A stretch of 64,000 nt of DNA from Cruoricaptor ignavus. GTDB lineage: Bacteria > Bacteroidota > Bacteroidia > Flavobacteriales > Weeksellaceae. Both the position numbers and the translations under genes were made by a program. A model generated the notes under the pieces. The model had not been told where the DNA came from. It worked only from the letters and a program-made list of their open reading frames with translations, and did no database searches. Position 1 is the first letter of the stretch. Each line of letters begins with the position of its first letter. Positions 1 through 64,000 of this stretch are shown in pieces. The stretch spans positions 1-64,000 of the forward strand of contig NZ_FQYI01000008.1 of the NCBI RefSeq assembly GCF_900141665.1. Reading direction: 5' to 3'.

Positions 1-47
1 GGAAATAGTTGATTTTCAATCATTTGCATTTTTGAGATTAGTAGACA

Positions 48-95
48 ATTCATTACGGCTCAGAAGGTTACAGGTTTGAATCCTGTCGAGCTCAC
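48..95 (+). other. 3' half of tRNA-Arg(ACG), att-like scar
   Basis: The sequence reads as the 3' part of a tRNA. The anticodon loop TTACGGC (53-59) contains ACG at 55-57 between T33 and G37, followed by TCAGA, an AAGGTT-type variable region, a T-arm ACAGG/CCTGT closing loop TTTGAAT (70-86), and the acceptor strand CGAGCTC plus discriminator A. The matching 5' acceptor GAGCTCG and the 5' anticodon stem TCTGA are absent upstream, so no complete tRNA folds here. Integrases commonly use tRNA 3' ends as attachment sites and leave such duplicated halves. The loop base at position 56 is T rather than the usual C. This is best read as an att scar or tRNA pseudogene. Confidence 0.5.
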
Positions 96-96
96 G

Positions 97-131
97 AAAA
101 ATGCAGATTTCCACTGGAAATTTGCATTTTT
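97..131 (+). terminator. Terminator hairpin after the tRNA fragment
   Basis: The arms 97-112 and 116-131 form a stem of 16 pairs with one G-T wobble and the 3-nt loop ACT. The 3' arm runs into a short T-rich tail. It would terminate transcription of the tRNA whose 3' half lies just upstream, so the terminator travelled with the tRNA end. Confidence 0.6.
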
Positions 132-255
132 GCATTTATAAAACCTGATGATTGAGATTTTCAATTAGCCTAAAATATTAGGAAAACCTAACGATCTGAT
201 TTTAAGCAACTTGCAAAGTCAACCACCATTCATCACCTATCAATTATTGAAAAAA

Positions 256-1551
256 ATGAATCCATTTATAGAAGAACTGAAATGGCGCGGACTTTTCCAC
301 GATGCGATGCCAGGAACCGAAGAGCAGCTGAATAAGGAAATGACGACCGGCTACATCGGTTTCGATCCTACGGCTGATTCCCTGCACATCGGCAGCCTTA
401 TCCCGATAAAAATCCTGGCGCATTTTCAGCAGCACGGCCACAAACCGATAGCTTTGGTGGGCGGTGCAACGGGAATGATTGGCGATCCTTCCGGAAAATC
501 TTCCGAGCGGAATTTGCTGGACGAAGCCACGCTGAAACATTATGTGGACTGCATTGAGAAGCAGCTTTCGCGGTTTTTGGACTTTAGCGGAAACTCTGAA
601 AACAGCGCTGAACTGGTGAACAATTATGACTGGATGAAAGATGTTTCCTTCCTGGATTTTGCGCGGGATGTCGGGAAAAACATCACCGTAAATTATATGA
701 TGGCGAAGGATAGCGTGAAGAAGCGGTTTTCCGGTGAAGGCGGTGCAGAAGGAATGAGTTTTACGGAATTCACATATCAACTGCTTCAGGGCTACGATTT
801 CCTTCATCTTTTTCAGGAAAAAAATGTGAAATTGCAAATGGGTGGTTCCGATCAGTGGGGAAACATTACCACTGGAACTGAACTCATCCGCCGGAAAACT
901 CAGGGCGAAGCCTTTGCGCTGACGGTTCCGCTCATCACCAAATCGGACGGAACGAAATTCGGAAAATCTGAAAGCGGCGAAAATTATTGGCTTGATAAGA
1001 AGAAAACTTCGCCCTACAAATTCTACCAATTCTGGCTGAATGCAACGGATGAAGATGCGGAAAGATTCGTAAAATTCTATACTTTCTTGCCCAAGGAAGA
1101 AATTGAAAATCTGATAGTTACGCACAAAGAAGCGCCGCACGAAAGAAAACTGCAGCGCAAACTTGCGGAAGAAGTAACGCTGTGGGTACACGGCGAAGAA
1201 GAGCTAGCAAAGGCGGTGAAGGCTTCGGATATTCTCTTTGGAAAGTCTACAGCGGAAGATTTGGTAAGTCTGGACGAAGAATTATTCCTGGAAATTTTCG
1301 ACGGCGTTCCACAAAAGGAAATTGCGAAAAACTCAATAATCGGCGAAAATATTGCGGATTTATTAAGTTCAACTTCTGGCTTTCTGAAATCAAAAAGCGA
1401 AGCGCAGAGAGAACTGAAAGGCAATTCTATTTCCGTAAACAAACAGAAAATCACCGCTGATTTCACCGCGAAAGAAAGCGATTTGATTGACGGAAAATTC
1501 CTGCTGCTGCAGAAAGGGAAGAAAAATTATTTCATTGTAAAAGCAATCTAA
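256..1551 (+). CDS. tyrS: Tyrosyl-tRNA synthetase
   Basis: Class I aminoacyl-tRNA synthetase that charges tRNA-Tyr in the cytoplasm. The 431-residue product starts at the ATG beginning [14 protein letters not shown] longer TTG-initiated reading adds an unconvincing 15 residues. The HIGH-type signature HIGS is at about residues 44-47, and KFGKS in the second half is the KMSKS-equivalent ATP-binding loop. The C-terminal 80 residues, with [11 protein letters not shown], look like the S4-type RNA-binding domain. Length fits bacterial TyrRS. The stop codon overlaps the ATG of the next gene (TAATG), so the two are probably cotranscribed. No clear -7 element is seen in the 110 bp upstream. Confidence 0.97.
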
Positions 1552-2189
1552 TGGACTTGAAATATTTGGTTCGTGAGCCTGAAAACATCACGGAACATAC
1601 ACCGATAATCTTTCTGCTTCACGGCTACGGAAGCAATGAGCAGGATTTATTTTCGTTCACGCCGGAACTTCCGAAAGACTGGATTGTCGTGAGTTTTCGT
1701 GCGCCAAGAAATACGCCGTACGAAGGTTTTTGCTGGTACGACATTGATTTCAGCAGTGCGGAACGCTTTATCGATGTTGAACAGGCGGAAGAATCTTTAT
1801 CGGCAATCTTGGAAAAAATCACCGAGATTAAAAAGTTTTACGGTATCGAAAATGCACCAACGCATATTGCAGGATTTTCGCAGGGCGGAATTTTGTCTTA
1901 TACATTATCCTTAAAAAATCCGGAATTTTTTGCGAAAGTCATATTGTTGAGCTGCTATCCAGAAATGCGAATTTTGCAAAATATTGAAAAAGACAAAAAG
2001 AAGTTTCAGCACCTGAGATTTTTCGTTTCTCACGGAACTGAAGACGCCGTAATTCCGCTAGAATGGGCGAGAAAAGGCGCAGATTTACTTTACGATTTGG
2101 GCTGCTTCTTCACTTTTCGGGAGTATATGGCTGGCCACGGAATCAATCAGAAAAACTTCATCGATTTGATGCAGTTTTTGAACGATTAA
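1551..2189 (+). CDS. Alpha/beta hydrolase, phospholipase/carboxylesterase family
   Basis: A 212-residue serine hydrolase of the bacterial carboxylesterase/acyl-protein-thioesterase group. HGYGSN (about 24-29) supplies the oxyanion loop. GFSQGG (108-113) is the nucleophile elbow with Ser110. The Asp in HGTEDAVIP (about 166) and the His in GHGIN (about 195) complete the triad. No signal peptide is seen, so it is cytoplasmic. Its start overlaps the tyrS stop by one base, implying translational coupling. The natural substrate cannot be read from the sequence. The gene ends head-on against prmA with the stop codons overlapping. Confidence 0.85.
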   Translation: MDLKYLVREPENITEHTPIIFLLHGYGSNEQDLFSFTPELPKDWIVVSFRAPRNTPYEGFCWYDIDFSSAERFIDVEQAEESLSAILEKITEIKKFYGIENAPTHIAGFSQGGILSYTLSLKNPEFFAKVILLSCYPEMRILQNIEKDKKKFQHLRFFVSHGTEDAVIPLEWARKGADLLYDLGCFFTFREYMAGHGINQKNFIDLMQFLND

Positions 2190-3010
2190 TATTCGAGCAG
2201 CAGGCTTATCCACTCTTCTTTTTGATGTTTCTCATTGAAAGTCAATGCGTTAGCCGAGCAGACTTCCAATATATCAGCCTCATCGAAATAGCAGATTCCG
2301 GACAGCAAAAGTTGTCCGCCGGAATTTAGAACCCTGGTGTAAACCGGAATGTCCGAGATTAAAATATTGCGGTTGATATTCGCCAAAATGATGTCGAATT
2401 TTTCCGTGCCCAAATTTTCAGCGGTGCCCTGCTGTATCTCAATTTCCGCCCGATTTCTCGCTGCGTTTTCCCGGGAATTCTCCACAGACCATTCATCAAT
2501 ATCGATGGCAAGCACCTTTTCGGCGCCCTGCTGCTTTGCGAAAATCGCAAGCACGGATGTTCCGCAACCCATATCCAGAACCGTTTTCCCAGCAAAATCC
2601 ATTTGCAGCATTTGGCGAAGCATCAGGTAAGTTGTGGGATGATGGCCAGTGCCAAAAGACATTTTTGGCTGGATTACAATTTCGTGCATTTCAGGCTGTG
2701 GCTCGTGAAATTCCGCACGAATCAAAACTTTATCTTCCACCACAATTGGCTCGAAATTTTTTTCCCACTCTTCATTCCAGTTGATGTCTGGCATTACCTG
2801 ACAACCATACGAAATTTCAATCGAATAATTTTGAAAGATATTCAATGAATCCAACGATTTTTTAACAAATTCTTTTTTAGGAATATAAGCTAAAATCGCA
2901 TCACCATCTTCTGCAAAACTGTCGAAACCAACTTCTGCCAATTTTGCAATCAGAATTTCATCCCACGGATTTTTCGGCGAAACTTCGAAGCGGAATTCTA
3001 AATACTGCAT
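2186..3010 (-). CDS. prmA: Ribosomal protein L11 methyltransferase
   Basis: SAM-dependent methyltransferase that methylates ribosomal protein L11. The 274-residue product has a divergent N-terminal domain, then the PrmA signature PKMSFGTGHHPTT and the SAM-binding motif VLDMGCGTSVLAIFA. ILANINRN corresponds to the NPPY-like substrate motif region. It lies downstream of tpiA on the same strand, but a strong hairpin separates them, so it may have its own promoter or depend on read-through. The same-strand order tpiA-prmA looks like core synteny rather than a tight operon. Confidence 0.93.
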   Translation of the reverse strand: MQYLEFRFEVSPKNPWDEILIAKLAEVGFDSFAEDGDAILAYIPKKEFVKKSLDSLNIFQNYSIEISYGCQVMPDINWNEEWEKNFEPIVVEDKVLIRAEFHEPQPEMHEIVIQPKMSFGTGHHPTTYLMLRQMLQMDFAGKTVLDMGCGTSVLAIFAKQQGAEKVLAIDIDEWSVENSRENAARNRAEIEIQQGTAENLGTEKFDIILANINRNILISDIPVYTRVLNSGGQLLLSGICYFDEADILEVCSANALTFNEKHQKEEWISLLLEY

Positions 3011-3030
3011 CTGCCCAGTTCAATTTATAC

Positions 3031-3067
3031 AAAAAAGAAAGTCCCGAACTTTTGGTGTGGGACTTTC
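3031..3067 (-). terminator. tpiA terminator
   Basis: GAAAGTCCC (3037-3045) and GGGACTTTC (3059-3067) form a perfect 9-bp stem. Read on the minus strand it is followed by six T residues (3036-3031). It lies 10 bp downstream of the tpiA stop and ends the tpiA operon before prmA. Confidence 0.85.
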
Positions 3068-3077
3068 ATAAATTCAA

Positions 3078-3833
3078 TTAAAATGCTTCGATAATTTTTG
3101 AAAAATCTTCCGATTTCAACGCTGCACCGCCGATCAAACCGCCATCAATATCCGGCTGAGAGAAAATTTCCTTCGCATTATCCGGCTTCACAGAGCCACC
3201 GTACAAAATCGAAATTTCATCGGCAACTTCACTGCCATATTTTTCCGCAATCAGATTTCGGATGTGCGAATGAATTTCCTGCGCTTGTTCCGGCGTTGCA
3301 GTTTCACCAGTTCCTATCGCCCACACAGGTTCGTAGGCAATTACCACTTTTTTGATTTCGTCGGCCGAAAGATTGAAAAGCGCTTCCTCGGTCTGCTTTT
3401 TCACAACCTCCAAATGCTGCCCAGCCTTTCTCTGCTCCAAAGTCTCACCGTTGCAATAAATCGGCGTAAGGCCTTTATCCAAAGCCATTTTAACTTTTCT
3501 GCTGCAATTTTCGTCCGTTTCTCCGTGGTACTGTCTGCGTTCAGAATGCCCGATAATCGCACCTTCAGCACCCACCGATTTTACCATATCTGCAGAGATT
3601 TCTCCTGTGAAGGCGCCGCTTTCGTGCGCACTAATATCCTGCGTGAAAACTTTCACGGAAGAATCCTTCGCTAAATCCACAGCCATTGCTGTAAAAAGTG
3701 AAGGCGGCGCAATATAAACTTCGCAATTTGAAGGCTTATTTTTTAAATATTCCGTAATTTCATTAATCAGCGATTCTGCGCCGGAAAAATCCTTGTTCAT
3801 TTTCCAGTTTCCAGCTACAATTTTCTTTCTCAT
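3078..3833 (-). CDS. tpiA: Triosephosphate isomerase
   Basis: Interconverts dihydroxyacetone phosphate and glyceraldehyde 3-phosphate in glycolysis and gluconeogenesis. The 251-residue TIM barrel shows the catalytic set: NWKMN near residue 10 (Asn, Lys), IGHSERR (electrophilic His), AYEPVWAIGTG (catalytic Glu and flexible loop) and the phosphate-binding GGS near the end. It is the last gene of a minus-strand run with the TerB-like, DoxX-like and DUF1599 genes, and is followed by a terminator. Confidence 0.98.
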   Translation of the reverse strand: MRKKIVAGNWKMNKDFSGAESLINEITEYLKNKPSNCEVYIAPPSLFTAMAVDLAKDSSVKVFTQDISAHESGAFTGEISADMVKSVGAEGAIIGHSERRQYHGETDENCSRKVKMALDKGLTPIYCNGETLEQRKAGQHLEVVKKQTEEALFNLSADEIKKVVIAYEPVWAIGTGETATPEQAQEIHSHIRNLIAEKYGSEVADEISILYGGSVKPDNAKEIFSQPDIDGGLIGGAALKSEDFSKIIEAF

Positions 3834-3857
3834 ATTTGTAAGTGTTTGATTATCAGA

Positions 3858-4208
3858 TTATTCGTACTTCCAAAGATTTTTCAGAAGCTTGTAAAAACGG
3901 TGCTCATCATTTGAAACGGAATCATCGGCCTTAATCAAAGTTTTGGCAAACTGAACGAATTTTTTGCGCTCATCTTCGGTAGAATCCTCGTAAAAGCAAC
4001 GGGCGTGAAATTCGAAATGGTCTTTCCAATCCTCAGGATGCAGCGTGGCAATTATCTCCAGCTCATTGTCCAGATTCATCCTGAAAGGAAACTCTTCCGC
4101 CAGGTATTCCTGAATCATCATCCCTTCTTCTGGCGCAAATTCGCCATCAACCGACGAAAGGATCATCAGCAAATGATAGCCGGCAATCGATTTGTTTGAT
4201 TTTTGCAT
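3858..4208 (-). CDS. TerB-like helical protein
   Basis: A 116-residue acidic, all-helical protein with no signal peptide. MILSSVDGEFAPEEGMMIQEYL near the start and LIKADDSVSNDEHRFYKLL near the end look like the paired metal-binding helices of the TerB/tellurite-resistance fold, with conserved acidic positions. Its role here is unknown. Family assignment is by eye and moderate. It sits 2 bp from the DoxX-like gene and 24 bp from tpiA, consistent with one operon. Confidence 0.55.
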   Translation of the reverse strand: MQKSNKSIAGYHLLMILSSVDGEFAPEEGMMIQEYLAEEFPFRMNLDNELEIIATLHPEDWKDHFEFHARCFYEDSTEDERKKFVQFAKTLIKADDSVSNDEHRFYKLLKNLWKYE

Positions 4209-4210
4209 AA

Positions 4211-5287
4211 TCAGTTTTTAATGTAGTCTTTCGCAGAGCGCTTCTCCACGATTTTTTCGTTCTGTAAAATTAGCACAAAAGGATTACTCCGCGCAATAGT
4301 TTTTATCGCCGAGCCATCCATCGTTGCATTTTCCACGCCAGGAATTAAATTCCGCACCGTAGAAACCGGCAGTTTCATCGCGTTTTCTTCACGCAAAATT
4401 TTGCTCCAGGTTCTGTTAATCAGCAGGTTATCGGCATTTCTCGGATTGTAGCAGAAAAGAACGACGGCTTTTGGTGCATTCAAAATCCTGTCCGTAATTT
4501 CTTCACTCGAAGAATCTAAAATGACGAATTTTGAAATTTCTGACTGATATCCTGCGGATTTCGTAATATTCACTGTCTCAAAAATTTCCCACTGAGAATC
4601 TTCTGCCCACAAAGATTTATCACCTAAATATTCCTCTTGATTCCTCTCGATTACCTCTCCGGATTTTTTATTTTTTAGTTTGAAAAGCGTTTCGCACTCC
4701 ATACTTTCCAGCGCAATTTTCTCCTTCTCTTCCTTCAGATCTGTCCCGATTTTATAATCACGAAAATCAATCAGCGGTTCGTGCTGGATACCGAAATAAA
4801 CGGCAACCGCAGCAATTGCCACGCTTCCTAAAAATGCAGGCATTGCGAAATTCAGCGGTTTTTCTTCATCGAAATTTTTACGGTAATTCAACCATAAAAT
4901 AATCAAGGCGGCGAGAAGGATAATATCCTTGATGAAGCTTTGCCAAGGTGTAAATTTTATCGCATCGCCAAAACATCCACAATCTGTAACTTTATCAAAA
5001 AATGCGGAATAAAATGTGAGAAATGCAAAGAAAACGCACAATGCTATTAAAAGCCACAGTGTAGATTTTATTTTAATCATAAAAATTAAAGCCACGCCTA
5101 AAAGCATTTCTGCCGTGGAAATCAGCACCGAAAAGATGAGTGAAAACGGCATCAGGAGAGGGAGATTGAAAACACCTGGCGCAAAATATTCTTCCATTTT
5201 GAAAGAAAATCCCACAGGATCTACCACTTTGACAAATCCTGAGGCCACGAAAACCAAACCGACAATGATGCGAAGCACTTTTATCAT
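4211..5287 (-). CDS. DoxX-like membrane protein with thioredoxin-like C-terminus (BT_3928 type)
   Basis: A 358-residue inner-membrane protein. The first 150 residues hold four or five hydrophobic helices and resemble DoxX (MIKVLRIIVGLVFVASGFVKVVDPVGFS). A Cys-Gly-Cys (DCGCFGD) sits between helices. After a further helix the C-terminal part is soluble, with the pattern of a degenerate thioredoxin-like domain: VVLFCYNPRNADNL stands where an active-site CXXC would be, so only one Cys remains. This architecture occurs in Bacteroidetes as the BT_3928 family, of unknown function. Its ATG directly follows the DUF1599 stop codon (TAA-ATG). Confidence 0.75.
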   Translation of the reverse strand: MIKVLRIIVGLVFVASGFVKVVDPVGFSFKMEEYFAPGVFNLPLLMPFSLIFSVLISTAEMLLGVALIFMIKIKSTLWLLIALCVFFAFLTFYSAFFDKVTDCGCFGDAIKFTPWQSFIKDIILLAALIILWLNYRKNFDEEKPLNFAMPAFLGSVAIAAVAVYFGIQHEPLIDFRDYKIGTDLKEEKEKIALESMECETLFKLKNKKSGEVIERNQEEYLGDKSLWAEDSQWEIFETVNITKSAGYQSEISKFVILDSSSEEITDRILNAPKAVVLFCYNPRNADNLLINRTWSKILREENAMKLPVSTVRNLIPGVENATMDGSAIKTIARSNPFVLILQNEKIVEKRSAKDYIKN

Positions 5288-5854
5288 TTATGCAAAATTT
5301 GGTTTAAATTTTTGCGATTCTTCATCCAACCGAATCAGGCAGAAAACCGCATAGTTCAGCATATCAAAAAAATTGGCATCCAGACCTTCCGACACTATAG
5401 TTTTCCCAGAATTATCTTCTATCTGCTTGGTTCTCAATACTTTCTGATAAATCAAATCAGTGATGGATGAGATTCTCATTTCACGCCAGGCTTCTCCGTA
5501 ATCGTGGTTTTTCCGCTCCATCAGTTCGGCCGCTTCTTTGGTAAATTTATCGTAAAGCGCCAGAATTTCTTCCCTGCTGAAATCCAGGTTTTCCGCCACC
5601 CCAATTTCCAGCTGAATCAGGGCAATCACTGAATAATTGACGATGGCGATGAAGTTATCTTCCTGAGAATCACCGACCTTCGAAATTCCAGTCTCCTGAA
5701 AATTCCGCAAACTTTTCACCTTGATATAAACCTGATCGGTAACCGATGGCAGCCGCAAAACACGCCAAGCAGCACCATAATCCTGAAGTTTTTTGCTGAA
5801 CAAATCTCTGCACCGCGAAATAATCTGATCGAACTGAAGCCTTGTATTGAGCAT
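5288..5854 (-). CDS. DUF1599 protein with two copies of the domain
   Basis: A 188-residue cytoplasmic protein starting MLNTRLQFDQI. An upstream non-ATG extension of 30 residues was dropped. It contains two homologous halves, each about 80 residues: FSKKLQDYGAAWRVLR...SVTDQVYIKVKSLRNFQE and LMERKNHDYGEAWREMR...SITDLIYQKVLRTKQIED, both ending in a helix NFxxxxNYxVxxLIxLE. DUF1599 is an uncharacterised family. The DYGxAW motif recurs in both halves. It heads the minus-strand operon DUF1599, DoxX-like, TerB-like, tpiA, divergent from folP with 57 bp between the start codons. Confidence 0.8.
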   Translation of the reverse strand: MLNTRLQFDQIISRCRDLFSKKLQDYGAAWRVLRLPSVTDQVYIKVKSLRNFQETGISKVGDSQEDNFIAIVNYSVIALIQLEIGVAENLDFSREEILALYDKFTKEAAELMERKNHDYGEAWREMRISSITDLIYQKVLRTKQIEDNSGKTIVSEGLDANFFDMLNYAVFCLIRLDEESQKFKPNFA

Positions 5855-5899
5855 CGTTTTTGTTGATTTTTCAAAAATAAGGAATTTTGGCGCAATGTT

Positions 5900-5907
5900 T
5901 ATTTTTG
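5900..5907 (+). promoter_or_regulatory. -7 box TATTTTTG of folP, 4 nt before the ATG
   Basis: Perfect match to the Bacteroidetes -7 consensus TAnnTTTG, with only CGAA between it and the folP ATG. Transcription would then begin at or next to the start codon, suggesting a leaderless mRNA. No clear TTTG -33 element is visible. Confidence 0.5.
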
Positions 5908-5911
5908 CGAA

Positions 5912-6748
5912 ATGCACACATTTCTGAACACGCCAGATTCTCATTTTTCGCTGAACTGCAGCGGAAATTTGCTAAATCTTTCCACGCCGAAAATTATGGG
6001 CATCCTAAACATTACACCGGATTCTTTTTCGGACGGCGGAAAATTCAACACAGAAAAATTTGCGCTGAAACACGCTGAGCAAATGATTTCAGAAGGTGCG
6101 GACATCATTGACATCGGAGCGCAAAGCACAAGGCCGAACGCTGAAAAACTTTCAGCGAAGGACGAAATGAAAAGGCTCGGCAGAATTATTTCGCAAATTA
6201 AAAATGAGTTCCCAAAAATTCCCATGTCCATAGATTCGTTTTATTCTGAAACCGTGAAGTTTGCATTTCAGCAAGGTGCAGAGATTATTAACGATATTTC
6301 AGGCGGACAGTTTGACGAACAAATGTTTGAAACGGCGGCAGAAACAAAGATGCCCTACATCCTGATGCACATCAATCCTTCCTACGAATCGATGCACGAA
6401 AAGATTGATTATCAGAACATTACCACTGCTGTTAACAAATATTTTTCCGAAAAAACGGAAGAACTTTTGGCATTGGGCGTAAAGGATATTATTTTAGATC
6501 CGGGCTTTGGTTTTGGGAAAACAGTGGAAAATCAGCACGAACTTTTGGACAATACGGATAAAATCGGGTTTGGGAAATTCCCTGTTTTAATCGGCATTTC
6601 CAGAAAATCATTCATCTACAAACCGCTCGGAAAATCGCCTTTGGACATCAATGATGAAACCCAGCAACTTCACCGAAAAGTCTTAAAACTCGGCGCAAAA
6701 ATCCTTCGCGTTCACGATGTGAAGGAAGCGAGGAAATTGTTTATTTAA
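5912..6748 (+). CDS. folP: Dihydropteroate synthase
   Basis: Condenses p-aminobenzoate with 6-hydroxymethyl-dihydropterin pyrophosphate in folate synthesis; the sulfonamide target. The 278-residue TIM barrel has both signature regions: MGILNITPDSFSDGG (about 29-43) with the pyrophosphate-binding loop, and DIIDIGAQSTRP. Downstream are SIDSF, INDISGG, ILMH, LDPGFGFGKT and GISRKSF, all typical of DHPS. The start used is the ATG 4 nt after a consensus -7 box. A later start would cut the usual N-terminal strand. Confidence 0.96.
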   Translation: MHTFLNTPDSHFSLNCSGNLLNLSTPKIMGILNITPDSFSDGGKFNTEKFALKHAEQMISEGADIIDIGAQSTRPNAEKLSAKDEMKRLGRIISQIKNEFPKIPMSIDSFYSETVKFAFQQGAEIINDISGGQFDEQMFETAAETKMPYILMHINPSYESMHEKIDYQNITTAVNKYFSEKTEELLALGVKDIILDPGFGFGKTVENQHELLDNTDKIGFGKFPVLIGISRKSFIYKPLGKSPLDINDETQQLHRKVLKLGAKILRVHDVKEARKLFI

Positions 6749-6838
6749 AGACTCAACAGTTTTTTAAAATTTTGAATTTCTAACTATCTAAAACCGTAAC
6801 TCTAAAAGAAAAGCGTATTTTTACGCAAAAGTTATCTA

Positions 6839-8926
6839 ATGGCAGAGCAGTTTAATCCGCGGGATATCACCTGGCTGGCGTTCAATGAGCGGGTGATGCA
6901 GGAGGCGATGGACCCTACGGTACCGCTCCCGATGCGCATCCGCTTTCTGGGAATTTTCTCCAACAACCTTGATGAATTCTTCCGCGTGCGAGTCGCCGGC
7001 CTTAAACGCGCCCTGGAAATAAAGGACAAACACTGGGCGGAATCCTTTTTCGATGCGCCCTCTAAAATACTCGAAGGCATTACCGACATAGCCATCGCCC
7101 AGCAGAAAAATTTCAGCACTACCTGGGAGCAAATCCAGCAGGAAATGGCGGAGCAGGGCGTCTTCATCCGCACACCAAAGCAGCTGACGCCGGAGCAGAA
7201 AGTTTTCGTAAAAAAATATTTCGACGAAAGCGTGGAAAGCAATGTGGTGCCGATTCTCCTCAGCGAAAACAAGCCGATGCCCTATATGCGGGACAAATCC
7301 CTATACCTCGGCGTGGCGATGCGCAAGAAAGAGTGGCTATACGAGAGCAGCTTCGCCATTATCGAGGTTCCCTCCCGCTTCAACGGGCGCTTCGTGCTTT
7401 TGCCTACCGACAACGGGGAAAAGCATGTAATGCTGCTGGAGGATGTCATCACCTTTATGCTGCCGGAAATCTTCGGATTTTTTGGCTTTGATGATTTTGA
7501 AGCGCACGCTTTCAAAGTGACCAAGGATGCGGAGTTTGACCTGGATAATGATATTAAAACCAACCTAGCCGAGAAGATAGAAAAGGGGATAAAAAACCGC
7601 CGCCGCGGCAAGCCTACGCGATTCGTTTTCGATAAGGATATGGACAAGGCGCTGCTGGAATTCCTGATAAGGAAATTGAACTTAACCAAAAAGGACAGCA
7701 TCATCCCGGGAGGAAAAATCCACAACTTCCGTCACTTTATGGACTTCCCCGAGGTATTCCCCAAAGAACCGGCAAATGAGGCGCGCCGCCCCTTCCTCCA
7801 CCCCAAATTCCCGAACGACCACCGCATAACGGAGGTGATCCTGAAGGAAGATGTGCTCCTCTCCTTCCCGTACCACGACTATCGCCCAGTGATAGACCTG
7901 CTGCGGGAATCCGCGATGGATCCGGATGTAAAGTCCATTCAGATCACGGCGTACCGCTTAGCTTCTAACTCTAAGATTATCAATGCCTTAATTAACGCCG
8001 CTAGGAACGGCAAGGATGTGACCGTAATGCTGGAGTTGCGCGCGAGATTTGACGAGGAAAGCAACCTGATGTGGAAGGAAATTCTTGAGCCTGAGGGCAT
8101 TAAGGTTTTAACGGGCATCCCGAATAAGAAGGTGCACGCCAAGCTCTGCATCATCAAAAAAAGGCAGAATAACAAGACCATACAGTATGGCTTCATCAGC
8201 ACCGGAAACTTTAATGAGAAAACTGCGCGCATCTATGGCGACCACCTGCTGATGACCAGCGACAGGCGCATTATGGCAGACATCAACAAGGTATTTGATG
8301 CGCTGCGGCACCCGAAGGAAGATCCGGAAAAATACCTGCAGGGCTGCAAAAATCTGCTGGTTTGTCCCCGTTTTATGAGGGAGAGCATTTATGAATACAT
8401 CGACCGGGAGATTGCCGAGGCGAAAGCCGGCAGGAAGGCGCATATCATCGTAAAGGTAAACTCCCTGAGCGACAAGTACTGCATCCGCAAGCTGTACGAG
8501 GCAGCACGCGCCGGGGTGCAGGTACAGATGGTAGTACGCGGCATCTATTGCGCTGTAAATCAGAAAGATTTTAAATCTAAAATCCAGTCCATCAGTATCG
8601 TGGATGAATATCTGGAGCACGCAAGGATCATGTATTTCTACAACCGCGGGAATGAGGATGTCTACATCTCCTCTGCCGACTGGATGACGCGCAACTTGGA
8701 TCACCGCATAGAGGCTGCGGTAAAAATTAACCAGAAAAATCTTAAAAAGGAACTGATAGACATCCTGCAAATTCAGCTAAAAGACAATGTAAAAGCGCGG
8801 ATACTGGACAATAACCTGAAAAACGGATATGTGAAGCGTAAAGAGGGAGAACCTGAAGTGCGCTCGCAGATTGAAACCTATAACTACCTGAAATCCAAAC
8901 TGAATGATGAGGCTGGCAGCAATTGA
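6839..8926 (+). CDS. ppk1: Polyphosphate kinase 1
   Basis: Makes inorganic polyphosphate from ATP. The 695-residue length is typical. The order of parts matches PPK1: N-terminal domain (FNPRDITWLAFNERVMQEA, FLGIFSNNLDEFFRVRVAG), head domain, then two phospholipase-D-like domains. KVHAKLCIIKK holds the histidine that is autophosphorylated, and FISTGNFNEKTARIYGDH and DWMTRNLDHRIEAAV are the nucleotide-binding and C2 motifs. The end overlaps ppx by 23 bp, so synthesis and hydrolysis genes are coupled. A -7-like TATTTTTA lies about 15 nt before the ATG. Confidence 0.96.
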   Translation: MAEQFNPRDITWLAFNERVMQEAMDPTVPLPMRIRFLGIFSNNLDEFFRVRVAGLKRALEIKDKHWAESFFDAPSKILEGITDIAIAQQKNFSTTWEQIQQEMAEQGVFIRTPKQLTPEQKVFVKKYFDESVESNVVPILLSENKPMPYMRDKSLYLGVAMRKKEWLYESSFAIIEVPSRFNGRFVLLPTDNGEKHVMLLEDVITFMLPEIFGFFGFDDFEAHAFKVTKDAEFDLDNDIKTNLAEKIEKGIKNRRRGKPTRFVFDKDMDKALLEFLIRKLNLTKKDSIIPGGKIHNFRHFMDFPEVFPKEPANEARRPFLHPKFPNDHRITEVILKEDVLLSFPYHDYRPVIDLLRESAMDPDVKSIQITAYRLASNSKIINALINAARNGKDVTVMLELRARFDEESNLMWKEILEPEGIKVLTGIPNKKVHAKLCIIKKRQNNKTIQYGFISTGNFNEKTARIYGDHLLMTSDRRIMADINKVFDALRHPKEDPEKYLQGCKNLLVCPRFMRESIYEYIDREIAEAKAGRKAHIIVKVNSLSDKYCIRKLYEAARAGVQVQMVVRGIYCAVNQKDFKSKIQSISIVDEYLEHARIMYFYNRGNEDVYISSADWMTRNLDHRIEAAVKINQKNLKKELIDILQIQLKDNVKARILDNNLKNGYVKRKEGEPEVRSQIETYNYLKSKLNDEAGSN

Positions 8927-9803
8927 TATCGGCAGTAATGCGGCAAGGCTACTGATCAACGAGGTGAAACAATCGCCGGATTCCGCCCCGGAATTCATTA
9001 AACTGAACCTCCTCAGGATACCGCTGCGGCTAGGAATGGATGTTTTTAAATACGGCAATATAGGCGAGGAACGGGAGCAGATGGTGCTGGACACAATGAA
9101 GGTCTTCTCTGATTTGATGAAGATTTACAAGGTGGAGAACTACCGCGCCTGCGCCACCTCAGCGATGCGGGATGCTGCGAACGGAGAGGAAATCCGCAGA
9201 AAAGTGCTGGAGAGCTCGGGCATTAACATAGAAATAATTTCCGGGGACGAGGAGGCGGGGCTCATTTTTGAAAACCAGATTGCCGAAGCGATGGATACGC
9301 AAAATGCCTATCTTTACATCGATGTGGGCGGGGGCTCCACAGAGCTTACCTTCTTCGAAAACAATACGATGAGGTACAAACGCTCGTTTAATATCGGGAC
9401 GATACGCCTGCTGAACGGGCTGGTGACGGATGATATGTGGAAGGAAATGAAGGAGGAAATCCGCAAGAATATCAACAGCAAAAAACCTGTGGTGGCAATA
9501 GGCTCGGGAGGGAATATCAACAAAATCTTCAGTATGAGCAAAACGAAGGAAGGCAAACCTATGGCACTCTCTACGCTGAAGAATTTTTACCGGGAAATCT
9601 CTCCGCTGACTGTGGAGGAGCGTATGAGCAAATACAACTTCCGCGAAGATCGGGCGGATGTGATTGTACCGGCGCTGAAGATCTTCGTGAGCGTGATGCA
9701 GTGGGCGGACATTAACAAAATCTTTGTACCGAAGATCTCCGTGGCGGACGGCATCATCCATAGCCTGCACCGCCTGGCTGCCGGTACTGTTCAGGAAAAT
9801 TAA
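8904..9803 (+). CDS. ppx: Exopolyphosphatase / Ppx-GppA phosphatase
   Basis: A 299-residue member of the sugar kinase/actin-like ATPase fold that removes terminal phosphates from polyphosphate or acts on pppGpp. AAIDIGSNAARLLI is the first phosphate-binding loop, ATSAMRDA and EEAGLIF are typical of the family, and DVGGGSTELTFF is the second phosphate loop. It overlaps the end of ppk1 by 23 bp and lacks the C-terminal HD extension of E. coli Ppx, as is common in Bacteroidetes. Substrate preference between polyphosphate and pppGpp cannot be read here, but coupling to ppk1 favours polyphosphate. Confidence 0.92.
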   Translation: MMRLAAIDIGSNAARLLINEVKQSPDSAPEFIKLNLLRIPLRLGMDVFKYGNIGEEREQMVLDTMKVFSDLMKIYKVENYRACATSAMRDAANGEEIRRKVLESSGINIEIISGDEEAGLIFENQIAEAMDTQNAYLYIDVGGGSTELTFFENNTMRYKRSFNIGTIRLLNGLVTDDMWKEMKEEIRKNINSKKPVVAIGSGGNINKIFSMSKTKEGKPMALSTLKNFYREISPLTVEERMSKYNFREDRADVIVPALKIFVSVMQWADINKIFVPKISVADGIIHSLHRLAAGTVQEN

Positions 9804-10252
9804 AGCCAGAACTCGTCGGGATACGCATCATCGTGCGGGTGATGCTGCTGCGCGAGCTGCCTTCCTATCCCCTCCAGCTGCTCCTCACTCAGGGACTCCT
9901 CGTACTCGGGGAAGAGTTTGCGTTCCTCGAAACGGATGTGCTGCTGAAGGCTCTTCGCAAATGTCTCCAGCAAATCATAATCTGCGGAGGCTGAGATTTT
10001 GCTAATGAGCTCGCGGATTTCCGCATGCTCAGCGTCCATCATATTTTTCATTTCGGAATTTTGAATTTCTGGCAGCAGATCATCTTCCAGTTTAAAATGT
10101 TCCTCCAGATGCTCTTTCCAGAAATACATGACATATGCCCGTATGCGGTCGCTCTCCACATTTTTACGGATTCCTTGCCGGATTTTCCAGACGCAGAGCA
10201 GGCCGTAGTGGTGGTCTCTGGAAAAAGGGATCAGGTTCTCGTTTCGCTTCAT
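9800..10252 (-). CDS. Hemerythrin-like domain protein
   Basis: A 150-residue four-helix protein with iron-ligand type residues: DHHYGLLCVWKI near the start, FWKEHLEEHFKLEDDLL (HxxxHFxxE), HAEIRELI, and LQQHIRFEERKLFPEYEE (HxxFEE). Hemerythrin-like proteins bind O2, NO or act in iron-sulfur repair. No signal peptide is seen. It lies next to the nitrite-reductase operon on the same strand but is separated by a terminator, so a role in NO handling is plausible but inferred. Its 3' end overlaps ppx by 4 bp. Confidence 0.83.
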   Translation of the reverse strand: MKRNENLIPFSRDHHYGLLCVWKIRQGIRKNVESDRIRAYVMYFWKEHLEEHFKLEDDLLPEIQNSEMKNMMDAEHAEIRELISKISASADYDLLETFAKSLQQHIRFEERKLFPEYEESLSEEQLEGIGRQLAQQHHPHDDAYPDEFWL

Positions 10253-10290
10253 TTATTCAGAAAAAAAATTAAATCGTAAGAATTTTCTGC

Positions 10291-10321
10291 AAAAAAACTG
10301 CGGCAGAATTTTATCTGCCGC
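10291..10321 (-). terminator. Terminator of the nitrite-reductase operon
   Basis: GCGGCAGA (10300-10307) and TCTGCCGC (10314-10321) form a perfect 8-bp stem with a 6-nt loop. On the minus strand seven T residues (10297-10291) follow. It separates the cytochrome c gene from the hemerythrin gene. Confidence 0.85.
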
Positions 10322-10337
10322 TTCTTTATCATTAAAA

Positions 10338-10745
10338 TTATTTCAGTGAAAGGATATACTGCACCATCTTGGTAGCATTCTCTTTGCTAAGCCCGGCGTG
10401 AGGCGTCATCGGAATATCGCCCCAGTGCCCCTGGCCGCCTTCTATGATCTTCTGTGCCAGCATTTCCGTATCCGCCTCGGTATATTTTTTCGCAATATCC
10501 TGATAAGATGGGCCTACCAGTTTCGCATCCACCTTGTGGCAGGAAAGGCAGTCTGAGCCCTTTACCAGCGCCTCGCCTTCCGCCTCGGGGGTGCCGGCAC
10601 CTTCTGATGCCATTTCTCCATTTTGTGCCGTTTCCGGTTTTGGCTCCTCCAGCATTACATTGGATTCCGTAGGCTGGGTTTCTTTCTTCGAGCAGCTCAC
10701 TGCAGTCATAGCCGCGAGGGCTGCCATCATCACAAGTTTTTTCAT
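10338..10745 (-). CDS. Class I cytochrome c lipoprotein
   Basis: A 135-residue secreted monoheme cytochrome. The signal peptide MKKLVMMAALAAMTAVSC ends in a lipoprotein cysteine. A Glu/Pro-rich linker (about 25-60) follows, then the heme motif CLSCH and a distal methionine in IPMTPHAG. SYQDIAKKY and the C-terminal MVQYILSLK helix match c551/c552-type cytochromes. As the last gene of the nirK operon, 1 bp after the SCO gene, it is the likely electron donor to the copper nitrite reductase. That role is inferred from context. Confidence 0.9.
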   Translation of the reverse strand: MKKLVMMAALAAMTAVSCSKKETQPTESNVMLEEPKPETAQNGEMASEGAGTPEAEGEALVKGSDCLSCHKVDAKLVGPSYQDIAKKYTEADTEMLAQKIIEGGQGHWGDIPMTPHAGLSKENATKMVQYILSLK

Positions 10746-10746
10746 T

Positions 10747-11316
10747 TTATCTGGTTTTAAGTTGGTTTTTTATTTCTTTTACGAGTTTTTCTTCGCTATC
10801 TTTATCCAGGCCCTCCTGCTGATAGGCTAGCCTCCCATCTTTCGCATACACGGTGATTATGTTGCTGTGCGAAAACTCCATCGGGCTTATTTCCTTGTAC
10901 TTTACCGCCATTATATTGGCCAGCTCCCGCGTATCCGCCTCGCTCCCGCGCAGGAATGTCCAGTTGCTGTCTGCAAGGCCGTAGGTCTCCAGGTGTTTCT
11001 GCATCGCCTCTGGGGCATCATTTTTTGGATCAATGGAGATGAGCACGAACTGAAGCCTCTCCGGATCCTTTACCCCCACTTTCTGCCAAAGCGCCTTCAT
11101 CTCTGCCGTGAGGCGCGGGCAAGCCGTGGTACAGGAGGTGTAGATCATCGATACTACCAGCACCTTGCCCCGAAAGTCTGCCAGGCGAATTTTCTCCCCA
11201 TTCTGCGTTTCCCATTTTGAGCTTACCTGGTACAGAGAATCCGCGGGGATGCCGTGGTCCTTGCGCTGGCAGGTTATCAAAGTTAAGGATAAAATTAAGT
11301 ATTTTAAAAATTTCAT
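10747..11316 (-). CDS. SCO1/SenC copper-chaperone-like protein
   Basis: A 189-residue periplasm-facing thioredoxin-fold protein with a short N-terminal lipoprotein-like signal (LILSLTLITCQRK). The copper site CTTAC within IYTSCTTACPRLTAEM gives CxxxC, and a histidine in FSHSNIITVY occupies the SCO ligand position. SCO proteins deliver copper to CuA or other copper enzymes. Lying 1 bp after nirV in the nirK operon, it most likely supplies copper to nitrite reductase; that is inference. Confidence 0.9.
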   Translation of the reverse strand: MKFLKYLILSLTLITCQRKDHGIPADSLYQVSSKWETQNGEKIRLADFRGKVLVVSMIYTSCTTACPRLTAEMKALWQKVGVKDPERLQFVLISIDPKNDAPEAMQKHLETYGLADSNWTFLRGSEADTRELANIMAVKYKEISPMEFSHSNIITVYAKDGRLAYQQEGLDKDSEEKLVKEIKNQLKTR

Positions 11317-11317
11317 A

Positions 11318-12136
11318 TCAGTTTTCGTTCAAATCCTTCGCACACCGAAACCCCAGATTATTAAGGCAATAGTCTGCCCGGAGGCTTCCGCGGAGCGCAA
11401 ACCGCATAAATGCAGCATAGTTTTCCAGATCGGAGGAGGTGACGGCCGCCCCTGCGCAGAAGAGAGATTCGTTCGGCACCTTATCGTCACGGCTTTCTCC
11501 GCTCACCATCACGGAATTAAAATCCTCCGTCCATTCCCAGACCAAGCCGTACATATCATAAAGCCCATAAAAATTCGGTCTGCCGGATTTTACAGGCTTG
11601 CCGGGCTCCATCTTCTGGGCATAGGTACTCAGGATATATCTTGTAAATTCCGGATCCTTGGAGGCATCCTTCCGGTTTGCATCCGCAATCGCTGCAAATT
11701 CCCATTCATCTATGGTCGGGAGCCTCTTGCCAACACTTTTGGCGTAGGCATTTGCCGCGTACCAGGACACATTGGTCACCGGTGCGTTCTTATCTTTGTC
11801 CTTTGGCAGTTCAAAATCTCCCTGCCAAGATTTGAGGTAAGTGGAATCTGCGTAAATTCTCAAAACTTTGCTCCTCGCCCACTGCGGATTTTTTTTTACA
11901 AATTCTAGAAACTCAGCATTTGTCACAGGGCTTTCGTCCATCTGGAAGCCTTTTACCTGAATTGTATTTGCTGAATCTTTGCCAAAGAAACCCTTATAGC
12001 TGCCCGCCTCCACCACTTTCATAGGCTTGTCGGAATGCGCGGGCTGCAGCTCCCGCCGCTCGGGCAGTGGATTTCCGGATTTATCACTGCAACCCTGGAG
12101 CAGCAGGGCGAAAAACACCAGCAGAAAATTTCTCAT
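11318..12136 (-). CDS. nirV: SUMF1/formylglycine-generating-enzyme-like lipoprotein, NirV type
   Basis: A 272-residue exported protein (signal MRNFLLVFFALLLQGC with lipoprotein Cys). It carries the SUMF1 pattern MDESPVTNAEFLEFV, PVTNVSWYAANAYAKSVGKRLPTIDEWEFAA, YGLYDMYGLVWEWTEDF and FRCAKDL. True formylglycine enzymes use a cysteine pair late in the domain, which I do not see, so it may not be a sulfatase activator. NirV proteins of this family are known neighbours of nirK in other denitrifiers, and here the gene follows nirK by 9 bp. Its biochemical role is not settled. Confidence 0.82.
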   Translation of the reverse strand: MRNFLLVFFALLLQGCSDKSGNPLPERRELQPAHSDKPMKVVEAGSYKGFFGKDSANTIQVKGFQMDESPVTNAEFLEFVKKNPQWARSKVLRIYADSTYLKSWQGDFELPKDKDKNAPVTNVSWYAANAYAKSVGKRLPTIDEWEFAAIADANRKDASKDPEFTRYILSTYAQKMEPGKPVKSGRPNFYGLYDMYGLVWEWTEDFNSVMVSGESRDDKVPNESLFCAGAAVTSSDLENYAAFMRFALRGSLRADYCLNNLGFRCAKDLNEN

Positions 12137-12145
12137 TTTTCCTTA

Positions 12146-13198
12146 TCAATACCCGGAACTTTTTTTATCACCCGCAGCATTGAATATTTTCGGATTCTCC
12201 GGTCCGGTGACTTTTATTTTACCCAAAGCCCCCTTGTTGAATGCGCGGAACAAGGCGTGATCTACAATCACATACTCACCGGGAACATCAGCTTTAAACT
12301 CCACAATGGCCGCGCCACCTGCTGGGATCATCGTGTTGCCGACATTATGGTTGATGAGGTCGCCGCCTTCCACATATACTTTGTCGAAAATTTCACCGAT
12401 GACGTGGAATGCCGAGCTGAGATTCGGGCCGCCGTTCCCCACGAATAGCCTTACTGTCTCCCCTGTTTTTACCTGGAGCTCATTCTTACCTACCAGCGCG
12501 CCGGTGCTCCCGTTGAACACCACATATTCAGGTTTCTCGTCGAGAGCCTTGGCCATATCGAACTCCTGGAGCCCTTTCTCGCCGTACTTTCCTTTGGTAT
12601 AAAAATCTCCCTGCACGATGCAGAATTCCTTATCCACTTTGGGCAAGCCTCCCTTCGGCTCTACCAGCACAAGCCCGTACATCCCGTTGGCTACATGCAT
12701 CCCTACCGGCGCCGTAGCGCAGTGGTAGATGTACAGCCCGGGGTTCATCGCCTTGAAGGTGAAAGATTTCTCGGTTCCGGGTGCCACGAAAGTCGCCTGG
12801 GCGCCGCCACCTGGGCCGTTTACAGCGTGCAGGTCTATATTGTGCGGCAGGGTGCTGTTTTCATTATTTTTAAGGTGAAGCTCCACCTCATCCCCTTCTC
12901 GGAAGCGCAGGAAACTTCCGGGCACCGTGCCGTCGAAAGTCCAGAAAGTGTACTGGGTACCGTCAGCAAGTTCGCCTACTTTTTCTATAGTCTCCATACG
13001 CACTACCACCTTTCTCGCAGGTCTGTCGCCCACTGGCTCTGGCAGAAATGGGGGTGCCACTCTTTTATGAGTAATCGCCTCGCCTTCCACTTTTATGTCT
13101 TCTGGAGCGGAGGCAGACCTATTGCTGCTATTTTCCTTGCAAGAGTAAGTACCGAAGAGGGCTGCCATTGCTGCACTCAAAATAAATGATTTCTTCAT
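12146..13198 (-). CDS. nirK: Copper-containing nitrite reductase
   Basis: Reduces nitrite to NO at the cell envelope. The 350-residue product has a lipoprotein signal (Cys20) and two cupredoxin domains. Copper ligands are visible: type 1 copper H119, C160, H168 and M173; type 2 copper H124, H159 and H314. Active-site Asp122 lies in HNIDLH, and catalytic His265 is in FHVIGEIFD. No heme extension is present. The gene starts 4 bp after the Rrf2 regulator stop, so both share the palindrome-associated promoter. No nitric-oxide reductase gene occurs in the window. Confidence 0.97.
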
Positions 13199-13202
13199 TA
13201 TG

Positions 13203-13646
13203 TTAAATTTTCAATTTCAAAAATGTAGTCTGCAAATCTGCATCTTCCACAAACCTGGCGAGCGGCACTCCATCCATCATCGCGATGATCTGCTGCCGTA
13301 TCGGTTTAAAATCCCGATGCATAGGGCAGGGATTTTTATCCGAACAATGCGGCAGGCCGAGCAGGCATTGCGCAAAGAGACTTTCTCCGTCTATCACCCG
13401 CACCACATCTCCCAGTGACTTTCGGGTATTTTCTTCTGTCATAAAGAATCCGCCGCGCGGTCCCTTAGCAGAGCTGATGATACCCTCCCTCCCGAGATTC
13501 TGCAGAATCTTGGCTGCAAAGAATTCGGATGCGCCCGTGCCGGAAGCAATTTCTGCAGTGCTGTAGCGCCTGCCTTCCGCGGATCTCTGTGCTAAAAATA
13601 TCACGGCGCGCAGCGCATACTCACAAGTTTTGGATAATATGCTCAT
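13203..13646 (-). CDS. Rrf2/NsrR-type iron-sulfur regulator
   Basis: A 147-residue winged-helix regulator starting [20 protein letters not shown]; an earlier TTG start adds only five residues. The helix-turn-helix is in [23 protein letters not shown] and the wing in GPRGGF. Three cysteines, C94, C101 and C107, are spaced like the [Fe-S] ligands of NsrR and IscR. It heads the nirK operon, so it most likely senses NO or nitrosative stress and controls its own transcript. Whether it is NsrR proper or a related Rrf2 protein cannot be told from sequence alone. Confidence 0.88.
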
Positions 13647-13658
13647 TGCTTTCTTCAA

Positions 13659-13710
13659 CAAAGTTAAGGAAGTTTTTTAAATAAAACACCAAAAAGTATT
13701 TTATTTAAAA
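13659..13710 (-). promoter_or_regulatory. Promoter and candidate Rrf2 operator of the nirK operon
   Basis: On the minus strand TAACTTTG (13666-13659) is a perfect -7 box 12 nt before the regulator ATG. A TTTG at 13693-13690 is a possible -33 element, 23 bp away. That -33 site lies inside a perfect 12-bp inverted repeat, TTTTAAATAAAA (13675-13686) and TTTTATTTAAAA (13699-13710), with a 12-nt spacer. A repressor bound here would block the promoter. Confidence 0.6.
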
Positions 13711-13717
13711 TGAGTAT

Positions 13718-13742
13718 AAAAAAACTCAGCGCTTTTGCTGAG
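13718..13742 (-). terminator. Terminator of the mrp-nfu operon
   Basis: CTCAGC (13725-13730) and GCTGAG (13737-13742) form the stem. On the minus strand seven T residues (13724-13718) follow. It lies 22 bp past the Nfu stop. Confidence 0.8.
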
Positions 13743-13764
13743 CCTTTGGATTTTATTATCTTAT

Positions 13765-14007
13765 TCAGACTTCGCCAGTCTCGATGACATCGGTAATTTC
13801 CGGAGCGTGCTGCTTTATCATATTTTCTACCCCAAGCTTTATGGTTGAAAAGCTCATCGGGCAGCCGTTGCAGTTCCCAATCAGCCGCACGAAAACTTTG
13901 GTTCCTTCCACGCGGACGAGTTCTATATCGCCTCCGTCTTTATTTAAAAAAGGTCTTGCGTTTTCCAGGGCATTCATCACGCGCCCGGTAAGGGTTTCAG
14001 TATTCAT
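13765..14007 (-). CDS. NifU-like (Nfu) iron-sulfur carrier
   Basis: An 80-residue stand-alone Nfu domain. GNCNGCPMS provides the CxxC that holds a bridging [4Fe-4S] cluster at a dimer interface. NKDGGDIELVRVEGTKVFVRL is the canonical strand-turn pattern. The start is taken as the ATG of MNTETL; a TTG three codons earlier is possible. It lies 9 bp after mrp, matching the frequent pairing of an Nfu carrier with the Mrp ATPase in cluster delivery. Confidence 0.92.
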   Translation of the reverse strand: MNTETLTGRVMNALENARPFLNKDGGDIELVRVEGTKVFVRLIGNCNGCPMSFSTIKLGVENMIKQHAPEITDVIETGEV

Positions 14008-14016
14008 TTTTTGCAA

Positions 14017-15120
14017 TTATTTTTTGGGGGAGCAGCCCGCCATATTGGTAATTTTCACAGCTTCTGTAGGTGGCAGATTTTTATTCCTTTCTACGAGGCT
14101 TTCCACCATCTTCCTTGCTGTGTTTTTATAAACTTCTGCAATTTTACTATTCTCTTGCAGGGCAGCCGGCCTTCCGAAGTCGCCTGCTTCGCGTATGCTT
14201 TGGATAAGCGGTATCTCGCCCAGTACCGGGATGCCGAGATCATTTGCCAAATACTGTGCGCCGCCGCGGCCGAAGATATAATATTTGTTCTCTGGCAATT
14301 CCTCAGGTGAGAAGTAAGCCATATTTTCTATAAGGCCAAGCACGGGGATATTGATGCTTTCCATTGTAAACATCGCTATACCCCTGCGCACATCCGCAAG
14401 GGCTACATGCTGCGGCGTACTTACTATTACTGCGCCGGTTACCGGCACCTCCTGAATTATGGAAAGGTGGATATCGCCAGTGCCCGGGGGCAGGTCGATG
14501 AGCAGGAAATCCAGCTCGCCCCAGTCGGCATCGCGGATCATTTGGTGCAGAGCCTTGCTTGCCATCGGGCCGCGCCATACCACCGCCTGGTTTGCTCCCG
14601 AAAAGTACCCGATGGAAAGCATTTTTACGCCGTAGTTTTCTATTGGCTGCATCAGTTTGCGGCCGTTCACCTCTACAGAGAGAGGCCTGCCGCCCTCGGT
14701 ATCTAGCATAGTTGGGATAGATGGCCCGTAGATGTCGGCATCGAGAAGCCCGACTTTGAAGCCCATCTGGGCCAGCGTTACTGCAAGATTAGCCGCCACC
14801 GTAGATTTCCCTACGCCGCCTTTGCCGGAAGCGATGGCAATAATGTTCTGTATCCCGGGAATTTGCTTTCCTTTGATTTGATTCTGCTGGACTTCCGTAG
14901 GCTCCGGGGAGATGATTTTAAGCTTCAGCACCACATCTTCCCCAAACTCGCTGGCGAAGGCTTGTTTCATCGCGACTTCCAGCTTCTTCTTCTCGTGCAT
15001 CGCGGGGGAGTGCGCCGTCATGTCGATGTAAACATCATCGCCCATTACCTGGAGGTTATTTACCAGGTCATCGACCTCTATTTCTTTTAAGAATTCCTGT
15101 ACTCTGGACTTTGTAAGCAT
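14017..15120 (-). CDS. mrp: Mrp/ApbC P-loop ATPase, iron-sulfur carrier
   Basis: A 367-residue cytoplasmic protein. An N-terminal MIP18-like domain (about 1-85, VQEFLKEIEVDDLVNNLQVMG) precedes a deviant Walker A, SGKGGVGKSTVAANLA. LLDADIYGPSIP, VVWRGPMASKALHQM and DLPPGTGDIHLSI are hallmarks of Mrp/NBP35 proteins. The usual C-terminal CxxC is weak: only a single Cys in NMAGCSPKK and none paired nearby. Operon with Nfu supports a role in [4Fe-4S] assembly or transfer. Confidence 0.94.
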   Translation of the reverse strand: MLTKSRVQEFLKEIEVDDLVNNLQVMGDDVYIDMTAHSPAMHEKKKLEVAMKQAFASEFGEDVVLKLKIISPEPTEVQQNQIKGKQIPGIQNIIAIASGKGGVGKSTVAANLAVTLAQMGFKVGLLDADIYGPSIPTMLDTEGGRPLSVEVNGRKLMQPIENYGVKMLSIGYFSGANQAVVWRGPMASKALHQMIRDADWGELDFLLIDLPPGTGDIHLSIIQEVPVTGAVIVSTPQHVALADVRRGIAMFTMESINIPVLGLIENMAYFSPEELPENKYYIFGRGGAQYLANDLGIPVLGEIPLIQSIREAGDFGRPAALQENSKIAEVYKNTARKMVESLVERNKNLPPTEAVKITNMAGCSPKK

Positions 15121-15187
15121 TGTAATTTTTAACTGTTACAAATTTAAGTAATATTATGCAGTTTTTAAGTATGGGCTGCGCATCAGC

Positions 15188-16432
15188 TTATGCCACCTCT
15201 TCGGCGAGCTCGCCTTCCCATTTGGAGACTGCGGTAGTGGCCAGGGCATTGCCGAGGACATTCGTCATACTCCTGCCCATATCGCAGAAATGGTCGATCG
15301 GGAGAATCAAAGCAATCCCCTCCGGTGGGATTCCGAACATGGAGCAGGTAGCCACGATGATAACGAGGCTGGCGCGCGGCACCCCTGCGATGCCTTTGGA
15401 AGTGAGCATCAGCACGAGGAGCATCACTATCTGCTGGCCAATGCTCATCTCGATACCGTATATCTGCGCGATGAATATGGAGGCGAAAGTCATATACATC
15501 ATACTCCCGTCCAGGTTAAAGGAATAGCCCAGTGGCAGAATGAAAGAGACTATCTGTTTGTTGCAGCCGAATTTCTCCAGCTCCTCCACCAGCTTTGGGA
15601 ATACTGCCTCCGAGCTGGTGGTGGAAAATGCGATCAGCAGCGGCTCCTTGATGTGGCGCAGAAGCGAGAACAGCCTATTTCCTAAGATGATATACCCCGC
15701 AAGCATCAGTACCAGCCAAAGCACCAGCAGCCCAAAGAAGAAATCCCTTAGATAAACGGCGTAAACGGTAAATATCTCAAAGCCCTTAGTAGCGACTATT
15801 GCCGCAACAGAGCCAAACACGCCCATCGGTGCCAGCCACATAATGTAGCCTACCATTTTCAGGATGGCTTGCGCACATATGTCAAGAAATTCTACTACTG
15901 GCTTAGAATAATGCTGGCCGAGGCTGGCGAGCGCGATGCCGAACATTACGGAAAATACTACAATTTGGAGAACTTCGTTCACAGCTAATGCCTCGAAAAC
16001 ACTCTTCGGCACTACATGGTTTACAAAATCCTCCAGGCTGAAAGATTTGGTATGAGAAATGAGCTCACCTGCACCAGATGTATCCTCGATACTAAGATTC
16101 ATCACCTTTCCCGGCTCCATCCAGTTGACAAGTATAAGCCCGATAAAAAGCGACACCACCGATGCCGTAATGAACCAAAGCATTGCCTTGCCGCCTACCC
16201 TGCCGATCATGCTCATATCGCTCATCCGCGCTATGCCCACCACCAGCGTAGTAAAAACCAGCGGTGCAATAATCATCTGTACCGCGCGTATGAATATTAC
16301 GCCGAGCAGCTTAATATTTTTCGAGAAACTGTCGGCAGTTTCAGGCTGATAAAAATGGACTACCGCGCCCAGGGCCACACCAAGAACTAAAGCAATAATG
16401 ATAGCCCAAAAGAGTTTGTTCTGAGATTTCAT
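15188..16432 (-). CDS. Dicarboxylate/amino acid:cation symporter (DAACS)
   Basis: A 414-residue inner-membrane transporter of the GltP/DctA family with about eight hydrophobic helices and two hairpins. AFSTTSSEAVFP is the first re-entrant loop serine motif, and GYSFNLDGSMMYM is the NMDGT-like cation-binding motif. Uptake of glutamate, aspartate or C4-dicarboxylates is expected, but substrate cannot be fixed. The start is the ATG of MKSQNKLFWAII. A longer frame adds 55 residues that run across the upstream terminator and are not membrane-protein like. Confidence 0.92.
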   Translation of the reverse strand: MKSQNKLFWAIIIALVLGVALGAVVHFYQPETADSFSKNIKLLGVIFIRAVQMIIAPLVFTTLVVGIARMSDMSMIGRVGGKAMLWFITASVVSLFIGLILVNWMEPGKVMNLSIEDTSGAGELISHTKSFSLEDFVNHVVPKSVFEALAVNEVLQIVVFSVMFGIALASLGQHYSKPVVEFLDICAQAILKMVGYIMWLAPMGVFGSVAAIVATKGFEIFTVYAVYLRDFFFGLLVLWLVLMLAGYIILGNRLFSLLRHIKEPLLIAFSTTSSEAVFPKLVEELEKFGCNKQIVSFILPLGYSFNLDGSMMYMTFASIFIAQIYGIEMSIGQQIVMLLVLMLTSKGIAGVPRASLVIIVATCSMFGIPPEGIALILPIDHFCDMGRSMTNVLGNALATTAVSKWEGELAEEVA

Positions 16433-16478
16433 AAATAATAATTCGATACAAAATAAGGAATTTTCATCGAGTTTTGCT

Positions 16479-16508
16479 AAAAAAAATCCTCCTGCCGCTG
16501 CAGAAGGA
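16479..16508 (-). terminator. Terminator after the BON-domain pair
   Basis: TCCTTCTGC and GCAGGAGGA on the minus strand (16508-16500 and 16495-16487) pair over nine positions with one G-T, loop AGCG, followed by eight T residues (16486-16479). It ends the BON operon before the symporter gene. Confidence 0.85.
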
Positions 16509-16533
16509 GATTCATTAAGAAAATTTTGAATTT

Positions 16534-16953
16534 TTAAGCTTTCAGATAGCGCGCATATGCGTAGCCTTCTTCGCCGTTGGAAGTTTTCACTCTCCACCAG
16601 TCGTCAGAGGTTTGCTCAACCAGCGTTACCAGCGATCCTTTAGCGGCTTTTGCCACCACATCGGCTTCTGTAGAAGGCTCCCTGCGGATATTCAGACCAG
16701 TTTCCTCGGTAGCCACGGTAAGGTTGGTGCCGGAAGCCAGGCCGGAAACCTGCACATCCAGGTTGATATCGTTGGCAGTGTATGTAGGATCTATGGCGCC
16801 CAAAGCGTTCCACACGGAATCCTTCGCCGTGCTGTTCGCCGCGTTTCCGGAAACATATAGGATGCCGTCCTGCTCTTGTACCTGTAGGCCGGTGATGCCT
16901 GCAGTCTTAGCCGCAGAAATCACGCTTGCGTATTTATCCTGTAGTGCGCTCAT
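16534..16953 (-). CDS. BON-domain plus SH3-like protein
   Basis: A 139-residue protein. The first 70 residues look like a BON domain (ITGLQVQEQDGILYVSGNAAN...KDSVWNALGAID). The last 60 match a bacterial SH3 domain (TGLNIRREPSTEADVVAKAAKGSLVTLVEQTSDDWWRVKTSNGEEGYAYARYLKA). SH3 of this type often binds peptidoglycan. No signal peptide is visible, which is odd for an envelope protein. Its ATG overlaps the upstream stop (TAATG), so it is coupled to the BON lipoprotein. Confidence 0.82.
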   Translation of the reverse strand: MSALQDKYASVISAAKTAGITGLQVQEQDGILYVSGNAANSTAKDSVWNALGAIDPTYTANDINLDVQVSGLASGTNLTVATEETGLNIRREPSTEADVVAKAAKGSLVTLVEQTSDDWWRVKTSNGEEGYAYARYLKA

Positions 16954-17432
16954 TATTTTACTTCGTAATTATAGTTAACTTTTCCCACCTTCAAGGCATC
17001 TACGGATTCCTTGATTTTTCTTGCCTGCTCAGGCGTGGCATTTCCTGTAAGGGTAAGCTCGTTGTTTACCACCTCCACTTTCACGCCTGGGTAGTCCTTC
17101 ACTGCGTCCTGTACGCGCTGCTGAACTGCAGGGTCCACCGCAGAAGCAGTCTGAACAGGTTCTGCAACCGTCGTCATATCCATCACATCCTTGATACCCT
17201 TGATCCCCTTCAGCTGACTGATCGCCGCATCGCGCTCCTCAGCAGACGAGAAAGTACCCTGCAGGTGAGCCACACCATTCTGGTCTACAGTTACACTTGC
17301 ATTAGGATTACCGGCTACCATCTCTGTCGCCTGGTTTTGCAGCGCCACGGTATCTACCTTTTTTTTCTTGCATGAAACTGCGCCGAAAGACATTGCCAAT
17401 GCCAATGCAGAAACTACGAATGATTTTTTCAT
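16953..17432 (-). CDS. BON-domain lipoprotein
   Basis: A 159-residue envelope lipoprotein with signal MKKSFVVSALALAMSFGAVSC and Lys-rich post-Cys region. It contains two BON-type modules, about 35-85 (NASVTVDQNGVAHLQGTFSSAEERDAAISQLKGIKGIKDV) and 100-155 (VQDAVKDYPGVKVEVVNNELTLTGNATPEQARKIKESVDAL). BON domains bind phospholipid or other envelope partners and are often stress-induced. It forms a two-gene unit with the BON-SH3 protein. Confidence 0.85.
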   Translation of the reverse strand: MKKSFVVSALALAMSFGAVSCKKKKVDTVALQNQATEMVAGNPNASVTVDQNGVAHLQGTFSSAEERDAAISQLKGIKGIKDVMDMTTVAEPVQTASAVDPAVQQRVQDAVKDYPGVKVEVVNNELTLTGNATPEQARKIKESVDALKVGKVNYNYEVK

Positions 17433-17509
17433 TTTGATAAATTTAATTTTCGTTTATGCTGTAAAAGTAGGAATAAATTCCAATTCTGCAAATATTGTGG
17501 AAAACTTTT

Positions 17510-18091
17510 TCAAATCTTGGCCACGGTACGGAAAGTCAGGCTGATCCTCGGTGCGTTAATTTTTTTCGAAATTGGTAAGGAATGCTGCCAGAATTTTTGC
17601 GTATCGCCCTTCATTAGTAGTAGGCTGCCGTTTTCCAAAACCTGCTCCGCTTTTTCCTTCGTGATTTTATGCCGAAATACAAACTTCCGCTCCGCACCGA
17701 AAGACAGCGCTGCAATGCCCGTGCTGTGCAGCATTTCCTTCTCATCATCGCTGTGCCAGCTCATTCCCTGGGAGCCGTCCTGGTAAAGATTCAGCAAGCA
17801 GGAATTGAATTTCGCACCGGAAATTTCTTCGGCAGCAGTTTTCAGTTCCCGCAATTTTTCCGGGAAGATTTCCGCGCGCCTTGTTTTCCCGGAATAGCGA
17901 TATTCCATTTCCCAATCGGCAAACCACGCCACTTTTCTTTTGGTAAAAATCGTCTTGCCGAACATCAGCACCTCATCGCACCTCCACGGAATTTCCCTCA
18001 GCAGGTAATCCATCCAAAATTCGCATTCCTCCGAGGAAAATACTTTTCCGAAATAAACCGCATCGCCATCTTTTGGAAGAAGGTTTTTCAA
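17510..18091 (-). CDS. alkB: AlkB-family 2OG-Fe(II) dioxygenase
   Basis: A 193-residue oxidative demethylase that reverses alkylation of DNA or RNA bases. LLNLYQDGSQGMSWHSDDEKEM gives the N-terminal substrate strand and the iron HxD (WHSDDE). The distal His is in KFWQHSLPISK, and RISLTFR holds the 2-oxoglutarate-binding arginines. No signal peptide is seen. It resembles ALKBH2/3-like bacterial AlkB. It appears to be a single-gene unit. Confidence 0.93.
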   Translation of the reverse strand: MKNLLPKDGDAVYFGKVFSSEECEFWMDYLLREIPWRCDEVLMFGKTIFTKRKVAWFADWEMEYRYSGKTRRAEIFPEKLRELKTAAEEISGAKFNSCLLNLYQDGSQGMSWHSDDEKEMLHSTGIAALSFGAERKFVFRHKITKEKAEQVLENGSLLLMKGDTQKFWQHSLPISKKINAPRISLTFRTVAKI

Positions 18092-18144
18092 GGGTAAATG
18101 ATTAATAAGGTTGAGGTTAAGGCTTGTATTACTAAATTATTTTG

Positions 18145-18152
18145 TAATTTTG
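18145..18152 (+). promoter_or_regulatory. -7 box TAATTTTG upstream of the small membrane protein
   Basis: Consensus TAnnTTTG with a TTG at 18124-18126, 18 bp upstream, as -33 element. It would give a leader of about 100 nt before the ATG at 18260. No other gene lies in this 168-bp gap. Confidence 0.4.
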
Positions 18153-18259
18153 ACTGGCTGGCATTAAGCTTGTTCTCAAAATTTCCAATACCCTGAGAAA
18201 GCGTCGCCAGTGAAGAAGAAGCAAAATCCTTAAGGAATATTGAAAAACTGTAACCCATT

Positions 18260-18559
18260 ATGCTTTCTGCAATTTTTACTGTTTTGGGAATTATCCTTTT
18301 AGCCTACATTTTAGTTCTACTAATCGTATTCGCTTTTAATGTTGGTATTTCAGGTTTCTTCCTCGGTAGTTCTTTTATTATAAGAGGATTTGATGCTCTG
18401 CTTAGAAATTGGTGGGCGTGGCTTGTTCAAATACCTTTTGTGATGATTTATTTTGTTTTATATAATTCCGAAGGCATCAGATCTGCTCCCTATATTGCAC
18501 TAATGCAGCTCTCCATATTTGCCCTCATTACAGCATTACAGAAAATTACAAGCCGTTAG
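18260..18559 (+). CDS. Small membrane protein, unknown
   Basis: A 99-residue hydrophobic protein with three likely membrane segments (about 2-30, 32-70 and 75-92); FFLGSSFIIRGFDALLRNWWAWLVQIPFVMIYFVLY is the middle part. I recognise no family. Codon use is AT-rich compared with the neighbouring AlkB and SpeB genes. It is flanked by genes on the opposite strand and has its own candidate promoter, so it is probably a single-gene insertion. Confidence 0.55.
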   Translation: MLSAIFTVLGIILLAYILVLLIVFAFNVGISGFFLGSSFIIRGFDALLRNWWAWLVQIPFVMIYFVLYNSEGIRSAPYIALMQLSIFALITALQKITSR

Positions 18560-18650
18560 CCCTCCTGATTGACATATTTCAGAAGAAGTATTACGCTAAA
18601 ATCACAAAAAAAACTGCGCGGCTTGAAAAATTCACAAAGATTCTTCCTGC

Positions 18651-19511
18651 CTAAAGCTTTCGGCCGCCTGCTTTATGGTAGTACGCCAGCATTTTGTAAT
18701 AGAGTTTCGCGGCAAGAAATGCCGTAGGCTTCGGCATTGCAGAATCCATCAGTTCCACAATGTCAAAGGCTACCACATTGCATTTCTCGAAAACTTTTCT
18801 CAGCAATTTCAGGACTGGGTACCACTGCAAGCCGCCTGGCTCTGGCGTTCCGGTAGATGGTGCAATGGCAGGATCGAAGGCATCCAAATCAATCGTGATG
18901 TACACATTTCCAGAAACACGTTCCAAAACCCTGTCAATCCAGTTGGCATCTTTTGCGATGTCGTGCGCCCAGAACATATTTTCCGGCTTCACGAACTGCA
19001 TTTCCTCGATGTCGCAGGAACGGATGCCCACCTGCACCAAATTCAGCTTTTGCGATGCTTCGAAAACTGCGCAGGCGTGATTGCACGCCGAGCCGTGAAA
19101 CTCCGGCCGCAAATCCGTATGGGCATCCAGCTGCAACACCGTAAGGTCAGGGTATTTCTCGCCAAAAGCCCTGATAGAGCCAATCGACACGGAATGCTCC
19201 CCGCCGAAAAGCGTGAACAGCTTGCCATCGTGCTGCATCAGCTCCTTGGTTTTTCGGTAAACGGCATCGGTCATCGCTTCTGGCGAAGAATTTTCGGCAA
19301 CTTCCCCGGCAAACCAAACGCCTTCCAGGTAAGGCTCCGTGCCGGTTTCAATGTCGTACAGCTCCATATTTTCGGATGCATCTAGGAAAAGCTCCGGGCC
19401 TTTATCGGCGCCCTTTCCCCAGGTTGATGTGCCGTCGTAAGGCACGCTAAGCAGCATCACTTTTGAATTTTCCAGCGTGGCATTTTCTTCAGGAATTCCG
19501 GCGTAAGTCAT
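18651..19511 (-). CDS. speB: Agmatinase (ureohydrolase)
   Basis: Hydrolyses agmatine to putrescine and urea. The 286-residue ureohydrolase has the binuclear manganese motifs GGEHSVS, QLDAHTDLR and TIDLDAFDPAIAPSTGTPEPGG. Length and the C-terminal GGRKL tail fit bacterial agmatinases. Together with the arginine decarboxylase 4 kb upstream on the same strand it gives the arginine-agmatine-putrescine route. Four apparently unrelated genes now lie between them. Confidence 0.93.
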   Translation of the reverse strand: MTYAGIPEENATLENSKVMLLSVPYDGTSTWGKGADKGPELFLDASENMELYDIETGTEPYLEGVWFAGEVAENSSPEAMTDAVYRKTKELMQHDGKLFTLFGGEHSVSIGSIRAFGEKYPDLTVLQLDAHTDLRPEFHGSACNHACAVFEASQKLNLVQVGIRSCDIEEMQFVKPENMFWAHDIAKDANWIDRVLERVSGNVYITIDLDAFDPAIAPSTGTPEPGGLQWYPVLKLLRKVFEKCNVVAFDIVELMDSAMPKPTAFLAAKLYYKMLAYYHKAGGRKL

Positions 19512-19613
19512 CTTTTATGGGTTTAAGGTTTAAAAAGTTTAAGGTTCAATGTACAAAAGTTAGAAGATTTGGCAAAAATAAAAAAGATTATTCAGGTCTT
19601 CCTGCGGCAATAA

Positions 19614-19731
19614 TGCGTGAGGGATAGTAGCGGAAAGCCCGCAATGAAGCGCAGCGAAATGAGGACTTGCAGCGGATAGCCCGACCGGTCTTTTGCTGAA
19701 TGGCGTTGGCAGCAAAAGACCGGGCACGCCC
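19614..19731 (+). repeat. Structured intergenic repeat, copy 1
   Basis: It begins GCGTGAGGGATAGTAGCGG, continues through a conserved block to GGATAGCCCGAC and closes with GGCACGCC. Between lies a perfect 14-bp inverted repeat, CCGGTCTTTTGCTG (19685-19698) and CAGCAAAAGACCGG (19710-19723). GCGTG at the left end is complementary to CACGC at the right end, so the unit can fold as one structure. A second copy with a different core is at 21277. Confidence 0.75.
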
Positions 19732-19764
19732 TAAGAGTTTAAAGTTTTTATGAGAAGTAATATA

Positions 19765-21192
19765 TCACTTCTTCTTCGCCTTTATCCGCAGCATTCCCAT
19801 CAGTGTGCCCTGCCACCAAACGCCGTCTTCGGTGATGACGCCCACCATCTGAATCGGGTCTAAGCCCTGCCCGTCAATATCGCCCGGAATGCTTTGTGCG
19901 TGCAGGATTTCGCCGGTTGCTGCATCCACTGCCAGTGCCTGTAAAACTTTGCCGAGCTTGCCATCTTTTTCAGGTTTGCGCTCATAGAGATACACGATGC
20001 CATCGCCGCAAGCCAGGCGTGGAACAGTAGCTGAGTAGATGTCTTTTTTCCACTTCAGCTGAAGTCCGCTTGGCGTGATGTCCCAGCGTGCAAGTCCGGG
20101 TGCAAAGGGCGCATTTTCCGGAACGGATTTGCCCGCGCTTTCCGGATAGGCAGGGTACGGATAACCGTAGGTGGATTCGCCGATGACCATATTGCCCACG
20201 CCGATCATCGAGCATTCCGTACCGGAAGCACCAGGCTCAAAAATGCCGGTGGTGTGCAGGATTTCGCCGTCTTTGGTGCGATGGATGATGAGATTTTCCT
20301 GACGGTCGGCATTGTCGGTAAGCATCACGAAATCAGAACCGTTTGGCCCGAAGAAAGTCGGCGAAGCACCTGTCCCCCAGGACAACTGCCCTGGTTTGCG
20401 GTGAGAGCCACGGTCGTAAGCCTTGCGCCAAAGGATTTTCGGCGCGCCGTTTTCATCCACATTCAGCAGGTACATCGCGTGCGAAGTGGTAACGCCCACA
20501 CCTTCCGGCGCCGTGGATATGGAATTATCAATCGTCTCTTCTTTGCTGCCAAGGTCAATTCCGTGCACCTTGCCGTTCTCATCCACCATTGCTACGCGGG
20601 CTTTTCCTGTGCCAATCCAAACTCTGCCTTTAAAATCGGGCATCAGGGAAGTTGCGGCATCGCCTTCCACCTGTTTCATAAATTCTGAAAGGTCGGTCTG
20701 CTCATCTATGAATAATTTTTTACCATCATTACTGTGAGCGATGCGCAGAAGCTGCGAATTGCCATCCACCAAAACCACGCGGTTTTTGTGATCCATATAG
20801 GCATAGGTGCCGCCAAGCAGCGAGCCCTGTGCCACGGAAATTTTGCTGAGGACTTGTCCAGTTTCCGGATCGAGTAGCAAGACTCTCGGCGGGAATTCAC
20901 GGGTTGGCGAAGTATTCATCGTTAGGATGAAGCCATCGGTGCCTACCATCACGGTTGGGCAGGTGCCTTCGAGATTGAAAAACTGAATATCCCATTCCGT
21001 AGCGCCTGGGCCTTTCGCAGGCGTAGCATCGGAGGAGTGCCCGTCGGCGTGCATACTTGCGCTGCCAGCCGGAGCCAGATAGGGATTGGTTTGCGCGGTG
21101 TATTTTATCGGTGTAGTTTCCATATTTGAAGTTGAGCACGCCACATTGCAAAGGGCGCTGATTGCGATGATTGAAGGAAGAAGTTTTTTCAT
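19765..21192 (-). CDS. Exported beta-propeller (PQQ-like) protein, unknown
   Basis: A 475-residue exported protein. The signal MKKLLPSIIAISALCNVAC suggests a lipoprotein with an atypical lipobox. The rest is repeated beta-strand units with phrases typical of quinoprotein-like propellers: LLLDPETGQVLSKISV, RVVLVDGNSQLLRIAH, GRVWIGTGKARVAMVDENGKVHGID, LAVDAATGEILHAQSIPGD, GTLMGMLRIK. No catalytic motif is visible. No partner gene is adjacent; it is bracketed by two direct copies of the intergenic repeat, which suggests that the segment inserted or duplicated as a unit between speB and speA. Confidence 0.7.
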   Translation of the reverse strand: MKKLLPSIIAISALCNVACSTSNMETTPIKYTAQTNPYLAPAGSASMHADGHSSDATPAKGPGATEWDIQFFNLEGTCPTVMVGTDGFILTMNTSPTREFPPRVLLLDPETGQVLSKISVAQGSLLGGTYAYMDHKNRVVLVDGNSQLLRIAHSNDGKKLFIDEQTDLSEFMKQVEGDAATSLMPDFKGRVWIGTGKARVAMVDENGKVHGIDLGSKEETIDNSISTAPEGVGVTTSHAMYLLNVDENGAPKILWRKAYDRGSHRKPGQLSWGTGASPTFFGPNGSDFVMLTDNADRQENLIIHRTKDGEILHTTGIFEPGASGTECSMIGVGNMVIGESTYGYPYPAYPESAGKSVPENAPFAPGLARWDITPSGLQLKWKKDIYSATVPRLACGDGIVYLYERKPEKDGKLGKVLQALAVDAATGEILHAQSIPGDIDGQGLDPIQMVGVITEDGVWWQGTLMGMLRIKAKKK

Positions 21193-21276
21193 AAAGGTAT
21201 TTTCTACAAAGGTAGGGAAGAAAATGTTTTTGAGATTTACTATTTAAAATGAACCTCTAAGAACACTGCGGAATTC

Positions 21277-21415
21277 TGCGTGAGGGATAGCAGCGGAAAG
21301 CCCGCAATGCAGCGCAGCGGAATGAGGACTTGCAGCGGATAGCCCGACGCAAACGAAGGGAGTGGTGCGCGCGAGCGAAGCGAGCGCCGAAACGACCGAA
21401 GTGCAGCGGCACGCC
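21277..21415 (+). repeat. Structured intergenic repeat, copy 2
   Basis: Same orientation and nearly the same left block as copy 1 (GCGTGAGGGATAGCAGCGG through GGATAGCCCGAC) and the same right end GGCACGCC. The core differs: instead of the CCGGTC...GACCGG stem it carries a GC-rich imperfect palindrome around GCGCGAGCGAAGCGAGCGC. Conserved flanks with exchangeable hairpin cores suggest a structured mobile or RNA element. Confidence 0.75.
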
Positions 21416-21459
21416 AAAAGTATAATTCAACCCGTTTTTTCTAAAATCACGATTTGCCG

Positions 21460-21467
21460 TACCTTTG
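21460..21467 (+). promoter_or_regulatory. -7 box TACCTTTG of the HAD phosphatase gene
   Basis: Perfect TAnnTTTG 16 nt before the ATG at 21484. It supports the ATG of MPLRAVLF over an in-frame upstream ATG at 21454, which would lie upstream of the -7 box. Confidence 0.5.
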
Positions 21468-21483
21468 CAGGAAAATTCTGACG

Positions 21484-22146
21484 ATGCCGCTGAGAGCTGT
21501 GCTTTTCGATATGGATGGGGTGATTGTGGATACCGAGCCGCTGCACCGGAAGGCGTATTTCCGCACTTTTGATGACCTGAAGATTGAGGTTTCGGAAGAG
21601 TTCTACGCCACCTTCACCGGTGCTTCCACGAAGCGTGTGTGCAATGCGCTGATTGAGAAATTCGGGCTGCAGGAATCGCCGGAGGAAATCGCGGAAATTA
21701 AGCGGCGGTACTTCAAGCATTGTTTTGACCACGATGCGGATTTTGACCTTTTGCCAGGCGTGCGAAAGCTGATTGAGCATTATTTTGAGCACGGCATCAG
21801 GCTGGTGCTGGCTTCTTCGGCGAGTATGACGACGATTGACTGGGTGTTCGAACGCTTTGGGCTAGGCGACTTTTTCATCGGCAAAATTTCCGGTGCGGAT
21901 TTACGGGAATCGAAGCCGCACCCAGAGATTTTCGAGAAGGCTGCGGAAATTGCCACCGAACCGAAGGAAAACTGCCTGGTTATCGAAGATTCTACGAATG
22001 GAATTCTGGCTGCCCACCGTGCCAGGATTTTCTGCGCGGCGTACAGAAGCCCGCACAGCAAGGGTCAGGATTATGCACTTGCCAACATCATTGTGGATGA
22101 TTTCGCGGATTTGGAAGTTGGGAAGCTGGAAAGGTTTTTTGGGTGA
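21484..22146 (+). CDS. HAD-superfamily phosphatase, beta-phosphoglucomutase-like
   Basis: A 220-residue cytoplasmic HAD hydrolase. Motif I FDMDGVIVDTEPLH holds the nucleophile Asp and the general acid Asp. ASSAS is motif II, the Lys of SKPHPEIF motif III, and VIEDSTNGILAA motif IV. A helical cap lies between motifs I and II (about 20-80). The pattern fits the beta-PGM/YniC group acting on small phosphorylated sugars; the substrate is unknown. The start is chosen from the -7 box upstream. Confidence 0.88.
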   Translation: MPLRAVLFDMDGVIVDTEPLHRKAYFRTFDDLKIEVSEEFYATFTGASTKRVCNALIEKFGLQESPEEIAEIKRRYFKHCFDHDADFDLLPGVRKLIEHYFEHGIRLVLASSASMTTIDWVFERFGLGDFFIGKISGADLRESKPHPEIFEKAAEIATEPKENCLVIEDSTNGILAAHRARIFCAAYRSPHSKGQDYALANIIVDDFADLEVGKLERFFG

Positions 22147-22176
22147 AAATCCTGATACCTTTTACTTTAAAATATT

Positions 22177-22189
22177 TGCGTGAAGGATA
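22177..22189 (+). repeat. Possible truncated left end of the intergenic repeat
   Basis: TGCGTGAAGGATA matches the left end of the two repeat copies except for one base, then stops matching and meets the AT-rich azoreductase gene. It may be a decayed third copy disrupted by the incoming segment. At 13 bases, chance cannot be excluded. Confidence 0.3.
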
Positions 22190-22190
22190 A

Positions 22191-22820
22191 TCAATATTTT
22201 ATATCAGCTATTTTAGCAAAAATTTCTTTCCGAGAATTTTCTAACTTTTCGCCACCATATTCTTCATTATCAATGGAGAAGATTTTAATATCTGCAACAC
22301 CCATAATCTTAAAAACCGTTTGAAGATAGGTAGTTTGAAAATTCATATGGGCATTATGTTCATTAGATGCATACCCATTATCACCACGGGCAGATAGCAC
22401 AAATAATTTTTTATCTTCCAGTAAGCCAACATAATCACCGTCAGGTTCTCCAGAGCGAAACTTCCATGTTTCATTAATTCTCATTATTTGGTCGATATAC
22501 GCTTTCAAAGAGCTTGGTATAGACCAATTATACATAGGAACGCCGATTACATAAATATCAGCGGATTTTATTTCATCAACTAATAAATTACTAAGCTCGA
22601 GCGGTTTTTGATTATCAATGGTTCTATCTTCCGGTTTGATGAATGCAGCCTTTATCCAATTATCATCAATATGAGGAATTGGCTGTAAACCTACATCTCT
22701 AAAAATAAACTCATCGTTTGGATTGTTCATTTTCCATATTTCCTGAAAAAAACCTGTCATAGCTCTGCTTTGAGAAGCATGGATTCTTGTGCTGGAATTT
22801 ACAATTAAAATTTTTCGCAT
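22191..22820 (-). CDS. FMN-dependent NADH-azoreductase / NAD(P)H quinone reductase
   Basis: A 209-residue flavodoxin-fold oxidoreductase of the AzoR group. LIVNSSTRIHASQSRAMTGFF is the FMN phosphate loop, and GVPMYNWSIPSSLKAYIDQI with the following KFR is the family hallmark. It reduces quinones and azo compounds with NAD(P)H. The gene is clearly AT-richer than speB or speA on either side. It is 53 bp downstream of a Crp-like regulator gene on the same strand, and the pair was probably acquired together. Confidence 0.85.
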   Translation of the reverse strand: MRKILIVNSSTRIHASQSRAMTGFFQEIWKMNNPNDEFIFRDVGLQPIPHIDDNWIKAAFIKPEDRTIDNQKPLELSNLLVDEIKSADIYVIGVPMYNWSIPSSLKAYIDQIMRINETWKFRSGEPDGDYVGLLEDKKLFVLSARGDNGYASNEHNAHMNFQTTYLQTVFKIMGVADIKIFSIDNEEYGGEKLENSRKEIFAKIADIKY

Positions 22821-22873
22821 AGTTTTGATTTTTCTCTGCGAAATTATTCGAAAGTTTTTTTGAAAATATTGAT

Positions 22874-23458
22874 TTAGTTCAATGGAAGTCTATTTTTTAT
22901 TCTGCTAAGCATTTCCGGTGATATGTTAAGGTATGAAGCAATAAGGTATTGAGGGAATCGTTCTGATAACTTTGGATATTGTATAATAAATTCCAAATAT
23001 CTTTTTTCGGCACAGAGTGTATTATTAGCAACAATTCTTCTCTGTAAAGTGCCTAGATAGCTTTCAAGAATTTTTCTAAAATACTTTTCAAGTTTTGGAA
23101 TCTCCAATATCATTTTATCATAACTATTTTGAGAAATTTGAAGTAGTGTTGTATTTTCTATTGCTTGGATATTAAAGATTGATTTGGTATTTGTTGAAAA
23201 ACTATGAATGTCTGATGCCCACCAATCTTCTACTCCAAGAAAGAGAATTTTTTCAGTACCCCGCCCGCTATCAATGTAAAACGCTTTTACGGCACCATTT
23301 AAAATATATGAATCGTATTTACAGGTTTCTCCGTTTCTTAAAATATATTCTCCGCGATTTATTTTTTTCTCACGCCAAAAATTTGATACCAATTCAATCT
23401 CTGTGTCATTTAAAATAACATGTTTCGAGATATTTTTCAGTAAAGGCTCAATATTCAT
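22874..23458 (-). CDS. Crp/Fnr-family regulator
   Basis: A 194-residue regulator starting MNIEPLLKNISKH; a longer TTG-started frame adds 16 residues. The N-terminal half is a cyclic-nucleotide-binding fold (KINRGEYILRNGETCKYDSYILNGAVKAFYIDSGRGTEKILFL) without an obvious cAMP site arginine. The C-terminus has a short winged helix (LIASYLNISPEMLSRIKNRL). No Fnr-type cysteine cluster is visible. It probably regulates the adjacent azoreductase; the effector is unknown. Confidence 0.85.
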   Translation of the reverse strand: MNIEPLLKNISKHVILNDTEIELVSNFWREKKINRGEYILRNGETCKYDSYILNGAVKAFYIDSGRGTEKILFLGVEDWWASDIHSFSTNTKSIFNIQAIENTTLLQISQNSYDKMILEIPKLEKYFRKILESYLGTLQRRIVANNTLCAEKRYLEFIIQYPKLSERFPQYLIASYLNISPEMLSRIKNRLPLN

Positions 23459-23537
23459 CTTACTATAAATATTAAGAAAGGAATTCTTAATTGTAAAGTC
23501 CAACAAGAATTTTAATCACTACAGGGCTTAATTATAC

Positions 23538-24929
23538 TTAATAGCCCAGCAGTTTCAGCACATCTTCCGGCTCCTGCTTTTCACGGAAGATTTCATAAAT
23601 AAAGTTGCCGTCCTCATCCTTATCAATCAGGATGTGCCTTGGCTGCGGCATCAGGCAGTGGTGTACGCCGCCATAACCGCTGATGCTTTCCTGATAAGCT
23701 CCGGTGTTAAAAAAGCCGATGTACAAAGGCTTCGTGTCGCTGAAAACCGGCAGATAAATCGCATTGGTATGCTGCTCGGAATTATAATAATCGTCGGAAT
23801 CGCAGGTTAATCCGCCCAGGAAAACGCGCTCATAAGTATCATCCCAGCGGTTTATCGGCAGCATTATGAAGTGGCGGGAAATTGCCCAGGTATCGGGCAA
23901 AGTCGTCATAAAAGACGAATCTATCATATTCCATTTTTCCCTGTCGTTCTGCTGTTTTTGGGAAATCACCTGGTAAAGATTCGCACCGCTTTCTCCCACC
24001 GTGAAACTTCCGAACTCGGTATAAATATTCGGCTCTTCCACGCCCTCCTCCTCGCAGAATTTTTTGATTTGGGAAACAATCTCATCCACCATATATTGAT
24101 AATCGTAATCGAAATTCAGCGAGGTTTTTATCGGGAAACCGCCGCCAATATTCAGCGAATCCACTTCTGGCGCGATTTTCTTCAGCCTGGCATAAACCCT
24201 GAGGCATTTATAAAGCTCATTCCAGTAGTACGCCGTATCCTTGATGCCAGTGTTGATGAAGAAGTGCAGCATTTTCAGCCGTGCGTTCGGATGCTCCGCG
24301 ATTTTCTGCGAATAATACGGGATGATGTCCTTGTACCCGATGCCCAGCCTGGATGTATAAAATTCGAACTTCGGCTCCTCCTCGGAAGCTATTCTGATGC
24401 CGATGTCAAAAGTATTATCGATGCTCTCCGTCAATCTGTCGAGTTCGCGGTAATTATCGATAATCGGGATAATGTTTTCGAAGCCGTCGTTTATCAGGTC
24501 AGAAATTTTATCGAGATAATCATCCGTCTTGAAACCGTTGCAGATTACCTCAATGCTTTTCCCGAATTTCCCTTTATTGTAAAGGGATTTCACGATGTCC
24601 ATATCGTATGCCGACGAAGTTTCAATGCTGATTCTGTTCTTCAGCGCTTCCTCCAGCACGAAGCTGAAATGCGATGATTTCGTGCAGTAGCAATAGGTGT
24701 ATTTCTTCTGATAATCGTGCTTTTCGAAGGCCTCTTTAAACCAGGTTTTAGCCCGGTTGATATTCTGAGAAATTTTCGGTAAATAGCTGATTTTCAATGG
24801 AGTACCAAACTCCTCAATCACTTCCATCAATGGAATATCGTGGAAAAACAGGTTGTTCTCCTCGGTGTGAAATTCCTCCGTTGGGAAGTACAGCGTCTGG
24901 TCAATCAGTTCGGAATACTTTATCTTCAT
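23538..24929 (-). CDS. speA: Arginine decarboxylase, PLP-dependent (alanine-racemase fold)
   Basis: A 463-residue decarboxylase giving agmatine from arginine. KKYTYCYCTKSSHFSFVLEEAL contains the PLP lysine. SLNIGGGFPIKTS and YTEFGSFTVGESG are the phosphate- and PLP-binding motifs of fold-III decarboxylases, and LGGLTCDSDDYY holds the cysteine-Asp region contributed across the dimer. It is shorter than E. coli SpeA, which is normal for Bacteroidetes. It belongs with speB downstream. The PIN/antitoxin pair lies just upstream on the same strand. Confidence 0.9.
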   Translation of the reverse strand: MKIKYSELIDQTLYFPTEEFHTEENNLFFHDIPLMEVIEEFGTPLKISYLPKISQNINRAKTWFKEAFEKHDYQKKYTYCYCTKSSHFSFVLEEALKNRISIETSSAYDMDIVKSLYNKGKFGKSIEVICNGFKTDDYLDKISDLINDGFENIIPIIDNYRELDRLTESIDNTFDIGIRIASEEEPKFEFYTSRLGIGYKDIIPYYSQKIAEHPNARLKMLHFFINTGIKDTAYYWNELYKCLRVYARLKKIAPEVDSLNIGGGFPIKTSLNFDYDYQYMVDEIVSQIKKFCEEEGVEEPNIYTEFGSFTVGESGANLYQVISQKQQNDREKWNMIDSSFMTTLPDTWAISRHFIMLPINRWDDTYERVFLGGLTCDSDDYYNSEQHTNAIYLPVFSDTKPLYIGFFNTGAYQESISGYGGVHHCLMPQPRHILIDKDEDGNFIYEIFREKQEPEDVLKLLGY

Positions 24930-24946
24930 CGTAAAAATCGCGTGGT

Positions 24947-25153
24947 TTAAGTCTGCAAATTTGGTGAAAAAGTTTTATCCTGCGGCTTTTCTCTCAGCTT
25001 TTTGTCGAACATTGTACCCTCCAGTTTTTTATCCAGATATTCACGCTGTTCCTCAAAAGTCATATCCATCATTTCAAGGCTCATCTTGTCACGGATTTCC
25101 CTCAACAATTTCACCATACTTATCTTCTGTTTTTTTTCAATCGATTTATCCAT
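24947..25153 (-). CDS. Probable antitoxin of the PIN toxin
   Basis: A 68-residue charged helical protein. VKLLREIRDKMSLEMMDMTFEEQREYLDKKLEG resembles small proteins found beside VapC-like PIN toxins in Bacteroidetes and cyanobacteria. It overlaps the toxin gene by 8 bp and is downstream of it, so the order is toxin first, the reverse of most vapBC. No DNA-binding motif can be named. Identity as antitoxin rests on size, overlap and pairing. Confidence 0.6.
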   Translation of the reverse strand: MDKSIEKKQKISMVKLLREIRDKMSLEMMDMTFEEQREYLDKKLEGTMFDKKLREKPQDKTFSPNLQT

Positions 25154-25607
25154 AATGCAATAATTCTTTGGGTGAACGAATTTCTATCATTTTATAGCCC
25201 AGCTGATAATTGATACCATTGTAGCCACGGATTCTGTTCAAATTTACAATATGCTTGAAATTCCAGCTGACCAACGCATCTGCTCCGGAAATTGTGGCCA
25301 TTGCAATATGCTCACAATCTGCCAAACTCGTTCTTCCAACAACATTAGCTTCCAAGTATTTCAATGCCAATGCTTTTACCTCTTGATTGACCCGTACCTT
25401 TTCGAAAAAATCATTCTCAAAATTGTCAAAGAAATTCCGCACTCTTTCAGGTGCAGGCTGAAGCTCTGATACCAACAAATCCGATACAATCAAAACGATT
25501 TCTCTTTGAAAAACCCTTTCGAAAAAAGCCTCGGTCGGAATTTTAAACTCCTCATCAAAATACCCGCCAACTACCGATGTATCTATGTAAATTCTCTGTT
25601 TTTGCAT
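25146..25607 (-). CDS. PIN-domain toxin (VapC-like)
   Basis: A 153-residue PIN ribonuclease. Acidic metal ligands are visible as YIDTSVVGG (Asp9), SELQ (Glu), LADCEHIA (Asp) and the late ALVSWNFKHI segment (family Asp replaced by Ser or Asn around here, so the fourth ligand is uncertain). PIN toxins cleave RNA and are held by a small partner. It begins 11 bp after thiN on the same strand and overlaps its partner, so the pair rides the lptB-cobalamin-thiN transcript. Confidence 0.8.
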   Translation of the reverse strand: MQKQRIYIDTSVVGGYFDEEFKIPTEAFFERVFQREIVLIVSDLLVSELQPAPERVRNFFDNFENDFFEKVRVNQEVKALALKYLEANVVGRTSLADCEHIAMATISGADALVSWNFKHIVNLNRIRGYNGINYQLGYKMIEIRSPKELLHYG

Positions 25608-25618
25608 TGGCGGTAAAA

Positions 25619-26239
25619 TTAATCATTCCCGATGAAAACCAGCAAAGCGCCACTCTCAAACGAAATTTCCAGCAAATCTTCTACCGCCAGATTTCGTGTG
25701 CCTATTCTTCCGGTCTGGCTCAGGTTTTCATTGTTCAATGGCCATTTCAAACCTTTGGTGGTGATGTTTTCCGCCGTTGGAAACGGATAAAGCGAAATCA
25801 TTTTGCCTGCAACATTTTCCATTACCAAATGCTTCGGCGCAAAAAAATATTCCGAAAACTCATCGAAAAAGCGGATGTTCATTTTGTCTTTGAACTGAAA
25901 CGCGGCCGAAAGATTTCCCAAAAAGTGATCCATTTCCTTTCCGCTGCCACCGAAAACATCCACGCTTTTTGCGCCTTTTTCCTGCAAAATCTGCAGCGCT
26001 TTTTGAAAATCCGTAAAGTCCTGATTTGGCGTTTTAATGATTTTCTCCGCAAATTCTTCCTCCGGAAGACCCTCCCAGGAATCGAAATCTCCCGAAATAA
26101 AATTCAACTCCTCCAGCGGAAAATTTTTCGCCTTCAAATAATGAAACGCACCGTCTGTACAGCCGATTAAATCATAGCCGGTAACCTGCGGCAAAACTTC
26201 CGGCGGCGTTCCATTTATAAATAGCAGGGATTTCTTCAC
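25619..26239 (-). CDS. thiN: Thiamine pyrophosphokinase
   Basis: Converts thiamine to thiamine diphosphate. LLFINGTPPEVLPQ, GCTDGAFHYL, NFISGDFDSW and TPNQDFTDFQKALQIL are the catalytic and ATP/Mg motifs of TPK. The C-terminal beta domain (SLYPFPTAENITTKGLKWPLNNE...GTRNLA) binds thiamine. I chose the GTG that gives VKKSLLFING, 206 residues. An upstream TTG frame adds 33 residues encoded by a degenerate AAGGTAAAAGT repeat, which is probably not part of the protein. Confidence 0.88.
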   Translation of the reverse strand: MKKSLLFINGTPPEVLPQVTGYDLIGCTDGAFHYLKAKNFPLEELNFISGDFDSWEGLPEEEFAEKIIKTPNQDFTDFQKALQILQEKGAKSVDVFGGSGKEMDHFLGNLSAAFQFKDKMNIRFFDEFSEYFFAPKHLVMENVAGKMISLYPFPTAENITTKGLKWPLNNENLSQTGRIGTRNLAVEDLLEISFESGALLVFIGND

Positions 26240-26322
26240 TAAATCAGACTTAGGATTGAGAGCCAAGAAGCAAGACTTTTTACTTTTACCTTTTACCTTT
26301 TGTATTTTTACTTTTACCTTAG

Positions 26323-26886
26323 TTATCTCGGTTTCCAAAACTCTTCCGCTTCACCTTCAATTTTCGAAATGTAGCGCGCCAAAATGAAGAGATAATCCGA
26401 AAGCCGGTTGAGATATTGCACCAATTCCGCACGAACTTCCTCAGTTTCCTTCAGGAAAACCAGGCTGCGCTCCGCCCTTCTGCACACGGTTCTGCAGAGG
26501 TGAAGCGCCGCGGCAGCTTTTCCGCCGCCTGGCAGAATGAAGAATTGCAGCGGCTCCAGCTGTTCATCCAGGGCATCCATCCACTGCTCCAGCTCCTCGG
26601 TTTCCTTTTCCGAAATCGTCAGCGGCAGTCTTGGTTTTCCGTTGGCAAGCATCAATTTGTCGATTGGTGTGGCAGCTTCTGAACCCACCGTGAACAAGTC
26701 AAACTGTATTTTTTTCAGTTGGTTTAAAACCGCTTCATCGGCAATCCAGCTTTTCGCAAAGCCTATGGCAGCATTCAGCTCATCGATATTGCCGTAGCTT
26801 TCCACCCGTGCTGAAGCCTTGGAAACCCTTGTGCCGCCATAAAGCGCGGTCTCACCTTTATCGCCGGTTTTCGTGTATATTTTCAC
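26323..26886 (-). CDS. Cob(I)alamin adenosyltransferase, PduO type
   Basis: A 188-residue trimeric four-helix transferase that makes adenosylcobalamin. KIYTKTGDKGETALYGGTRVSK is the N-terminal ATP-binding signature. RVESYGNIDELNAAIGFA and LCRTVCRRAERSLVFL (RxxCRRAE) are the family active-site helices. The start is a GTG (VKIYTKTGDKG) that overlaps lptB by 29 bp. An upstream ATG-less extension was rejected. Confidence 0.92.
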   Translation of the reverse strand: MKIYTKTGDKGETALYGGTRVSKASARVESYGNIDELNAAIGFAKSWIADEAVLNQLKKIQFDLFTVGSEAATPIDKLMLANGKPRLPLTISEKETEELEQWMDALDEQLEPLQFFILPGGGKAAAALHLCRTVCRRAERSLVFLKETEEVRAELVQYLNRLSDYLFILARYISKIEGEAEEFWKPR

Positions 26887-27634
26887 TGCTTTCTGTATCT
26901 TTACCCAAAATATCCTGATAAACAAAGTTTTCTCCGAGATAGGCGGCACGCACTTCAGGATCATCTGCCAAATCTCTCGGCAAACCTTCCTTCAGGATCC
27001 TCCCCTCGAACATGATGTAAGTTTTATGGGTAATGGCAAGCGTCTGCTGCACATTGTGATCGGTAATCAGAATGCCGATATTTTTATCCACAAGGCTCCG
27101 TACGATTTTCTGAATATCTTCCACAGCAATCGGGTCCACACCGGCGAACGGCTCATCCAGCAATATAAAATTCGGGCTGGTTGCCAGGCAGCGCGCAATT
27201 TCGGTACGCCGCCTTTCTCCTCCGGAAAGCAGGTCTCCTCGGTTGTTCCTCACATGCTCGAGAGAGAATTCTTCTATCAGTTCTTCGCACTTTCTGCGCT
27301 GCTCCTTTTTCGGAAGTTTGGTGAGCTGCAGTACCGCCATAATGTTTTCTTCCACGGTAAGTTTGCGGAAAACCGAGGCTTCCTGCGCCAGATAGCCTAT
27401 GCCCTTCTGCGCGCGCCGGTACATAGCATCGCGCGTAATGTCTTTATTGTCAAGGAAAATTTTTCCGGAAGTAGGCTTCACGAGGCCCACAATCATGTAG
27501 AACGAGGTAGTCTTTCCGGCGCCATTCGGGCCTAGCAGGCCGACGATCTGCCCCTGCGCGACTTCTACCGAAACGCCTTTTACTACTTTTTTCTGGCCAT
27601 ACTCTTTTACGAGTTCTTCCCCACGGAGTATCAT
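26858..27634 (-). CDS. lptB: LPS export ABC transporter ATP-binding protein
   Basis: ATPase of the LptBFGC complex that extracts lipopolysaccharide from the inner membrane. The 258 residues show Walker A GPNGAGKT, Q-loop GYLAQEASVFRKLT, signature LLSGGERRRTEIA, Walker B FILLDEPFAGVDP and the switch His in ITDHNVQQTLA. The EASVFRKLTVEENI segment is characteristic of LptB. It heads a minus-strand run of overlapping genes and has a -7 box 5 nt before its ATG. Confidence 0.95.
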   Translation of the reverse strand: MILRGEELVKEYGQKKVVKGVSVEVAQGQIVGLLGPNGAGKTTSFYMIVGLVKPTSGKIFLDNKDITRDAMYRRAQKGIGYLAQEASVFRKLTVEENIMAVLQLTKLPKKEQRRKCEELIEEFSLEHVRNNRGDLLSGGERRRTEIARCLATSPNFILLDEPFAGVDPIAVEDIQKIVRSLVDKNIGILITDHNVQQTLAITHKTYIMFEGRILKEGLPRDLADDPEVRAAYLGENFVYQDILGKDTESSENIHENRR

Positions 27635-27639
27635 ACCTG

Positions 27640-27647
27640 CAAACTTA
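27640..27647 (-). promoter_or_regulatory. -7 box TAAGTTTG of lptB, 5 nt before the ATG
   Basis: Perfect TAnnTTTG on the minus strand with CAGGT between it and the ATG at 27634. This suggests a leaderless or near-leaderless transcript. Confidence 0.5.
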
Positions 27648-27705
27648 CGGATTTAAGAGTTTCTTTTCCCCAAAAAACCTCCGCCGCCGGAGGTCGGCAT
27701 AAATT

Positions 27706-28692
27706 TTAGCCCAGAAGCTTCGCCGCCTCTTTCGCGGCATAGGTGAAGATCATATCCGCTCCGGCCCTCTTTATGCAGGTCAGGCTTTCCATCAGTGCCA
27801 GGTTATTATCCACCCAGCCGCTGGCTGCAGCTGCCTTCAGCATAGCATATTCACCGCTGGTGTGGTACACGGCGATAGGCAAATCTATGGCTTCCCGAAC
27901 TTTCGCCACAATGTCCAGGTAGGGCATTCCGGGCTTTATCATAATGATGTCTGCTCCTTCCTCCACATCTTTATAAACCTCGTTCAGCGCCTCGCGGGAG
28001 TTGTGGAAATCCATCTGGTAAGTTTTTTTGTCCTTCGGGATGTTTTCAAAATCCTTCGGGGCACTGTCCAGCGCATTGCGGAATGGGCCGTAGAAAGAGC
28101 TCGCATATTTCGCGCTGTAGCTCAGGATGCCCACATCTTTAAAATTATTTTCCTCCAGCGCCTCGCGGATAGCCGCCACCCTGCCGTCCATCATATCGCT
28201 CGGCGCCACGATGTCCGCGCCCGCCTCCGCCTGGGATACCGCCATACGCGCCAGAGCGTCGTTGGTAGAATCGTTATCCACTTTCCCTTCGGTGATAATC
28301 CCGTCGTGCCCGTACATCGAGTAAGGATCAAGTGCCACATCCGGCATCAAAACCATCTCCGGGACAGCATTTTTCACCTCCCGGATGGCACGCTGCATCA
28401 GCCCGTCTCTGTTCCAGGCTTCCGTGCCGGCATTGTCCTTCAGGTTTTCGGAAATTTTTGCATAAATGTTTACTGCCCTCACCCCGTGCTGATACAGTTC
28501 CCGGCATTCTTTTACCAACAGATCTATGGACAGCCTGGAAACGCCGGGCATAGAGCTAATGGCCTCCCTGCGGCTGCTGCCCTCTATCACAAACACCGGC
28601 AGCACAAAATCTGCCGGGGATAAAACTGTTTCCCTCACCAGGCTTCTCAGCGCCTCGCTGGCGCGCAGGCGTCGGTTTCTATGGTATTGCAT
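27706..28692 (-). CDS. hemB: Porphobilinogen synthase
   Basis: Condenses two 5-aminolevulinate molecules in heme synthesis. The 328 residues have LVLPVFV-type N-terminus (ADFVLPVFVIEG), the two Schiff-base lysines in YSAKYASSFYGPFR and MIKPGMPYLDI, and PSDMMDGRV. The MLMPDVALDPYSMYGHDG metal region lacks the zinc cysteine triad, so the enzyme is of the magnesium type. The start is divergent from the sorting-domain gene, with facing promoters in between. Confidence 0.96.
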   Translation of the reverse strand: MQYHRNRRLRASEALRSLVRETVLSPADFVLPVFVIEGSSRREAISSMPGVSRLSIDLLVKECRELYQHGVRAVNIYAKISENLKDNAGTEAWNRDGLMQRAIREVKNAVPEMVLMPDVALDPYSMYGHDGIITEGKVDNDSTNDALARMAVSQAEAGADIVAPSDMMDGRVAAIREALEENNFKDVGILSYSAKYASSFYGPFRNALDSAPKDFENIPKDKKTYQMDFHNSREALNEVYKDVEEGADIIMIKPGMPYLDIVAKVREAIDLPIAVYHTSGEYAMLKAAAASGWVDNNLALMESLTCIKRAGADMIFTYAAKEAAKLLG

Positions 28693-28711
28693 TATTAAAT
28701 TTTTGTTAATG

Positions 28712-28719
28712 CAAAATTA
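28712..28719 (-). promoter_or_regulatory. -7 box TAATTTTG of hemB
   Basis: Consensus -7 element on the minus strand 19 nt before the hemB ATG, back to back with the TATTTTTG box of the divergent gene. Confidence 0.45.
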
Positions 28720-28755
28720 ATGATAAAAATGCTTGAATCTTATTTTGGAATTTAA

Positions 28756-28763
28756 TATTTTTG
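28756..28763 (+). promoter_or_regulatory. -7 box TATTTTTG of the sorting-domain gene
   Basis: Consensus element with TTG at 28733-28735 placed 20 bp upstream. It lies 20 nt before the GTG start at 28784, and excludes the ATG at 28733 as start. Confidence 0.5.
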
Positions 28764-28783
28764 TGCGAATAAATCTGAAGCGT

Positions 28784-29134
28784 GTGAAAAAATTTTTATA
28801 CTCGTTTTTCCTTTTTGCACTGTTTTTCAGCGGGTTTAATGCAAATGCCAATCCCGCCACCGAGCCTTCTCCGGCAGTTCAGAAAGCGGATGACGGGATT
28901 CTGGTGGCATACCCCAACCCCGCCCGGGATTTCATAATCCTAAAGGTAAAGGACGGTAATACGAAAATAAAGACAGTGGCTTTTTATTCCATACTCGGTG
29001 TGCAGGTTTTTCAGGTAAATGTGAACAGAAACAGTGCGGAAATTTCTCTTGATAAGCTGCGCTCCGGCAAATACCTGATGAAATACACGCTGGAAGACGG
29101 TACTCAGAAGGTATCGCAGATAGTAAAAATTTAA
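28784..29134 (+). CDS. Small exported protein with T9SS sorting domain
   Basis: A 116-residue protein starting at GTG with signal VKKFLYSFFLFALFFSGFNANA. Almost all of the mature part is a type-A C-terminal sorting domain: LVAYPNPARDFIILKV, KTVAFYSILGVQVFQVNVN, LDKLRSGKYLMKYT and KVSQIVKI. Such domains direct export by the type IX system and surface attachment. There is hardly any passenger, so the protein may be an adaptor or a minimal surface protein. Function unknown. Confidence 0.8.
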   Translation: MKKFLYSFFLFALFFSGFNANANPATEPSPAVQKADDGILVAYPNPARDFIILKVKDGNTKIKTVAFYSILGVQVFQVNVNRNSAEISLDKLRSGKYLMKYTLEDGTQKVSQIVKI

Positions 29135-29137
29135 CTC

Positions 29138-29163
29138 AAACGCTCAGCAAACACTGAGCGTTT
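29138..29163. terminator. Bidirectional terminator
   Basis: AAACGCTCAG (29138-29147) and CTGAGCGTTT (29154-29163) form a perfect 10-bp stem with a 6-nt loop. It separates the convergent sorting-domain gene (+) and deoC (-). Confidence 0.85.
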
Positions 29164-29167
29164 ATTT

Positions 29168-29914
29168 TTAGTAGCCGGATGCGCTGCCCAGGTCCTTACA
29201 TATAGCCGCCGCAGAAGAAGTCCCTATTCTGGTAACGCCAAGTTTGATCATTTCCTCCGCCTCTTTTCGGCTTCGCACGCCGCCCGCCGCCTTGAGTTTC
29301 AGCGGGCCTGCATTTTCTTTCATTATTTTAATGCCTCCCACGGTGGCGCCGTTGGGCTTTCCGTTTTCAGTTTTGTAAAAGCCGGTAGAGCTTTTTACAA
29401 AAATATGCTCCTGCTCGTCGGCAGTGAAGTTTGCCTCTGCGACTTCACGAATCAGGTTGGTAATATCTGCAATCTGCGCCTCTCGGAGTGCGGCGATTTC
29501 GATGATCCATTTCACCGTTTTGCCGTTCTCGATTCCCAGTTTGGTGCACTGAAGCACCTCATCGCGGACGAAATTGATCTGTCCATTTTTAAATGCTTCG
29601 AAATTTATCACAAAATCCAAGTCATCGGCCCCGTCATCTATCGCCTGGCGGGCTTCCGCAAGTTTCTCCCCTACAGTAGCCGTTCCTTCGTGGAAACCTA
29701 TCACCGTTCCTACTTTTACTCTGGAATCTTTTTTTGCTAAATATTCCTTCACCGGTCTTACGAAATTCGGGCGGATCATCACGGCATAGAAATTTTCTGC
29801 ATCGGCTTCATCAGCCAAGTCCAATACTTTCTGCCAGGTTTCTTCTTCCGAAATTCCAGCCTGTTCAGGAAGTTTCAGATAGGTGGAATCAATATAATCC
29901 TGGATTTTCATCAT
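29168..29914 (-). CDS. deoC: Deoxyribose-phosphate aldolase
   Basis: Cleaves 2-deoxyribose 5-phosphate to acetaldehyde and glyceraldehyde 3-phosphate. The 248-residue barrel has IDSTYLK at the start, GTVIGFHEG, DDLDFVINFEAF, KWIIEIAAL, FVKSSTGFY (Schiff-base Lys), LKAAGGVRSRKEA and LGVTRIGTSSAA, all DeoC landmarks. Two ATGs open the frame; either fits. It is the last gene of the ndh-trmD-deoC run. Confidence 0.95.
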   Translation of the reverse strand: MMKIQDYIDSTYLKLPEQAGISEEETWQKVLDLADEADAENFYAVMIRPNFVRPVKEYLAKKDSRVKVGTVIGFHEGTATVGEKLAEARQAIDDGADDLDFVINFEAFKNGQINFVRDEVLQCTKLGIENGKTVKWIIEIAALREAQIADITNLIREVAEANFTADEQEHIFVKSSTGFYKTENGKPNGATVGGIKIMKENAGPLKLKAAGGVRSRKEAEEMIKLGVTRIGTSSAAAICKDLGSASGY

Positions 29915-29925
29915 TAAATTTTTGT

Positions 29926-30600
29926 TTAATCCAAAAGATCCGGGCGCCTTTCCGCGGTGATGCGTAGTGCCTCATCGTGCCGCCACTGCTCTATTTTCGA
30001 GAAATTCCCACTCAGCAAAACATCGGGAACTTTTAAGCCTTTGTAGACCTCCGGCCGGGTGTAGATCGGCGGCGAGAGAAGGTTGTCCTGAAAGCTGTCG
30101 GTAAGGGCGCTCTGCTCGTCATTCAGCACACCGGGCAGCAGGCGGATTACGGCATCCGCAAGCACGCAGGCTGCGAGCTCTCCGCCGGTGAGCACATAAT
30201 CTCCGATGGAAATTTCTTTGGTAATGTGCAGGTCGCGCACGCGCTGGTCGATGCCCTTGTAATGCCCGCAGACAAATATCAGATTTTCCTTGATGGAGAG
30301 GGTATTCGCCGTCTTCTGATTCAGCGTTTCCCCATCGGGGGTGAGGTAGATAATCTCGTCGTAGTGCCGCTGAGATTTCAGTTCGCTGATGCATTTGTCC
30401 AGAGGCTCCACCATCATCACCATTCCTGCGCCGCCACCGTATGGCGCATCATCTATTTGGCGGTAATTGTTTGAAGACCAGTTTCTTATGTCGTGAAAAA
30501 CGACCTCGGCCTGGCCTTTCTCCATAGCCCTTTTCAGTATGGAGGTGCGGAACGGGCTCAGCATCAGGTCCGGTACGGCAGATATTATATCAATCCTCAC
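29926..30600 (-). CDS. trmD: tRNA (guanine37-N1)-methyltransferase
   Basis: SPOUT methyltransferase making m1G37 in tRNAs. Motifs in the 224 residues: RIDIISAVPDLM, DDAPYGGGAGMVMMVEPL, ICGHYKGIDQRV-like VCGHYKGIDQRVRD, and EISIGDYVLTGGELAA (trefoil-knot SAM site). It starts at a GTG that overlaps the ndh stop (GTGA), so it is translationally coupled to ndh. It is usually found with rpsP and rplS, but not here. Confidence 0.96.
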   Translation of the reverse strand: MRIDIISAVPDLMLSPFRTSILKRAMEKGQAEVVFHDIRNWSSNNYRQIDDAPYGGGAGMVMMVEPLDKCISELKSQRHYDEIIYLTPDGETLNQKTANTLSIKENLIFVCGHYKGIDQRVRDLHITKEISIGDYVLTGGELAACVLADAVIRLLPGVLNDEQSALTDSFQDNLLSPPIYTRPEVYKGLKVPDVLLSGNFSKIEQWRHDEALRITAERRPDLLD

Positions 30601-31862
30601 TGCTCTGTTGCGCTCTCTTTATTGGCAGAGGCGATGATCAGCCTTAGCGAAGAATCCCTGTTGAAGTACGCCCACATCCAGTTGAAGAACACTGCAAGCT
30701 TGTTCTTCACTGAAAGGATAAGCATAAGGTGGAGGAACATCCAGAAGTACCACGCCAGCACGCCCTGAAATTTGAGATGCCGCAGATCTACCACGGCGCG
30801 GTGTTTCCCCACGGTAGCCATACTGCCTAGGTCGGTATATTCGTATTCTTGCCAATCTGCTTGGGATTCTTTCAGTAAATTGTCGCCAAGATTTTTGCCC
30901 TGATTAATTGCCACATTGGCGAGCTGCGGGTGCCCGTGCGGATATTTCGGTGTTTCCATATAGGCGACATCGCCGATGGCAAATATGTTTTCCGTACCTT
31001 TTATTTTGTTAAAACGGTCTACGATGTAGCGGTTGCGCATAATCTGTTCCGGCATAAAGCCATCGATAATGTTGCCGGTAACGCCTGCCGCCCAGATTAC
31101 ATTGCAGGCAGGGATCTGCGTACCGTTGGATAGGTAAACCGTGCTGCCGTCGTAGTCTTCCACCTTTTGCACTACCAGCTCCACGCCGAAATCTTTGAGG
31201 TATTTCTCCGCTGCGTCCTGAGATTGTGTGCTCATTGAGCTGAGTGGTTTGTCGGTGGTGCTTACGAGGATGATTTTCAGCTTCCGGAAATTCATATTCG
31301 GGTAGTCCCGCGGGAGGATTTCGTTCTTCATCTCCGCGAAGGCTCCTGCCAGCTCCACGCCGGTAGGGCCGCTTCCTACGATCACGATATTCCAGTTGCC
31401 CTCATCACTTCTTCCTCTTTCGATGATCAGCTTCTCAAAAGTCATCAAAATATGGTTCCTTATTTTTATTGCCTCCTGAGTGTTTTTCATCCCGAAGGCA
31501 TTATCTTCCATATTTTTATTACCGAAAAAATTAGTTTTACACCCGGTAGCGATGATGAGTTTATCGTAAGTAAATTCAGAATCGGAGGTGATGATTTTAT
31601 TTTCCGACGGCACTACGCTCTGCACATCCGTCATCCGGTATTGGATATTGTTGGAGCGTTGGAAGATTTTTCTAAACGGGAAGGAAATGTTGCTCGGCTC
31701 GATACGGCCGCAAGCTACCTGGTAGAACAGCGGCTGGAACATATGATGGTTTACCTTGTCTATCACTATCACCTTTTTACCTTTCTGGTTGTTCAGCTTC
31801 TGCGCCAGCTGCAGCCCGGCAAAGCCACCTCCTACTATTACAATTTTTTCCCTCTTTTTCAT
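30597..31862 (-). CDS. ndh: Type II NADH dehydrogenase
   Basis: Non-proton-pumping NADH:quinone oxidoreductase, membrane associated. The 421 residues have the FAD motif IVIVGGGFAGLQLAQKLN, the NAD motif IVIVGSGPTGVELAGAFAE, VIWAAGVTGN, and FAIGDVAYMETP with the NDH-2 quinone-site AQxAINQG-like segment ANVAINQGKNLG. A C-terminal hydrophobic stretch (GVLAWYFWMFLHLMLIL) anchors it to the membrane. The -7 box sits 4 nt before its ATG. Confidence 0.95.
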   Translation of the reverse strand: MKKREKIVIVGGGFAGLQLAQKLNNQKGKKVIVIDKVNHHMFQPLFYQVACGRIEPSNISFPFRKIFQRSNNIQYRMTDVQSVVPSENKIITSDSEFTYDKLIIATGCKTNFFGNKNMEDNAFGMKNTQEAIKIRNHILMTFEKLIIERGRSDEGNWNIVIVGSGPTGVELAGAFAEMKNEILPRDYPNMNFRKLKIILVSTTDKPLSSMSTQSQDAAEKYLKDFGVELVVQKVEDYDGSTVYLSNGTQIPACNVIWAAGVTGNIIDGFMPEQIMRNRYIVDRFNKIKGTENIFAIGDVAYMETPKYPHGHPQLANVAINQGKNLGDNLLKESQADWQEYEYTDLGSMATVGKHRAVVDLRHLKFQGVLAWYFWMFLHLMLILSVKNKLAVFFNWMWAYFNRDSSLRLIIASANKESATEQ

Positions 31863-31866
31863 GGGA

Positions 31867-31874
31867 CAAAAATA
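31867..31874 (-). promoter_or_regulatory. -7 box TATTTTTG of ndh, 4 nt before the ATG
   Basis: Perfect consensus on the minus strand, with only TCCC between it and the ATG at 31862. This implies a leaderless ndh-trmD-deoC mRNA. Confidence 0.5.
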
Positions 31875-31952
31875 CTGATATTTTCGCGGCTGAAAATTCT
31901 TAGGCTTGGTTTTAAAGATTTTTAATGTTAATTTTTCTTAAAGATAAAACGA

Positions 31953-31960
31953 TATTTTTG
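31953..31960 (+). promoter_or_regulatory. -7 box TATTTTTG of the GH25 gene, 6 nt before the ATG
   Basis: Perfect consensus followed by CAGCCG and ATG at 31967. An in-frame ATG at 31925 lies upstream of this box and would not be transcribed from it. Confidence 0.5.
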
Positions 31961-31966
31961 CAGCCG

Positions 31967-32833
31967 ATGAGCCAAGCGAAGAAAAAAGCAAGGAAAAAGA
32001 AAAAGCCGGCGAAACCGCAAGCCAAAGGCAACCGACTGAAAATCATACTCTTCGGTGCATTTCTGCTGGTGTTCTTTTTCGCCGGGCTGTTCATTACTTT
32101 TAAGGATAAAATCGCGTTTCACTGGGCGAGCTGTTTCAATAAATTTGAGCATAAAACGCTGACGAACACGGAGTTTGAGCGGAACAGAATCCATACCATC
32201 ATTTCCGAAAATACGGACAAGGTTTTCGGCATCGATATTTCGCACTACCAAAGGAAGGAAGATATAAAGTGGGACAGCCTGAGCATTGGCAGCGGCAGCA
32301 TCCCGATACGCTTCATCATCCTGCGCTCTACGATGGGAAACCACAGTGCAGACCGGCATTTCCCGGAATACTGGCAGAAAGCCAAGCAGCACAATTTAAT
32401 CCGCGGCGCTTACCATTTTTACCGGCCGGATGAAGACCCTGTGCTTCAGGCTAATAACTTTTTGGCTAAGGTAAATTTGGAAACAGGTGATCTGCCGCCA
32501 GTTCTTGACATAGAAAAACCCCCGCTGCGAAAGACGAAGACACAGCTGATACAGGATTTGAAAATCTGGTGCCGCATAATGGAAGATGCCTACGGCAGAA
32601 AGCCCATCATATACACCTACTACCATTTTTACAAGGACAACCTTCGCGGCGAATTTGACGATTATCCACTGTGGCTCGCCAATTACAATCCCGTGAAAAC
32701 GCCTTCACCAAGCGATGAATGGCGGTTTTGGCAATTTTCGGAAAACGGCATCGTACACGGTATTAACACCAAGGTTGACCTCAATGTGTTCAACGGCGGA
32801 ATGTTCGCGTTGCGACGAATGGGGATTGATTAA
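31967..32833 (+). CDS. Membrane-anchored GH25 lysozyme-like muramidase
   Basis: A 288-residue protein. A very basic N-terminus (KKKARKKKKPAKPQAKGNR) precedes one transmembrane helix (IILFGAFLLVFFFAGLFI), giving a signal anchor with the domain outside. The GH25 domain begins FGIDISHYQRKEDIKWDSL; LPPVLDIEK supplies the catalytic DIE, followed by KPIIYTYYHFYKDNL and LWLANYNP...WRFWQFSENG. It hydrolyses peptidoglycan glycan strands. The start follows the -7 box. Confidence 0.9.
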   Translation: MSQAKKKARKKKKPAKPQAKGNRLKIILFGAFLLVFFFAGLFITFKDKIAFHWASCFNKFEHKTLTNTEFERNRIHTIISENTDKVFGIDISHYQRKEDIKWDSLSIGSGSIPIRFIILRSTMGNHSADRHFPEYWQKAKQHNLIRGAYHFYRPDEDPVLQANNFLAKVNLETGDLPPVLDIEKPPLRKTKTQLIQDLKIWCRIMEDAYGRKPIIYTYYHFYKDNLRGEFDDYPLWLANYNPVKTPSPSDEWRFWQFSENGIVHGINTKVDLNVFNGGMFALRRMGID

Positions 32834-33007
32834 TGAACAATCAATTAAAAATTGACAATTGATAAGGAAACGCTGTGAACCTAAAGCTTATAGAAGAGTA
32901 AAAATCTATGACGCTGAGTTTACAACAACGGATGAAAACCTAAATCCGTATTTTTACAAATTAGAAGAGAATCAATCATCATTTATCATCATCTTTTATC
33001 TTAAGGC

Positions 33008-34903
33008 GTGAACTACATTTCCGCAGAAAACCTTACGAAGTCTTTTGGCGTGAAAGTCCTGTTTGAAGGGATTGCGTTTAATGTGAATGAGGGCGATAAA
33101 ATCGCAATCGTGGCGAAGAACGGCAGCGGAAAATCTACCCTGCTGAAAATTCTGATGGGCAGGGAAATTGCAGATTCCGGCGAAATTTCCGTTAGCAAGG
33201 ATATCCAAATCGTGCTCTTCGATCAGGAAATTGAATTCGACCCGAAACTTTCCGTGGAAGAATTTATGATGACGCTGGATTCCGCACCTATTTTAGCTTT
33301 GAAAAATTACCGAAAAGCTTTAGAAACGGGAAGCGCCGTAGAAATGGAAACCGCACTTGCAGAAATGGAACTGCATAAAGCCTGGGATTTGGAAACGGAG
33401 ATGAAACAGTTTCTCAGTCAGCTGAAAATCAACGACTTGAATGCTGAAATGGGGCATCTTTCCGGCGGTGAAGTGAAACGCGTAGCGCTTGCCAAGCTGC
33501 TTACCGAAACAAGGGCGGAGCACCGCCACACACTGCTGATAATGGATGAACCGACGAATCACCTGGATGTGGATATGGTGGAATGGTTAGAAAACTACCT
33601 GAACAAGGCGAAAATTACGCTGCTGCTGGTAACGCACGACCGATACTTCCTGGATGCAGTATGCGATAAAATCTGGGAAATGGAAGGCCGCCAGCTCTTT
33701 GTACACCAGGGTTCGTACGCCACCTACCTTGAAAACAAAATGATACGGGAGGAAAACCTGAACGCAACAATCGACAAGGCGAACAACCTGTACCGCAAGG
33801 AACTGGAGTGGATGAGGCGGCAGCCAAAAGCCCGCACCACAAAATCGAAATCACGGATTGATGCCTTCTACGAAACGGAAAAAATTGCGAAATCCGATAC
33901 GAGAAAGCAGAGCCTGGAACTGGATTTTGAGATGAAACGGCTGGGCAAAAAAATTCTTGAACTAAAAAATATTTCCAAAAGCTATGGCGAAAAAGTGCTG
34001 CTAAAAGATTTCAGCTACCATTTTCAGCGCGGCGAAAAGGTGGGAATCATCGGGAAAAATGGCGCAGGAAAATCTACCCTGCTGAACATTATTCTGGGTA
34101 ATGAGCCTGCAGATTCCGGCGAAATTGAAACCGGCGAAACGATAAGCTTCGGGCATTTTTCCCAAAAAGGAATTCAGTTCAACGAGGATGAAAGGGTGAT
34201 AGATTTCATCCGGGAAATCTCGGAAAATTTTCCGCTGGCCAACGGGAAAGTGATTTCCGCATCGCAGTTTTTGCGGATGTTTTTGTTTGACGACCAGACG
34301 CAGTATTCACCCATTGCCAAACTTTCCGGCGGCGAAAAGCGGCGGCTACAGCTGATGAAGGTGCTGTACGAAAACCCAAACTTCCTGATTTTTGACGAAC
34401 CAACGAACGACCTAGATTTACCGACACTCACCGTGCTGGAAAATTTTCTGCAGAATTTCCAGGGCTGCCTGCTCATCGTTTCGCACGACCGGTATTTTAT
34501 GGACAGAATTGTGGATCACATCCTGGCCTTTGAAGGCGATGGAAAAATCCGCGACTTTACAGGGAATTTCACGGAATACCGCGAGAAATTTGCGAAAAAC
34601 CAGCCAGCCGAAAACAAATCTCAGGATACAGAAATTGCTAAGAAATATACTGAGAATGAGAGCGTTACGGAAATAACCCCAAAGCAAAGCCGCAAACTCT
34701 CCTTCAAAGAAAAGCGCGAGCTGGAAACGATTGAGAGAGAAATGCCAGTGTTGGAAGAAAGGCGCGGCGAAATTCTTAATGCGCTGAACAACGAAACCGA
34801 TTACCAAAAAATTTCCGAACTTTCCGCAGGATTAGAAGAAATTTCTTCACGGCTGGAAGCGCACGAAATGCGCTGGCTGGAGCTTCAGGAAGTACTTGGC
34901 TAA
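33008..34903 (+). CDS. uup: ABC-F ATPase, Uup-like
   Basis: A 631-residue soluble protein with two ABC cassettes. The first has AKNGSGKSTLL, LSGGEVKRVALA and LLIMDEPTNHLD; the second has GKNGAGKSTLL, LSGGEKRRLQLM and FLIFDEPTNDLD. A linker of about 80 residues (ENKMIREENLNATIDKANNLYRKELEWMRRQPKARTTKSK) is typical of ABC-F. A C-terminal coiled coil (about 560-631) matches Uup. Such proteins act on ribosomes; Uup is tied to DNA or ribosome maintenance. Start is GTG. Confidence 0.93.
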   Translation: MNYISAENLTKSFGVKVLFEGIAFNVNEGDKIAIVAKNGSGKSTLLKILMGREIADSGEISVSKDIQIVLFDQEIEFDPKLSVEEFMMTLDSAPILALKNYRKALETGSAVEMETALAEMELHKAWDLETEMKQFLSQLKINDLNAEMGHLSGGEVKRVALAKLLTETRAEHRHTLLIMDEPTNHLDVDMVEWLENYLNKAKITLLLVTHDRYFLDAVCDKIWEMEGRQLFVHQGSYATYLENKMIREENLNATIDKANNLYRKELEWMRRQPKARTTKSKSRIDAFYETEKIAKSDTRKQSLELDFEMKRLGKKILELKNISKSYGEKVLLKDFSYHFQRGEKVGIIGKNGAGKSTLLNIILGNEPADSGEIETGETISFGHFSQKGIQFNEDERVIDFIREISENFPLANGKVISASQFLRMFLFDDQTQYSPIAKLSGGEKRRLQLMKVLYENPNFLIFDEPTNDLDLPTLTVLENFLQNFQGCLLIVSHDRYFMDRIVDHILAFEGDGKIRDFTGNFTEYREKFAKNQPAENKSQDTEIAKKYTENESVTEITPKQSRKLSFKEKRELETIEREMPVLEERRGEILNALNNETDYQKISELSAGLEEISSRLEAHEMRWLELQEVLG

Positions 34904-34933
34904 ACTTTCACTATTTTTGCTCAAATTTTTTCG

Positions 34934-35809
34934 ATGAACGATATTACGCAACAAACGATGTCCTACATCGACATCGTCTATCACACGCTGGAACGCTGGT
35001 ACAAGCAGTTTGCGGCATTCACGCCCAACCTTATTGCCGGGCTCATCGTGTTTTTCCTTTTTCTGAAGGGAAGCCGATGGCTCAGCGAAACCACCGTGAA
35101 ACTCCTGAACAAATTTTTGCCTAAGGGGCAGGGGCGCACCACCGCAGTCTCTTTGGTGGGCTTATTCAGATTTATGTTCGTGCTTCTGGGCACCTTCCTT
35201 TCGCTGGAAATTATGGGCCTCAGCAGCGTTCTCTGGAAATTCATCGGAAGCCTTGGTGTAGCCGGTGTGATTGCCGGTGTGGCTTTGCGCGACTTGGTGG
35301 CATCAATGTTTTCGGGGATTTTGGTGGGTGTGGATAAATCCTTCCGTGCTGGCGATTACATCCAGCTTGCGAACTACACCGGAACTGTGAGCGATATCGG
35401 TTTTCTTACAACCAAGCTGATAACCGATGATGGCAAGGTGGTCTTCATACCGAACCAAGTGATTTTCAATGCGCCATTTTTCAACATTTCTGCATCGCCG
35501 CAGCGCCGCGTGGTTCTGGATTTGGAAATTCCGGTGGATGTGGATGTAAACAAGGCGCAGCAAAGCATCATCAGCGAACTGGAAAACCTTAATAGGAAAA
35601 ATAAAATCGACGATCCTGTGCAGGTGCTTTTCACGAAGGTAACCGATGGTAAGTTTTATCTAAATGTCAGCTTTTCCGTGGCATCTACCACAAGTTTCCT
35701 CAATGCCAGAAATGAGGCTATCGTCCTGATTCACAACAGGTTAAAGAATGATGGCATCAGCCTGATAACGCCGCTGAGCGTCAGTATTTCAAATAGCGAG
35801 CAGAGCTGA
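34934..35809 (+). CDS. MscS-type mechanosensitive channel
   Basis: A 291-residue inner-membrane channel that releases solutes under hypo-osmotic stress. Three hydrophobic helices occupy about 25-130. The pore helix TM3 is Gly/Ala-rich: LGVAGVIAGVALRDLVASMFSGILVGVDKSFRAGDYIQL. The cytoplasmic beta domain has GTVSDIGFLTTKLITDDGKVVFIPNQVIFNAPFFN. It is the small form without extra periplasmic domains. It lies 30 bp after the uup gene, possibly cotranscribed. Confidence 0.94.
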   Translation: MNDITQQTMSYIDIVYHTLERWYKQFAAFTPNLIAGLIVFFLFLKGSRWLSETTVKLLNKFLPKGQGRTTAVSLVGLFRFMFVLLGTFLSLEIMGLSSVLWKFIGSLGVAGVIAGVALRDLVASMFSGILVGVDKSFRAGDYIQLANYTGTVSDIGFLTTKLITDDGKVVFIPNQVIFNAPFFNISASPQRRVVLDLEIPVDVDVNKAQQSIISELENLNRKNKIDDPVQVLFTKVTDGKFYLNVSFSVASTTSFLNARNEAIVLIHNRLKNDGISLITPLSVSISNSEQS

Positions 35810-35827
35810 TTCCATTGAATATTTTGC

Positions 35828-35868
35828 AAAAAAAATTCCGCCCAATTTATGAGCGGAAATTTTTTTTT
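35828..35868. terminator. Bidirectional terminator between mscS and sucC
   Basis: TTCCGC (35836-35841) pairs with GCGGAA (35853-35858). A run of A residues on the left and nine T residues on the right give U-tracts in both directions for the two convergent genes. Confidence 0.85.
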
Positions 35869-35883
35869 GATAAGTGCTAATGA

Positions 35884-37074
35884 TTAGGCTACGACTTCCT
35901 TCACCTTGTTTGCTGCTTCTTCCAGCGTGATAACCGAGTGAATCGGCAGGCCTGCTTCATCGATAAGCTTTTTCGCTTCTTCGGCATTAGTTCCCTGAAG
36001 CCTTACAATCAGCGGTACAGGGAATTCGCCGATTTCCTTGTATGCATCCACAATACCTTGTGCCACCCTATCGCAGCGCACAATTCCACCAAAAATATTG
36101 ATGAGGATAGCTTCCACATTTGGATCTCTCAGGATAATGTCGAACGCTGTTTTTACTCTTGCTGCATCAGCCGTACCGCCCACATCCAGGAAGTTTGCAG
36201 GGTTTCCGCCGGAAAGCTTAATCATATCCATCGTTGCCATTGCAAGCCCTGCACCGTTCACCATACAGGCTACATTACCATCCAGCTTCACGAAGTTCAG
36301 CCCCGCTTCACCGGCCTCCACATCCATCGGATCTTCTTCCCTTTTGTCGCGAAGTTCCGCAAGGTCTTTATGCCTGTAAAGCGAGTTGCCGTCCAGCGTT
36401 ACTTTCGCATCAACAGCGATGATTCTGTCATCCGAAGTTTTCAGCACCGGATTGATTTCGAAAAGCGAAGCATCGATGCCGATGTATGCATTGTAAAGAC
36501 TGGTGATGAATTTCACAAAATCCTTTTGCGCAGCGCCGGAAAGCCCTAGGTTGAAGGCAATCTTCCTCGCCTGGAAAGGCTGCAGGCCAAGGGCCGGATC
36601 GATGGTTTCTTTGTGGATTAGGTGCGGCGTTTCTTCTGCAACCTGCTCAATATCCATACCGCCTTCTGTGGAATAAACCACGGTATTTTTCCCCTGAGCC
36701 CTGTCCAGAAGGATGGATACATAAAATTCCTTCGTTTCGGATTCACCAGGGTAATACACATCTTCCGCAATCAGCACAGAGTGCACCTTCTTCCCTTCCG
36801 CGGAAGTTTGCGGCGTCACGAGCTGCATCCCGATAATGTTGTTGGCATTTTCTTCCAGCTTTTCCATCGTAGGCGAGAACTTTACGCCACCGCCTTTTCC
36901 GCGGCCTCCGGCGTGAACTTGCGCCTTTACAACCCAGCCGTCGTTGCCGGTCATTTCCTTCAGCTTTCCTGCGGCATCTTTCGCTTCCTGCACATCGTTG
37001 GCAAGGAAACCGCGCTGAATGTTTACACCGTAATTAGCCAAAATCTCTTTGGACTGATACTCGTGAAGATTCAT
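35884..37074 (-). CDS. sucC: Succinyl-CoA ligase, ADP-forming, beta subunit
   Basis: TCA-cycle enzyme linking succinyl-CoA cleavage to nucleotide triphosphate formation. The 396 residues begin MNLHEYQSKEIL with an ATP-grasp domain (VVKAQVHAGGRGKGGGVKF, FEINPV) and end in the CoA-ligase domain (LSGGNPANFLDVGGTADAARV, NIFGGIVRCDRVAQGI). The alpha subunit is not in the window, which is usual in this group. A TAAATTTG -7 box lies at 37116-37123. Confidence 0.97.
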   Translation of the reverse strand: MNLHEYQSKEILANYGVNIQRGFLANDVQEAKDAAGKLKEMTGNDGWVVKAQVHAGGRGKGGGVKFSPTMEKLEENANNIIGMQLVTPQTSAEGKKVHSVLIAEDVYYPGESETKEFYVSILLDRAQGKNTVVYSTEGGMDIEQVAEETPHLIHKETIDPALGLQPFQARKIAFNLGLSGAAQKDFVKFITSLYNAYIGIDASLFEINPVLKTSDDRIIAVDAKVTLDGNSLYRHKDLAELRDKREEDPMDVEAGEAGLNFVKLDGNVACMVNGAGLAMATMDMIKLSGGNPANFLDVGGTADAARVKTAFDIILRDPNVEAILINIFGGIVRCDRVAQGIVDAYKEIGEFPVPLIVRLQGTNAEEAKKLIDEAGLPIHSVITLEEAANKVKEVVA

Positions 37075-37160
37075 AATATAATGATGTTAAAATTTCGAAA
37101 TCAAATTCTTGCTTACAAATTTAGAAAAAGTTTGGCAATGAAGAAATACCGTGCGGAAAT

Positions 37161-37421
37161 TTAATATCTCCTGCCTACCTCCCTACAGACCTCCAGCAAA
37201 TCCGGCGGCATGGAAGAAAAGGCGCCCTGCTCATAATACTCTCCCGTATGGGGTATGTAGATGCTGTAGCGCCTGCCTGTGGGGATCAGCGGGATGAAAA
37301 ATACTGAAATATAATTTTTAAAAACGCGGACTTCGGCATTTACCTCCTGGCCGTTTCTGTTGATGCGAACCGTTTCCTGACCCGCAAGTTTGGAAGAATT
37401 TCCTGCTATGAAGAAGAACAT
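37161..37421 (-). CDS. Small conserved-looking protein, unknown
   Basis: An 86-residue protein. MFFFIAGNSSKLAGQETVRINRNGQEVNAEVRVFKNYISVFFIPLIPTGRR looks like the membrane-proximal part of small proteins annotated as zinc-ribbon-like, but the cysteines needed for a ribbon are absent (a single Cys near the end). ISVFFIPLIP is hydrophobic and might insert in a membrane. No family can be assigned with confidence. It stands alone between sucC and the DUF423 gene on the same strand. Confidence 0.6.
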   Translation of the reverse strand: MFFFIAGNSSKLAGQETVRINRNGQEVNAEVRVFKNYISVFFIPLIPTGRRYSIYIPHTGEYYEQGAFSSMPPDLLEVCREVGRRY

Positions 37422-37463
37422 AATTTTAGAGTTAAGTTTCTGAGCGAAATTAAGAATTTACAG

Positions 37464-37850
37464 TTAATTTTTTAACTTGAAAAAATAGAACATCAGCATA
37501 GCCCAAGAGATGATCATCATCAGGCCGCCTATGGGCGTTACGGGGCCGAGGAATCTGAGATTCACACCCCAGCTCTCCTGGAAACTCAGCAGATAAATGC
37601 TTACGGAAAAGAGCAGTGTGCCGATGATCATCAGCCAGCCTATCCAGCGCTCCGCCCCGGACTGGAAGTTCAAAATGTAGCCTACGAGCAGCAGATAAAA
37701 TGCGGAGTACATCATGTAGCGTACGCCGGTTTCAAAGCTTTCCAGCTGCGCCGGCGAGAGAATCTTCTTGAATGCGTGCGCACCAAACGCCCCCAAGATT
37801 ACCGAGAGCATCCCGTACAGCGCACCGAATATCAACACTGTGTTTTTCAT
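37464..37850 (-). CDS. DUF423 membrane protein
   Basis: A 128-residue protein with four hydrophobic helices. LSVILGAFGAHAFKKILSPAQLESFETGVRYMMYSAFYLL near the start and GPVTPIGGLMMIISWAMLM near the end are the DUF423 (YgdD/TMEM256) signatures. Function of the family is unknown. It is 42 bp from the gene on each side and on the same strand. Confidence 0.92.
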   Translation of the reverse strand: MKNTVLIFGALYGMLSVILGAFGAHAFKKILSPAQLESFETGVRYMMYSAFYLLLVGYILNFQSGAERWIGWLMIIGTLLFSVSIYLLSFQESWGVNLRFLGPVTPIGGLMMIISWAMLMFYFFKLKN

Positions 37851-37892
37851 TGAAATTGAGGATTTAGAAATAGGATTTAAAATTAAAAATTT

Positions 37893-39224
37893 TTAAGAAT
37901 TACCCCGCAAACTTTCCAGCGCGGCGATTACCTCGTGGTGGCTGGCGGTTTTGTCCTGAAACAGCTTCAGCACAGCCTCTTTTTCCCCGGCATTTGCCCC
38001 GTGCTGATTTAGGATATTCATCATATGCATCTTCATATGTCCCTTCTGTATGCCGGTGGTTACCAGGGAGCGAACAGCTGCGAAATTCTGCGCCAGCCCG
38101 GAGGCTGCAAGGATGCTCATAAGCTCCGGCGCTGAAGGCCTGCCCAGCAGCTCCAGAGAAAATTTTACTAGCGGATGAAGCCCCGTGAGGCCACCCACCA
38201 CGCCCACGGCAACGGGCAAATCGAGCCAGAAGCGGAAAATTCCGCCCTCTGCCGTACAGTGCGAAAGCGAGCTGTACCTCCCTCCAAGAGAGGCGTAGGC
38301 GTGCACACAGGCTTCCGTAGCGCGGAAATCGTTGCCAGTGGCGATCACCACGGCGTCCACACCGTTCATGATGCCTTTGTTGTGCGTGGCAGCGCGGTAG
38401 GGCTCCGCCTCAGCTATGGCGACTGCCTGCCCGAACTTTTCAGCGAAAACTTCCGGCGGCATACCGCTGTCGTCCTTCAGTTCCTCTATTTTGCAGCTGA
38501 CCTCCGCACGCACGAGGCACTGCGGAGTGAGGTTGGAGAGGATGTTCATCACCACCTGAAGCGACTGCTTTTCCTCGTCAGAAAATTCCTCCGATGCCTG
38601 AATTTCTACCTCCAAAGTACTGCCGATGCGCTCCAGGCAGGTATTGATGAAGTTGGCACCCATTGAATCCTTCGTATCGAAACTAACTTTAAGTTGGTAA
38701 TAATCAGCCAGCTCCGTGGTTTTATCGATAAGTTCTATATCGAGAATTCCGCCGCCGCGCCTGCGCATATTAGCGGTGATAGGATCGGTAGCCTCAAAAA
38801 GTTTTTGCTTTAAATTTCTATGAAAAAAATCGCTAAGCTTCGCTGCACAAGTATGGAAAATAAAATGCGTGTGCCCCAGTTTGGTGGTGCCGAGAATCTC
38901 GGTGCGGAAGCCGCCCCGCTCCAGCCAGAATTTCGCTGCTTTGGATGCCGCTGCCACTACGGAGCTCTCCTCCACGGCCATCGGCAGAGCCATTAATTTC
39001 CCGTCAATCAAGAAGTTAGGGGCTATGCCATAAGGCATATAAAAATTGGACACGGTATTTTCTGAAAACTCATCGTGAAGTTTCTGAAGGCTTTCGTCTT
39101 CGTTCCAATATTGTTTGAGGATATTCGTAAACTCCTGGTTTCCTGACAGATATTCATTAACAATGATATCGATCTTCTGCTCCTTGCTAAGTTTGGAAAA
39201 ACCCTGAACCGGCTTGTGCGTCAT
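37893..39224 (-). CDS. mvaA: HMG-CoA reductase, class II
   Basis: A 443-residue class II enzyme. MALPMAVEESSVVAAASKAAKFW carries the catalytic Glu, GANFINT and AATHNKGIMNGVDAVVIATGNDFRA the Lys and cofactor-binding region, and LPVAVGVVGGLTGLHP a further core motif. The C-terminal His tail is in HMKMHMMNILNQHGANAGE. Flavobacteria make isoprenoids through mevalonate, so despite the degradative class it most likely acts in synthesis of mevalonate. That direction is inferred from the organism group. Confidence 0.94.
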   Translation of the reverse strand: MTHKPVQGFSKLSKEQKIDIIVNEYLSGNQEFTNILKQYWNEDESLQKLHDEFSENTVSNFYMPYGIAPNFLIDGKLMALPMAVEESSVVAAASKAAKFWLERGGFRTEILGTTKLGHTHFIFHTCAAKLSDFFHRNLKQKLFEATDPITANMRRRGGGILDIELIDKTTELADYYQLKVSFDTKDSMGANFINTCLERIGSTLEVEIQASEEFSDEEKQSLQVVMNILSNLTPQCLVRAEVSCKIEELKDDSGMPPEVFAEKFGQAVAIAEAEPYRAATHNKGIMNGVDAVVIATGNDFRATEACVHAYASLGGRYSSLSHCTAEGGIFRFWLDLPVAVGVVGGLTGLHPLVKFSLELLGRPSAPELMSILAASGLAQNFAAVRSLVTTGIQKGHMKMHMMNILNQHGANAGEKEAVLKLFQDKTASHHEVIAALESLRGNS

Positions 39225-39260
39225 CTTTGTTTGGTTAAAAATTAATTCTGACTAAAATAT

Positions 39261-40748
39261 TTAAACTGAAACCTTAAACTTCCTTTCTCTGATCATCTGT
39301 GCGATTTTCAGCATATCCTCGCCAATCAGGCGGTCGTCTTCAAGTTTTGGCACTTCGCTACGGATGATTTCAAAATTCTCTTCGATGAGCGGCGAGGATT
39401 TTGAGGGCCTTCGAAATTCCAGCCCCTGCGCGGCGAACATCAGTTCTACGGCAAAAATATTCACGAGATTGTCCAGAACCCTGTGGAATTTCCTGCCGGA
39501 GATGCTGCCCATCGATACATGATCTTCCTGCCCGAGGCTTGTAGGCACGGAATCTGCGGATGCCGGGAAGCAGAGCGTCTTGTTCTCCGTAACCAGTGCC
39601 GCGGAGGTGTACTGGGGAATCATAAATCCGGAATTCAGCCCGGAGCTCTCGGTGAGGAGCCGCGGGAGGCCGAATTTGCCCTCGAGCAGGAGGTAGCTCC
39701 TTCGGTCTGAAATATTTCCCAGCTCTGCCGCGGCAAATGTGGCGTAATCGAGCGGCAGCGCAAGCAGCTGCCCGTGGAAATTGCCCCCGGAGATGGATTC
39801 TTCCGCACTCAGCACTATGGGGTTGTCGGTCACCGAATTCAGCTCTATTTCAGTAAGATCTCGGAGGTGGTAAAATGCATTTCTGCTGGCGCCGTGCACC
39901 TGGGGCACGCACCGGAAGGAGTACGGATCCTGCACGCGGTAGTATTCCTCATCCCTCTCCAGCTCGGTTTTTTTAAGAATTTTATGCATCCTGGCAGCCA
40001 CTTTTTTGGAACCTTTAAAGGGGCGGATCTCGTGGAGCTCTTTTTTGAACGGACTGGCATTGCCGAGGTATGCCTCCAGCGACATTGCGGCGGCGAGGTC
40101 GGCAAGGTCGAGCAGATAATCCATTTTTTCCAGCCCGAGGATGGCATGCGCCAGGATAAACTGGGTACCGTTGATGAGCCCTAGCCCTTCCTTCGGCCCT
40201 AGCGTCAGCGGCTTCAGCCCGTGTTCCTGAAGAATTTGTGCTGCATCGCGGATTTCCTTGCCTTGCCAAACTTTGCCAAGCCCCAGCAGCGGCAGCACCA
40301 TATGGGAGAGCGGCGCGAGGTCGCCAGATGCTCCTACGCTGCCCTGCTCCGGGATTACGGGGATGATGTCTTTCTCCAGCATTACAAGCAAGCGCTCGAT
40401 CACTTCCTGCGAAACTCCCGAGAAGCCTTTGGAAAGTGCGTGGATCTTGGTAATCATCATCAGTTTAGAAAGATCTTTGCTGAGGGGCTGCCCCACCCCA
40501 ACGGCGTGGGAAATGATGAGATTGTGCTGCAGCTGCGCGGTTTCCGATTCGGAAATTTTCACATCGCAGAGTGGGCCGAAGCCGGTATTAATGCCGTATA
40601 CCGTACGGTCGGATTCTACGATTTCCCGCACATTCTGCTGGGATTTGAGGATTTGTTGTCTGGCTTTGTCATCCAATTTCGCCTTGTTGGGCTGCCTTAG
40701 GATTTTTAATACATCATCAAGACTGAAAAATGCTGTACCGTAGGTCAT
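39261..40748 (-). CDS. hutH: Histidine ammonia-lyase
   Basis: Deaminates histidine to urocanate. The 495-residue lyase has the MIO-forming Ala-Ser-Gly in EQGSVGASGDLAPLSHM, the active-site Tyr loop YGINTGFGPL, and DNPIV and QEDHVSMG motifs of HAL. No other hut gene is next to it, so the rest of histidine degradation must be elsewhere. A perfect inverted repeat ATTATGCA/TGCATAAT lies just upstream. Confidence 0.94.
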   Translation of the reverse strand: MTYGTAFFSLDDVLKILRQPNKAKLDDKARQQILKSQQNVREIVESDRTVYGINTGFGPLCDVKISESETAQLQHNLIISHAVGVGQPLSKDLSKLMMITKIHALSKGFSGVSQEVIERLLVMLEKDIIPVIPEQGSVGASGDLAPLSHMVLPLLGLGKVWQGKEIRDAAQILQEHGLKPLTLGPKEGLGLINGTQFILAHAILGLEKMDYLLDLADLAAAMSLEAYLGNASPFKKELHEIRPFKGSKKVAARMHKILKKTELERDEEYYRVQDPYSFRCVPQVHGASRNAFYHLRDLTEIELNSVTDNPIVLSAEESISGGNFHGQLLALPLDYATFAAAELGNISDRRSYLLLEGKFGLPRLLTESSGLNSGFMIPQYTSAALVTENKTLCFPASADSVPTSLGQEDHVSMGSISGRKFHRVLDNLVNIFAVELMFAAQGLEFRRPSKSSPLIEENFEIIRSEVPKLEDDRLIGEDMLKIAQMIRERKFKVSV

Positions 40749-40773
40749 TTTATAATGTGATTAATGAAAGGAA

Positions 40774-40805
40774 ATTATGCAAAATAATTTGTAAATCTGC
40801 ATAAT
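40774..40805. promoter_or_regulatory. Inverted repeat upstream of hutH
   Basis: ATTATGCA (40774-40781) and TGCATAAT (40798-40805) are a perfect 8-bp inverted repeat with a 16-nt AT-rich spacer, 26 bp before the hutH start. The spacing fits a dimeric operator over the promoter. No cognate regulator is adjacent. Confidence 0.4.
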
Positions 40806-40873
40806 ATTAATTTAACAAAAATAACATTAAATTCTGCAAAATCAAAAAATGCAGAGATATGGAACCTCACAAC

Positions 40874-41697
40874 CTATACGACAATTCCGGATTCAAGCCG
40901 AGGATTGGGCCGTATTTTCGTGCGCTCATACTGCAGTATTCCTTGGTATTTACTTCTCGGGATCCCGTAGGAATAGGTGCCTTTATTCTGCAGCAGCTTC
41001 AGCAGGTTTACGCGTCATTTTTCAATTCGTTTCGTTTTCTTCTTTCAATAAATTCGCCGGGCAAGCTTCCTCTGCCAAATTCCTGCTCCAGGAACCACGC
41101 AAATTCTGTAGCCTTTTCTGTCGCTATCTCGCGAAACTGCAGCTGCAGCTTTTCCTCCGTACTTTTCGAGTTATAGTTTCTCAGCTTTTCTTCCAGCTGG
41201 CTGAATCTTGGCGGCACCCTGTCTTTCGGCCTGGAATGGATGTTGAAATCCGGGAATTTCCCGTTCACCACGATCCAAGTCGCCATAAAGTTGAAAATTT
41301 CCAGCGCCGTTCTTCCGTCCACATCTTCTTCCGGCTTGTAGTGCGGCAGCTGGCTTTTCGCATATACACGCATCAGCTGCTCCCGGTTTCTCATATAATC
41401 GTAGCGGTTCTGGCTGTTGAACTTGTCTAGAATTCCCAGCATTTTCACGAATTCCATCCTTGCCAAATCCCGATGCCTCATCAGGTCTGTGCTGTAGCGG
41501 TAGCAATCTTCCAGCAGGTGCTCCGCAATTTTGTATTGCTGCTCGGCGTTCCAGTCCTCACCTTTGTTGATTTTGCTTAAAACCAAGCCTTGGTATGGCG
41601 AAAAAATCTTGACTTCCACAGCAAAGGGCGTGGAAAAATTCACATTGCCGATGATTGTTTGGCCCTGCAATTCTATGGTTAAAAGGTTTCTGTTCAT
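40874..41697 (-). CDS. Unknown protein with probable 3' frameshift
   Basis: The intact frame runs 41697-41008 and encodes 229 residues from MNRNLLTIELQGQTIIG; it is helical and charged with no recognised domain. Directly after its TAA, in the -1 frame, the strand reads VNLLKLLQNKGTYSYGIPRSK and on to ERTKIRPNPRLESGIVV before a stop at 40874. That 45-residue segment has coding character but no start codon, so it looks like the original C-terminus detached by an indel. The 87-aa gene upstream ends 4 bp before this start. Treat the gene as possibly broken. Readers who do not accept the shift should use 41008-41697. Confidence 0.55.
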
Positions 41698-41701
41698 TTG
41701 T

Positions 41702-41965
41702 TTAAATTTGTCCAAATTCTCCCGATTCTTTCAGTTGCACAATTCTGTTGCCCACAAGTTTCACCTTGTATTTCAGGGAAAGCCCTGTTGGCTTCACGGC
41801 TTCTCCACCGTCTATCCCTCTTTCCAGCACGGTTTCCCGAAGTGCGGAAAGGTATCTTCCTCTTGCTGCTACCCAGCCTGGCTTCCCTACTTCTTGGTTG
41901 ATTTTTCCGATGAGTTCCTCGTTGGTCAGGGGGCGTAGTTTCGCCCGGTATTCTTCGTAAGTCAT
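41702..41965 (-). CDS. Small unknown protein
   Basis: An 87-residue soluble protein. MTYEEYRAKLRPLTNEELIGKINQEVGKPGWVAARGRYLSALRETVLERGID is helical and the rest is strand-rich (LSLKYKVKLVGNRIVQL). I recognise no domain. It is 4 bp upstream of the larger unknown gene on the same strand and the two likely form one unit of an accessory island. Confidence 0.6.
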   Translation of the reverse strand: MTYEEYRAKLRPLTNEELIGKINQEVGKPGWVAARGRYLSALRETVLERGIDGGEAVKPTGLSLKYKVKLVGNRIVQLKESGEFGQI

Positions 41966-42265
41966 TTTTAAAAAAATTAAGTTGATTTAAGAGATTAAAA
42001 AAATTAGGAGATTTATCATCATTAAGCTGCCGGAGTTTCCAGGTCGGCAATTATTTCTGCGTTTTGGATTTTCTTTTGCTCATAAAAACTGGTTTTGGTT
42101 GAAACTCATTTTTATCAGCAGGAACAGCGTATGCATCTTATATTTTGGCGATAGCCCTCATACTAAACCACCGTGGATTTTGGTCTCTCGGTTGGTGTCC
42201 GCAATTTTGCGGCGCTCCTGATGATTTCCTTTGCAAACTTACGGCAGAAACTTCCCTGATTTTAA

Positions 42266-42283
42266 TTTTGCAACATTGCAAAA
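42266..42283. promoter_or_regulatory. Perfect palindrome, candidate operator
   Basis: TTTTGCAACATTGCAAAA is an 8-bp inverted repeat with a 2-nt centre. It overlaps a -7-like TAATTTTG (42263-42270) on the plus strand, 90 bp before the ADP-ribosylglycohydrolase gene. It fits a dimeric repressor site for the plus-strand cluster. Confidence 0.45.
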
Positions 42284-42307
42284 CTTCCACAGCTCGGTTT
42301 CGCTCTA

Positions 42308-42315
42308 TACATTTG
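42308..42315 (+). promoter_or_regulatory. -7 box TACATTTG of the ADP-ribosylglycohydrolase cluster
   Basis: Perfect TAnnTTTG giving a predicted leader of about 50 nt. A convincing -33 TTG at the right distance is not seen, which would fit a promoter needing an activator. Confidence 0.4.
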
Positions 42316-42373
42316 TAATAGAAATTTAATCGAAAAAAAATAAACCCCTGTCAATCTGAGGAAATCTAAAACA

Positions 42374-43153
42374 ATGTCAAACTCCACAATTCTCGGTGCA
42401 ATTGCAGGCGATATTATCGGCTCGGTTTATGAGCGCCGCAATCATAAAAGCAAGGAATTTCCGCTGTTTGATGAGCGCGCAAAATTCACCGATGATAGCG
42501 TGATGACGCTGGCGGTAGCCGATGCCCTGATGCACGGAAAAGATATAGCCGAAACGCTGAAAGCCTACGGCAGAAAATATCCTGATGCTGGCTACGGCGA
42601 TAGATTTTCGCGCTGGATTTCTTCGGATGAAAAGACACCCTACCACAGCTTTGGCAATGGCTCTGCGATGCGTGTTTCTCCAGTGGGTTTTATGGTAAAT
42701 TCTGTGGCAGAATGCCTGGAGCTTGCAAGGAAAACGGCGGAGGTTTCGCACAATCATCCCGAAGGAATAAAAGGTGCGCAGGCTGTAAGTTTAGCCGGGT
42801 TTCTGGCAAAGAACGGCGCCACAAAAAACGAGATACAGGAAGAAATCGGCGAGCGTTTCGGCTACGATCTGAATTTCACCTGCGATGAAATCCGCCCGAA
42901 ATATGGCTTTGATGTAAGCTGCCAGGGCTCCGTTCCGCAGTCTTTAGTGGCTTTTCTGGATGGCAGCAGCTATGAGGATACGCTGCGCAACGCCATCTCC
43001 ATCGGTGGAGATTCCGATACCATAGCCTGCATTTCCGGCGGAATTGCGGCGGCTTTTTACGGCGGCATCCCTGGCGATATACGGAAATATGCACTGGGCA
43101 AACTGCCGCCAGAACTTAAGGACATCGTGCTGGAATTTGAGGAGAGATTTTAA
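42374..43153 (+). CDS. ADP-ribosylglycohydrolase (DraG/ARH family)
   Basis: A 259-residue all-helical hydrolase that removes ADP-ribose from modified targets or metabolites. GAIAGDIIGSVYER opens the family fold. KFTDDSVMTLAVADAL gives the metal-binding TDDS, and GGDSDTIACISGGIAAAFYG gives the second metal motif. HNHPEGIKGAQAVS is the central conserved loop. No DraT or ADP-ribosyltransferase is seen nearby. It leads four tightly spaced plus-strand genes. Confidence 0.92.
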   Translation: MSNSTILGAIAGDIIGSVYERRNHKSKEFPLFDERAKFTDDSVMTLAVADALMHGKDIAETLKAYGRKYPDAGYGDRFSRWISSDEKTPYHSFGNGSAMRVSPVGFMVNSVAECLELARKTAEVSHNHPEGIKGAQAVSLAGFLAKNGATKNEIQEEIGERFGYDLNFTCDEIRPKYGFDVSCQGSVPQSLVAFLDGSSYEDTLRNAISIGGDSDTIACISGGIAAAFYGGIPGDIRKYALGKLPPELKDIVLEFEERF

Positions 43154-43194
43154 TTGAAATTTAACCTTAATGTTAACCTAAAAATTGAAACGAA

Positions 43195-43440
43195 ATGGAA
43201 GCACACCCACGCACAGCCATTAGCCCGGAAGTTTACCAGATTCTGCTGGAGCCGGAAATTGATGTTTTAGCAGAATTCCGTTTAAAACTGGAGGAAATTC
43301 ACAATGCTAGTGTTTATGCCGACATTTATGATTTGGATGAGGACAGCATCTACATCCATTTTTCCAAGAACCAGACATTTGAAAACATCCTGGAAAACAT
43401 CGTGCTGAACAGGGAAACTTTAACCTGGGATTTTATTTGA
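43195..43440 (+). CDS. Small acidic protein, unknown
   Basis: An 81-residue acidic protein, MEAHPRTAISPEVYQILLEPEIDVLAEFRLKLEEIHNAS onward, with a predicted helix then strands (SVYADIYDLDEDSIYIHFS). No family recognised. It is 41 bp after the ADP-ribosylglycohydrolase gene and on the same strand. It might be an inhibitor or adaptor within the cluster, which is a guess from size and position. Confidence 0.6.
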   Translation: MEAHPRTAISPEVYQILLEPEIDVLAEFRLKLEEIHNASVYADIYDLDEDSIYIHFSKNQTFENILENIVLNRETLTWDFI

Positions 43441-43493
43441 TTAAAACTTGAAAATTGTAAATGTATTTGTAAATTAGTAGAAAAATAAACATT

Positions 43494-43607
43494 ATGAATC
43501 TAGATGCATACGCTGTAGAAAGAATCAGCAAAATTATCGACTGCCAGGGCTACTGTAAATTAGGTATAGAAGTAGAACCTGGCAGTATACGATCTCTCAG
43601 AATTTGA
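43494..43607 (+). CDS. 37-residue small protein, unknown
   Basis: ATG at 43494 opens a 37-codon frame, MNLDAYAVERISKIIDCQGY then a Cys, a short strand and a basic end RSLRI. Its TGA abuts the ATG of the following gene exactly, which suggests translational coupling. It has two cysteines (DCQGYC). Evidence for expression is only its position and the exact junction. It could also be a regulatory leader peptide. Confidence 0.45.
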   Translation: MNLDAYAVERISKIIDCQGYCKLGIEVEPGSIRSLRI

Positions 43608-44705
43608 ATGAAAATCCACCTCATAAAAACGCCGGAGCTTCCGCAGGAATTGCTGGAGAGCGTGCACGAGCAGCTCTGCGCAGAGAAAGGCCCGATGGAA
43701 TTCGTAATCTCCAAGCCAAAATGGACGGAGGATGACTTTCGGAAAGCCTGCCAGACGCCGTTTTCAGACTTGGTAACCTTTGATATCGATTCAGAATATT
43801 ACCGCCAGGAATATTTCCCTGAACTTGGCTATCCGCTCAGTTGGCGGGAACTGTTCTCCCTCTGCGATCGCTCCCGCGAAATCCTGAAAATTCCGGATAA
43901 TGATTTCGTAATCCTGCTTACCAACCGCCGAAATTCGATGAACTTCTTCAGCATGTTCGATACAGGCGGAAAGCGCAACGCCTTCGTGCAGTGCAGCGAC
44001 TGGGAATTTTTCCTGCAGGCTTCGCCGGTGTTTCCCGCGGCATACGAAACCGTGGCCAATGTGCTGCAGATCCTGATGAACTTCGACATAGAGGTGCCGC
44101 CTGAAATGAATTTCCATATGGAGCCTGTGGGCTGCATCAACGATTTCTGCGAGAACAAAACCGAAATCCTACTGAAGCTGCGTACGGCAGACATCTGCCA
44201 AGATTGCTTGCAGCGCGCCAAGGCCCACGGCATCACGCCGGAAATCCTGATGCAATCGCTGGAAATCTTCGAATCCGTGCGGAAGGCAATGAAGTTTGCA
44301 CAAGGTTTCGTAGGAAATCTTCAGCCGAAAAAACTGACGATTACGCACGATTGCAAAATCTTCATCGGCGAAGATGAAATTGAACTAAAGCCGCTGGAAA
44401 AGGTGATCTTCATACTATTCCTGCGGCATCCCGAAGGCATCGTGCTGCGCAATCTCGGAGATTACGAGCAGGAAATGAACCGCATTTACGAAAAGCTCCG
44501 TTTCAACCCTGACCCTGACAGAATCGCATTTCTCGCCAATCCGAACGGTACCACCTTCCGCCCTACGAAATCCCGGCTTCACAAAAATCTGGAATCCAGG
44601 CTGGGCAAAGATTTAGCCCAGTACTACACCATCAGCGGAACACCGGGAAAGGCCTTCCGCATCGCACTACCGCAGGATTATAGAGAGATGGAGTTTGATT
44701 TTTAA
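43608..44705 (+). CDS. Unknown protein with Cys4 cluster and winged-helix-like C-terminus
   Basis: A 365-residue cytoplasmic protein. The N-terminal 160 residues form an alpha/beta domain containing NRRNSMNFFSMFD and SPVFPAAYETVANVLQILM. Cysteines 176, 181, 197 and 200 (CINDFC...DICQDC) could bind zinc. The last 120 residues (KLTITHDCKIFIGEDEIELKPLEKVIFILFLRHPEGIV...TKSRLHKNLESRL) have the look of a response-regulator-type winged helix, with a strand pair before the helices. If so it may regulate the cluster. I do not recognise the family. The gene abuts the 37-aa frame. Confidence 0.65.
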   Translation: MKIHLIKTPELPQELLESVHEQLCAEKGPMEFVISKPKWTEDDFRKACQTPFSDLVTFDIDSEYYRQEYFPELGYPLSWRELFSLCDRSREILKIPDNDFVILLTNRRNSMNFFSMFDTGGKRNAFVQCSDWEFFLQASPVFPAAYETVANVLQILMNFDIEVPPEMNFHMEPVGCINDFCENKTEILLKLRTADICQDCLQRAKAHGITPEILMQSLEIFESVRKAMKFAQGFVGNLQPKKLTITHDCKIFIGEDEIELKPLEKVIFILFLRHPEGIVLRNLGDYEQEMNRIYEKLRFNPDPDRIAFLANPNGTTFRPTKSRLHKNLESRLGKDLAQYYTISGTPGKAFRIALPQDYREMEFDF

Positions 44706-44768
44706 TCCCCTTATTATCGAAAAATCAACTACAGTCTCGTTTCACCCTCATCAGTATTGTATAATTCT

Positions 44769-44801
44769 AAAAATCCCGCAAAGCATCAGCCTCGCGGGAT
44801 T
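44769..44801 (-). terminator. Terminator of SusCD operon 1
   Basis: AATCCCGC (44772-44779) and GCGGGATT (44794-44801) form a perfect 8-bp stem. The minus strand reads into five T residues. It ends the operon that starts at the susC1 promoter. Confidence 0.75.
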
Positions 44802-44823
44802 CTGAAATATATAAAGAAAGAAT

Positions 44824-46407
44824 TTACGGTATTGGCTTCAGCTCGCTAACGGTAAATTGAGCATTGGCGGTGTGCGTGTCGCCGTACATATCCTTTGCCC
44901 GAACTTCTACCCTGTGCTCGCCATTTTCCAGCTTCGGAAATCTCGCCACCCAGATATGGCGGGAATTCTCTGGGTAAGATGGTCTTCTGCCGGCATATAG
45001 CGTCTCAGTGGTGTCCCATTTCAGAACAGATTGAATATACTCCGGATCAAAAGTTTCCGCATACTGCATCGGCTTCCACTCGCCGCCGTCTATGCGGTAT
45101 TCCACCGAATCGTTTTTGCTTCCGCTGAAAAAGTTGGCTACGATGCTGGCGTTATTTCTCACATTCTGCACCACCTTCGGTACATAGAGTTTTATTTGGT
45201 AATTCTCAGGTTTTCCTGCTACTTTGTATTGAATTTTATACTTGTTCCCGCTAAAGTTTACAAAAGAGTAGCCCTGCTCCGTACCATCTCTCATCATACT
45301 TTTAGGCAGGCCCCTTTCATTTGCAGTTCCTGAAAACCAATCGCCGGAAGTAGTTCCCATATTGATTTCGTGGAGATCTTTAGCGCCCTGCCACCCGTGA
45401 TCTTTTGTGTAAAAAATCTGAGATTGCTTGTGTGTATGGGCGGACATCATCAGAATGTTGTCGTAAGGTTGCAGTATGTCGAAAAGCGCCTTTCTGTCTT
45501 CCATCCTGAAATGATCTTCCCCCGGTCTTTCCGGTTCCATCTGGATGTGGAAAGCCAAAACCACCAACTTATTTTTATCTACAAATTTCAGGTCGTTTTT
45601 AATGAATTCCAGTTGATCTGGCCTAAAACCTCCGTAATAACCTTTACCATCCCTTGGATCCGGATAAAGTATGTCGTCCAGGATGATAAAATGCACATCA
45701 GCGTAGTTGAAAGAATATGTGCTAGGCCCAAAAGTCTTTTCAAAAGATTCATCGGAATGCCTATCTTCCTTGGCCTCGTAATTCATATCGTGGTTGCCCA
45801 TCACATTATACCAAGGCAAGCCAATCTCCTTCATTACCTGTGCGTACTGCGGATGAAGCGTCAAATCATCACCAACTAAATCACCGAGTGTGATTCCAAA
45901 AACAGCATTTTTCTTATTAGTTTTTACTTCATCTACAATAGCCCTTCTAAAATAATCTAACTCACGAAGGTTGTAAGGCTGTGGGTCTCCGAAAACGAGA
46001 ATCTCAAAATTCGGATTTTCCTGCTGGCGGTGTAGCGCGAAATTGATATTCTTTGGAAGCTTGCCTGTAGGCTTAACACCTTCATATTTAAAGCCTGATG
46101 GTGAGCCATTAGGTTTATGGTTATAGTAAAATTGAGGTAAGTTCAAATGATTCATTGGAACCTGGTATCCTGCTGGCTTTACTACGAAGATAATCTGGTC
46201 GTCATTAATTGGGAGAGTGTATCTTCCCGCAGCATCAGTTTGTACTACCTGAATGCCATTTGAAACCGAAACGCTGGCAATTCCTTTTTCACCGCGATCC
46301 ATTTTCCCGTTGCGGTTAGCATCATCGAACACATAGCCTGTCACATTATTAGCAAAGGCTGATGCCGCCGTAAAAATTAAAGTGGCTACAGTTAATCTTA
46401 ATTTCAT
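44824..46407 (-). CDS. Exported calcineurin-type phosphoesterase with N-terminal Ig-like domain
   Basis: A 527-residue exported enzyme (signal MKLRLTVATLIFTAASAFA). Residues about 20-110 form a SdrD-B/carboxypeptidase-regulatory-like fold (GYVFDDANRNGKMDRGEKGIASVSVSNG). The metallophosphoesterase domain follows with VFGDPQ, GDLVGDD, GNHDMNY, AFHIQME and HTHKQSQ as dimetal ligands. The C-terminal part (about 380-527) is beta-rich, with family-typical EYRIDGGEWKPM. It releases phosphate from an unknown ester. Last gene of operon 1, 2 bp after the GDPD gene. Confidence 0.9.
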   Translation of the reverse strand: MKLRLTVATLIFTAASAFANNVTGYVFDDANRNGKMDRGEKGIASVSVSNGIQVVQTDAAGRYTLPINDDQIIFVVKPAGYQVPMNHLNLPQFYYNHKPNGSPSGFKYEGVKPTGKLPKNINFALHRQQENPNFEILVFGDPQPYNLRELDYFRRAIVDEVKTNKKNAVFGITLGDLVGDDLTLHPQYAQVMKEIGLPWYNVMGNHDMNYEAKEDRHSDESFEKTFGPSTYSFNYADVHFIILDDILYPDPRDGKGYYGGFRPDQLEFIKNDLKFVDKNKLVVLAFHIQMEPERPGEDHFRMEDRKALFDILQPYDNILMMSAHTHKQSQIFYTKDHGWQGAKDLHEINMGTTSGDWFSGTANERGLPKSMMRDGTEQGYSFVNFSGNKYKIQYKVAGKPENYQIKLYVPKVVQNVRNNASIVANFFSGSKNDSVEYRIDGGEWKPMQYAETFDPEYIQSVLKWDTTETLYAGRRPSYPENSRHIWVARFPKLENGEHRVEVRAKDMYGDTHTANAQFTVSELKPIP

Positions 46408-46409
46408 TT

Positions 46410-47159
46410 CTATAAATTTTTAAGTTTTTCCGGTATATCAGTTGTAATTACTTTTATTCCCATCTCCATTAGCGTACGGGCAATTTCTTCGCTATTTACA
46501 GTCCAAGAATTGGTAATCAAACCCAATTCGTTAGCCTGCCGTATCCATTCGGGATGCTTATCAATGAAAATTTTATAATGATAATCGATGCCATCCAAAC
46601 CTAATGCCTTCACTTCCTGCGGAGATAATTCGCCATTTAAATATTGAACCTTAATCTGTGGAGCTATCCGCTTGGTTTCCAGGCAAATATTTTTGCTAAA
46701 GGAAATGATTTGCACCTGCTTATCAAGGCTTAATCGATTGACTTCTGCTACGGCCTTCCTCACCAGCTCATCTTCCAACACCTTGGTTTTTGCTGGTTTT
46801 ATTTCCATAATCAGTTGTATCGCCGGATGCCTTTTACCTAATTTGAGGTATTCTCTCAATGTGGGTATGCGCTCCCCATTACTCAGTGGAATTTTTCTCA
46901 GGTCTTTAAAGGTGGTTTCAGCAATCACCAATCCTGCGTGGTCCTCATCGTGATTTACGATTAACCTGCCATCCTTACTCATCCTCACATCGAATTCCGC
47001 CCCGTAAACGCCGGCTTGTACCGCGTTTTTAAATGAAGAGAGGGAGTTCTGTGCTGTTTCAGGAGCCGTTTTCCAAAAACCTCTATGCGCCACGATCTGC
47101 GTCTGCGCGGAGTATGCACCCGAGAGCATTAAGGCAAATATTAGCAAAAACTTTTTCAT
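46410..47159 (-). CDS. Exported glycerophosphodiester phosphodiesterase
   Basis: Hydrolyses glycerophosphodiesters (deacylated phospholipids) to glycerol 3-phosphate and an alcohol, in the periplasm. The 249 residues have signal MKKFLLIFALMLSGAYSAQT, then IVAHRGFWKTAPETAQNSLSSF (catalytic His-Arg), GAEFDVRMSKDGRLIVNHD (metal acids and second His), and MEIKP. ATG of MKKFLL was chosen over a frame six codons longer that overlaps the upstream gene. It lies 2 bp after susD1. Confidence 0.93.
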   Translation of the reverse strand: MKKFLLIFALMLSGAYSAQTQIVAHRGFWKTAPETAQNSLSSFKNAVQAGVYGAEFDVRMSKDGRLIVNHDEDHAGLVIAETTFKDLRKIPLSNGERIPTLREYLKLGKRHPAIQLIMEIKPAKTKVLEDELVRKAVAEVNRLSLDKQVQIISFSKNICLETKRIAPQIKVQYLNGELSPQEVKALGLDGIDYHYKIFIDKHPEWIRQANELGLITNSWTVNSEEIARTLMEMGIKVITTDIPEKLKNL

Positions 47160-47161
47160 AA

Positions 47162-48613
47162 CTATTTCTCCCACCAAACTTTTGTATTGTAAGTGTCACC
47201 TCCCATACTCTGAACGGCAGCGTTGTACTGTTCGGGGTTTTGCAGTCTTGTTACCGGAGGATACATAAATCGTACTGGCATTTTTCCATCATTTAGCAGC
47301 CCCCCATTGTTCGGCAATTTTGGATATCCGGTTCTGCGATACTCATACCAAGCCTGCTGATCGACAAAGAAAAGAGCCACATACTTCTGCATCATAAGAC
47401 GCTCCAAGGTGCCATTGTATGCCACATCAGGGTGATTAAGATACTCAGGCGTTGATTTGGCATTCCATTGCTCCAGGGATGCCTGAACACCTCTGTCATA
47501 AAATGTTTTTGCATCTCCAGGGATGACATTTTTTAGAGCTAACTCAGCTAAGATAAACTGTAGCTCAGAATACCCCATAATTTTCAGCGTTAGTGGCGTC
47601 TTGGCCAGAGCCTGATTGAGATTGGATGGGTTGTAAGTGAACTTCGTTCCGCTTTTATAGCCAGCCGGCGCGCCCTTATATCCTATATCCTTGTTAGAGC
47701 CAAGTTCTCTTGCCTTGCTGAAAAATGTTGGGCGCCGTGGATCCTCCGTTTTATTAAGATAATCCACAAAAAACTCTGCGGCGGCGCGCCCAGTCGTAAA
47801 ATCCTGTGGACGAACAATTGGCGCATCAAAAGGAGCAACGCCGGTAGCTAATACGAAGGCGCTATCATCATTATTAGTAAAAATGGGGTAAGTAGCGGGA
47901 TTTGAGATAATCTTATTGATTCTGTTTTTTACATCTATCTCGCCGTCTTTGTTAAGAATTCTTAGCAACATCCTGAGCGAGAGTGAATTGCAGAATTTCT
48001 TCCATTTTAAAACTCCTGCAGCATTCTCATTGGCATGATACATCTGATCCGGGCCTTTCAGAGTTTCCGACAGTAAAAAAAGTGAATTCGCTTTTTCCAG
48101 GTCGTTCAGCAGCTGGATGTAGACTTCTTTTTGATGGTCAAATTTTGGCGTCCTTATATTTTCTTCCTGGCGGAAGGCTTCGCTGAAAGGGACATCACCG
48201 AAACTGTCAGTAAGATTTTGAAAGCCCCACGCCCTTAAAACCAAGGCGACTGCCTCATTATTTTTATTCCCTTCCTTCTGCGCAAGTTTCAACATTTCAT
48301 TTATCTGCATCTGCCATCTGTAGGTGCTGTTCCAGTAGCCTACGCCAGTATTTTCGGTGAAATAATATCTTGACACCGTATTGCCCTCATTGGGAAAAGG
48401 AATGCTGTACTGCATTATTTCAAATCCAAAATTATTGGCACGCATATACGCTTCGCTCGCCATTTCAAACAGCGCAGGATTCAGCAGGTTTTCAGAATTG
48501 GCCTCAACCTGCTTCGAAAAGTCGATATTCGTTTCTTCGAAATCATTTGTGCAGGAAGACGATGCTGTAAGAAGTGATACAGCCGCTATTATATTTAAAA
48601 ACTTCTTTTTCAT
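47162..48613 (-). CDS. SusD/RagB-type outer-membrane lipoprotein, pair 1
   Basis: A 483-residue surface lipoprotein (signal MKKKFLNIIAAVSLLTASSSC) of the SusD-like group. Helical TPR-like parts and the late repeat QAWYEYRRTGYPKLPNN are typical. It caps the TonB-dependent partner and binds the nutrient. Ligand cannot be read from sequence; the operon context suggests phosphate esters or phospholipid breakdown products. It is 6 bp after susC1. Confidence 0.9.
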   Translation of the reverse strand: MKKKFLNIIAAVSLLTASSSCTNDFEETNIDFSKQVEANSENLLNPALFEMASEAYMRANNFGFEIMQYSIPFPNEGNTVSRYYFTENTGVGYWNSTYRWQMQINEMLKLAQKEGNKNNEAVALVLRAWGFQNLTDSFGDVPFSEAFRQEENIRTPKFDHQKEVYIQLLNDLEKANSLFLLSETLKGPDQMYHANENAAGVLKWKKFCNSLSLRMLLRILNKDGEIDVKNRINKIISNPATYPIFTNNDDSAFVLATGVAPFDAPIVRPQDFTTGRAAAEFFVDYLNKTEDPRRPTFFSKARELGSNKDIGYKGAPAGYKSGTKFTYNPSNLNQALAKTPLTLKIMGYSELQFILAELALKNVIPGDAKTFYDRGVQASLEQWNAKSTPEYLNHPDVAYNGTLERLMMQKYVALFFVDQQAWYEYRRTGYPKLPNNGGLLNDGKMPVRFMYPPVTRLQNPEQYNAAVQSMGGDTYNTKVWWEK

Positions 48614-48619
48614 AGTGTT

Positions 48620-51592
48620 TTAGAATTTTACATTAATGCTTATGCCGAAGGTTCTGGTAGATGGAAGTGCGCCTATGTCTACGCCGGGCGTGATATCGGC
48701 ATCGTCCATAGCTGCAGTTTCCGGGTCGAAAATTGGAAAGTCTTTTGTCCACATAGCTAGGTTTTTACCGTACAAAGCGATGGAAAACTCCTGAAGTTTC
48801 ATACTTTGCGTCACATTCTTATTGAACCTATAGCCAATTCTTGCATCTCTTAATTTGATAAATGATGCGTCAAACGAGTTGGTTTCAACATTGGCACGAC
48901 GATAATAGTCACTATACCATCTGCTAACCAGCACCTCTTTTGTATTTGGCGAATAAGAGCCATCCGGATTTTGGACCACACCTTCTCCAACCATCATTCC
49001 ACCCGGATTATCTCTAAAACGAAGCGTATGCTTCAATTTGCCTTGCTCGGACATCTTATGGTGTGTTTGAGAATATACGATACCTTTATATTGCCCGTCG
49101 AACGACACGGCAAAATCAAAATTCCCCACGCGTAAAGAGTTTTGGATTCCTGCACGCCATTTTGGGAAGGCGTTGCCTACTTTTTCTACATAAGAATTGC
49201 GTGCTGTAAATCCATCGGAGCCGTATACTACATTGCCCTGTGGATCACGCACAAGCTTATATCCGTACAAATCCCCTAGAGAGCCGCCTTTTACAGCGTT
49301 AAAATATACGGTACCTGCTGTGGCGTAGGTGTAGCCTTGTGGATCATCCGCGTATATTTCAGGGACTTCAAGTATCTTATTTCTGTTCATCGACCAGTTT
49401 GCGCCTATAGTCCATTGAACGCCTTTAGTTTTTACAGCCACTACATCAGTGCTCAATTCTACGCCGCGATTTCTTACCAAACCACTATTAATTAATCTCC
49501 TCGTATAACCGGTCTCTATGAGCACAGGTACCGCATATACCTCGTTTTTAGTGCGGTTTTCATAATAAGTAGCGTTGAATGTCAATCGGTTTCTGAACAT
49601 ATTTAAGTCAAAACCTCCTTCGATATTGGTGTTAAATTTTGGCTTCAAATCCGGATTATACATCCTGCTTTGCAGTACATATGAATCATCATAAAATTCA
49701 ATCGGATCATAATATCTCGTCAGTTGATAAGGCGAAGTACCAAAACCTGTCTTAGCCCAACTCCCGCGAAGTTTGAAGAGATTGATCTTTGTTCCTAATT
49801 CAAAAATATTGTTCAAAAGAACGCTAGCACTTACAGAAGGGTAGAAGAATGACCAATTTTTCTCTGGCAATGTACTTGTCCAATCATTTCTTCCGGTGAA
49901 GTCAATGTATACTTTGTCATCAAAGCCAACATTCACCATACCGTAAACAGAGTTTGTCTTTTTGTCATAAGGAAGGTATCTCCTATCCACGGACACACCA
50001 TTTTCTAATGTGTAGATACCAGGCTCCACAAGTCCTTTAGCCACATTTCTCTTGGTGCGACGACGGAAATCCCTCAAGCTCCCCCCAATAGAAGCGCGCA
50101 TATCAAATCTCCCAAAATCGTTTTTGTAAGTTGCAAGTAAATCGTGATTTAAATCGCGCGTATCAATTTTGGTTTCAGTAAACTGTCCTTTTCCAAATTT
50201 AGCAGAATTCCATGGCCTGCGTTCCCAGCGGTTGTCTCTGGTGAATTCCGCACCAGTCCTAAGCATTAAATCAAGGTTTGGGGTGATGGCATAATTTAGA
50301 GTGACACCACCGAGAACATTGTTTTTGTTCATGGCGTTCGTCATTTCGTACGCAATCAAATATGGATTATCAATGTACGAACTAAATGGGTGAATCTGCT
50401 CCTGCTGATATTTATCCTTCTTCCAAATCGGGCGATACCAGGCAAGGTCTATATTTGGATTTTGGAAAATCATAAAATAATTGATTGAATGGTTATTATA
50501 ACCGGTAGCCGGAAGGTTGTCCGAATTTGTATTAGAGTAAATAACTTTAAAGGCTGCCTTGAACTTATCAGTAATATTAACATTGAAGGTGTTGTTGGTA
50601 GTAAAGCGCTCAAAGCCGGTATTTGGCATAATCCACTCGTTTTTAGTGTAATTTAGTGACGAGCGGAAATTCATTCTTTGCCATCCTGCATCTAGAGTTA
50701 GTGTATTACTGTAATTTGTACCTGTTTGGAAGAAATCTTTTACATTCCGTTTGTATGGCCTCCATAAAGTACGCTCAGCGCCCTGCCCTTCTACATTAGG
50801 GTCATACTGGAAATAATATTGCCCTTCGAACTTAGGGCCAAAAGCACTTGAAGTAGCCCCAGTACTTACCCCATCAGGCGATGCTCCGTAAGAGTAATAT
50901 GTAAGACTGGAGCTACCGCCCTGACCGTACTCATATTGCCAGTCCGGCCACTTTAGTACTGTCTCAAAGCTGGTGTTCGCGATGTATCCAATATTCAATT
51001 TTCCACTTTTCCCCCTGCCGGATTTGGTCGTAATCATTATGGCACCATTGGCACCTCTTTCACCATAGAGGGCAGAGGCAGAGGCACCTTTTAGCACGGT
51101 TACAGATTCGATATCCTCTGCATTGATACTGTTAAGAATATTTCCATAATCAATAGGCACTTCTGTGGTTGAGCCGTAAGCAGGGGCACCAGTCCCCACA
51201 ATCTGCTGGTCAATGGGAATCCCATCTATTACAATCAAAGCAGCATTATCCGCATTTACCATTGAAGTTTCCCCGCGGAGCTTTATTCTTGCGGTTTCCA
51301 GCGGGCCTGCATTCGGCGTTAATACCTTCAGCCCAGCTACCTTACCTTCCATTGCGGTAGCGAAATTGTTAAACTGGGCGGTTTCAAAAACCTCCTCGTT
51401 AAGCTTCTCCGCCGAGTAGCCCAAGGCTTTCTGCTCCCGTTTTATTCCGAGGGCCGTCACCACTACCTCCTTGATCTGCCTTTCCCGAAGGGTATCCTGC
51501 ACGGGAGGATTTTGTGCAGTCTGTGCTGCGAGCTCACAGGACAACAATCCAGCCGCTGCAAGCACAATAATCTTCTGAACGCTTTTTTTCAC
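48620..51592 (-). CDS. SusC/RagA TonB-dependent transporter, pair 1
   Basis: A 990-residue outer-membrane barrel importing ligand with its SusD partner. Start is a GTG (VKKSVQKIIVLAAAGLLSCELAAQ), 19 nt after a -7 box; a TTG seven codons earlier is less likely. The mature protein starts with a TonB-box-like IKEVVVTALGI, then plug motifs MEGKVAGLKVLTPNAGPLETARIKLRG and ASASALYGERGANGAIMITTKSG. The usual N-terminal carboxypeptidase-regulatory domain is absent. The barrel ends with ISINVKF. First gene of operon 1. Confidence 0.95.
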   Translation of the reverse strand: MKKSVQKIIVLAAAGLLSCELAAQTAQNPPVQDTLRERQIKEVVVTALGIKREQKALGYSAEKLNEEVFETAQFNNFATAMEGKVAGLKVLTPNAGPLETARIKLRGETSMVNADNAALIVIDGIPIDQQIVGTGAPAYGSTTEVPIDYGNILNSINAEDIESVTVLKGASASALYGERGANGAIMITTKSGRGKSGKLNIGYIANTSFETVLKWPDWQYEYGQGGSSSLTYYSYGASPDGVSTGATSSAFGPKFEGQYYFQYDPNVEGQGAERTLWRPYKRNVKDFFQTGTNYSNTLTLDAGWQRMNFRSSLNYTKNEWIMPNTGFERFTTNNTFNVNITDKFKAAFKVIYSNTNSDNLPATGYNNHSINYFMIFQNPNIDLAWYRPIWKKDKYQQEQIHPFSSYIDNPYLIAYEMTNAMNKNNVLGGVTLNYAITPNLDLMLRTGAEFTRDNRWERRPWNSAKFGKGQFTETKIDTRDLNHDLLATYKNDFGRFDMRASIGGSLRDFRRRTKRNVAKGLVEPGIYTLENGVSVDRRYLPYDKKTNSVYGMVNVGFDDKVYIDFTGRNDWTSTLPEKNWSFFYPSVSASVLLNNIFELGTKINLFKLRGSWAKTGFGTSPYQLTRYYDPIEFYDDSYVLQSRMYNPDLKPKFNTNIEGGFDLNMFRNRLTFNATYYENRTKNEVYAVPVLIETGYTRRLINSGLVRNRGVELSTDVVAVKTKGVQWTIGANWSMNRNKILEVPEIYADDPQGYTYATAGTVYFNAVKGGSLGDLYGYKLVRDPQGNVVYGSDGFTARNSYVEKVGNAFPKWRAGIQNSLRVGNFDFAVSFDGQYKGIVYSQTHHKMSEQGKLKHTLRFRDNPGGMMVGEGVVQNPDGSYSPNTKEVLVSRWYSDYYRRANVETNSFDASFIKLRDARIGYRFNKNVTQSMKLQEFSIALYGKNLAMWTKDFPIFDPETAAMDDADITPGVDIGALPSTRTFGISINVKF

Positions 51593-51610
51593 TTGTTTAA
51601 ATTTTGAAAG

Positions 51611-51666
51611 CAAAGTTAGAGCGCATTTCTGGGGCGAATGTTAATGGATGTTTAATTTTAGGTTAA
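51611..51666 (-). promoter_or_regulatory. susC1 promoter with 11-bp TTAAC direct repeats (Pho-box-like)
   Basis: On the minus strand three units, TTAAC (51666-51662), TTAAA (51655-51651) and TTAAC (51644-51640), are spaced exactly 11 bp apart. Then 21 bp lead to a perfect -7 box TAACTTTG (51618-51611). No TTTG -33 element is present; the proximal unit takes its place. This is the classical layout of PhoB/PhoP-activated promoters. Confidence 0.6.
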
Positions 51667-51823
51667 CATTTTTTTGGGAAAAATCAAAAAAGAGCAACTT
51701 TTAATAGTTTAAACTTCTAAGGCTCAGCAGGATAGGCCTCAAAGCAAAAATTTAATATTGCCCATCGCAAATTTATCCGTATACAAGGCTGTTAGCCTTA
51801 TCCAACCATCTTTTTATCCTAAT

Positions 51824-51854
51824 AAAAAAACCGCCAGCCATAGCGGCAGGCGGC
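51824..51854 (-). terminator. Terminator of SusCD operon 2
   Basis: CCGCC (51831-51835) and GGCGG (51849-51853) pair around a loop that can form an inner GCC/GGC stem. On the minus strand seven T residues follow. It closes operon 2, 20 bp after the PA14-phosphoesterase stop. Confidence 0.8.
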
Positions 51855-51873
51855 GATATAGTCATAAAAAATT

Positions 51874-53298
51874 TCAATGCGAAAGCATCTCAGCCGGGAT
51901 ATTCTGCTCAGGGATCCCGATGCTGGAGATGCCCACATCCAGCACCTGCCCCATATAGTCCTCGAAGTATAGCACCTCTATTTTGTGGTAACCTTCCTCC
52001 AGCGCCACTATGCCCTCTTTGCGCTGCGCGCTGTGTCCGCCATCGTTATCTACAATGGTTTGGCCATCTATTTTAATAACGGAGCCGTCGTCAGAGTAGC
52101 TGTAAAATTTATAAAAAGCAGTCTCGGGAATGCGGATATACCCGCTAAAGGACAGAGCAAAGTGGTCATCTGCGGCGGCATTCTCAAGGTCTATTTTAGT
52201 TGCAGTACCGCTTTTCAGTTCTTTCAGGTTCCCAATTTCCTTTACCGATTTTACTTTTCCTTCGTAATAACTGTAATGCAGGCCTTCTTTACTTGGTTTC
52301 ACATTCTGCGCTTTCAGAACTTTGGTTTTTTCGCTAATTTCCGAAAGCCCGGACGGGAAACTGTAAGGAAATTTCCTGCCGGAAGGCAGCGACAGATAGG
52401 ATGAAAAAGCAAACTGATCTTCTTTTAAAGTTATCACTCTGCCGCCCTGCTCCAGCCTGCCGTAGCCATCGTTGCCGGTCTTCGCACCGTAGCCAAGCGC
52501 AACCCCGCGGTAGCTTCCGATATAATTGTTATCGTGGTCGTGCCCGCAGAAAACGCCAATTACATCCTTGCGCTCCAGGATAGCGGCCATCAAGCCACTG
52601 TTTACCGCCGCCGAAGATACATCTTCATTTGCTTCTCCCACTTTTGCCGGGTCCTTCGCCACCACCGCGAACTCCGGCAACGGGATATGGAAGAACATCA
52701 GCGCGGGCAAAGTTTTCCCTGCAGATTTTTCAATCCGTTCGCTTTCTTCGGCGTACCAGGAGATTTGGTCGCGCTTAATCCACGCATAGTTGCCAAGCTT
52801 AGGGTTGCGGGTGTAATCCCCGCTGTCTAAGAAATAAAGCGTAGCGGCCGGTTTGTTGGTTTTTGAAGAATGCACCGGGAGCGAGAAATTTGCAACGCCT
52901 GCCACAGAGCCCTTTTCACCAACAAAATGCGGGAAAGTTTTCAGAAAATCAAAAGATTGTGCATTAGTCCAGTCCTGCTCGCCATCGTGGTTTCCGAAGA
53001 CCAAAGTCCACGGCACGCCTGCCTCCTCTATGATTTTGCCCAGGTTTCTCCAGCCGTCCCTCATCGGGATACAGTTGACATTATCGCCATCCAGCACGAT
53101 GAAATCAGGCTTTTCAGCCGCTATTATCCTGCGGAGGGTTTCCGTAGTTTTATTGGTATATTTCGGCTCATTGCTCCAGTGTATATCCGTAAACTGGAGG
53201 ATTTTAAGCTCACCATCAGAATTAAATTTTAGCTGATTTTTCTGCGCGTACGCCATTGCTACGGCAGAAAGCAACAATGCAAAAAAGAATTTTTTCAT
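51874..53298 (-). CDS. Exported metallophosphoesterase with PA14-like C-terminus
   Basis: A 474-residue exported enzyme (signal MKKFFFALLLSAVAMAYA). Phosphoesterase motifs FTDIHWSNE, LDGDNVN, FGNHDGE, MFFHIPLPEF and GHDHDNNYIG supply the metal ligands of the purple-acid/calcineurin group. Residues about 340-474 are a PA14-type beta domain (LHYSYYEGKVKSV...YKFYSYSDDGSVIKIDGQTIVDN...GYHKIEVLYFED), likely binding carbohydrate or a surface polymer. It overlaps the upstream phosphatase gene by 4 bp and is last in operon 2. Confidence 0.92.
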   Translation of the reverse strand: MKKFFFALLLSAVAMAYAQKNQLKFNSDGELKILQFTDIHWSNEPKYTNKTTETLRRIIAAEKPDFIVLDGDNVNCIPMRDGWRNLGKIIEEAGVPWTLVFGNHDGEQDWTNAQSFDFLKTFPHFVGEKGSVAGVANFSLPVHSSKTNKPAATLYFLDSGDYTRNPKLGNYAWIKRDQISWYAEESERIEKSAGKTLPALMFFHIPLPEFAVVAKDPAKVGEANEDVSSAAVNSGLMAAILERKDVIGVFCGHDHDNNYIGSYRGVALGYGAKTGNDGYGRLEQGGRVITLKEDQFAFSSYLSLPSGRKFPYSFPSGLSEISEKTKVLKAQNVKPSKEGLHYSYYEGKVKSVKEIGNLKELKSGTATKIDLENAAADDHFALSFSGYIRIPETAFYKFYSYSDDGSVIKIDGQTIVDNDGGHSAQRKEGIVALEEGYHKIEVLYFEDYMGQVLDVGISSIGIPEQNIPAEMLSH

Positions 53299-55115
53299 GG
53301 TTTAATATTTAGCGCGTTCAAGATTTTATAAAAAACTGCGGTATTTTCATAAAAACCGACAAACCGCTCTGCCCCGGAGCCATAGGCGAAAACGGATACC
53401 GGCAGCGCGGTGTGGTCGTTGGTGCTCTGCTGAGCAAATATGCGCCCAGTTTTCAGATCTCCATCCAGCAGCGTGACGCCGCCGGTTTCGTGGTCGCCTA
53501 TTACGATTACGAGGGTTTCCCTGTTCTCGTCTGCGAATCGCATCGCCCTGCCCACTGCCTCGTCAAAATCGAGCAGCTCGTCCACCATTTTGCCGAATTC
53601 ATTGGAATGCAGATTGATATCCGTGCGGGAAGCTTCTGCCATTATAAAAAAACCCTTTTTATTCCGGCTTAAAACTTTTAGAGTTTTTTCAAGAGTATTA
53701 ATAAGCCAGTTGCCACGCTCGGCGAAATTTTTTGAAGCCAAGGGATCCATTATCAATGCTCTTTCCCCTTGAAAATCCGCAATTTCGGAATTACTGAAGA
53801 TGTTAATTTTTTGTGATTTAAATTTTTCCTTCTCCGCCTCGGAAAGTTCCACTGCCGGTGCGCCGGCGAGGATTTTCACTCCAGAATCCGCGAACTGCTG
53901 AAGGATCGTGCGGCTGTCGTCCCGGTTGTCCGTATGCGCGTAGAAGTCTGCAGGCGTGGCATCTGTAACATCGCCCGTGGAGATGAGCCCGCTCACGATA
54001 CCTTTTTCTTTCAAAATTTCCGGCAGAAGGCGCAGCGGCTTGCCCAGAGGATCTACCCCTACGAAATTATTATTGGTCTTTACCCCGGAGGAAAACGCCG
54101 TGGAACCTGGCGCGGAATCCGTGACAAAAGCATTGGCAGAGTTGGTTTTGGAGATCCCGGTGTAAGGCATTCTAAAAATATTCAGGCTGCCGCGGTTGGC
54201 TGTGTATGCCGCGTAAAGCTGAGGTAGCGCCACGCCGTCGGCAATCATTAAAACGACATTCTTAGCCCGTGTTTTAAATTTGGGAAACTTCGGGTGGTAA
54301 GCCTCAAAGGAAGTGTGGCTGCGGTACTCATTCTTTGGAATTTGGTTGAGGAAGGCTGCCAGCTCGGGGATTTTGTCGGTATTGATGAAATCCGCGCCTG
54401 CATCCATAAGGTTTACCCAGGCATTCGCAAAATCCGGCGCACCCCAGAAGCGGATGGCCTTGCCCTGCAGATGCGCCTGCCGAACAGCTTCCCGCACTTT
54501 CGCCGATTCCTCATCCCGCATAATGCCCTTACCATTCCATTTGGTATAATCCCTGAGCGGCGCACTGAACATGCCCACCCTTCCCAGCTGATCGGGCGAG
54601 TATTCTTTCGTTAAATCTCCGTCAAAAAAAAGATATTCAGGGTAATTTTTGAACTCTGAAGGCTGCGGCACATTGCCCGTAATGATGAGTTTCACAGTTT
54701 TATTCTGCGTAATAATCTGATACTTAGAATCCAGCAGGCGCACCAGCGCGGGCAATTCTGATCTGTAATCGCTCTTCATTTCTATGAAAAGTATCAGCTT
54801 CTCCATTTTATCTGCGCGGATGCTGCCATTGTTTTCGCGGAGTAAGACGGCGATGGGCTCCAGGTAAAGCTTCTCCAGGGTACGATCTGAAGTGAGCTCG
54901 TGCGGGTCGTGGCCAATCAAAAGCTGATTGTTTTGGTAAAACACATCTGCCTCAATGGAGCCAAAACCCGCATAATAGGCCGTCCAAAAAGGTATGGGCT
55001 GATGATAATCGTTGTGGGAATGCGCATTCCGCACGGAATAATCGGAAAAATTTTGCGCAGAAAGTTCTGCGCAAAATCCTGAAACCAAAAATATAAAGAA
55101 AAATAGTTTTTTCAT
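53295..55115 (-). CDS. Fusion of PI-PLC/GDPD-like domain and PhoA-type alkaline phosphatase
   Basis: A 606-residue exported protein (signal MKKLFFFIFLVSGFCAELSA). Residues about 28-255 match the PI-PLC/GDPD-like group: AHSHNDYHQP (His32, His34), SIEADVFY (Glu55, Asp57) and IGHDPHEL (His69). Residues about 280-606 form an alkaline phosphatase: NVVLMIADG (Asp293), VTDSAPGSTAF with nucleophile Ser334, AEASRTDINLHSN, and GDHETGGV, with a final His in NDHTALPV. The first domain would cut phosphodiesters and the second would release phosphate from the monoester product. That coupling is inferred. Third gene of operon 2, overlapping the next by 4 bp. Confidence 0.88.
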   Translation of the reverse strand: MKKLFFFIFLVSGFCAELSAQNFSDYSVRNAHSHNDYHQPIPFWTAYYAGFGSIEADVFYQNNQLLIGHDPHELTSDRTLEKLYLEPIAVLLRENNGSIRADKMEKLILFIEMKSDYRSELPALVRLLDSKYQIITQNKTVKLIITGNVPQPSEFKNYPEYLFFDGDLTKEYSPDQLGRVGMFSAPLRDYTKWNGKGIMRDEESAKVREAVRQAHLQGKAIRFWGAPDFANAWVNLMDAGADFINTDKIPELAAFLNQIPKNEYRSHTSFEAYHPKFPKFKTRAKNVVLMIADGVALPQLYAAYTANRGSLNIFRMPYTGISKTNSANAFVTDSAPGSTAFSSGVKTNNNFVGVDPLGKPLRLLPEILKEKGIVSGLISTGDVTDATPADFYAHTDNRDDSRTILQQFADSGVKILAGAPAVELSEAEKEKFKSQKINIFSNSEIADFQGERALIMDPLASKNFAERGNWLINTLEKTLKVLSRNKKGFFIMAEASRTDINLHSNEFGKMVDELLDFDEAVGRAMRFADENRETLVIVIGDHETGGVTLLDGDLKTGRIFAQQSTNDHTALPVSVFAYGSGAERFVGFYENTAVFYKILNALNIKP

Positions 55116-55129
55116 GACACTACAGCCCT

Positions 55130-56638
55130 TTACCAGCCCTCGTTTTGTTTGATGATACCTTTACTGTTTGTGATCACGCGCTGCGGCACCGCCCACACAT
55201 TATGCACACTCGGGTTGAATGTTCTTGCCGGCCATACTACTTTGCCATCCACCCCGTGGAGTGGTTTGGCGTAGGCCGCCTGAGCATCGCCCCAGCGTAC
55301 AAGGTCGCGGTGACGGTCTGCCCATTCCCCGGCAAGTTCGCATCTGCGCTCGTGTTTCAGGTCTGCCATTGTGGCATTGGTTTTAGGAGATAGCCCTGCT
55401 CTGCGACGGATCATATTAATTTCTGCATCCGCATTTTTTCCTTGTTTAAGTAGTGCCTCAGCCTTGATGAGGATTACTTCTGCATATCTCATGATGGGTA
55501 CGGCGAGGTCTGTATTGGGATAGTCTCCATCGGGGCTTACATGGCCGGCTTTCAGATCATATTTGAAGGCATCCATGTACTTATTAAACTGGTAGCCACT
55601 CAGTGAGTTCGTGGAAGAGTATGAGCGTTCTTTGCCGTTGAACATAAATTTGTCTCCAGGCTTCAGAATGGTGACTTCTCTTCTCTCATCTCCCGGCTCA
55701 AATTCATCGTAAAGTTCCTTGGTGGGCTGAAAATAGCCCCAGCCATTATATTCGCCCCAGCCTTTGTTCTCCAGCATTACCCCGGGCAAGATGCTGCCCC
55801 ACGCCCCGAACCCGGGAGTGGAAGGTACGGAGTGGATGTACTCGGAGCCATAGTTGTTTTCTGCTTTAAATACATCGGCATATTTTGGGAGAAGGGCACG
55901 CTTGCCATCAGTCATTACCTTTCCGGCCCAATATTCAGCATTTTTCCAATCTTCCATGAAAAGGTAAGTTTTAGCGAGAAGCGCCATCGCGGCCACTTTA
56001 TGAGGGCGGCCATAATCGGTAGCCGGCAGGGCTTCCTGCGCCGGGAGCAGGTCTACTGCTCGTTTCAGGTCTCGGACGATCATGTTGTAGTTTTCCATCA
56101 CATTTGCGGCACGCGGGATGGCTTCCAGCGATGCCTCAGCTGTGGGATCTACTATCGGCACGCCGGCTTTGCTGTTGCCGTAGTTTGAAGCAAGTTCAAA
56201 ATACATCCTGGAGCTCATAAAAAGCGCCTCTCCGAGATATTTGTTTTTAACCTGCTGACTTGCCTGAATCCGGTCGATATTTTTAATAATCTGGTTTGCG
56301 CGGAATATTATCGTATAGCGCATATCCCATTGCTTGTCCAGATCACCGGCGCCGATGTAGGCGCTGCTGAAGTTTTTAGCATTATCTGCCTCGCCCTTGG
56401 AGCGGCCTGTAATCATATCATCAGATGCGTTGATGTACCAAAACAAGCCTCTGCCGTAGAATTCAGAATCGTAGATCAGGCGGTACATTGCATTGGCACC
56501 GGTAATCAGATCGTATTCGGTATTCCAGAAGGTAGCCTCTGTGGGCGGCCCTTGGGGGGCGATGTCCAGCTCCCTGTCGCAGGATGTAAGAGAAATTGCT
56601 AAGAAAGATGCGGCAATTATTTTATTCCAGTTTTTCAT
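55130..56638 (-). CDS. SusD/RagB-type outer-membrane lipoprotein, pair 2
   Basis: A 502-residue RagB/SusD lipoprotein (signal MKNWNKIIAASFLAISLTSC). It begins DRELDIAPQGPPTEATFWNTEYDLITGANAMY as in classic SusD, contains VAAMALLAKTYLFMEDWKNAEYWA (TPR-like) and ends in RRRAGLSPKTNATMADLKHERRCELAGEWADRHRDLVRWG, the family hallmark. It is of the RagB/SusD branch, different from the SusD-like type of pair 1. 15 bp after susC2. Confidence 0.95.
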   Translation of the reverse strand: MKNWNKIIAASFLAISLTSCDRELDIAPQGPPTEATFWNTEYDLITGANAMYRLIYDSEFYGRGLFWYINASDDMITGRSKGEADNAKNFSSAYIGAGDLDKQWDMRYTIIFRANQIIKNIDRIQASQQVKNKYLGEALFMSSRMYFELASNYGNSKAGVPIVDPTAEASLEAIPRAANVMENYNMIVRDLKRAVDLLPAQEALPATDYGRPHKVAAMALLAKTYLFMEDWKNAEYWAGKVMTDGKRALLPKYADVFKAENNYGSEYIHSVPSTPGFGAWGSILPGVMLENKGWGEYNGWGYFQPTKELYDEFEPGDERREVTILKPGDKFMFNGKERSYSSTNSLSGYQFNKYMDAFKYDLKAGHVSPDGDYPNTDLAVPIMRYAEVILIKAEALLKQGKNADAEINMIRRRAGLSPKTNATMADLKHERRCELAGEWADRHRDLVRWGDAQAAYAKPLHGVDGKVVWPARTFNPSVHNVWAVPQRVITNSKGIIKQNEGW

Positions 56639-56653
56639 ATTTAGTTTTATTTT

Positions 56654-59488
56654 TTAAAGTCCAACATTTAACCCGAAGAGAACGGTGCGCGCCTGTGGAT
56701 AGCGGCCAATATCAATACCATAGTTATTCATCCCCACTTCAGGATCGAAGCCTTTGTAGTTTGTAAAGGTCACAAGGTTATCTGCCGTGATGTAAATTCT
56801 GACTGATTTGATGTCGATCATCTCGGTGTATTTCAGCGGGAGCGTGTAGCCCACGGTAAGGTTTTTCAGGCGGAGATAATCTCCTTTCTCAATGTAGAAA
56901 TCCGACACGCGTGAGTAGTTCCCGGAAGGGTCCCCAATCGCCAAGCGAGGGATAGAGGCACCGGTATTGTTCGGCGTCCAGGCGTTGAGGATATCTGTAT
57001 CCATATTGTAATTCTGTCCTGTACCGCCCGGGTTCAGGGTGATGAATTTCAGCCCGTTGAAAATCTTGCTACCGTACACCCCCTGGAAGAATGCGTTGAT
57101 GTCGAAGCCTTTATAGCTGAAATTAGCGCTGAAGCCGTAGTTGAGTTTAGGATAAGGATTCCCGAGGTAAACCATATCATCGTTGTTCAGCCTGCCGGTA
57201 TTGCCTTCTTTTTTAAGGAATTTAATGTCGCCGGGCTTCGCATTCGGCTGGATCAGCACTCCATTGGCATCCTTGTAATTATTGATTTCCTCCTGAGACT
57301 GGAAGAGACCCGCAGTTTTATAACCGTAGAATGAGTACAAAGCATCGCCCACGACTACTCTGGTAGGATATAGCACGCCGCGGACACTGTTGTTCATCGC
57401 AATCTGCTGTACCGGCATTTCCTTCACCTTGTTCTGAAGGTGGCTCAGGTTGGCATTAAAGCTGTAAAAAATCTCTCTTGCGCGCGGTCCCTGAAAGTTG
57501 AGGCCGATCTCGTATCCTTTATCCTCAAAAAGCCCCGCGTTTATGAAGGTGGTCTTGTAACCCGCCGTGATTGGCAAAGGCACTTCAAAAATCTGGTCTT
57601 TGGATTTTTTGATGAAATAATCTGCGGTGAGCGTCAGGCGGCTGTTCAGGAAGCCCATATCGATACCGAAGTCAGTCTGCTCAGATTTACCCCATTTCAA
57701 ATTAGGGTTCGGGTATACACTTGGGAAGTATGCTACATTCGGCTGAGGGTCCTGGCCAAATATGATGTAATTTTCCCTCCTCATTACTGGATTTACAGCG
57801 TCATACGATATGCCGCCGAGATTCCCCAGCACACCATAGCTCGCACGCAATTTGAAATCCCTCATCCAGCTTACATTCTCAAAGAAGCTCTCTCTGCCAA
57901 GGCCCCATGCCCCGGAAACAGCGTAGTAGTTTTCATAACGGTTATCTTTAGATACCATAGAGGATCCGTCGCGGCGGCCCAGCAAGCTTATAATGTATCT
58001 GCTTCTATAATCGTAATTCACGCGGCCAAGCAGCGATGTGAGCGCATCAGAATATTTATAGCTGGATACATTTTTATTATCATTGGCATTTACCAGATAT
58101 TGGTAGTTTGGGTGCTCATTTCTAAAATCCTCCCCCCTTGCTGAGAAGCCATCTGATATGTTTTTCTGGAATGTATAGCCTACCGTAGCATCTATAGTAT
58201 GACCGCTGAATGTTTTTTTATAGCTTAGAATCTGTTCGGCAAGGCTGCTGGACATGTTGCTGGAATTCTGCTCAAGCCTGTTGAAGTCGAATATCTTTCC
58301 AACCTCTAACACACGGTGCGTGAATTCCTTGCTGTCTGCCAGGCGGAAGGTTTGTGAAAAGTTTGAACGGAATTTCAGCCCGTCCAGCAGGGAGATCTCA
58401 ACATAAGGATTGATAAGAATCTCGTGGGTTGGGTTTTTATAGGTAAGTCTTTTCAGGTAGGCCACGGGGTTGATCATATCGCCGTAGCTCCCTGCCACGC
58501 TGATCGGCAGGCCGGAGAAATTTCCGTTCTGATCATAGACAGGAACATTCGACGGGTAATACATTGCTGCGAGAATAGCGCCCGTATAGCCGCTGGCCGT
58601 GTTGGCCGAATTGCCGTCAGAAAAATGATAATACATATTTTCGCCGATTTTCAGCCAATCATTTACCGTGTGGTCGGAATTTACCCGGAAGCTATACCTT
58701 TTAGCCTGGGTGTTGTCTAAAATTCCCTCCATAGAGCGGTGGTTCATACCAACGAAGAAACGAGAGCTGTCCCCACCGCCCGTCAGGTTGATATTGTACT
58801 CCTGAGTAACACCCGTGCGAAATATTTCCTCCACCCAGTCAGTTCTCGTAATAGCGCCATCAGGATATTTAGCAGGATCAAAAGCATCTGGAACCGCCTT
58901 CCCTTCATTCTGGTAGGCCTGCGTCATCACGCTCTGGAATTCAGAAGCATTTAGGGAATGCCTAAGTTTCCAGGCCTTGGAAATCCCATATTTAGCATCC
59001 AGCTCTACATTTAGAGCGCCTCTTTTGCCTTGTTTCGTGCTAATAAGAACCACACCACCGGAAGCCCGCGCTCCATAGATGGCGGCAGAGGCGTCCTTCA
59101 GCACAGAGATGGATTCAACATCATTCGGGTTAATGTTCGGCGTACCTTCGAAAACTACGCCATCTACCACATACAGGGGAGCCTCACCATTGATGCCCCC
59201 AAGGCCGCGGATATTTACGCGCGGTGAGGAAGTCGGATCACCGCCCTCATTGATCACAGTGACGCCAGGAGCCTTCCCCTGAAGTGCGGAACCTACTCCT
59301 GAGAGCGATCTGGAGCCGATTTTATCCAGCTCTACCTGAGATACCGCGTTCGAAACTTTGGATTTCCTCTGGCTGCCGTATCCGACTACCACCACCTCTT
59401 CGATTGTTTTCTCTCTGAGGCTGTCTGCCGTCTGAGCCGCCATGGTTCCGATGCACAGCAGCGAAACCGGGATGAATAGTTTGTTCAT
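56654..59488 (-). CDS. SusC/RagA TonB-dependent transporter, pair 2
   Basis: A 944-residue outer-membrane transporter (signal MNKLFIPVSLLCIGTMAAQT). TonB-box-like IEEVVVVGYGSQRKSKV is followed by plug motifs LQGKAPGVTVINEGGDPTSSPRVNIRGLGGI and DASAAIYGARASGGVVLISTKQG. The barrel ends TVLFGLNVGL. Like its paralogue it has no N-terminal carboxypeptidase-regulatory domain. It is the first gene of operon 2, with SusD2, the phosphatase fusion and the PA14 phosphoesterase downstream. Confidence 0.96.
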   Translation of the reverse strand: MNKLFIPVSLLCIGTMAAQTADSLREKTIEEVVVVGYGSQRKSKVSNAVSQVELDKIGSRSLSGVGSALQGKAPGVTVINEGGDPTSSPRVNIRGLGGINGEAPLYVVDGVVFEGTPNINPNDVESISVLKDASAAIYGARASGGVVLISTKQGKRGALNVELDAKYGISKAWKLRHSLNASEFQSVMTQAYQNEGKAVPDAFDPAKYPDGAITRTDWVEEIFRTGVTQEYNINLTGGGDSSRFFVGMNHRSMEGILDNTQAKRYSFRVNSDHTVNDWLKIGENMYYHFSDGNSANTASGYTGAILAAMYYPSNVPVYDQNGNFSGLPISVAGSYGDMINPVAYLKRLTYKNPTHEILINPYVEISLLDGLKFRSNFSQTFRLADSKEFTHRVLEVGKIFDFNRLEQNSSNMSSSLAEQILSYKKTFSGHTIDATVGYTFQKNISDGFSARGEDFRNEHPNYQYLVNANDNKNVSSYKYSDALTSLLGRVNYDYRSRYIISLLGRRDGSSMVSKDNRYENYYAVSGAWGLGRESFFENVSWMRDFKLRASYGVLGNLGGISYDAVNPVMRRENYIIFGQDPQPNVAYFPSVYPNPNLKWGKSEQTDFGIDMGFLNSRLTLTADYFIKKSKDQIFEVPLPITAGYKTTFINAGLFEDKGYEIGLNFQGPRAREIFYSFNANLSHLQNKVKEMPVQQIAMNNSVRGVLYPTRVVVGDALYSFYGYKTAGLFQSQEEINNYKDANGVLIQPNAKPGDIKFLKKEGNTGRLNNDDMVYLGNPYPKLNYGFSANFSYKGFDINAFFQGVYGSKIFNGLKFITLNPGGTGQNYNMDTDILNAWTPNNTGASIPRLAIGDPSGNYSRVSDFYIEKGDYLRLKNLTVGYTLPLKYTEMIDIKSVRIYITADNLVTFTNYKGFDPEVGMNNYGIDIGRYPQARTVLFGLNVGL

Positions 59489-59513
59489 AAAGATTTGCTC
59501 AAAATTTTCATGG

Positions 59514-59569
59514 CAAAATTATATCGGCAAAACCTTTTTTGAGCGAATATCATATTAATAAATTATTAA
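59514..59569 (-). promoter_or_regulatory. susC2 promoter with in-phase TTAAT repeats
   Basis: Minus-strand units TTAAT (59569-59565) and TTAAT (59558-59554) are 11 bp apart. A degenerate TTCGC (59547-59543) occupies the third in-phase position, 21 bp before the -7 box TAATTTTG (59521-59514). The register equals that of susC1, though AT-richness makes it weaker evidence. Confidence 0.45.
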
Positions 59570-59663
59570 ATTAATCGGCTGTTTTTTTACATATTTGTTA
59601 AATTTTGAAAGAAATGACATTTATCATAAACATTATGATTCCAGTTTAAGAGATTGCAATCCA

Positions 59664-59693
59664 CAAAAAAAAGCCACCCTATGAGGATGGCTT
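59664..59693 (-). terminator. Terminator of the choice-of-anchor I gene
   Basis: AAGCCACCCT (59671-59680) and AGGATGGCTT (59684-59693) pair with one mismatch. On the minus strand a long T run follows. It lies 22 bp after the stop of the 894-aa gene. Confidence 0.8.
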
Positions 59694-59714
59694 TTCTTAA
59701 TGCAAAAAACTCGA

Positions 59715-62399
59715 TTACTTCACCACAACTTTCAGGCTCTGGCCTTCGCTGGTTTTGATGATGTAGATGCCTTTCTGAAGACCGGCAGTGCTCACCGCAG
59801 AAGCTTTAGCGCCCTTCCTCACCAGCTTGCCAGTCATATCGTAAATCTCAAAATCCACCGCTTTGCTGAAATGCAGATCAGCACCCTGATTCACAGGGTT
59901 CGGATAAGCGGATAGGCCGTTTCTCACGCTGCGCTCATTCGTCTTCAAAATTGAGCCGCCCAATTCATAAATCGAAATGGTGCCGCTGATTTCGTTGGCC
60001 ACCAATACATAGCCCTTGCCGTTGCCAGAATCTTCCTGCGAAATGTACAGCACGCCTTCCGGACCAAGGTCTCCTTTTTCACGCGCATTCTGATAATCTA
60101 CGAAAACAGGGCTCTGCGGATTGGTAACATCGTACGCCAGAACGCCGCCCACTCTTTCCAGCGTGATGAACGCGAAAGTTTTCCCGCCGATTTCCGCCAA
60201 CGCTACGCCTTCAGGCTCAGGGCCTTTGGAATGGCTCCTGCCTTTTATCTTCACTTTTTCGTGGTCGGAATTGAAGAACTTCGGATACTTCGCCAGCGTA
60301 ATGCGCTCAATCTGATCGCCGCTGTCGAAAACCAGCTGCTTTGTATCGGCGTTGAAAATCGAGAACGACCTTGCGCCCACATTGTTGATTTCTTCAAAAA
60401 CGCCGTCCCCATCGTTATCGCCATTCAGGTTCGTTACACGGAATCTGCCCAGGTTGTAGCTCTGTTTCAGCATTTCAGCCTGTGGGAAATTCGCAGGGTT
60501 CAGTTTATAATTGGCGTTGCCCACCGTGGTTCTTTCGTTCAGAGCGCTGAATTCTTTCTCGTCGCCTTCGTTGGCGGTGATGATGTAGTTCACGCCGTTC
60601 ACCTGGTAAGTCTGCGCTGCATCAGGGATGTAGAAGGACTTCACGGGCCAGTTGGCAATTAGGATTTCACCGTTGCTATCGCTCGCATCAAAACCGTTGC
60701 CCGGCTGGCTCGTATCCTTTTTGCCAAGGCCCCAAACATCAGTCAGCGTCTTAGTCGCCAAATCGATTTCCGCGATGCCGTTATTTTCCTGAAGCGTTAC
60801 AAAGGCCTTCCTGCTGTCCGCCGTTATCGTAATGTATTCCGGCTCAATGTCTTGGTAAATCGTGTTGTCTTTCTTCAGGTGCCTCAGGCCTTTGGCAATC
60901 AGTTCATCCTGGGTGAATTTCTTGAAATCCACAGTGGTCACCTGGCTTTGCGAAAGATTCGAAATTCCGCCGGAAATATCGATGATGCTCACCGTGCCCT
61001 CAGGGTCATTGTCGTACGCAGCGTTTGGCTCGCCTTCATTAGCCGTCAGAACTAATTTTCCGTCTGGCGAGAAAGTCACCATATCAGGCAGCGCACCCAC
61101 GGTAACCTGCTTCAGGAAATCACCGTTTGGATTGAAGAAAACCACGGAACCATTTTGCTGTTCGTCCGCATTTGGCGAAACTATGGCCACCAGATCATTC
61201 TTCACGGCCACGCTCGTTACGCCACCATAAGGCTTCATATCGATGGTTTTGAAAACCGACGGCATTTCAGGGTTGCTGAAATCGATGATGTCTACCACGC
61301 CAGTTATAGCACTGATGGCGAAAAGCCGCTTGGTTCCCGGGTGAAACGCCAGGATCTCCACAGAGCTTTTGTTCGCGCCTGAAGGATCGAAGCTTCCCTT
61401 GTAGTTCATCGTAAGTTCCGTGGTGCTTTGCGGCGCAGCCTTGTCATTATCCACTATGTAAACCGTGGCCAGCGTATTGCCCTTAGTTTCCGCATTCACA
61501 GGGTTTTGCAGTTCCAGGTTAAAATATTCGGCATGCTGCTCATTCGCATCGCTGTCATCGATTATAGGGATGCTCACCGCATACTCCGTTTGCCCCGGTA
61601 CGATGGTAATGGTCTGATTGCTGAATGAAAAATCGCTGCCGTTTTCCGCCGTGTTGAATTCCGCAGGTTTCAGCACCAGGTCCACGCTTCCAGCTACAGG
61701 ATTTTCAACTTTAACGATGAAATTCAGCGTGCCGGCATTTTCCTTCACGCTAATGAAGTTTTTATCAAAAGAAACTGTCGCAGGCGTATTTTGCTGCGCG
61801 ATGCCGCTATCCAGCGTGAAATTATCAAAGCGGTTGTTCCCTTTTGTTCCGCCGCCAGCCTCGGAAAATTCTACCTTTAGCTTAAAGTTCGGGTTGTTGT
61901 TCGCCGCAGCTATTTGGGTAAAATCCAGCGTTATCAGTTCAGGGTTGCCGTCCTTAGGATTTACCGTCTGGAAGTTCGTCCAGCTGCTACCATCCGTGGT
62001 GTAATACCAGGTTTGCGTGCCGGCACCCTGGCCAGAACGCCTTGTGGCAAATTTCACCACGATGTTATCGTAGCCTGTCGTAGGCAAAGAAAAAGTGAGA
62101 ATGCCATCAATCGGGTTGTTATAGCGAAGGTGCGCACCCGCAGGATCGCCGTTTCTCGCATTCAGATTTTCAACATCGAAGTTCTGCTTCGTTCCGCCGG
62201 CAGGATCGATTTTACTCACTGCGGTATTTGTAGCCACGATGGAAGCGCCGTTTACCAGGCTTACATTGGGCGCAAGCAATTTAGCTTCTGTGGAATTGTC
62301 GTTAAAATTCCAGTAGTGCACCAGGGTTTGTGCCGTGCCGAAAGACGATGCGGCAAAGGCCGTCATCACCAGGCCTTTAAAGAGCAGATTTTGTTTCAT
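59715..62399 (-). CDS. Choice-of-anchor I secreted protein with T9SS sorting domain
   Basis: An 894-residue exported protein (signal MKQNLLFKGLVMTAFAASSFGTAQ). Domains: an N-terminal jelly-roll (about 25-190, LVHYWNFNDNST...FKLKVEFSEAGGG), a Calx-beta-like unit (about 205-320, VKENAGTLNFIVKVENP), a propeller of the choice-of-anchor I type (about 330-815, ILAFHPGTKRLFAISAITGVVDIIDF...TANEGEPNAAY...ANEGDEKEF...GPEPEGVALAEIGG) and a type-A sorting domain (LSAYPNPVNQ...KGIYIIKTSEGQSLKVVVK). Proteins of this class are often annotated near alkaline phosphatases. The upstream repeats place it with the phosphate operons. Confidence 0.88.
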   Translation of the reverse strand: MKQNLLFKGLVMTAFAASSFGTAQTLVHYWNFNDNSTEAKLLAPNVSLVNGASIVATNTAVSKIDPAGGTKQNFDVENLNARNGDPAGAHLRYNNPIDGILTFSLPTTGYDNIVVKFATRRSGQGAGTQTWYYTTDGSSWTNFQTVNPKDGNPELITLDFTQIAAANNNPNFKLKVEFSEAGGGTKGNNRFDNFTLDSGIAQQNTPATVSFDKNFISVKENAGTLNFIVKVENPVAGSVDLVLKPAEFNTAENGSDFSFSNQTITIVPGQTEYAVSIPIIDDSDANEQHAEYFNLELQNPVNAETKGNTLATVYIVDNDKAAPQSTTELTMNYKGSFDPSGANKSSVEILAFHPGTKRLFAISAITGVVDIIDFSNPEMPSVFKTIDMKPYGGVTSVAVKNDLVAIVSPNADEQQNGSVVFFNPNGDFLKQVTVGALPDMVTFSPDGKLVLTANEGEPNAAYDNDPEGTVSIIDISGGISNLSQSQVTTVDFKKFTQDELIAKGLRHLKKDNTIYQDIEPEYITITADSRKAFVTLQENNGIAEIDLATKTLTDVWGLGKKDTSQPGNGFDASDSNGEILIANWPVKSFYIPDAAQTYQVNGVNYIITANEGDEKEFSALNERTTVGNANYKLNPANFPQAEMLKQSYNLGRFRVTNLNGDNDGDGVFEEINNVGARSFSIFNADTKQLVFDSGDQIERITLAKYPKFFNSDHEKVKIKGRSHSKGPEPEGVALAEIGGKTFAFITLERVGGVLAYDVTNPQSPVFVDYQNAREKGDLGPEGVLYISQEDSGNGKGYVLVANEISGTISIYELGGSILKTNERSVRNGLSAYPNPVNQGADLHFSKAVDFEIYDMTGKLVRKGAKASAVSTAGLQKGIYIIKTSEGQSLKVVVK

Positions 62400-62418
62400 T
62401 GCAATTTTTTGTGAAACG

Positions 62419-62474
62419 CAAAAATCATCAAAAACTGCCGAATTTCGATAAGAAATTTGTTAAGGAATTGTTAA
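62419..62474 (-). promoter_or_regulatory. Promoter of the choice-of-anchor I gene with TTAACA repeats (Pho-box-like)
   Basis: Minus-strand TTAACA units at 62474-62469 and 62463-62458 are 11 bp apart. An in-phase CTTAT (62452-62448) sits 21 bp before GATTTTTG (62426-62419), a 7-of-8 match to the -7 box, 19 nt before the ATG. Same register as susC1 and susC2. Confidence 0.55.
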
Positions 62475-62564
62475 ATCAAAAGCTTATGGCAGCTTTCTTT
62501 TAGCCAATGGGCATCTTGGCTCTCAAGTCTTGGTTCTCAGATCTAAAGCCTTAGCTCAAAAGCC

Positions 62565-64000
62565 CTACATCCTGTCCACAGTCTCAATCCCGAGCAGTTT
62601 CAGCGATGATTTTATCACCGCCGCTGTTTGCCGCGAAAGTTCAATGCGGAAGTTTTTCACCGCCTCATCGCCGTTGTTCAGAATCGGGTTGTTCTGGTAA
62701 AACGAGTTGTAAGATTTCACCAAATCATAAACGAAATTGGCGATGAGTGCGGGGCTCAGGCTTGCCGCCGCCTTGGAAACCGTTTCTCTGTAGCTGCCAA
62801 TCAGCGCCATTAGTTCCTTCTCAAACGCATTCAGCGAAACATTGGCAAAATCCATTTTTCCCGCACCTTCTGCCTTGGATAAAAGCGACTGAATCCGTGC
62901 GTAAGTGTACTGGATGAACGGCCCCGTATTGCCCTCGAAATCCACGCTTTTCTTCGGGTCGAAGAGCATTTTTTTCTTCGGGTCCACCTTTAGCATAAAA
63001 TATTTCAGCGCACCAAGCCCTATGATCTCGTAGGATGCCTCCTTTTGCGCTTCGCTCAGGCCTTCCATCTTGCCCAGTTCCTGCGCCTTAGCCTTGGCCG
63101 TTTCGTACATTTCCTGCATCAGGTCGTCGGCATCCACCACATTGCCTTCGCGCGATTTCATTTTGCCCTCCGGCAATTCCACCATCCCGTAAGAAAGGTG
63201 GTAAAGGCTGTCCGCCCATTTGTAGCCCAGTTTTTTAAGGATTTTAAACAGCACCTGGAAATGATAATCCTGCTCATTTCCCACGGTGTAGATGAGTTGG
63301 GTAATCTCGTTTTGTTCAAACCTTTGCACCGCCGTTCCCAAATCCTGGGTCATATAAACCGAGGTGCCGTCCGCACGAAGCAGCAATTTTTGGTCGAGAC
63401 CTTCATCCGCCAAATCCACCCAGACGGAGCCGTCTTCTCTTCGGTAAAACACACCTTCATCTAAGCCTTTCTGAATCAAATCTTTGCCGAGAAGGTAGGT
63501 CTCGCTTTCGTACTGAATCTGGTCAAAAGATACGCCGAGCCTTCGGTAGGTTTCGTTGAAACCGGCATAAACCCAGGCATTCATTTCGCGCCAAAGATTC
63601 CGCACGGCTTTGTCGTTCTGCTCCCATTTCACCAGCATTTCCTGCGCTTCCAGTATGCTTGCCGCCTGCCTTTTCGCCTCGTCTTCTCTAAGGCCTTTCT
63701 CCTGTAAGGCCCTGGCTTCATCCTTGTAAACCTTGTCGAACTCCACATAATATTTCCCGACAAGGTGGTCACCCTTCATCCCTGAATTTTCTGGCGTTTC
63801 CTTTCTGCCGGATTTTTCCCACGCCAGCATCGATTTGCAGATGTGTATGCCACGGTCATTGATGATTTGCGTTTTGATGACATCGTAGCCGTCTTCCTGC
63901 AGGATTTGCGAAACCGACCAGCCCAGAAGGTTGTTCCTGATGTGCCCAAGGTGCAGCGGCTTATTGGTATTCGGCGAGGAGAATTCCACCATTACGGTTT
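62565..64000 (-). CDS. argS: Arginyl-tRNA synthetase, 5' end outside the window
   Basis: Class I synthetase charging tRNA-Arg. The window holds about 478 C-terminal codons; the frame stays open to the last base. VEFSSPNTNKPLHLGHIRNNLLGWS has the HIGH signature, and MKSREGNVVDADDLM stands where the KMSKS loop is. The anticodon-binding helical domain (IQYTYARIQSLLSKAEG...ELSRQTAAVIKSSLKLLGIETVDRM) closes the protein with the usual Met end. The truncation is only the window edge. Confidence 0.95.
   Translation of the reverse strand, partial: TVMVEFSSPNTNKPLHLGHIRNNLLGWSVSQILQEDGYDVIKTQIINDRGIHICKSMLAWEKSGRKETPENSGMKGDHLVGKYYVEFDKVYKDEARALQEKGLREDEAKRQAASILEAQEMLVKWEQNDKAVRNLWREMNAWVYAGFNETYRRLGVSFDQIQYESETYLLGKDLIQKGLDEGVFYRREDGSVWVDLADEGLDQKLLLRADGTSVYMTQDLGTAVQRFEQNEITQLIYTVGNEQDYHFQVLFKILKKLGYKWADSLYHLSYGMVELPEGKMKSREGNVVDADDLMQEMYETAKAKAQELGKMEGLSEAQKEASYEIIGLGALKYFMLKVDPKKKMLFDPKKSVDFEGNTGPFIQYTYARIQSLLSKAEGAGKMDFANVSLNAFEKELMALIGSYRETVSKAAASLSPALIANFVYDLVKSYNSFYQNNPILNNGDEAVKNFRIELSRQTAAVIKSSLKLLGIETVDRM

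Follow-up and report, generated by a model that had tools for sequence, protein, structure and literature searches.

Phased 11-bp repeats ahead of a SusC gene of Cruoricaptor ignavus: a probable Pho box in the position of the -33 promoter element

Introduction

Three TTAAC-type repeats stand in single file ahead of a gene for a SusC/TonB-dependent receptor (susC1) of Cruoricaptor ignavus, and they raise the question of which regulator, if any, reads them, and what it is about their arrangement that marks a functional site. The repeats lie in a 64,000-nucleotide stretch of the genome, referred to below as the window, and a preliminary description made from the sequence interpreted them as a Bacteroidetes Pho box. 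In Bacillus subtilis the Pho box of PhoP is built of TTAACA-like units placed head to tail every 11 bp next to the -35 region of genes that respond to phosphate starvation, and in Escherichia coli the Pho box of PhoB is built of 11-bp direct repeats of the unit CTGTCAT, which replace the -35 element. Promoters read by the primary sigma factor of the Bacteroidota have the consensus TAnnTTTG at -7 and TTG at -33.

No defined Pho box of the Bacteroidota was found among the matches listed in the open-licence literature of PubMed Central, which is weak evidence that there is none. Putative Pho boxes have been marked by bioinformatics in the plcP clusters of marine bacteria that include flavobacteria (PMC4796936), and no flavobacterial consensus was found in the excerpts of that paper. 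If the reading as a Pho box is correct, an operator with a fixed promoter register would make the phosphate regulon of such organisms predictable from their genomes, would allow phosphate-type SusCD systems to be separated from sugar-type ones, and would offer precise mutants for the study of how PhoB acts on a promoter without a -33 element.

Results

The repeat array and the promoter of susC1

The repeats had been described as recurring with exact 11-bp spacing and as ending 21 bp before a perfect -7 box that lacks a -33 partner, and all of this is borne out. On the minus strand, positions 51666-51611 match TTAAC-N6-TTAAA-N6-TTAAC-N21-TAACTTTG base for base, with N6 spacers that give exact 11-bp steps (Table 1), and no TTG or TTTG is present 17-24 bp upstream of the -7 box. 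Compared with the primary-sigma consensus, the promoter has TAnnTTTG at -7 and no TTG at -33, and the place of the missing element is taken by repeat 3.

The array has the layout expected of a Pho box: its units are direct repeats with an 11-bp step, and it occupies the -35/-33 position ahead of a -7 box in a promoter without a good -33 element. Its units are like those of Bacillus, with TTAAC in two of the three and TTAACA in one of these, while units of the E. coli type are absent and TTAAM is found instead; what is shared with the E. coli PhoB box is the 11-bp direct repetition, and the unit differs (CTGTCAT there; TTAAC, TTAAA or nTAAC here). To judge from their letters, the susC1 units resemble the Bacillus TTAACA more closely than the E. 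coli CTGTCAT. The present array has the head-to-tail TTAACA-like units and the 11-bp step in common with the PhoP box of B. subtilis, and is distinguished from it by being set in a Bacteroidota-type promoter, with TAnnTTTG, no -33 element and a constant 21 bp between the last unit and the -7 box.

Chance is an unlikely origin of the array, as judged by shuffled sequences. The triple of TTAAM units occurs once in the 64-kb window and arose in none of 100 dinucleotide shuffles; in a second set of shuffles of the window, the triple occurs in 1 of 200 and the triple followed by N21 and the box in 0 of 200. When the 118-bp AT-rich intergenic stretch was shuffled 20,000 times, the triple appeared in 8 cases and the triple with N21 and the box in none. 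A scan of the 2.23-Mb genome with the whole pattern yields one match without mismatch, which is susC1, and one with a single mismatch. The full triple pattern with up to three mismatches was rejected as noise, since its 8 matches are outnumbered by the 10 of the reversed control; near-perfect matches alone are therefore informative.

The TTG start at 51613 proposed by the open reading frame tool overlaps the -7 box, which makes the GTG at 51592 the likely start of susC1, and several orthologues show a GTGAAAAGA start at the corresponding position. The transcript would then likely have a very short leader.

Table 1. Positions of the promoter elements, genes and repeat sites discussed in the text; positions without a prefix are those of the window.
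Feature	Position	Strand	Remarks
Repeat 1, TTAAC	51662..51666	minus	starts 48 bp before the -7 octamer
Repeat 2, TTAAA	51651..51655	minus	starts 37 bp before the -7 octamer
Repeat 3, TTAAC	51640..51644	minus	starts 26 bp before the -7 octamer; in the -33 position
N21 spacer	51639-51619	minus	between repeat 3 and TAACTTTG
-7 box TAACTTTG (TAnnTTTG)	51611..51618	minus	21 bp after repeat 3
susC1, SusC/TonB-dependent receptor	48620..51592	minus	likely GTG start at 51592
SusD-like lipoprotein	47162..48613	minus	PF12771, PF12741; next gene after susC1
Glycerophosphodiester phosphodiesterase (GDPD)	46410..47177	minus	PF03009
Calcineurin-like phosphoesterase	44824..46407	minus	PF16370, PF16371, PF00149
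susC2 promoter	59514..59569	minus	TTAAT-N6-TTAAT-N6-TTCGC-N21-TAATTTTG; ATG 25 nt after box
susC2, SusC-type receptor	56654..59488	minus	then SusD2, PhoA, metallophosphatase-PA14; set upstream of susC1
SusD2	55130-56638		after susC2
PhoA	53295-55115		after SusD2; weak GDPD_2 match (E 8e-4, below Pfam cut-off)
Metallophosphatase-PA14	51874-53298		after PhoA
Choice-of-anchor I promoter	62419..62474	minus	TTAAC-N6-TTAAC-N6-CTTAT-N21-GATTTTTG; one -7 mismatch; ATG 19 nt after box
Choice-of-anchor I protein with T9SS signal	59715..62399	minus	adjoins cluster
In-register site	C6:12003		Exo_endo_phos_3
In-register site	C8:105766 (L049, C8:105737-105793)		1179-aa He_PIG/T9SS protein; three TTAAY units readable on both strands
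In-register site	C8:131545		PhoA-T9SS
In-register site, perfect	C12:155342 (L295:2885-3343)		small protein, sub-threshold HD_4 match
In-register site	C16:63882		TonB receptor divergent from phoB
In-register site	C18:39216		OMP_b-brl_4 protein
In-register site	C18:61703		purple acid phosphatase-T9SS
In-register site	C18:74724		SusC-type receptor, then TPR protein and NPP-type phosphodiesterase
In-register site	C19:127715		PstS-like protein, then two permeases and ATPase
Out-of-register site, scanned, not in test	C24:85572		no family
Out-of-register sites, not in test	C15:122733, C18:127504, C19:360875, C24:367470		POT transporter and three TonB receptors

Conservation of the array in the family

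A match to susC1 of more than 1150 bits is present in 42 of 148 genomes of the family, the source genome included, and these come from 11 genera; because the orthologues share descent, the 42 genomes are not 42 independent cases. With the last TAnnTTTG before the gene as the anchor, a TTAA pair in the register of the susC1 array is found in 41 of the 42 and at shifts of 2-8 in none, while shifts of 1, 9 and 10 give 6, 17 and 23 of 42 through array steps of 10 and 12 bp. The orthologues were also aligned on their best-scoring placement, and the counts for the successive bases of TTAA are then 41, 42, 42 and 42 of 42 in both repeat 2 and repeat 3, with the TAnnTTTG box in 42 of 42.

A score for the whole architecture reaches at least 19 of 21 in 35 of the 42 orthologues and at least 18 in 41 of 42; the corresponding figures are 0 and 2 for 840 shuffles, and 1 and 4 for 20 paralogous SusC genes. 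The 20 control genes, like a further 8 SusC genes, were picked by hand from the list of matches in the family and scanned over 920 nt, and the orthologues over 350 nt. These 8 belong to a group of about 45% identity whose start sites are uncertain, and 3 of them score at least 19. The TTAA peaks of the orthologues lie at -26, -37, -47/48, -58, -70 and -81, so that the array extends to about six units, and TTAAA, found in most orthologues, is commoner than TTAAC; both features set these arrays apart from the PhoP box of B. subtilis.

The register is also seen at a second family of promoters, that of the TonB receptor gene divergent from phoB. Of the 30 phoB loci in the family, 7 without an anchor for the -7 box of the receptor and 2 with a different box were dropped, and among the remaining 21 the in-register pair occurs in 14, at shifts of 2-9 in none, and at shifts of 1 and 10 in 5 and 9.

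Specificity of the distance to the -7 box

The expected enrichment of the motif before phosphate genes is not seen for the bare repeat pair and emerges when the distance to the -7 box is included. The bare 11-bp pair was rejected as a genome-wide predictor of Pho boxes: TTAAY-N6-TTAAY occurs at 77 places in the whole genome compared to 52 for the reversed pattern, and many of these precede housekeeping genes, the downstream genes including mraZ, dnaA, LemA, integrase and recQ. When the -7 boxes that follow the 77 pairs are counted (perfect, or with one mismatch in TA), 7 places have a gap of 21 between pair and box and 6 a gap of 32. The 56 other gaps between 5 and 65 hold a mean of 0.61 places and a maximum of 3; this mean excludes the gaps of 10, 43 and 54, which share the phase of the register and contain 2, 1 and 1 places. 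A Poisson estimate for the excess at gaps 21 and 32 is about 6e-10, with two sites counted at both gaps. The 13 places correspond to 11 distinct sites, with susC1 counted apart, and at each of the 11 the box is followed by an in-frame ATG at a distance of 17-40 nt.

Altogether the TTAAY pairs make up 62 distinct sites: these 11, susC1, 26 that are out of register and whose downstream gene was scanned, which form the comparison set of a Fisher test, 5 that were scanned and not entered, and 19 that are unannotated. Phosphate-acquisition genes stand behind 8 of the 11 in-register sites and 1 of the 26 out-of-register sites (P = 3.5e-5, susC1 not counted, the classing of the genes not being blind); without the choice-of-anchor I gene, whose class was likewise not assigned blind, 7 are phosphate-related and P = 2.3e-4. 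The only phosphate-type gene among the 26 is a PhoU_div gene, and none of the five scanned sites outside the test is clearly phosphate-related. It is the distance to the -7 box, and not the repeat pair alone, that gives specificity. A background of 18 stretches of this genome (358 kb) with no in-register site was dropped as evidence, since not one of the 77 TTAAY pairs falls in them and the zero is largely produced by construction. In 846 kb of this genome there are 8 in-register nTAAY sites compared to a mean of 0.85 in other phases, but most of the sequence beyond those stretches was chosen for its pairs. One in-register match falls within a gene (L046:8471).

Genes behind the in-register sites

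Two of the 11 sites precede susC2 and the choice-of-anchor I gene, in the neighbourhood of susC1, and the other nine are elsewhere in the genome (Table 1). Separate promoters in the same register as that of susC1 precede susC2 and the anchor I gene; in both, two repeats are good and the third is degenerate. At Exo_endo_phos_3, HD_4 and the purple acid phosphatase, the genes as first called overlap the -7 box, and a start at a later in-frame ATG, 18-20 nt beyond the box, fits instead. The He_PIG-T9SS, HD_4 and OMP_b-brl_4 genes are without a known phosphate role. The genome carries T9SS genes and SprA.

The gene content of the cluster is like that of the PUS clusters of Flavobacterium johnsoniae, which are induced by phosphate depletion and also combine SusCD with PhoA (plus a GDPD domain) or with phosphodiesterases (PMC8115612); PhoA1 of PUSII, for example, is a PhoA with pf13653 beside a SusCD pair (PMC8115612). 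No box was defined in the excerpts of that paper, and the words “motif” and “promoter” are absent from its main text.

Some further observations concern individual genes. At the HD_4 site (C12:155342), phosphate starvation could conceivably be linked to nucleotide signalling. No match to PhoU (PF01895) at E <= 0.001 was found in the genome, though a PstS-like operon is present (C19:124000-128000, L337), and a PhoU_div (DUF47) protein is encoded away from that operon. The PhoU_div gene and a FecR gene have TTAAY pairs that are out of register.

The register in Flavobacterium and the response to phosphate starvation

In 15 of 15 named Flavobacterium genomes, the receptor gene beside phoB has nTAAC at -26 and -37 from a TTTCTTTG box. 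The 284 kb of Flavobacterium DNA around phoB contain 25 in-register sites, 15 at the receptor and 10 before the lipoprotein reading frame that follows it, compared to a mean of 1.7 in other phases, which show peaks at phases 11, 22, 33, 41 and 52 that stem from the same receptor array. The lipoprotein sites lie 38-44 nt upstream of the reading frame, and this second site is absent in 5 of the 15 genomes. The strict TTAAM triple has 1 match in the 15 genomes compared to 1 for the reversed control, and the unit in these genomes is nTAAC.

Gene order and Pfam families in these stretches match the phoBR region of F. johnsoniae, and the counterparts of Fjoh_0545 and Fjoh_0546, which were identified in related species by gene order and not by sequence, carry the register. 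Both F. johnsoniae genes rise in low phosphate, with fold changes, taken as log2, of 8.02 and 9.91 (PMC8115612, Table 1), and Fjoh_0544 (phoB) rises by 3.06 (PMC8115612). Fjoh_0541 also rises, by 5.42 (PMC8115612), and no in-register site was found at the glycosyltransferase gene matching it in any of the 15 genomes. The PhoX-like Fjoh_2478 reaches 12.50 on phosphate depletion (PMC8115612), and the promoter of a PhoX-family gene of F. ajazii reads TTAAA-N6-TTAAT-N21-TAACTTCG. PF05787 proved to be of little use as a marker of PhoX, being matched in 4 of 15 genomes, with three of the matches weak and without an in-register pair.

The regulator

Sequence, register, conservation, gene content and the presence of a regulator all support the interpretation of the repeats as a Pho box, which is corrected here in one respect, namely that the bare pair is unspecific and the register relative to the -7 box specific. 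Judged from sequence, the three repeats are probably a Pho box at which PhoB would act as activator from the -33 position, with a probability of roughly three in four. The genome encodes three OmpR-family regulators (PF00486), one PhoB-like, one CopR-like and one RprY-like, and it is the genes behind the in-register sites that favour PhoB among them. The PhoB orthologue (C16:63116-63802) is encoded beside a PhoR-like kinase and adjoins one of the in-register sites; it is nearest to TIGR02154, the NCBIfam PhoB models giving 211 and 193 bits where their cut-offs are 296 and 270. All of the 46 genomes searched contain a close match to it. On the strand of phoB itself, no pair was found in this genome at -26/-37/-48, and a pair lies farther up at a gap of 54. 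In Bacteroides fragilis, another member of the Bacteroidota, PhoB binds the promoter of a phosphate gene, pstC (PMC3547664); binding there was to a 512-bp fragment, with no site defined in the excerpts of the paper, and at the present promoter binding is a prediction.

The main rival to PhoB is its paralogue RprY, which probably has a motif similar to the in-register repeats. According to this explanation, which is judged unlikely, the site belongs to RprY as a binder of TTTAACA-type repeats that governs envelope and stress genes, and the phosphate genes are RprY targets, perhaps through repression. It derives its force from the OmpR-family regulator “PhoP” of another flavobacterium, Riemerella anatipestifer, whose DAP-seq motif, with the published logo known from its legend, has nearly the same core, TTTAACA, and was called similar to the ArcA motif (PMC9603813); no susC1 unit has a T before TTAAC, and the third unit, ATTAACA, is one base off. 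This “PhoP” looks like RprY rather than PhoB in the peptides of three published primers (PMC5399024): DGEEGLK, GYQLGAD and TLATDG (primer Check R) are consistent with the RprY of the present genome (TLATDGELGLK, GYQIGAD) but not with its PhoB (ADNGEDGVS, GYQAGAN), and Check R differs from the RprY locus by 3 mismatches, compared to 6 and 6 for the other two regulator loci. The other five primers discriminate poorly at the DNA level, so that the identification depends on few peptides: two regulator primers have 6, 6, 7 and 6, 6, 8 mismatches to the RprY, CopR-like and PhoB loci, and some other phoB loci are only 4 mismatches from the regulator primers. The loci of the present genome tied to this comparison are L048:7416-8099 and L046:5114-5803.

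The RprY explanation also gains from an 8-fold higher level of pstS mRNA in an R. anatipestifer double mutant (PMC5399024), and from the Bat operon, a direct target of “PhoP” (PMC9603813), whose counterpart here has TTAAC-N6-TTAAC, out of register, before a TPR gene that is batC by position. However, the 50 direct targets listed, among 764 bound genes overall, include Bat, GLPGLI, a cytochrome, dnaG and a TonB receptor and no phosphatase (PMC9603813), and no fixed register relative to a -7 box was found in the excerpts of that paper. The in-register sites, in contrast, are concentrated at phosphate genes and next to phoB, and are found again at the counterparts of the phosphate-induced genes of F. 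johnsoniae.

Less probable still is that the repeats are read by some other phosphate-linked regulator that is neither PhoB nor RprY. It counts against this that OmpR/PhoB regulators typically bind head-to-tail repeats with an 11-bp step in the -33/-35 position, and that there are three PF00486 matches in the genome in all. What speaks for it is that the genes induced by phosphate depletion in F. johnsoniae include ECF sigma and FecR genes (PMC8115612), and that a FecR gene adjoining an ECF sigma gene in the present genome has an out-of-register pair. The least probable explanation of all, that the repeats are not a regulator site and belong, as a phased AT-rich or UP-like element, to strong promoters that lack a -33 box, would fit AT-rich units with an 11-bp phase and the out-of-register pairs before housekeeping genes, but the in-register sites are few and gathered on phosphate genes, the paralogous SusC promoters mostly score low, and the register occurs at only two promoters in the 284 kb of Flavobacterium DNA.

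Discussion

If PhoB is the reader of the repeats, the switch can be pictured as follows. Phosphate shortage would lead to the phosphorylation of PhoB, and the phosphorylated protein would bind the 11-bp repeats in head-to-tail order along one face of the helix. The last unit sits where sigma would touch the -33 element, and PhoB may take over this position, which would be the role of the third repeat. Sigma and RNA polymerase would be recruited by PhoB to the TAnnTTTG box of a promoter without a -33 element, and the genes susC1-susD-GDPD-phosphoesterase would be switched on, with the import and splitting of organic phosphate as the outcome. The logic would be the same as in the Pho boxes of E. 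coli and B. subtilis, in which the repeats lie by -35 and the regulator recruits polymerase. The recurrence of the same repeats at the same distance from the -7 box before other phosphate genes, in this genome and in relatives, makes the proposed phosphate switch directly testable.

A more far-reaching proposal can be put forward only tentatively, namely that the Flavobacteriales have a phosphate operator of their own. This would consist of two to six phased 11-bp units (TTAAM or nTAAC) at -26, -37 and -48 from a -7 box without a -33 element, on which a PhoB oligomer replaces the sigma contact, while RprY would read nearly the same unit without the register, geometry sorting the two regulators.

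Two further observations concern other loci. At positions 28694-28721 of the window, three TTAAY units in 11-bp steps abut the start of the gene for delta-aminolevulinate dehydratase, with no in-register -7 box. At C24:81205 and C24:85202 (L052), open reading frames of 1154 and 980 aa have near-identical upstream regions with TTAACAATTCGTTAAT, and the sharing of these regions suggests a duplicated promoter.
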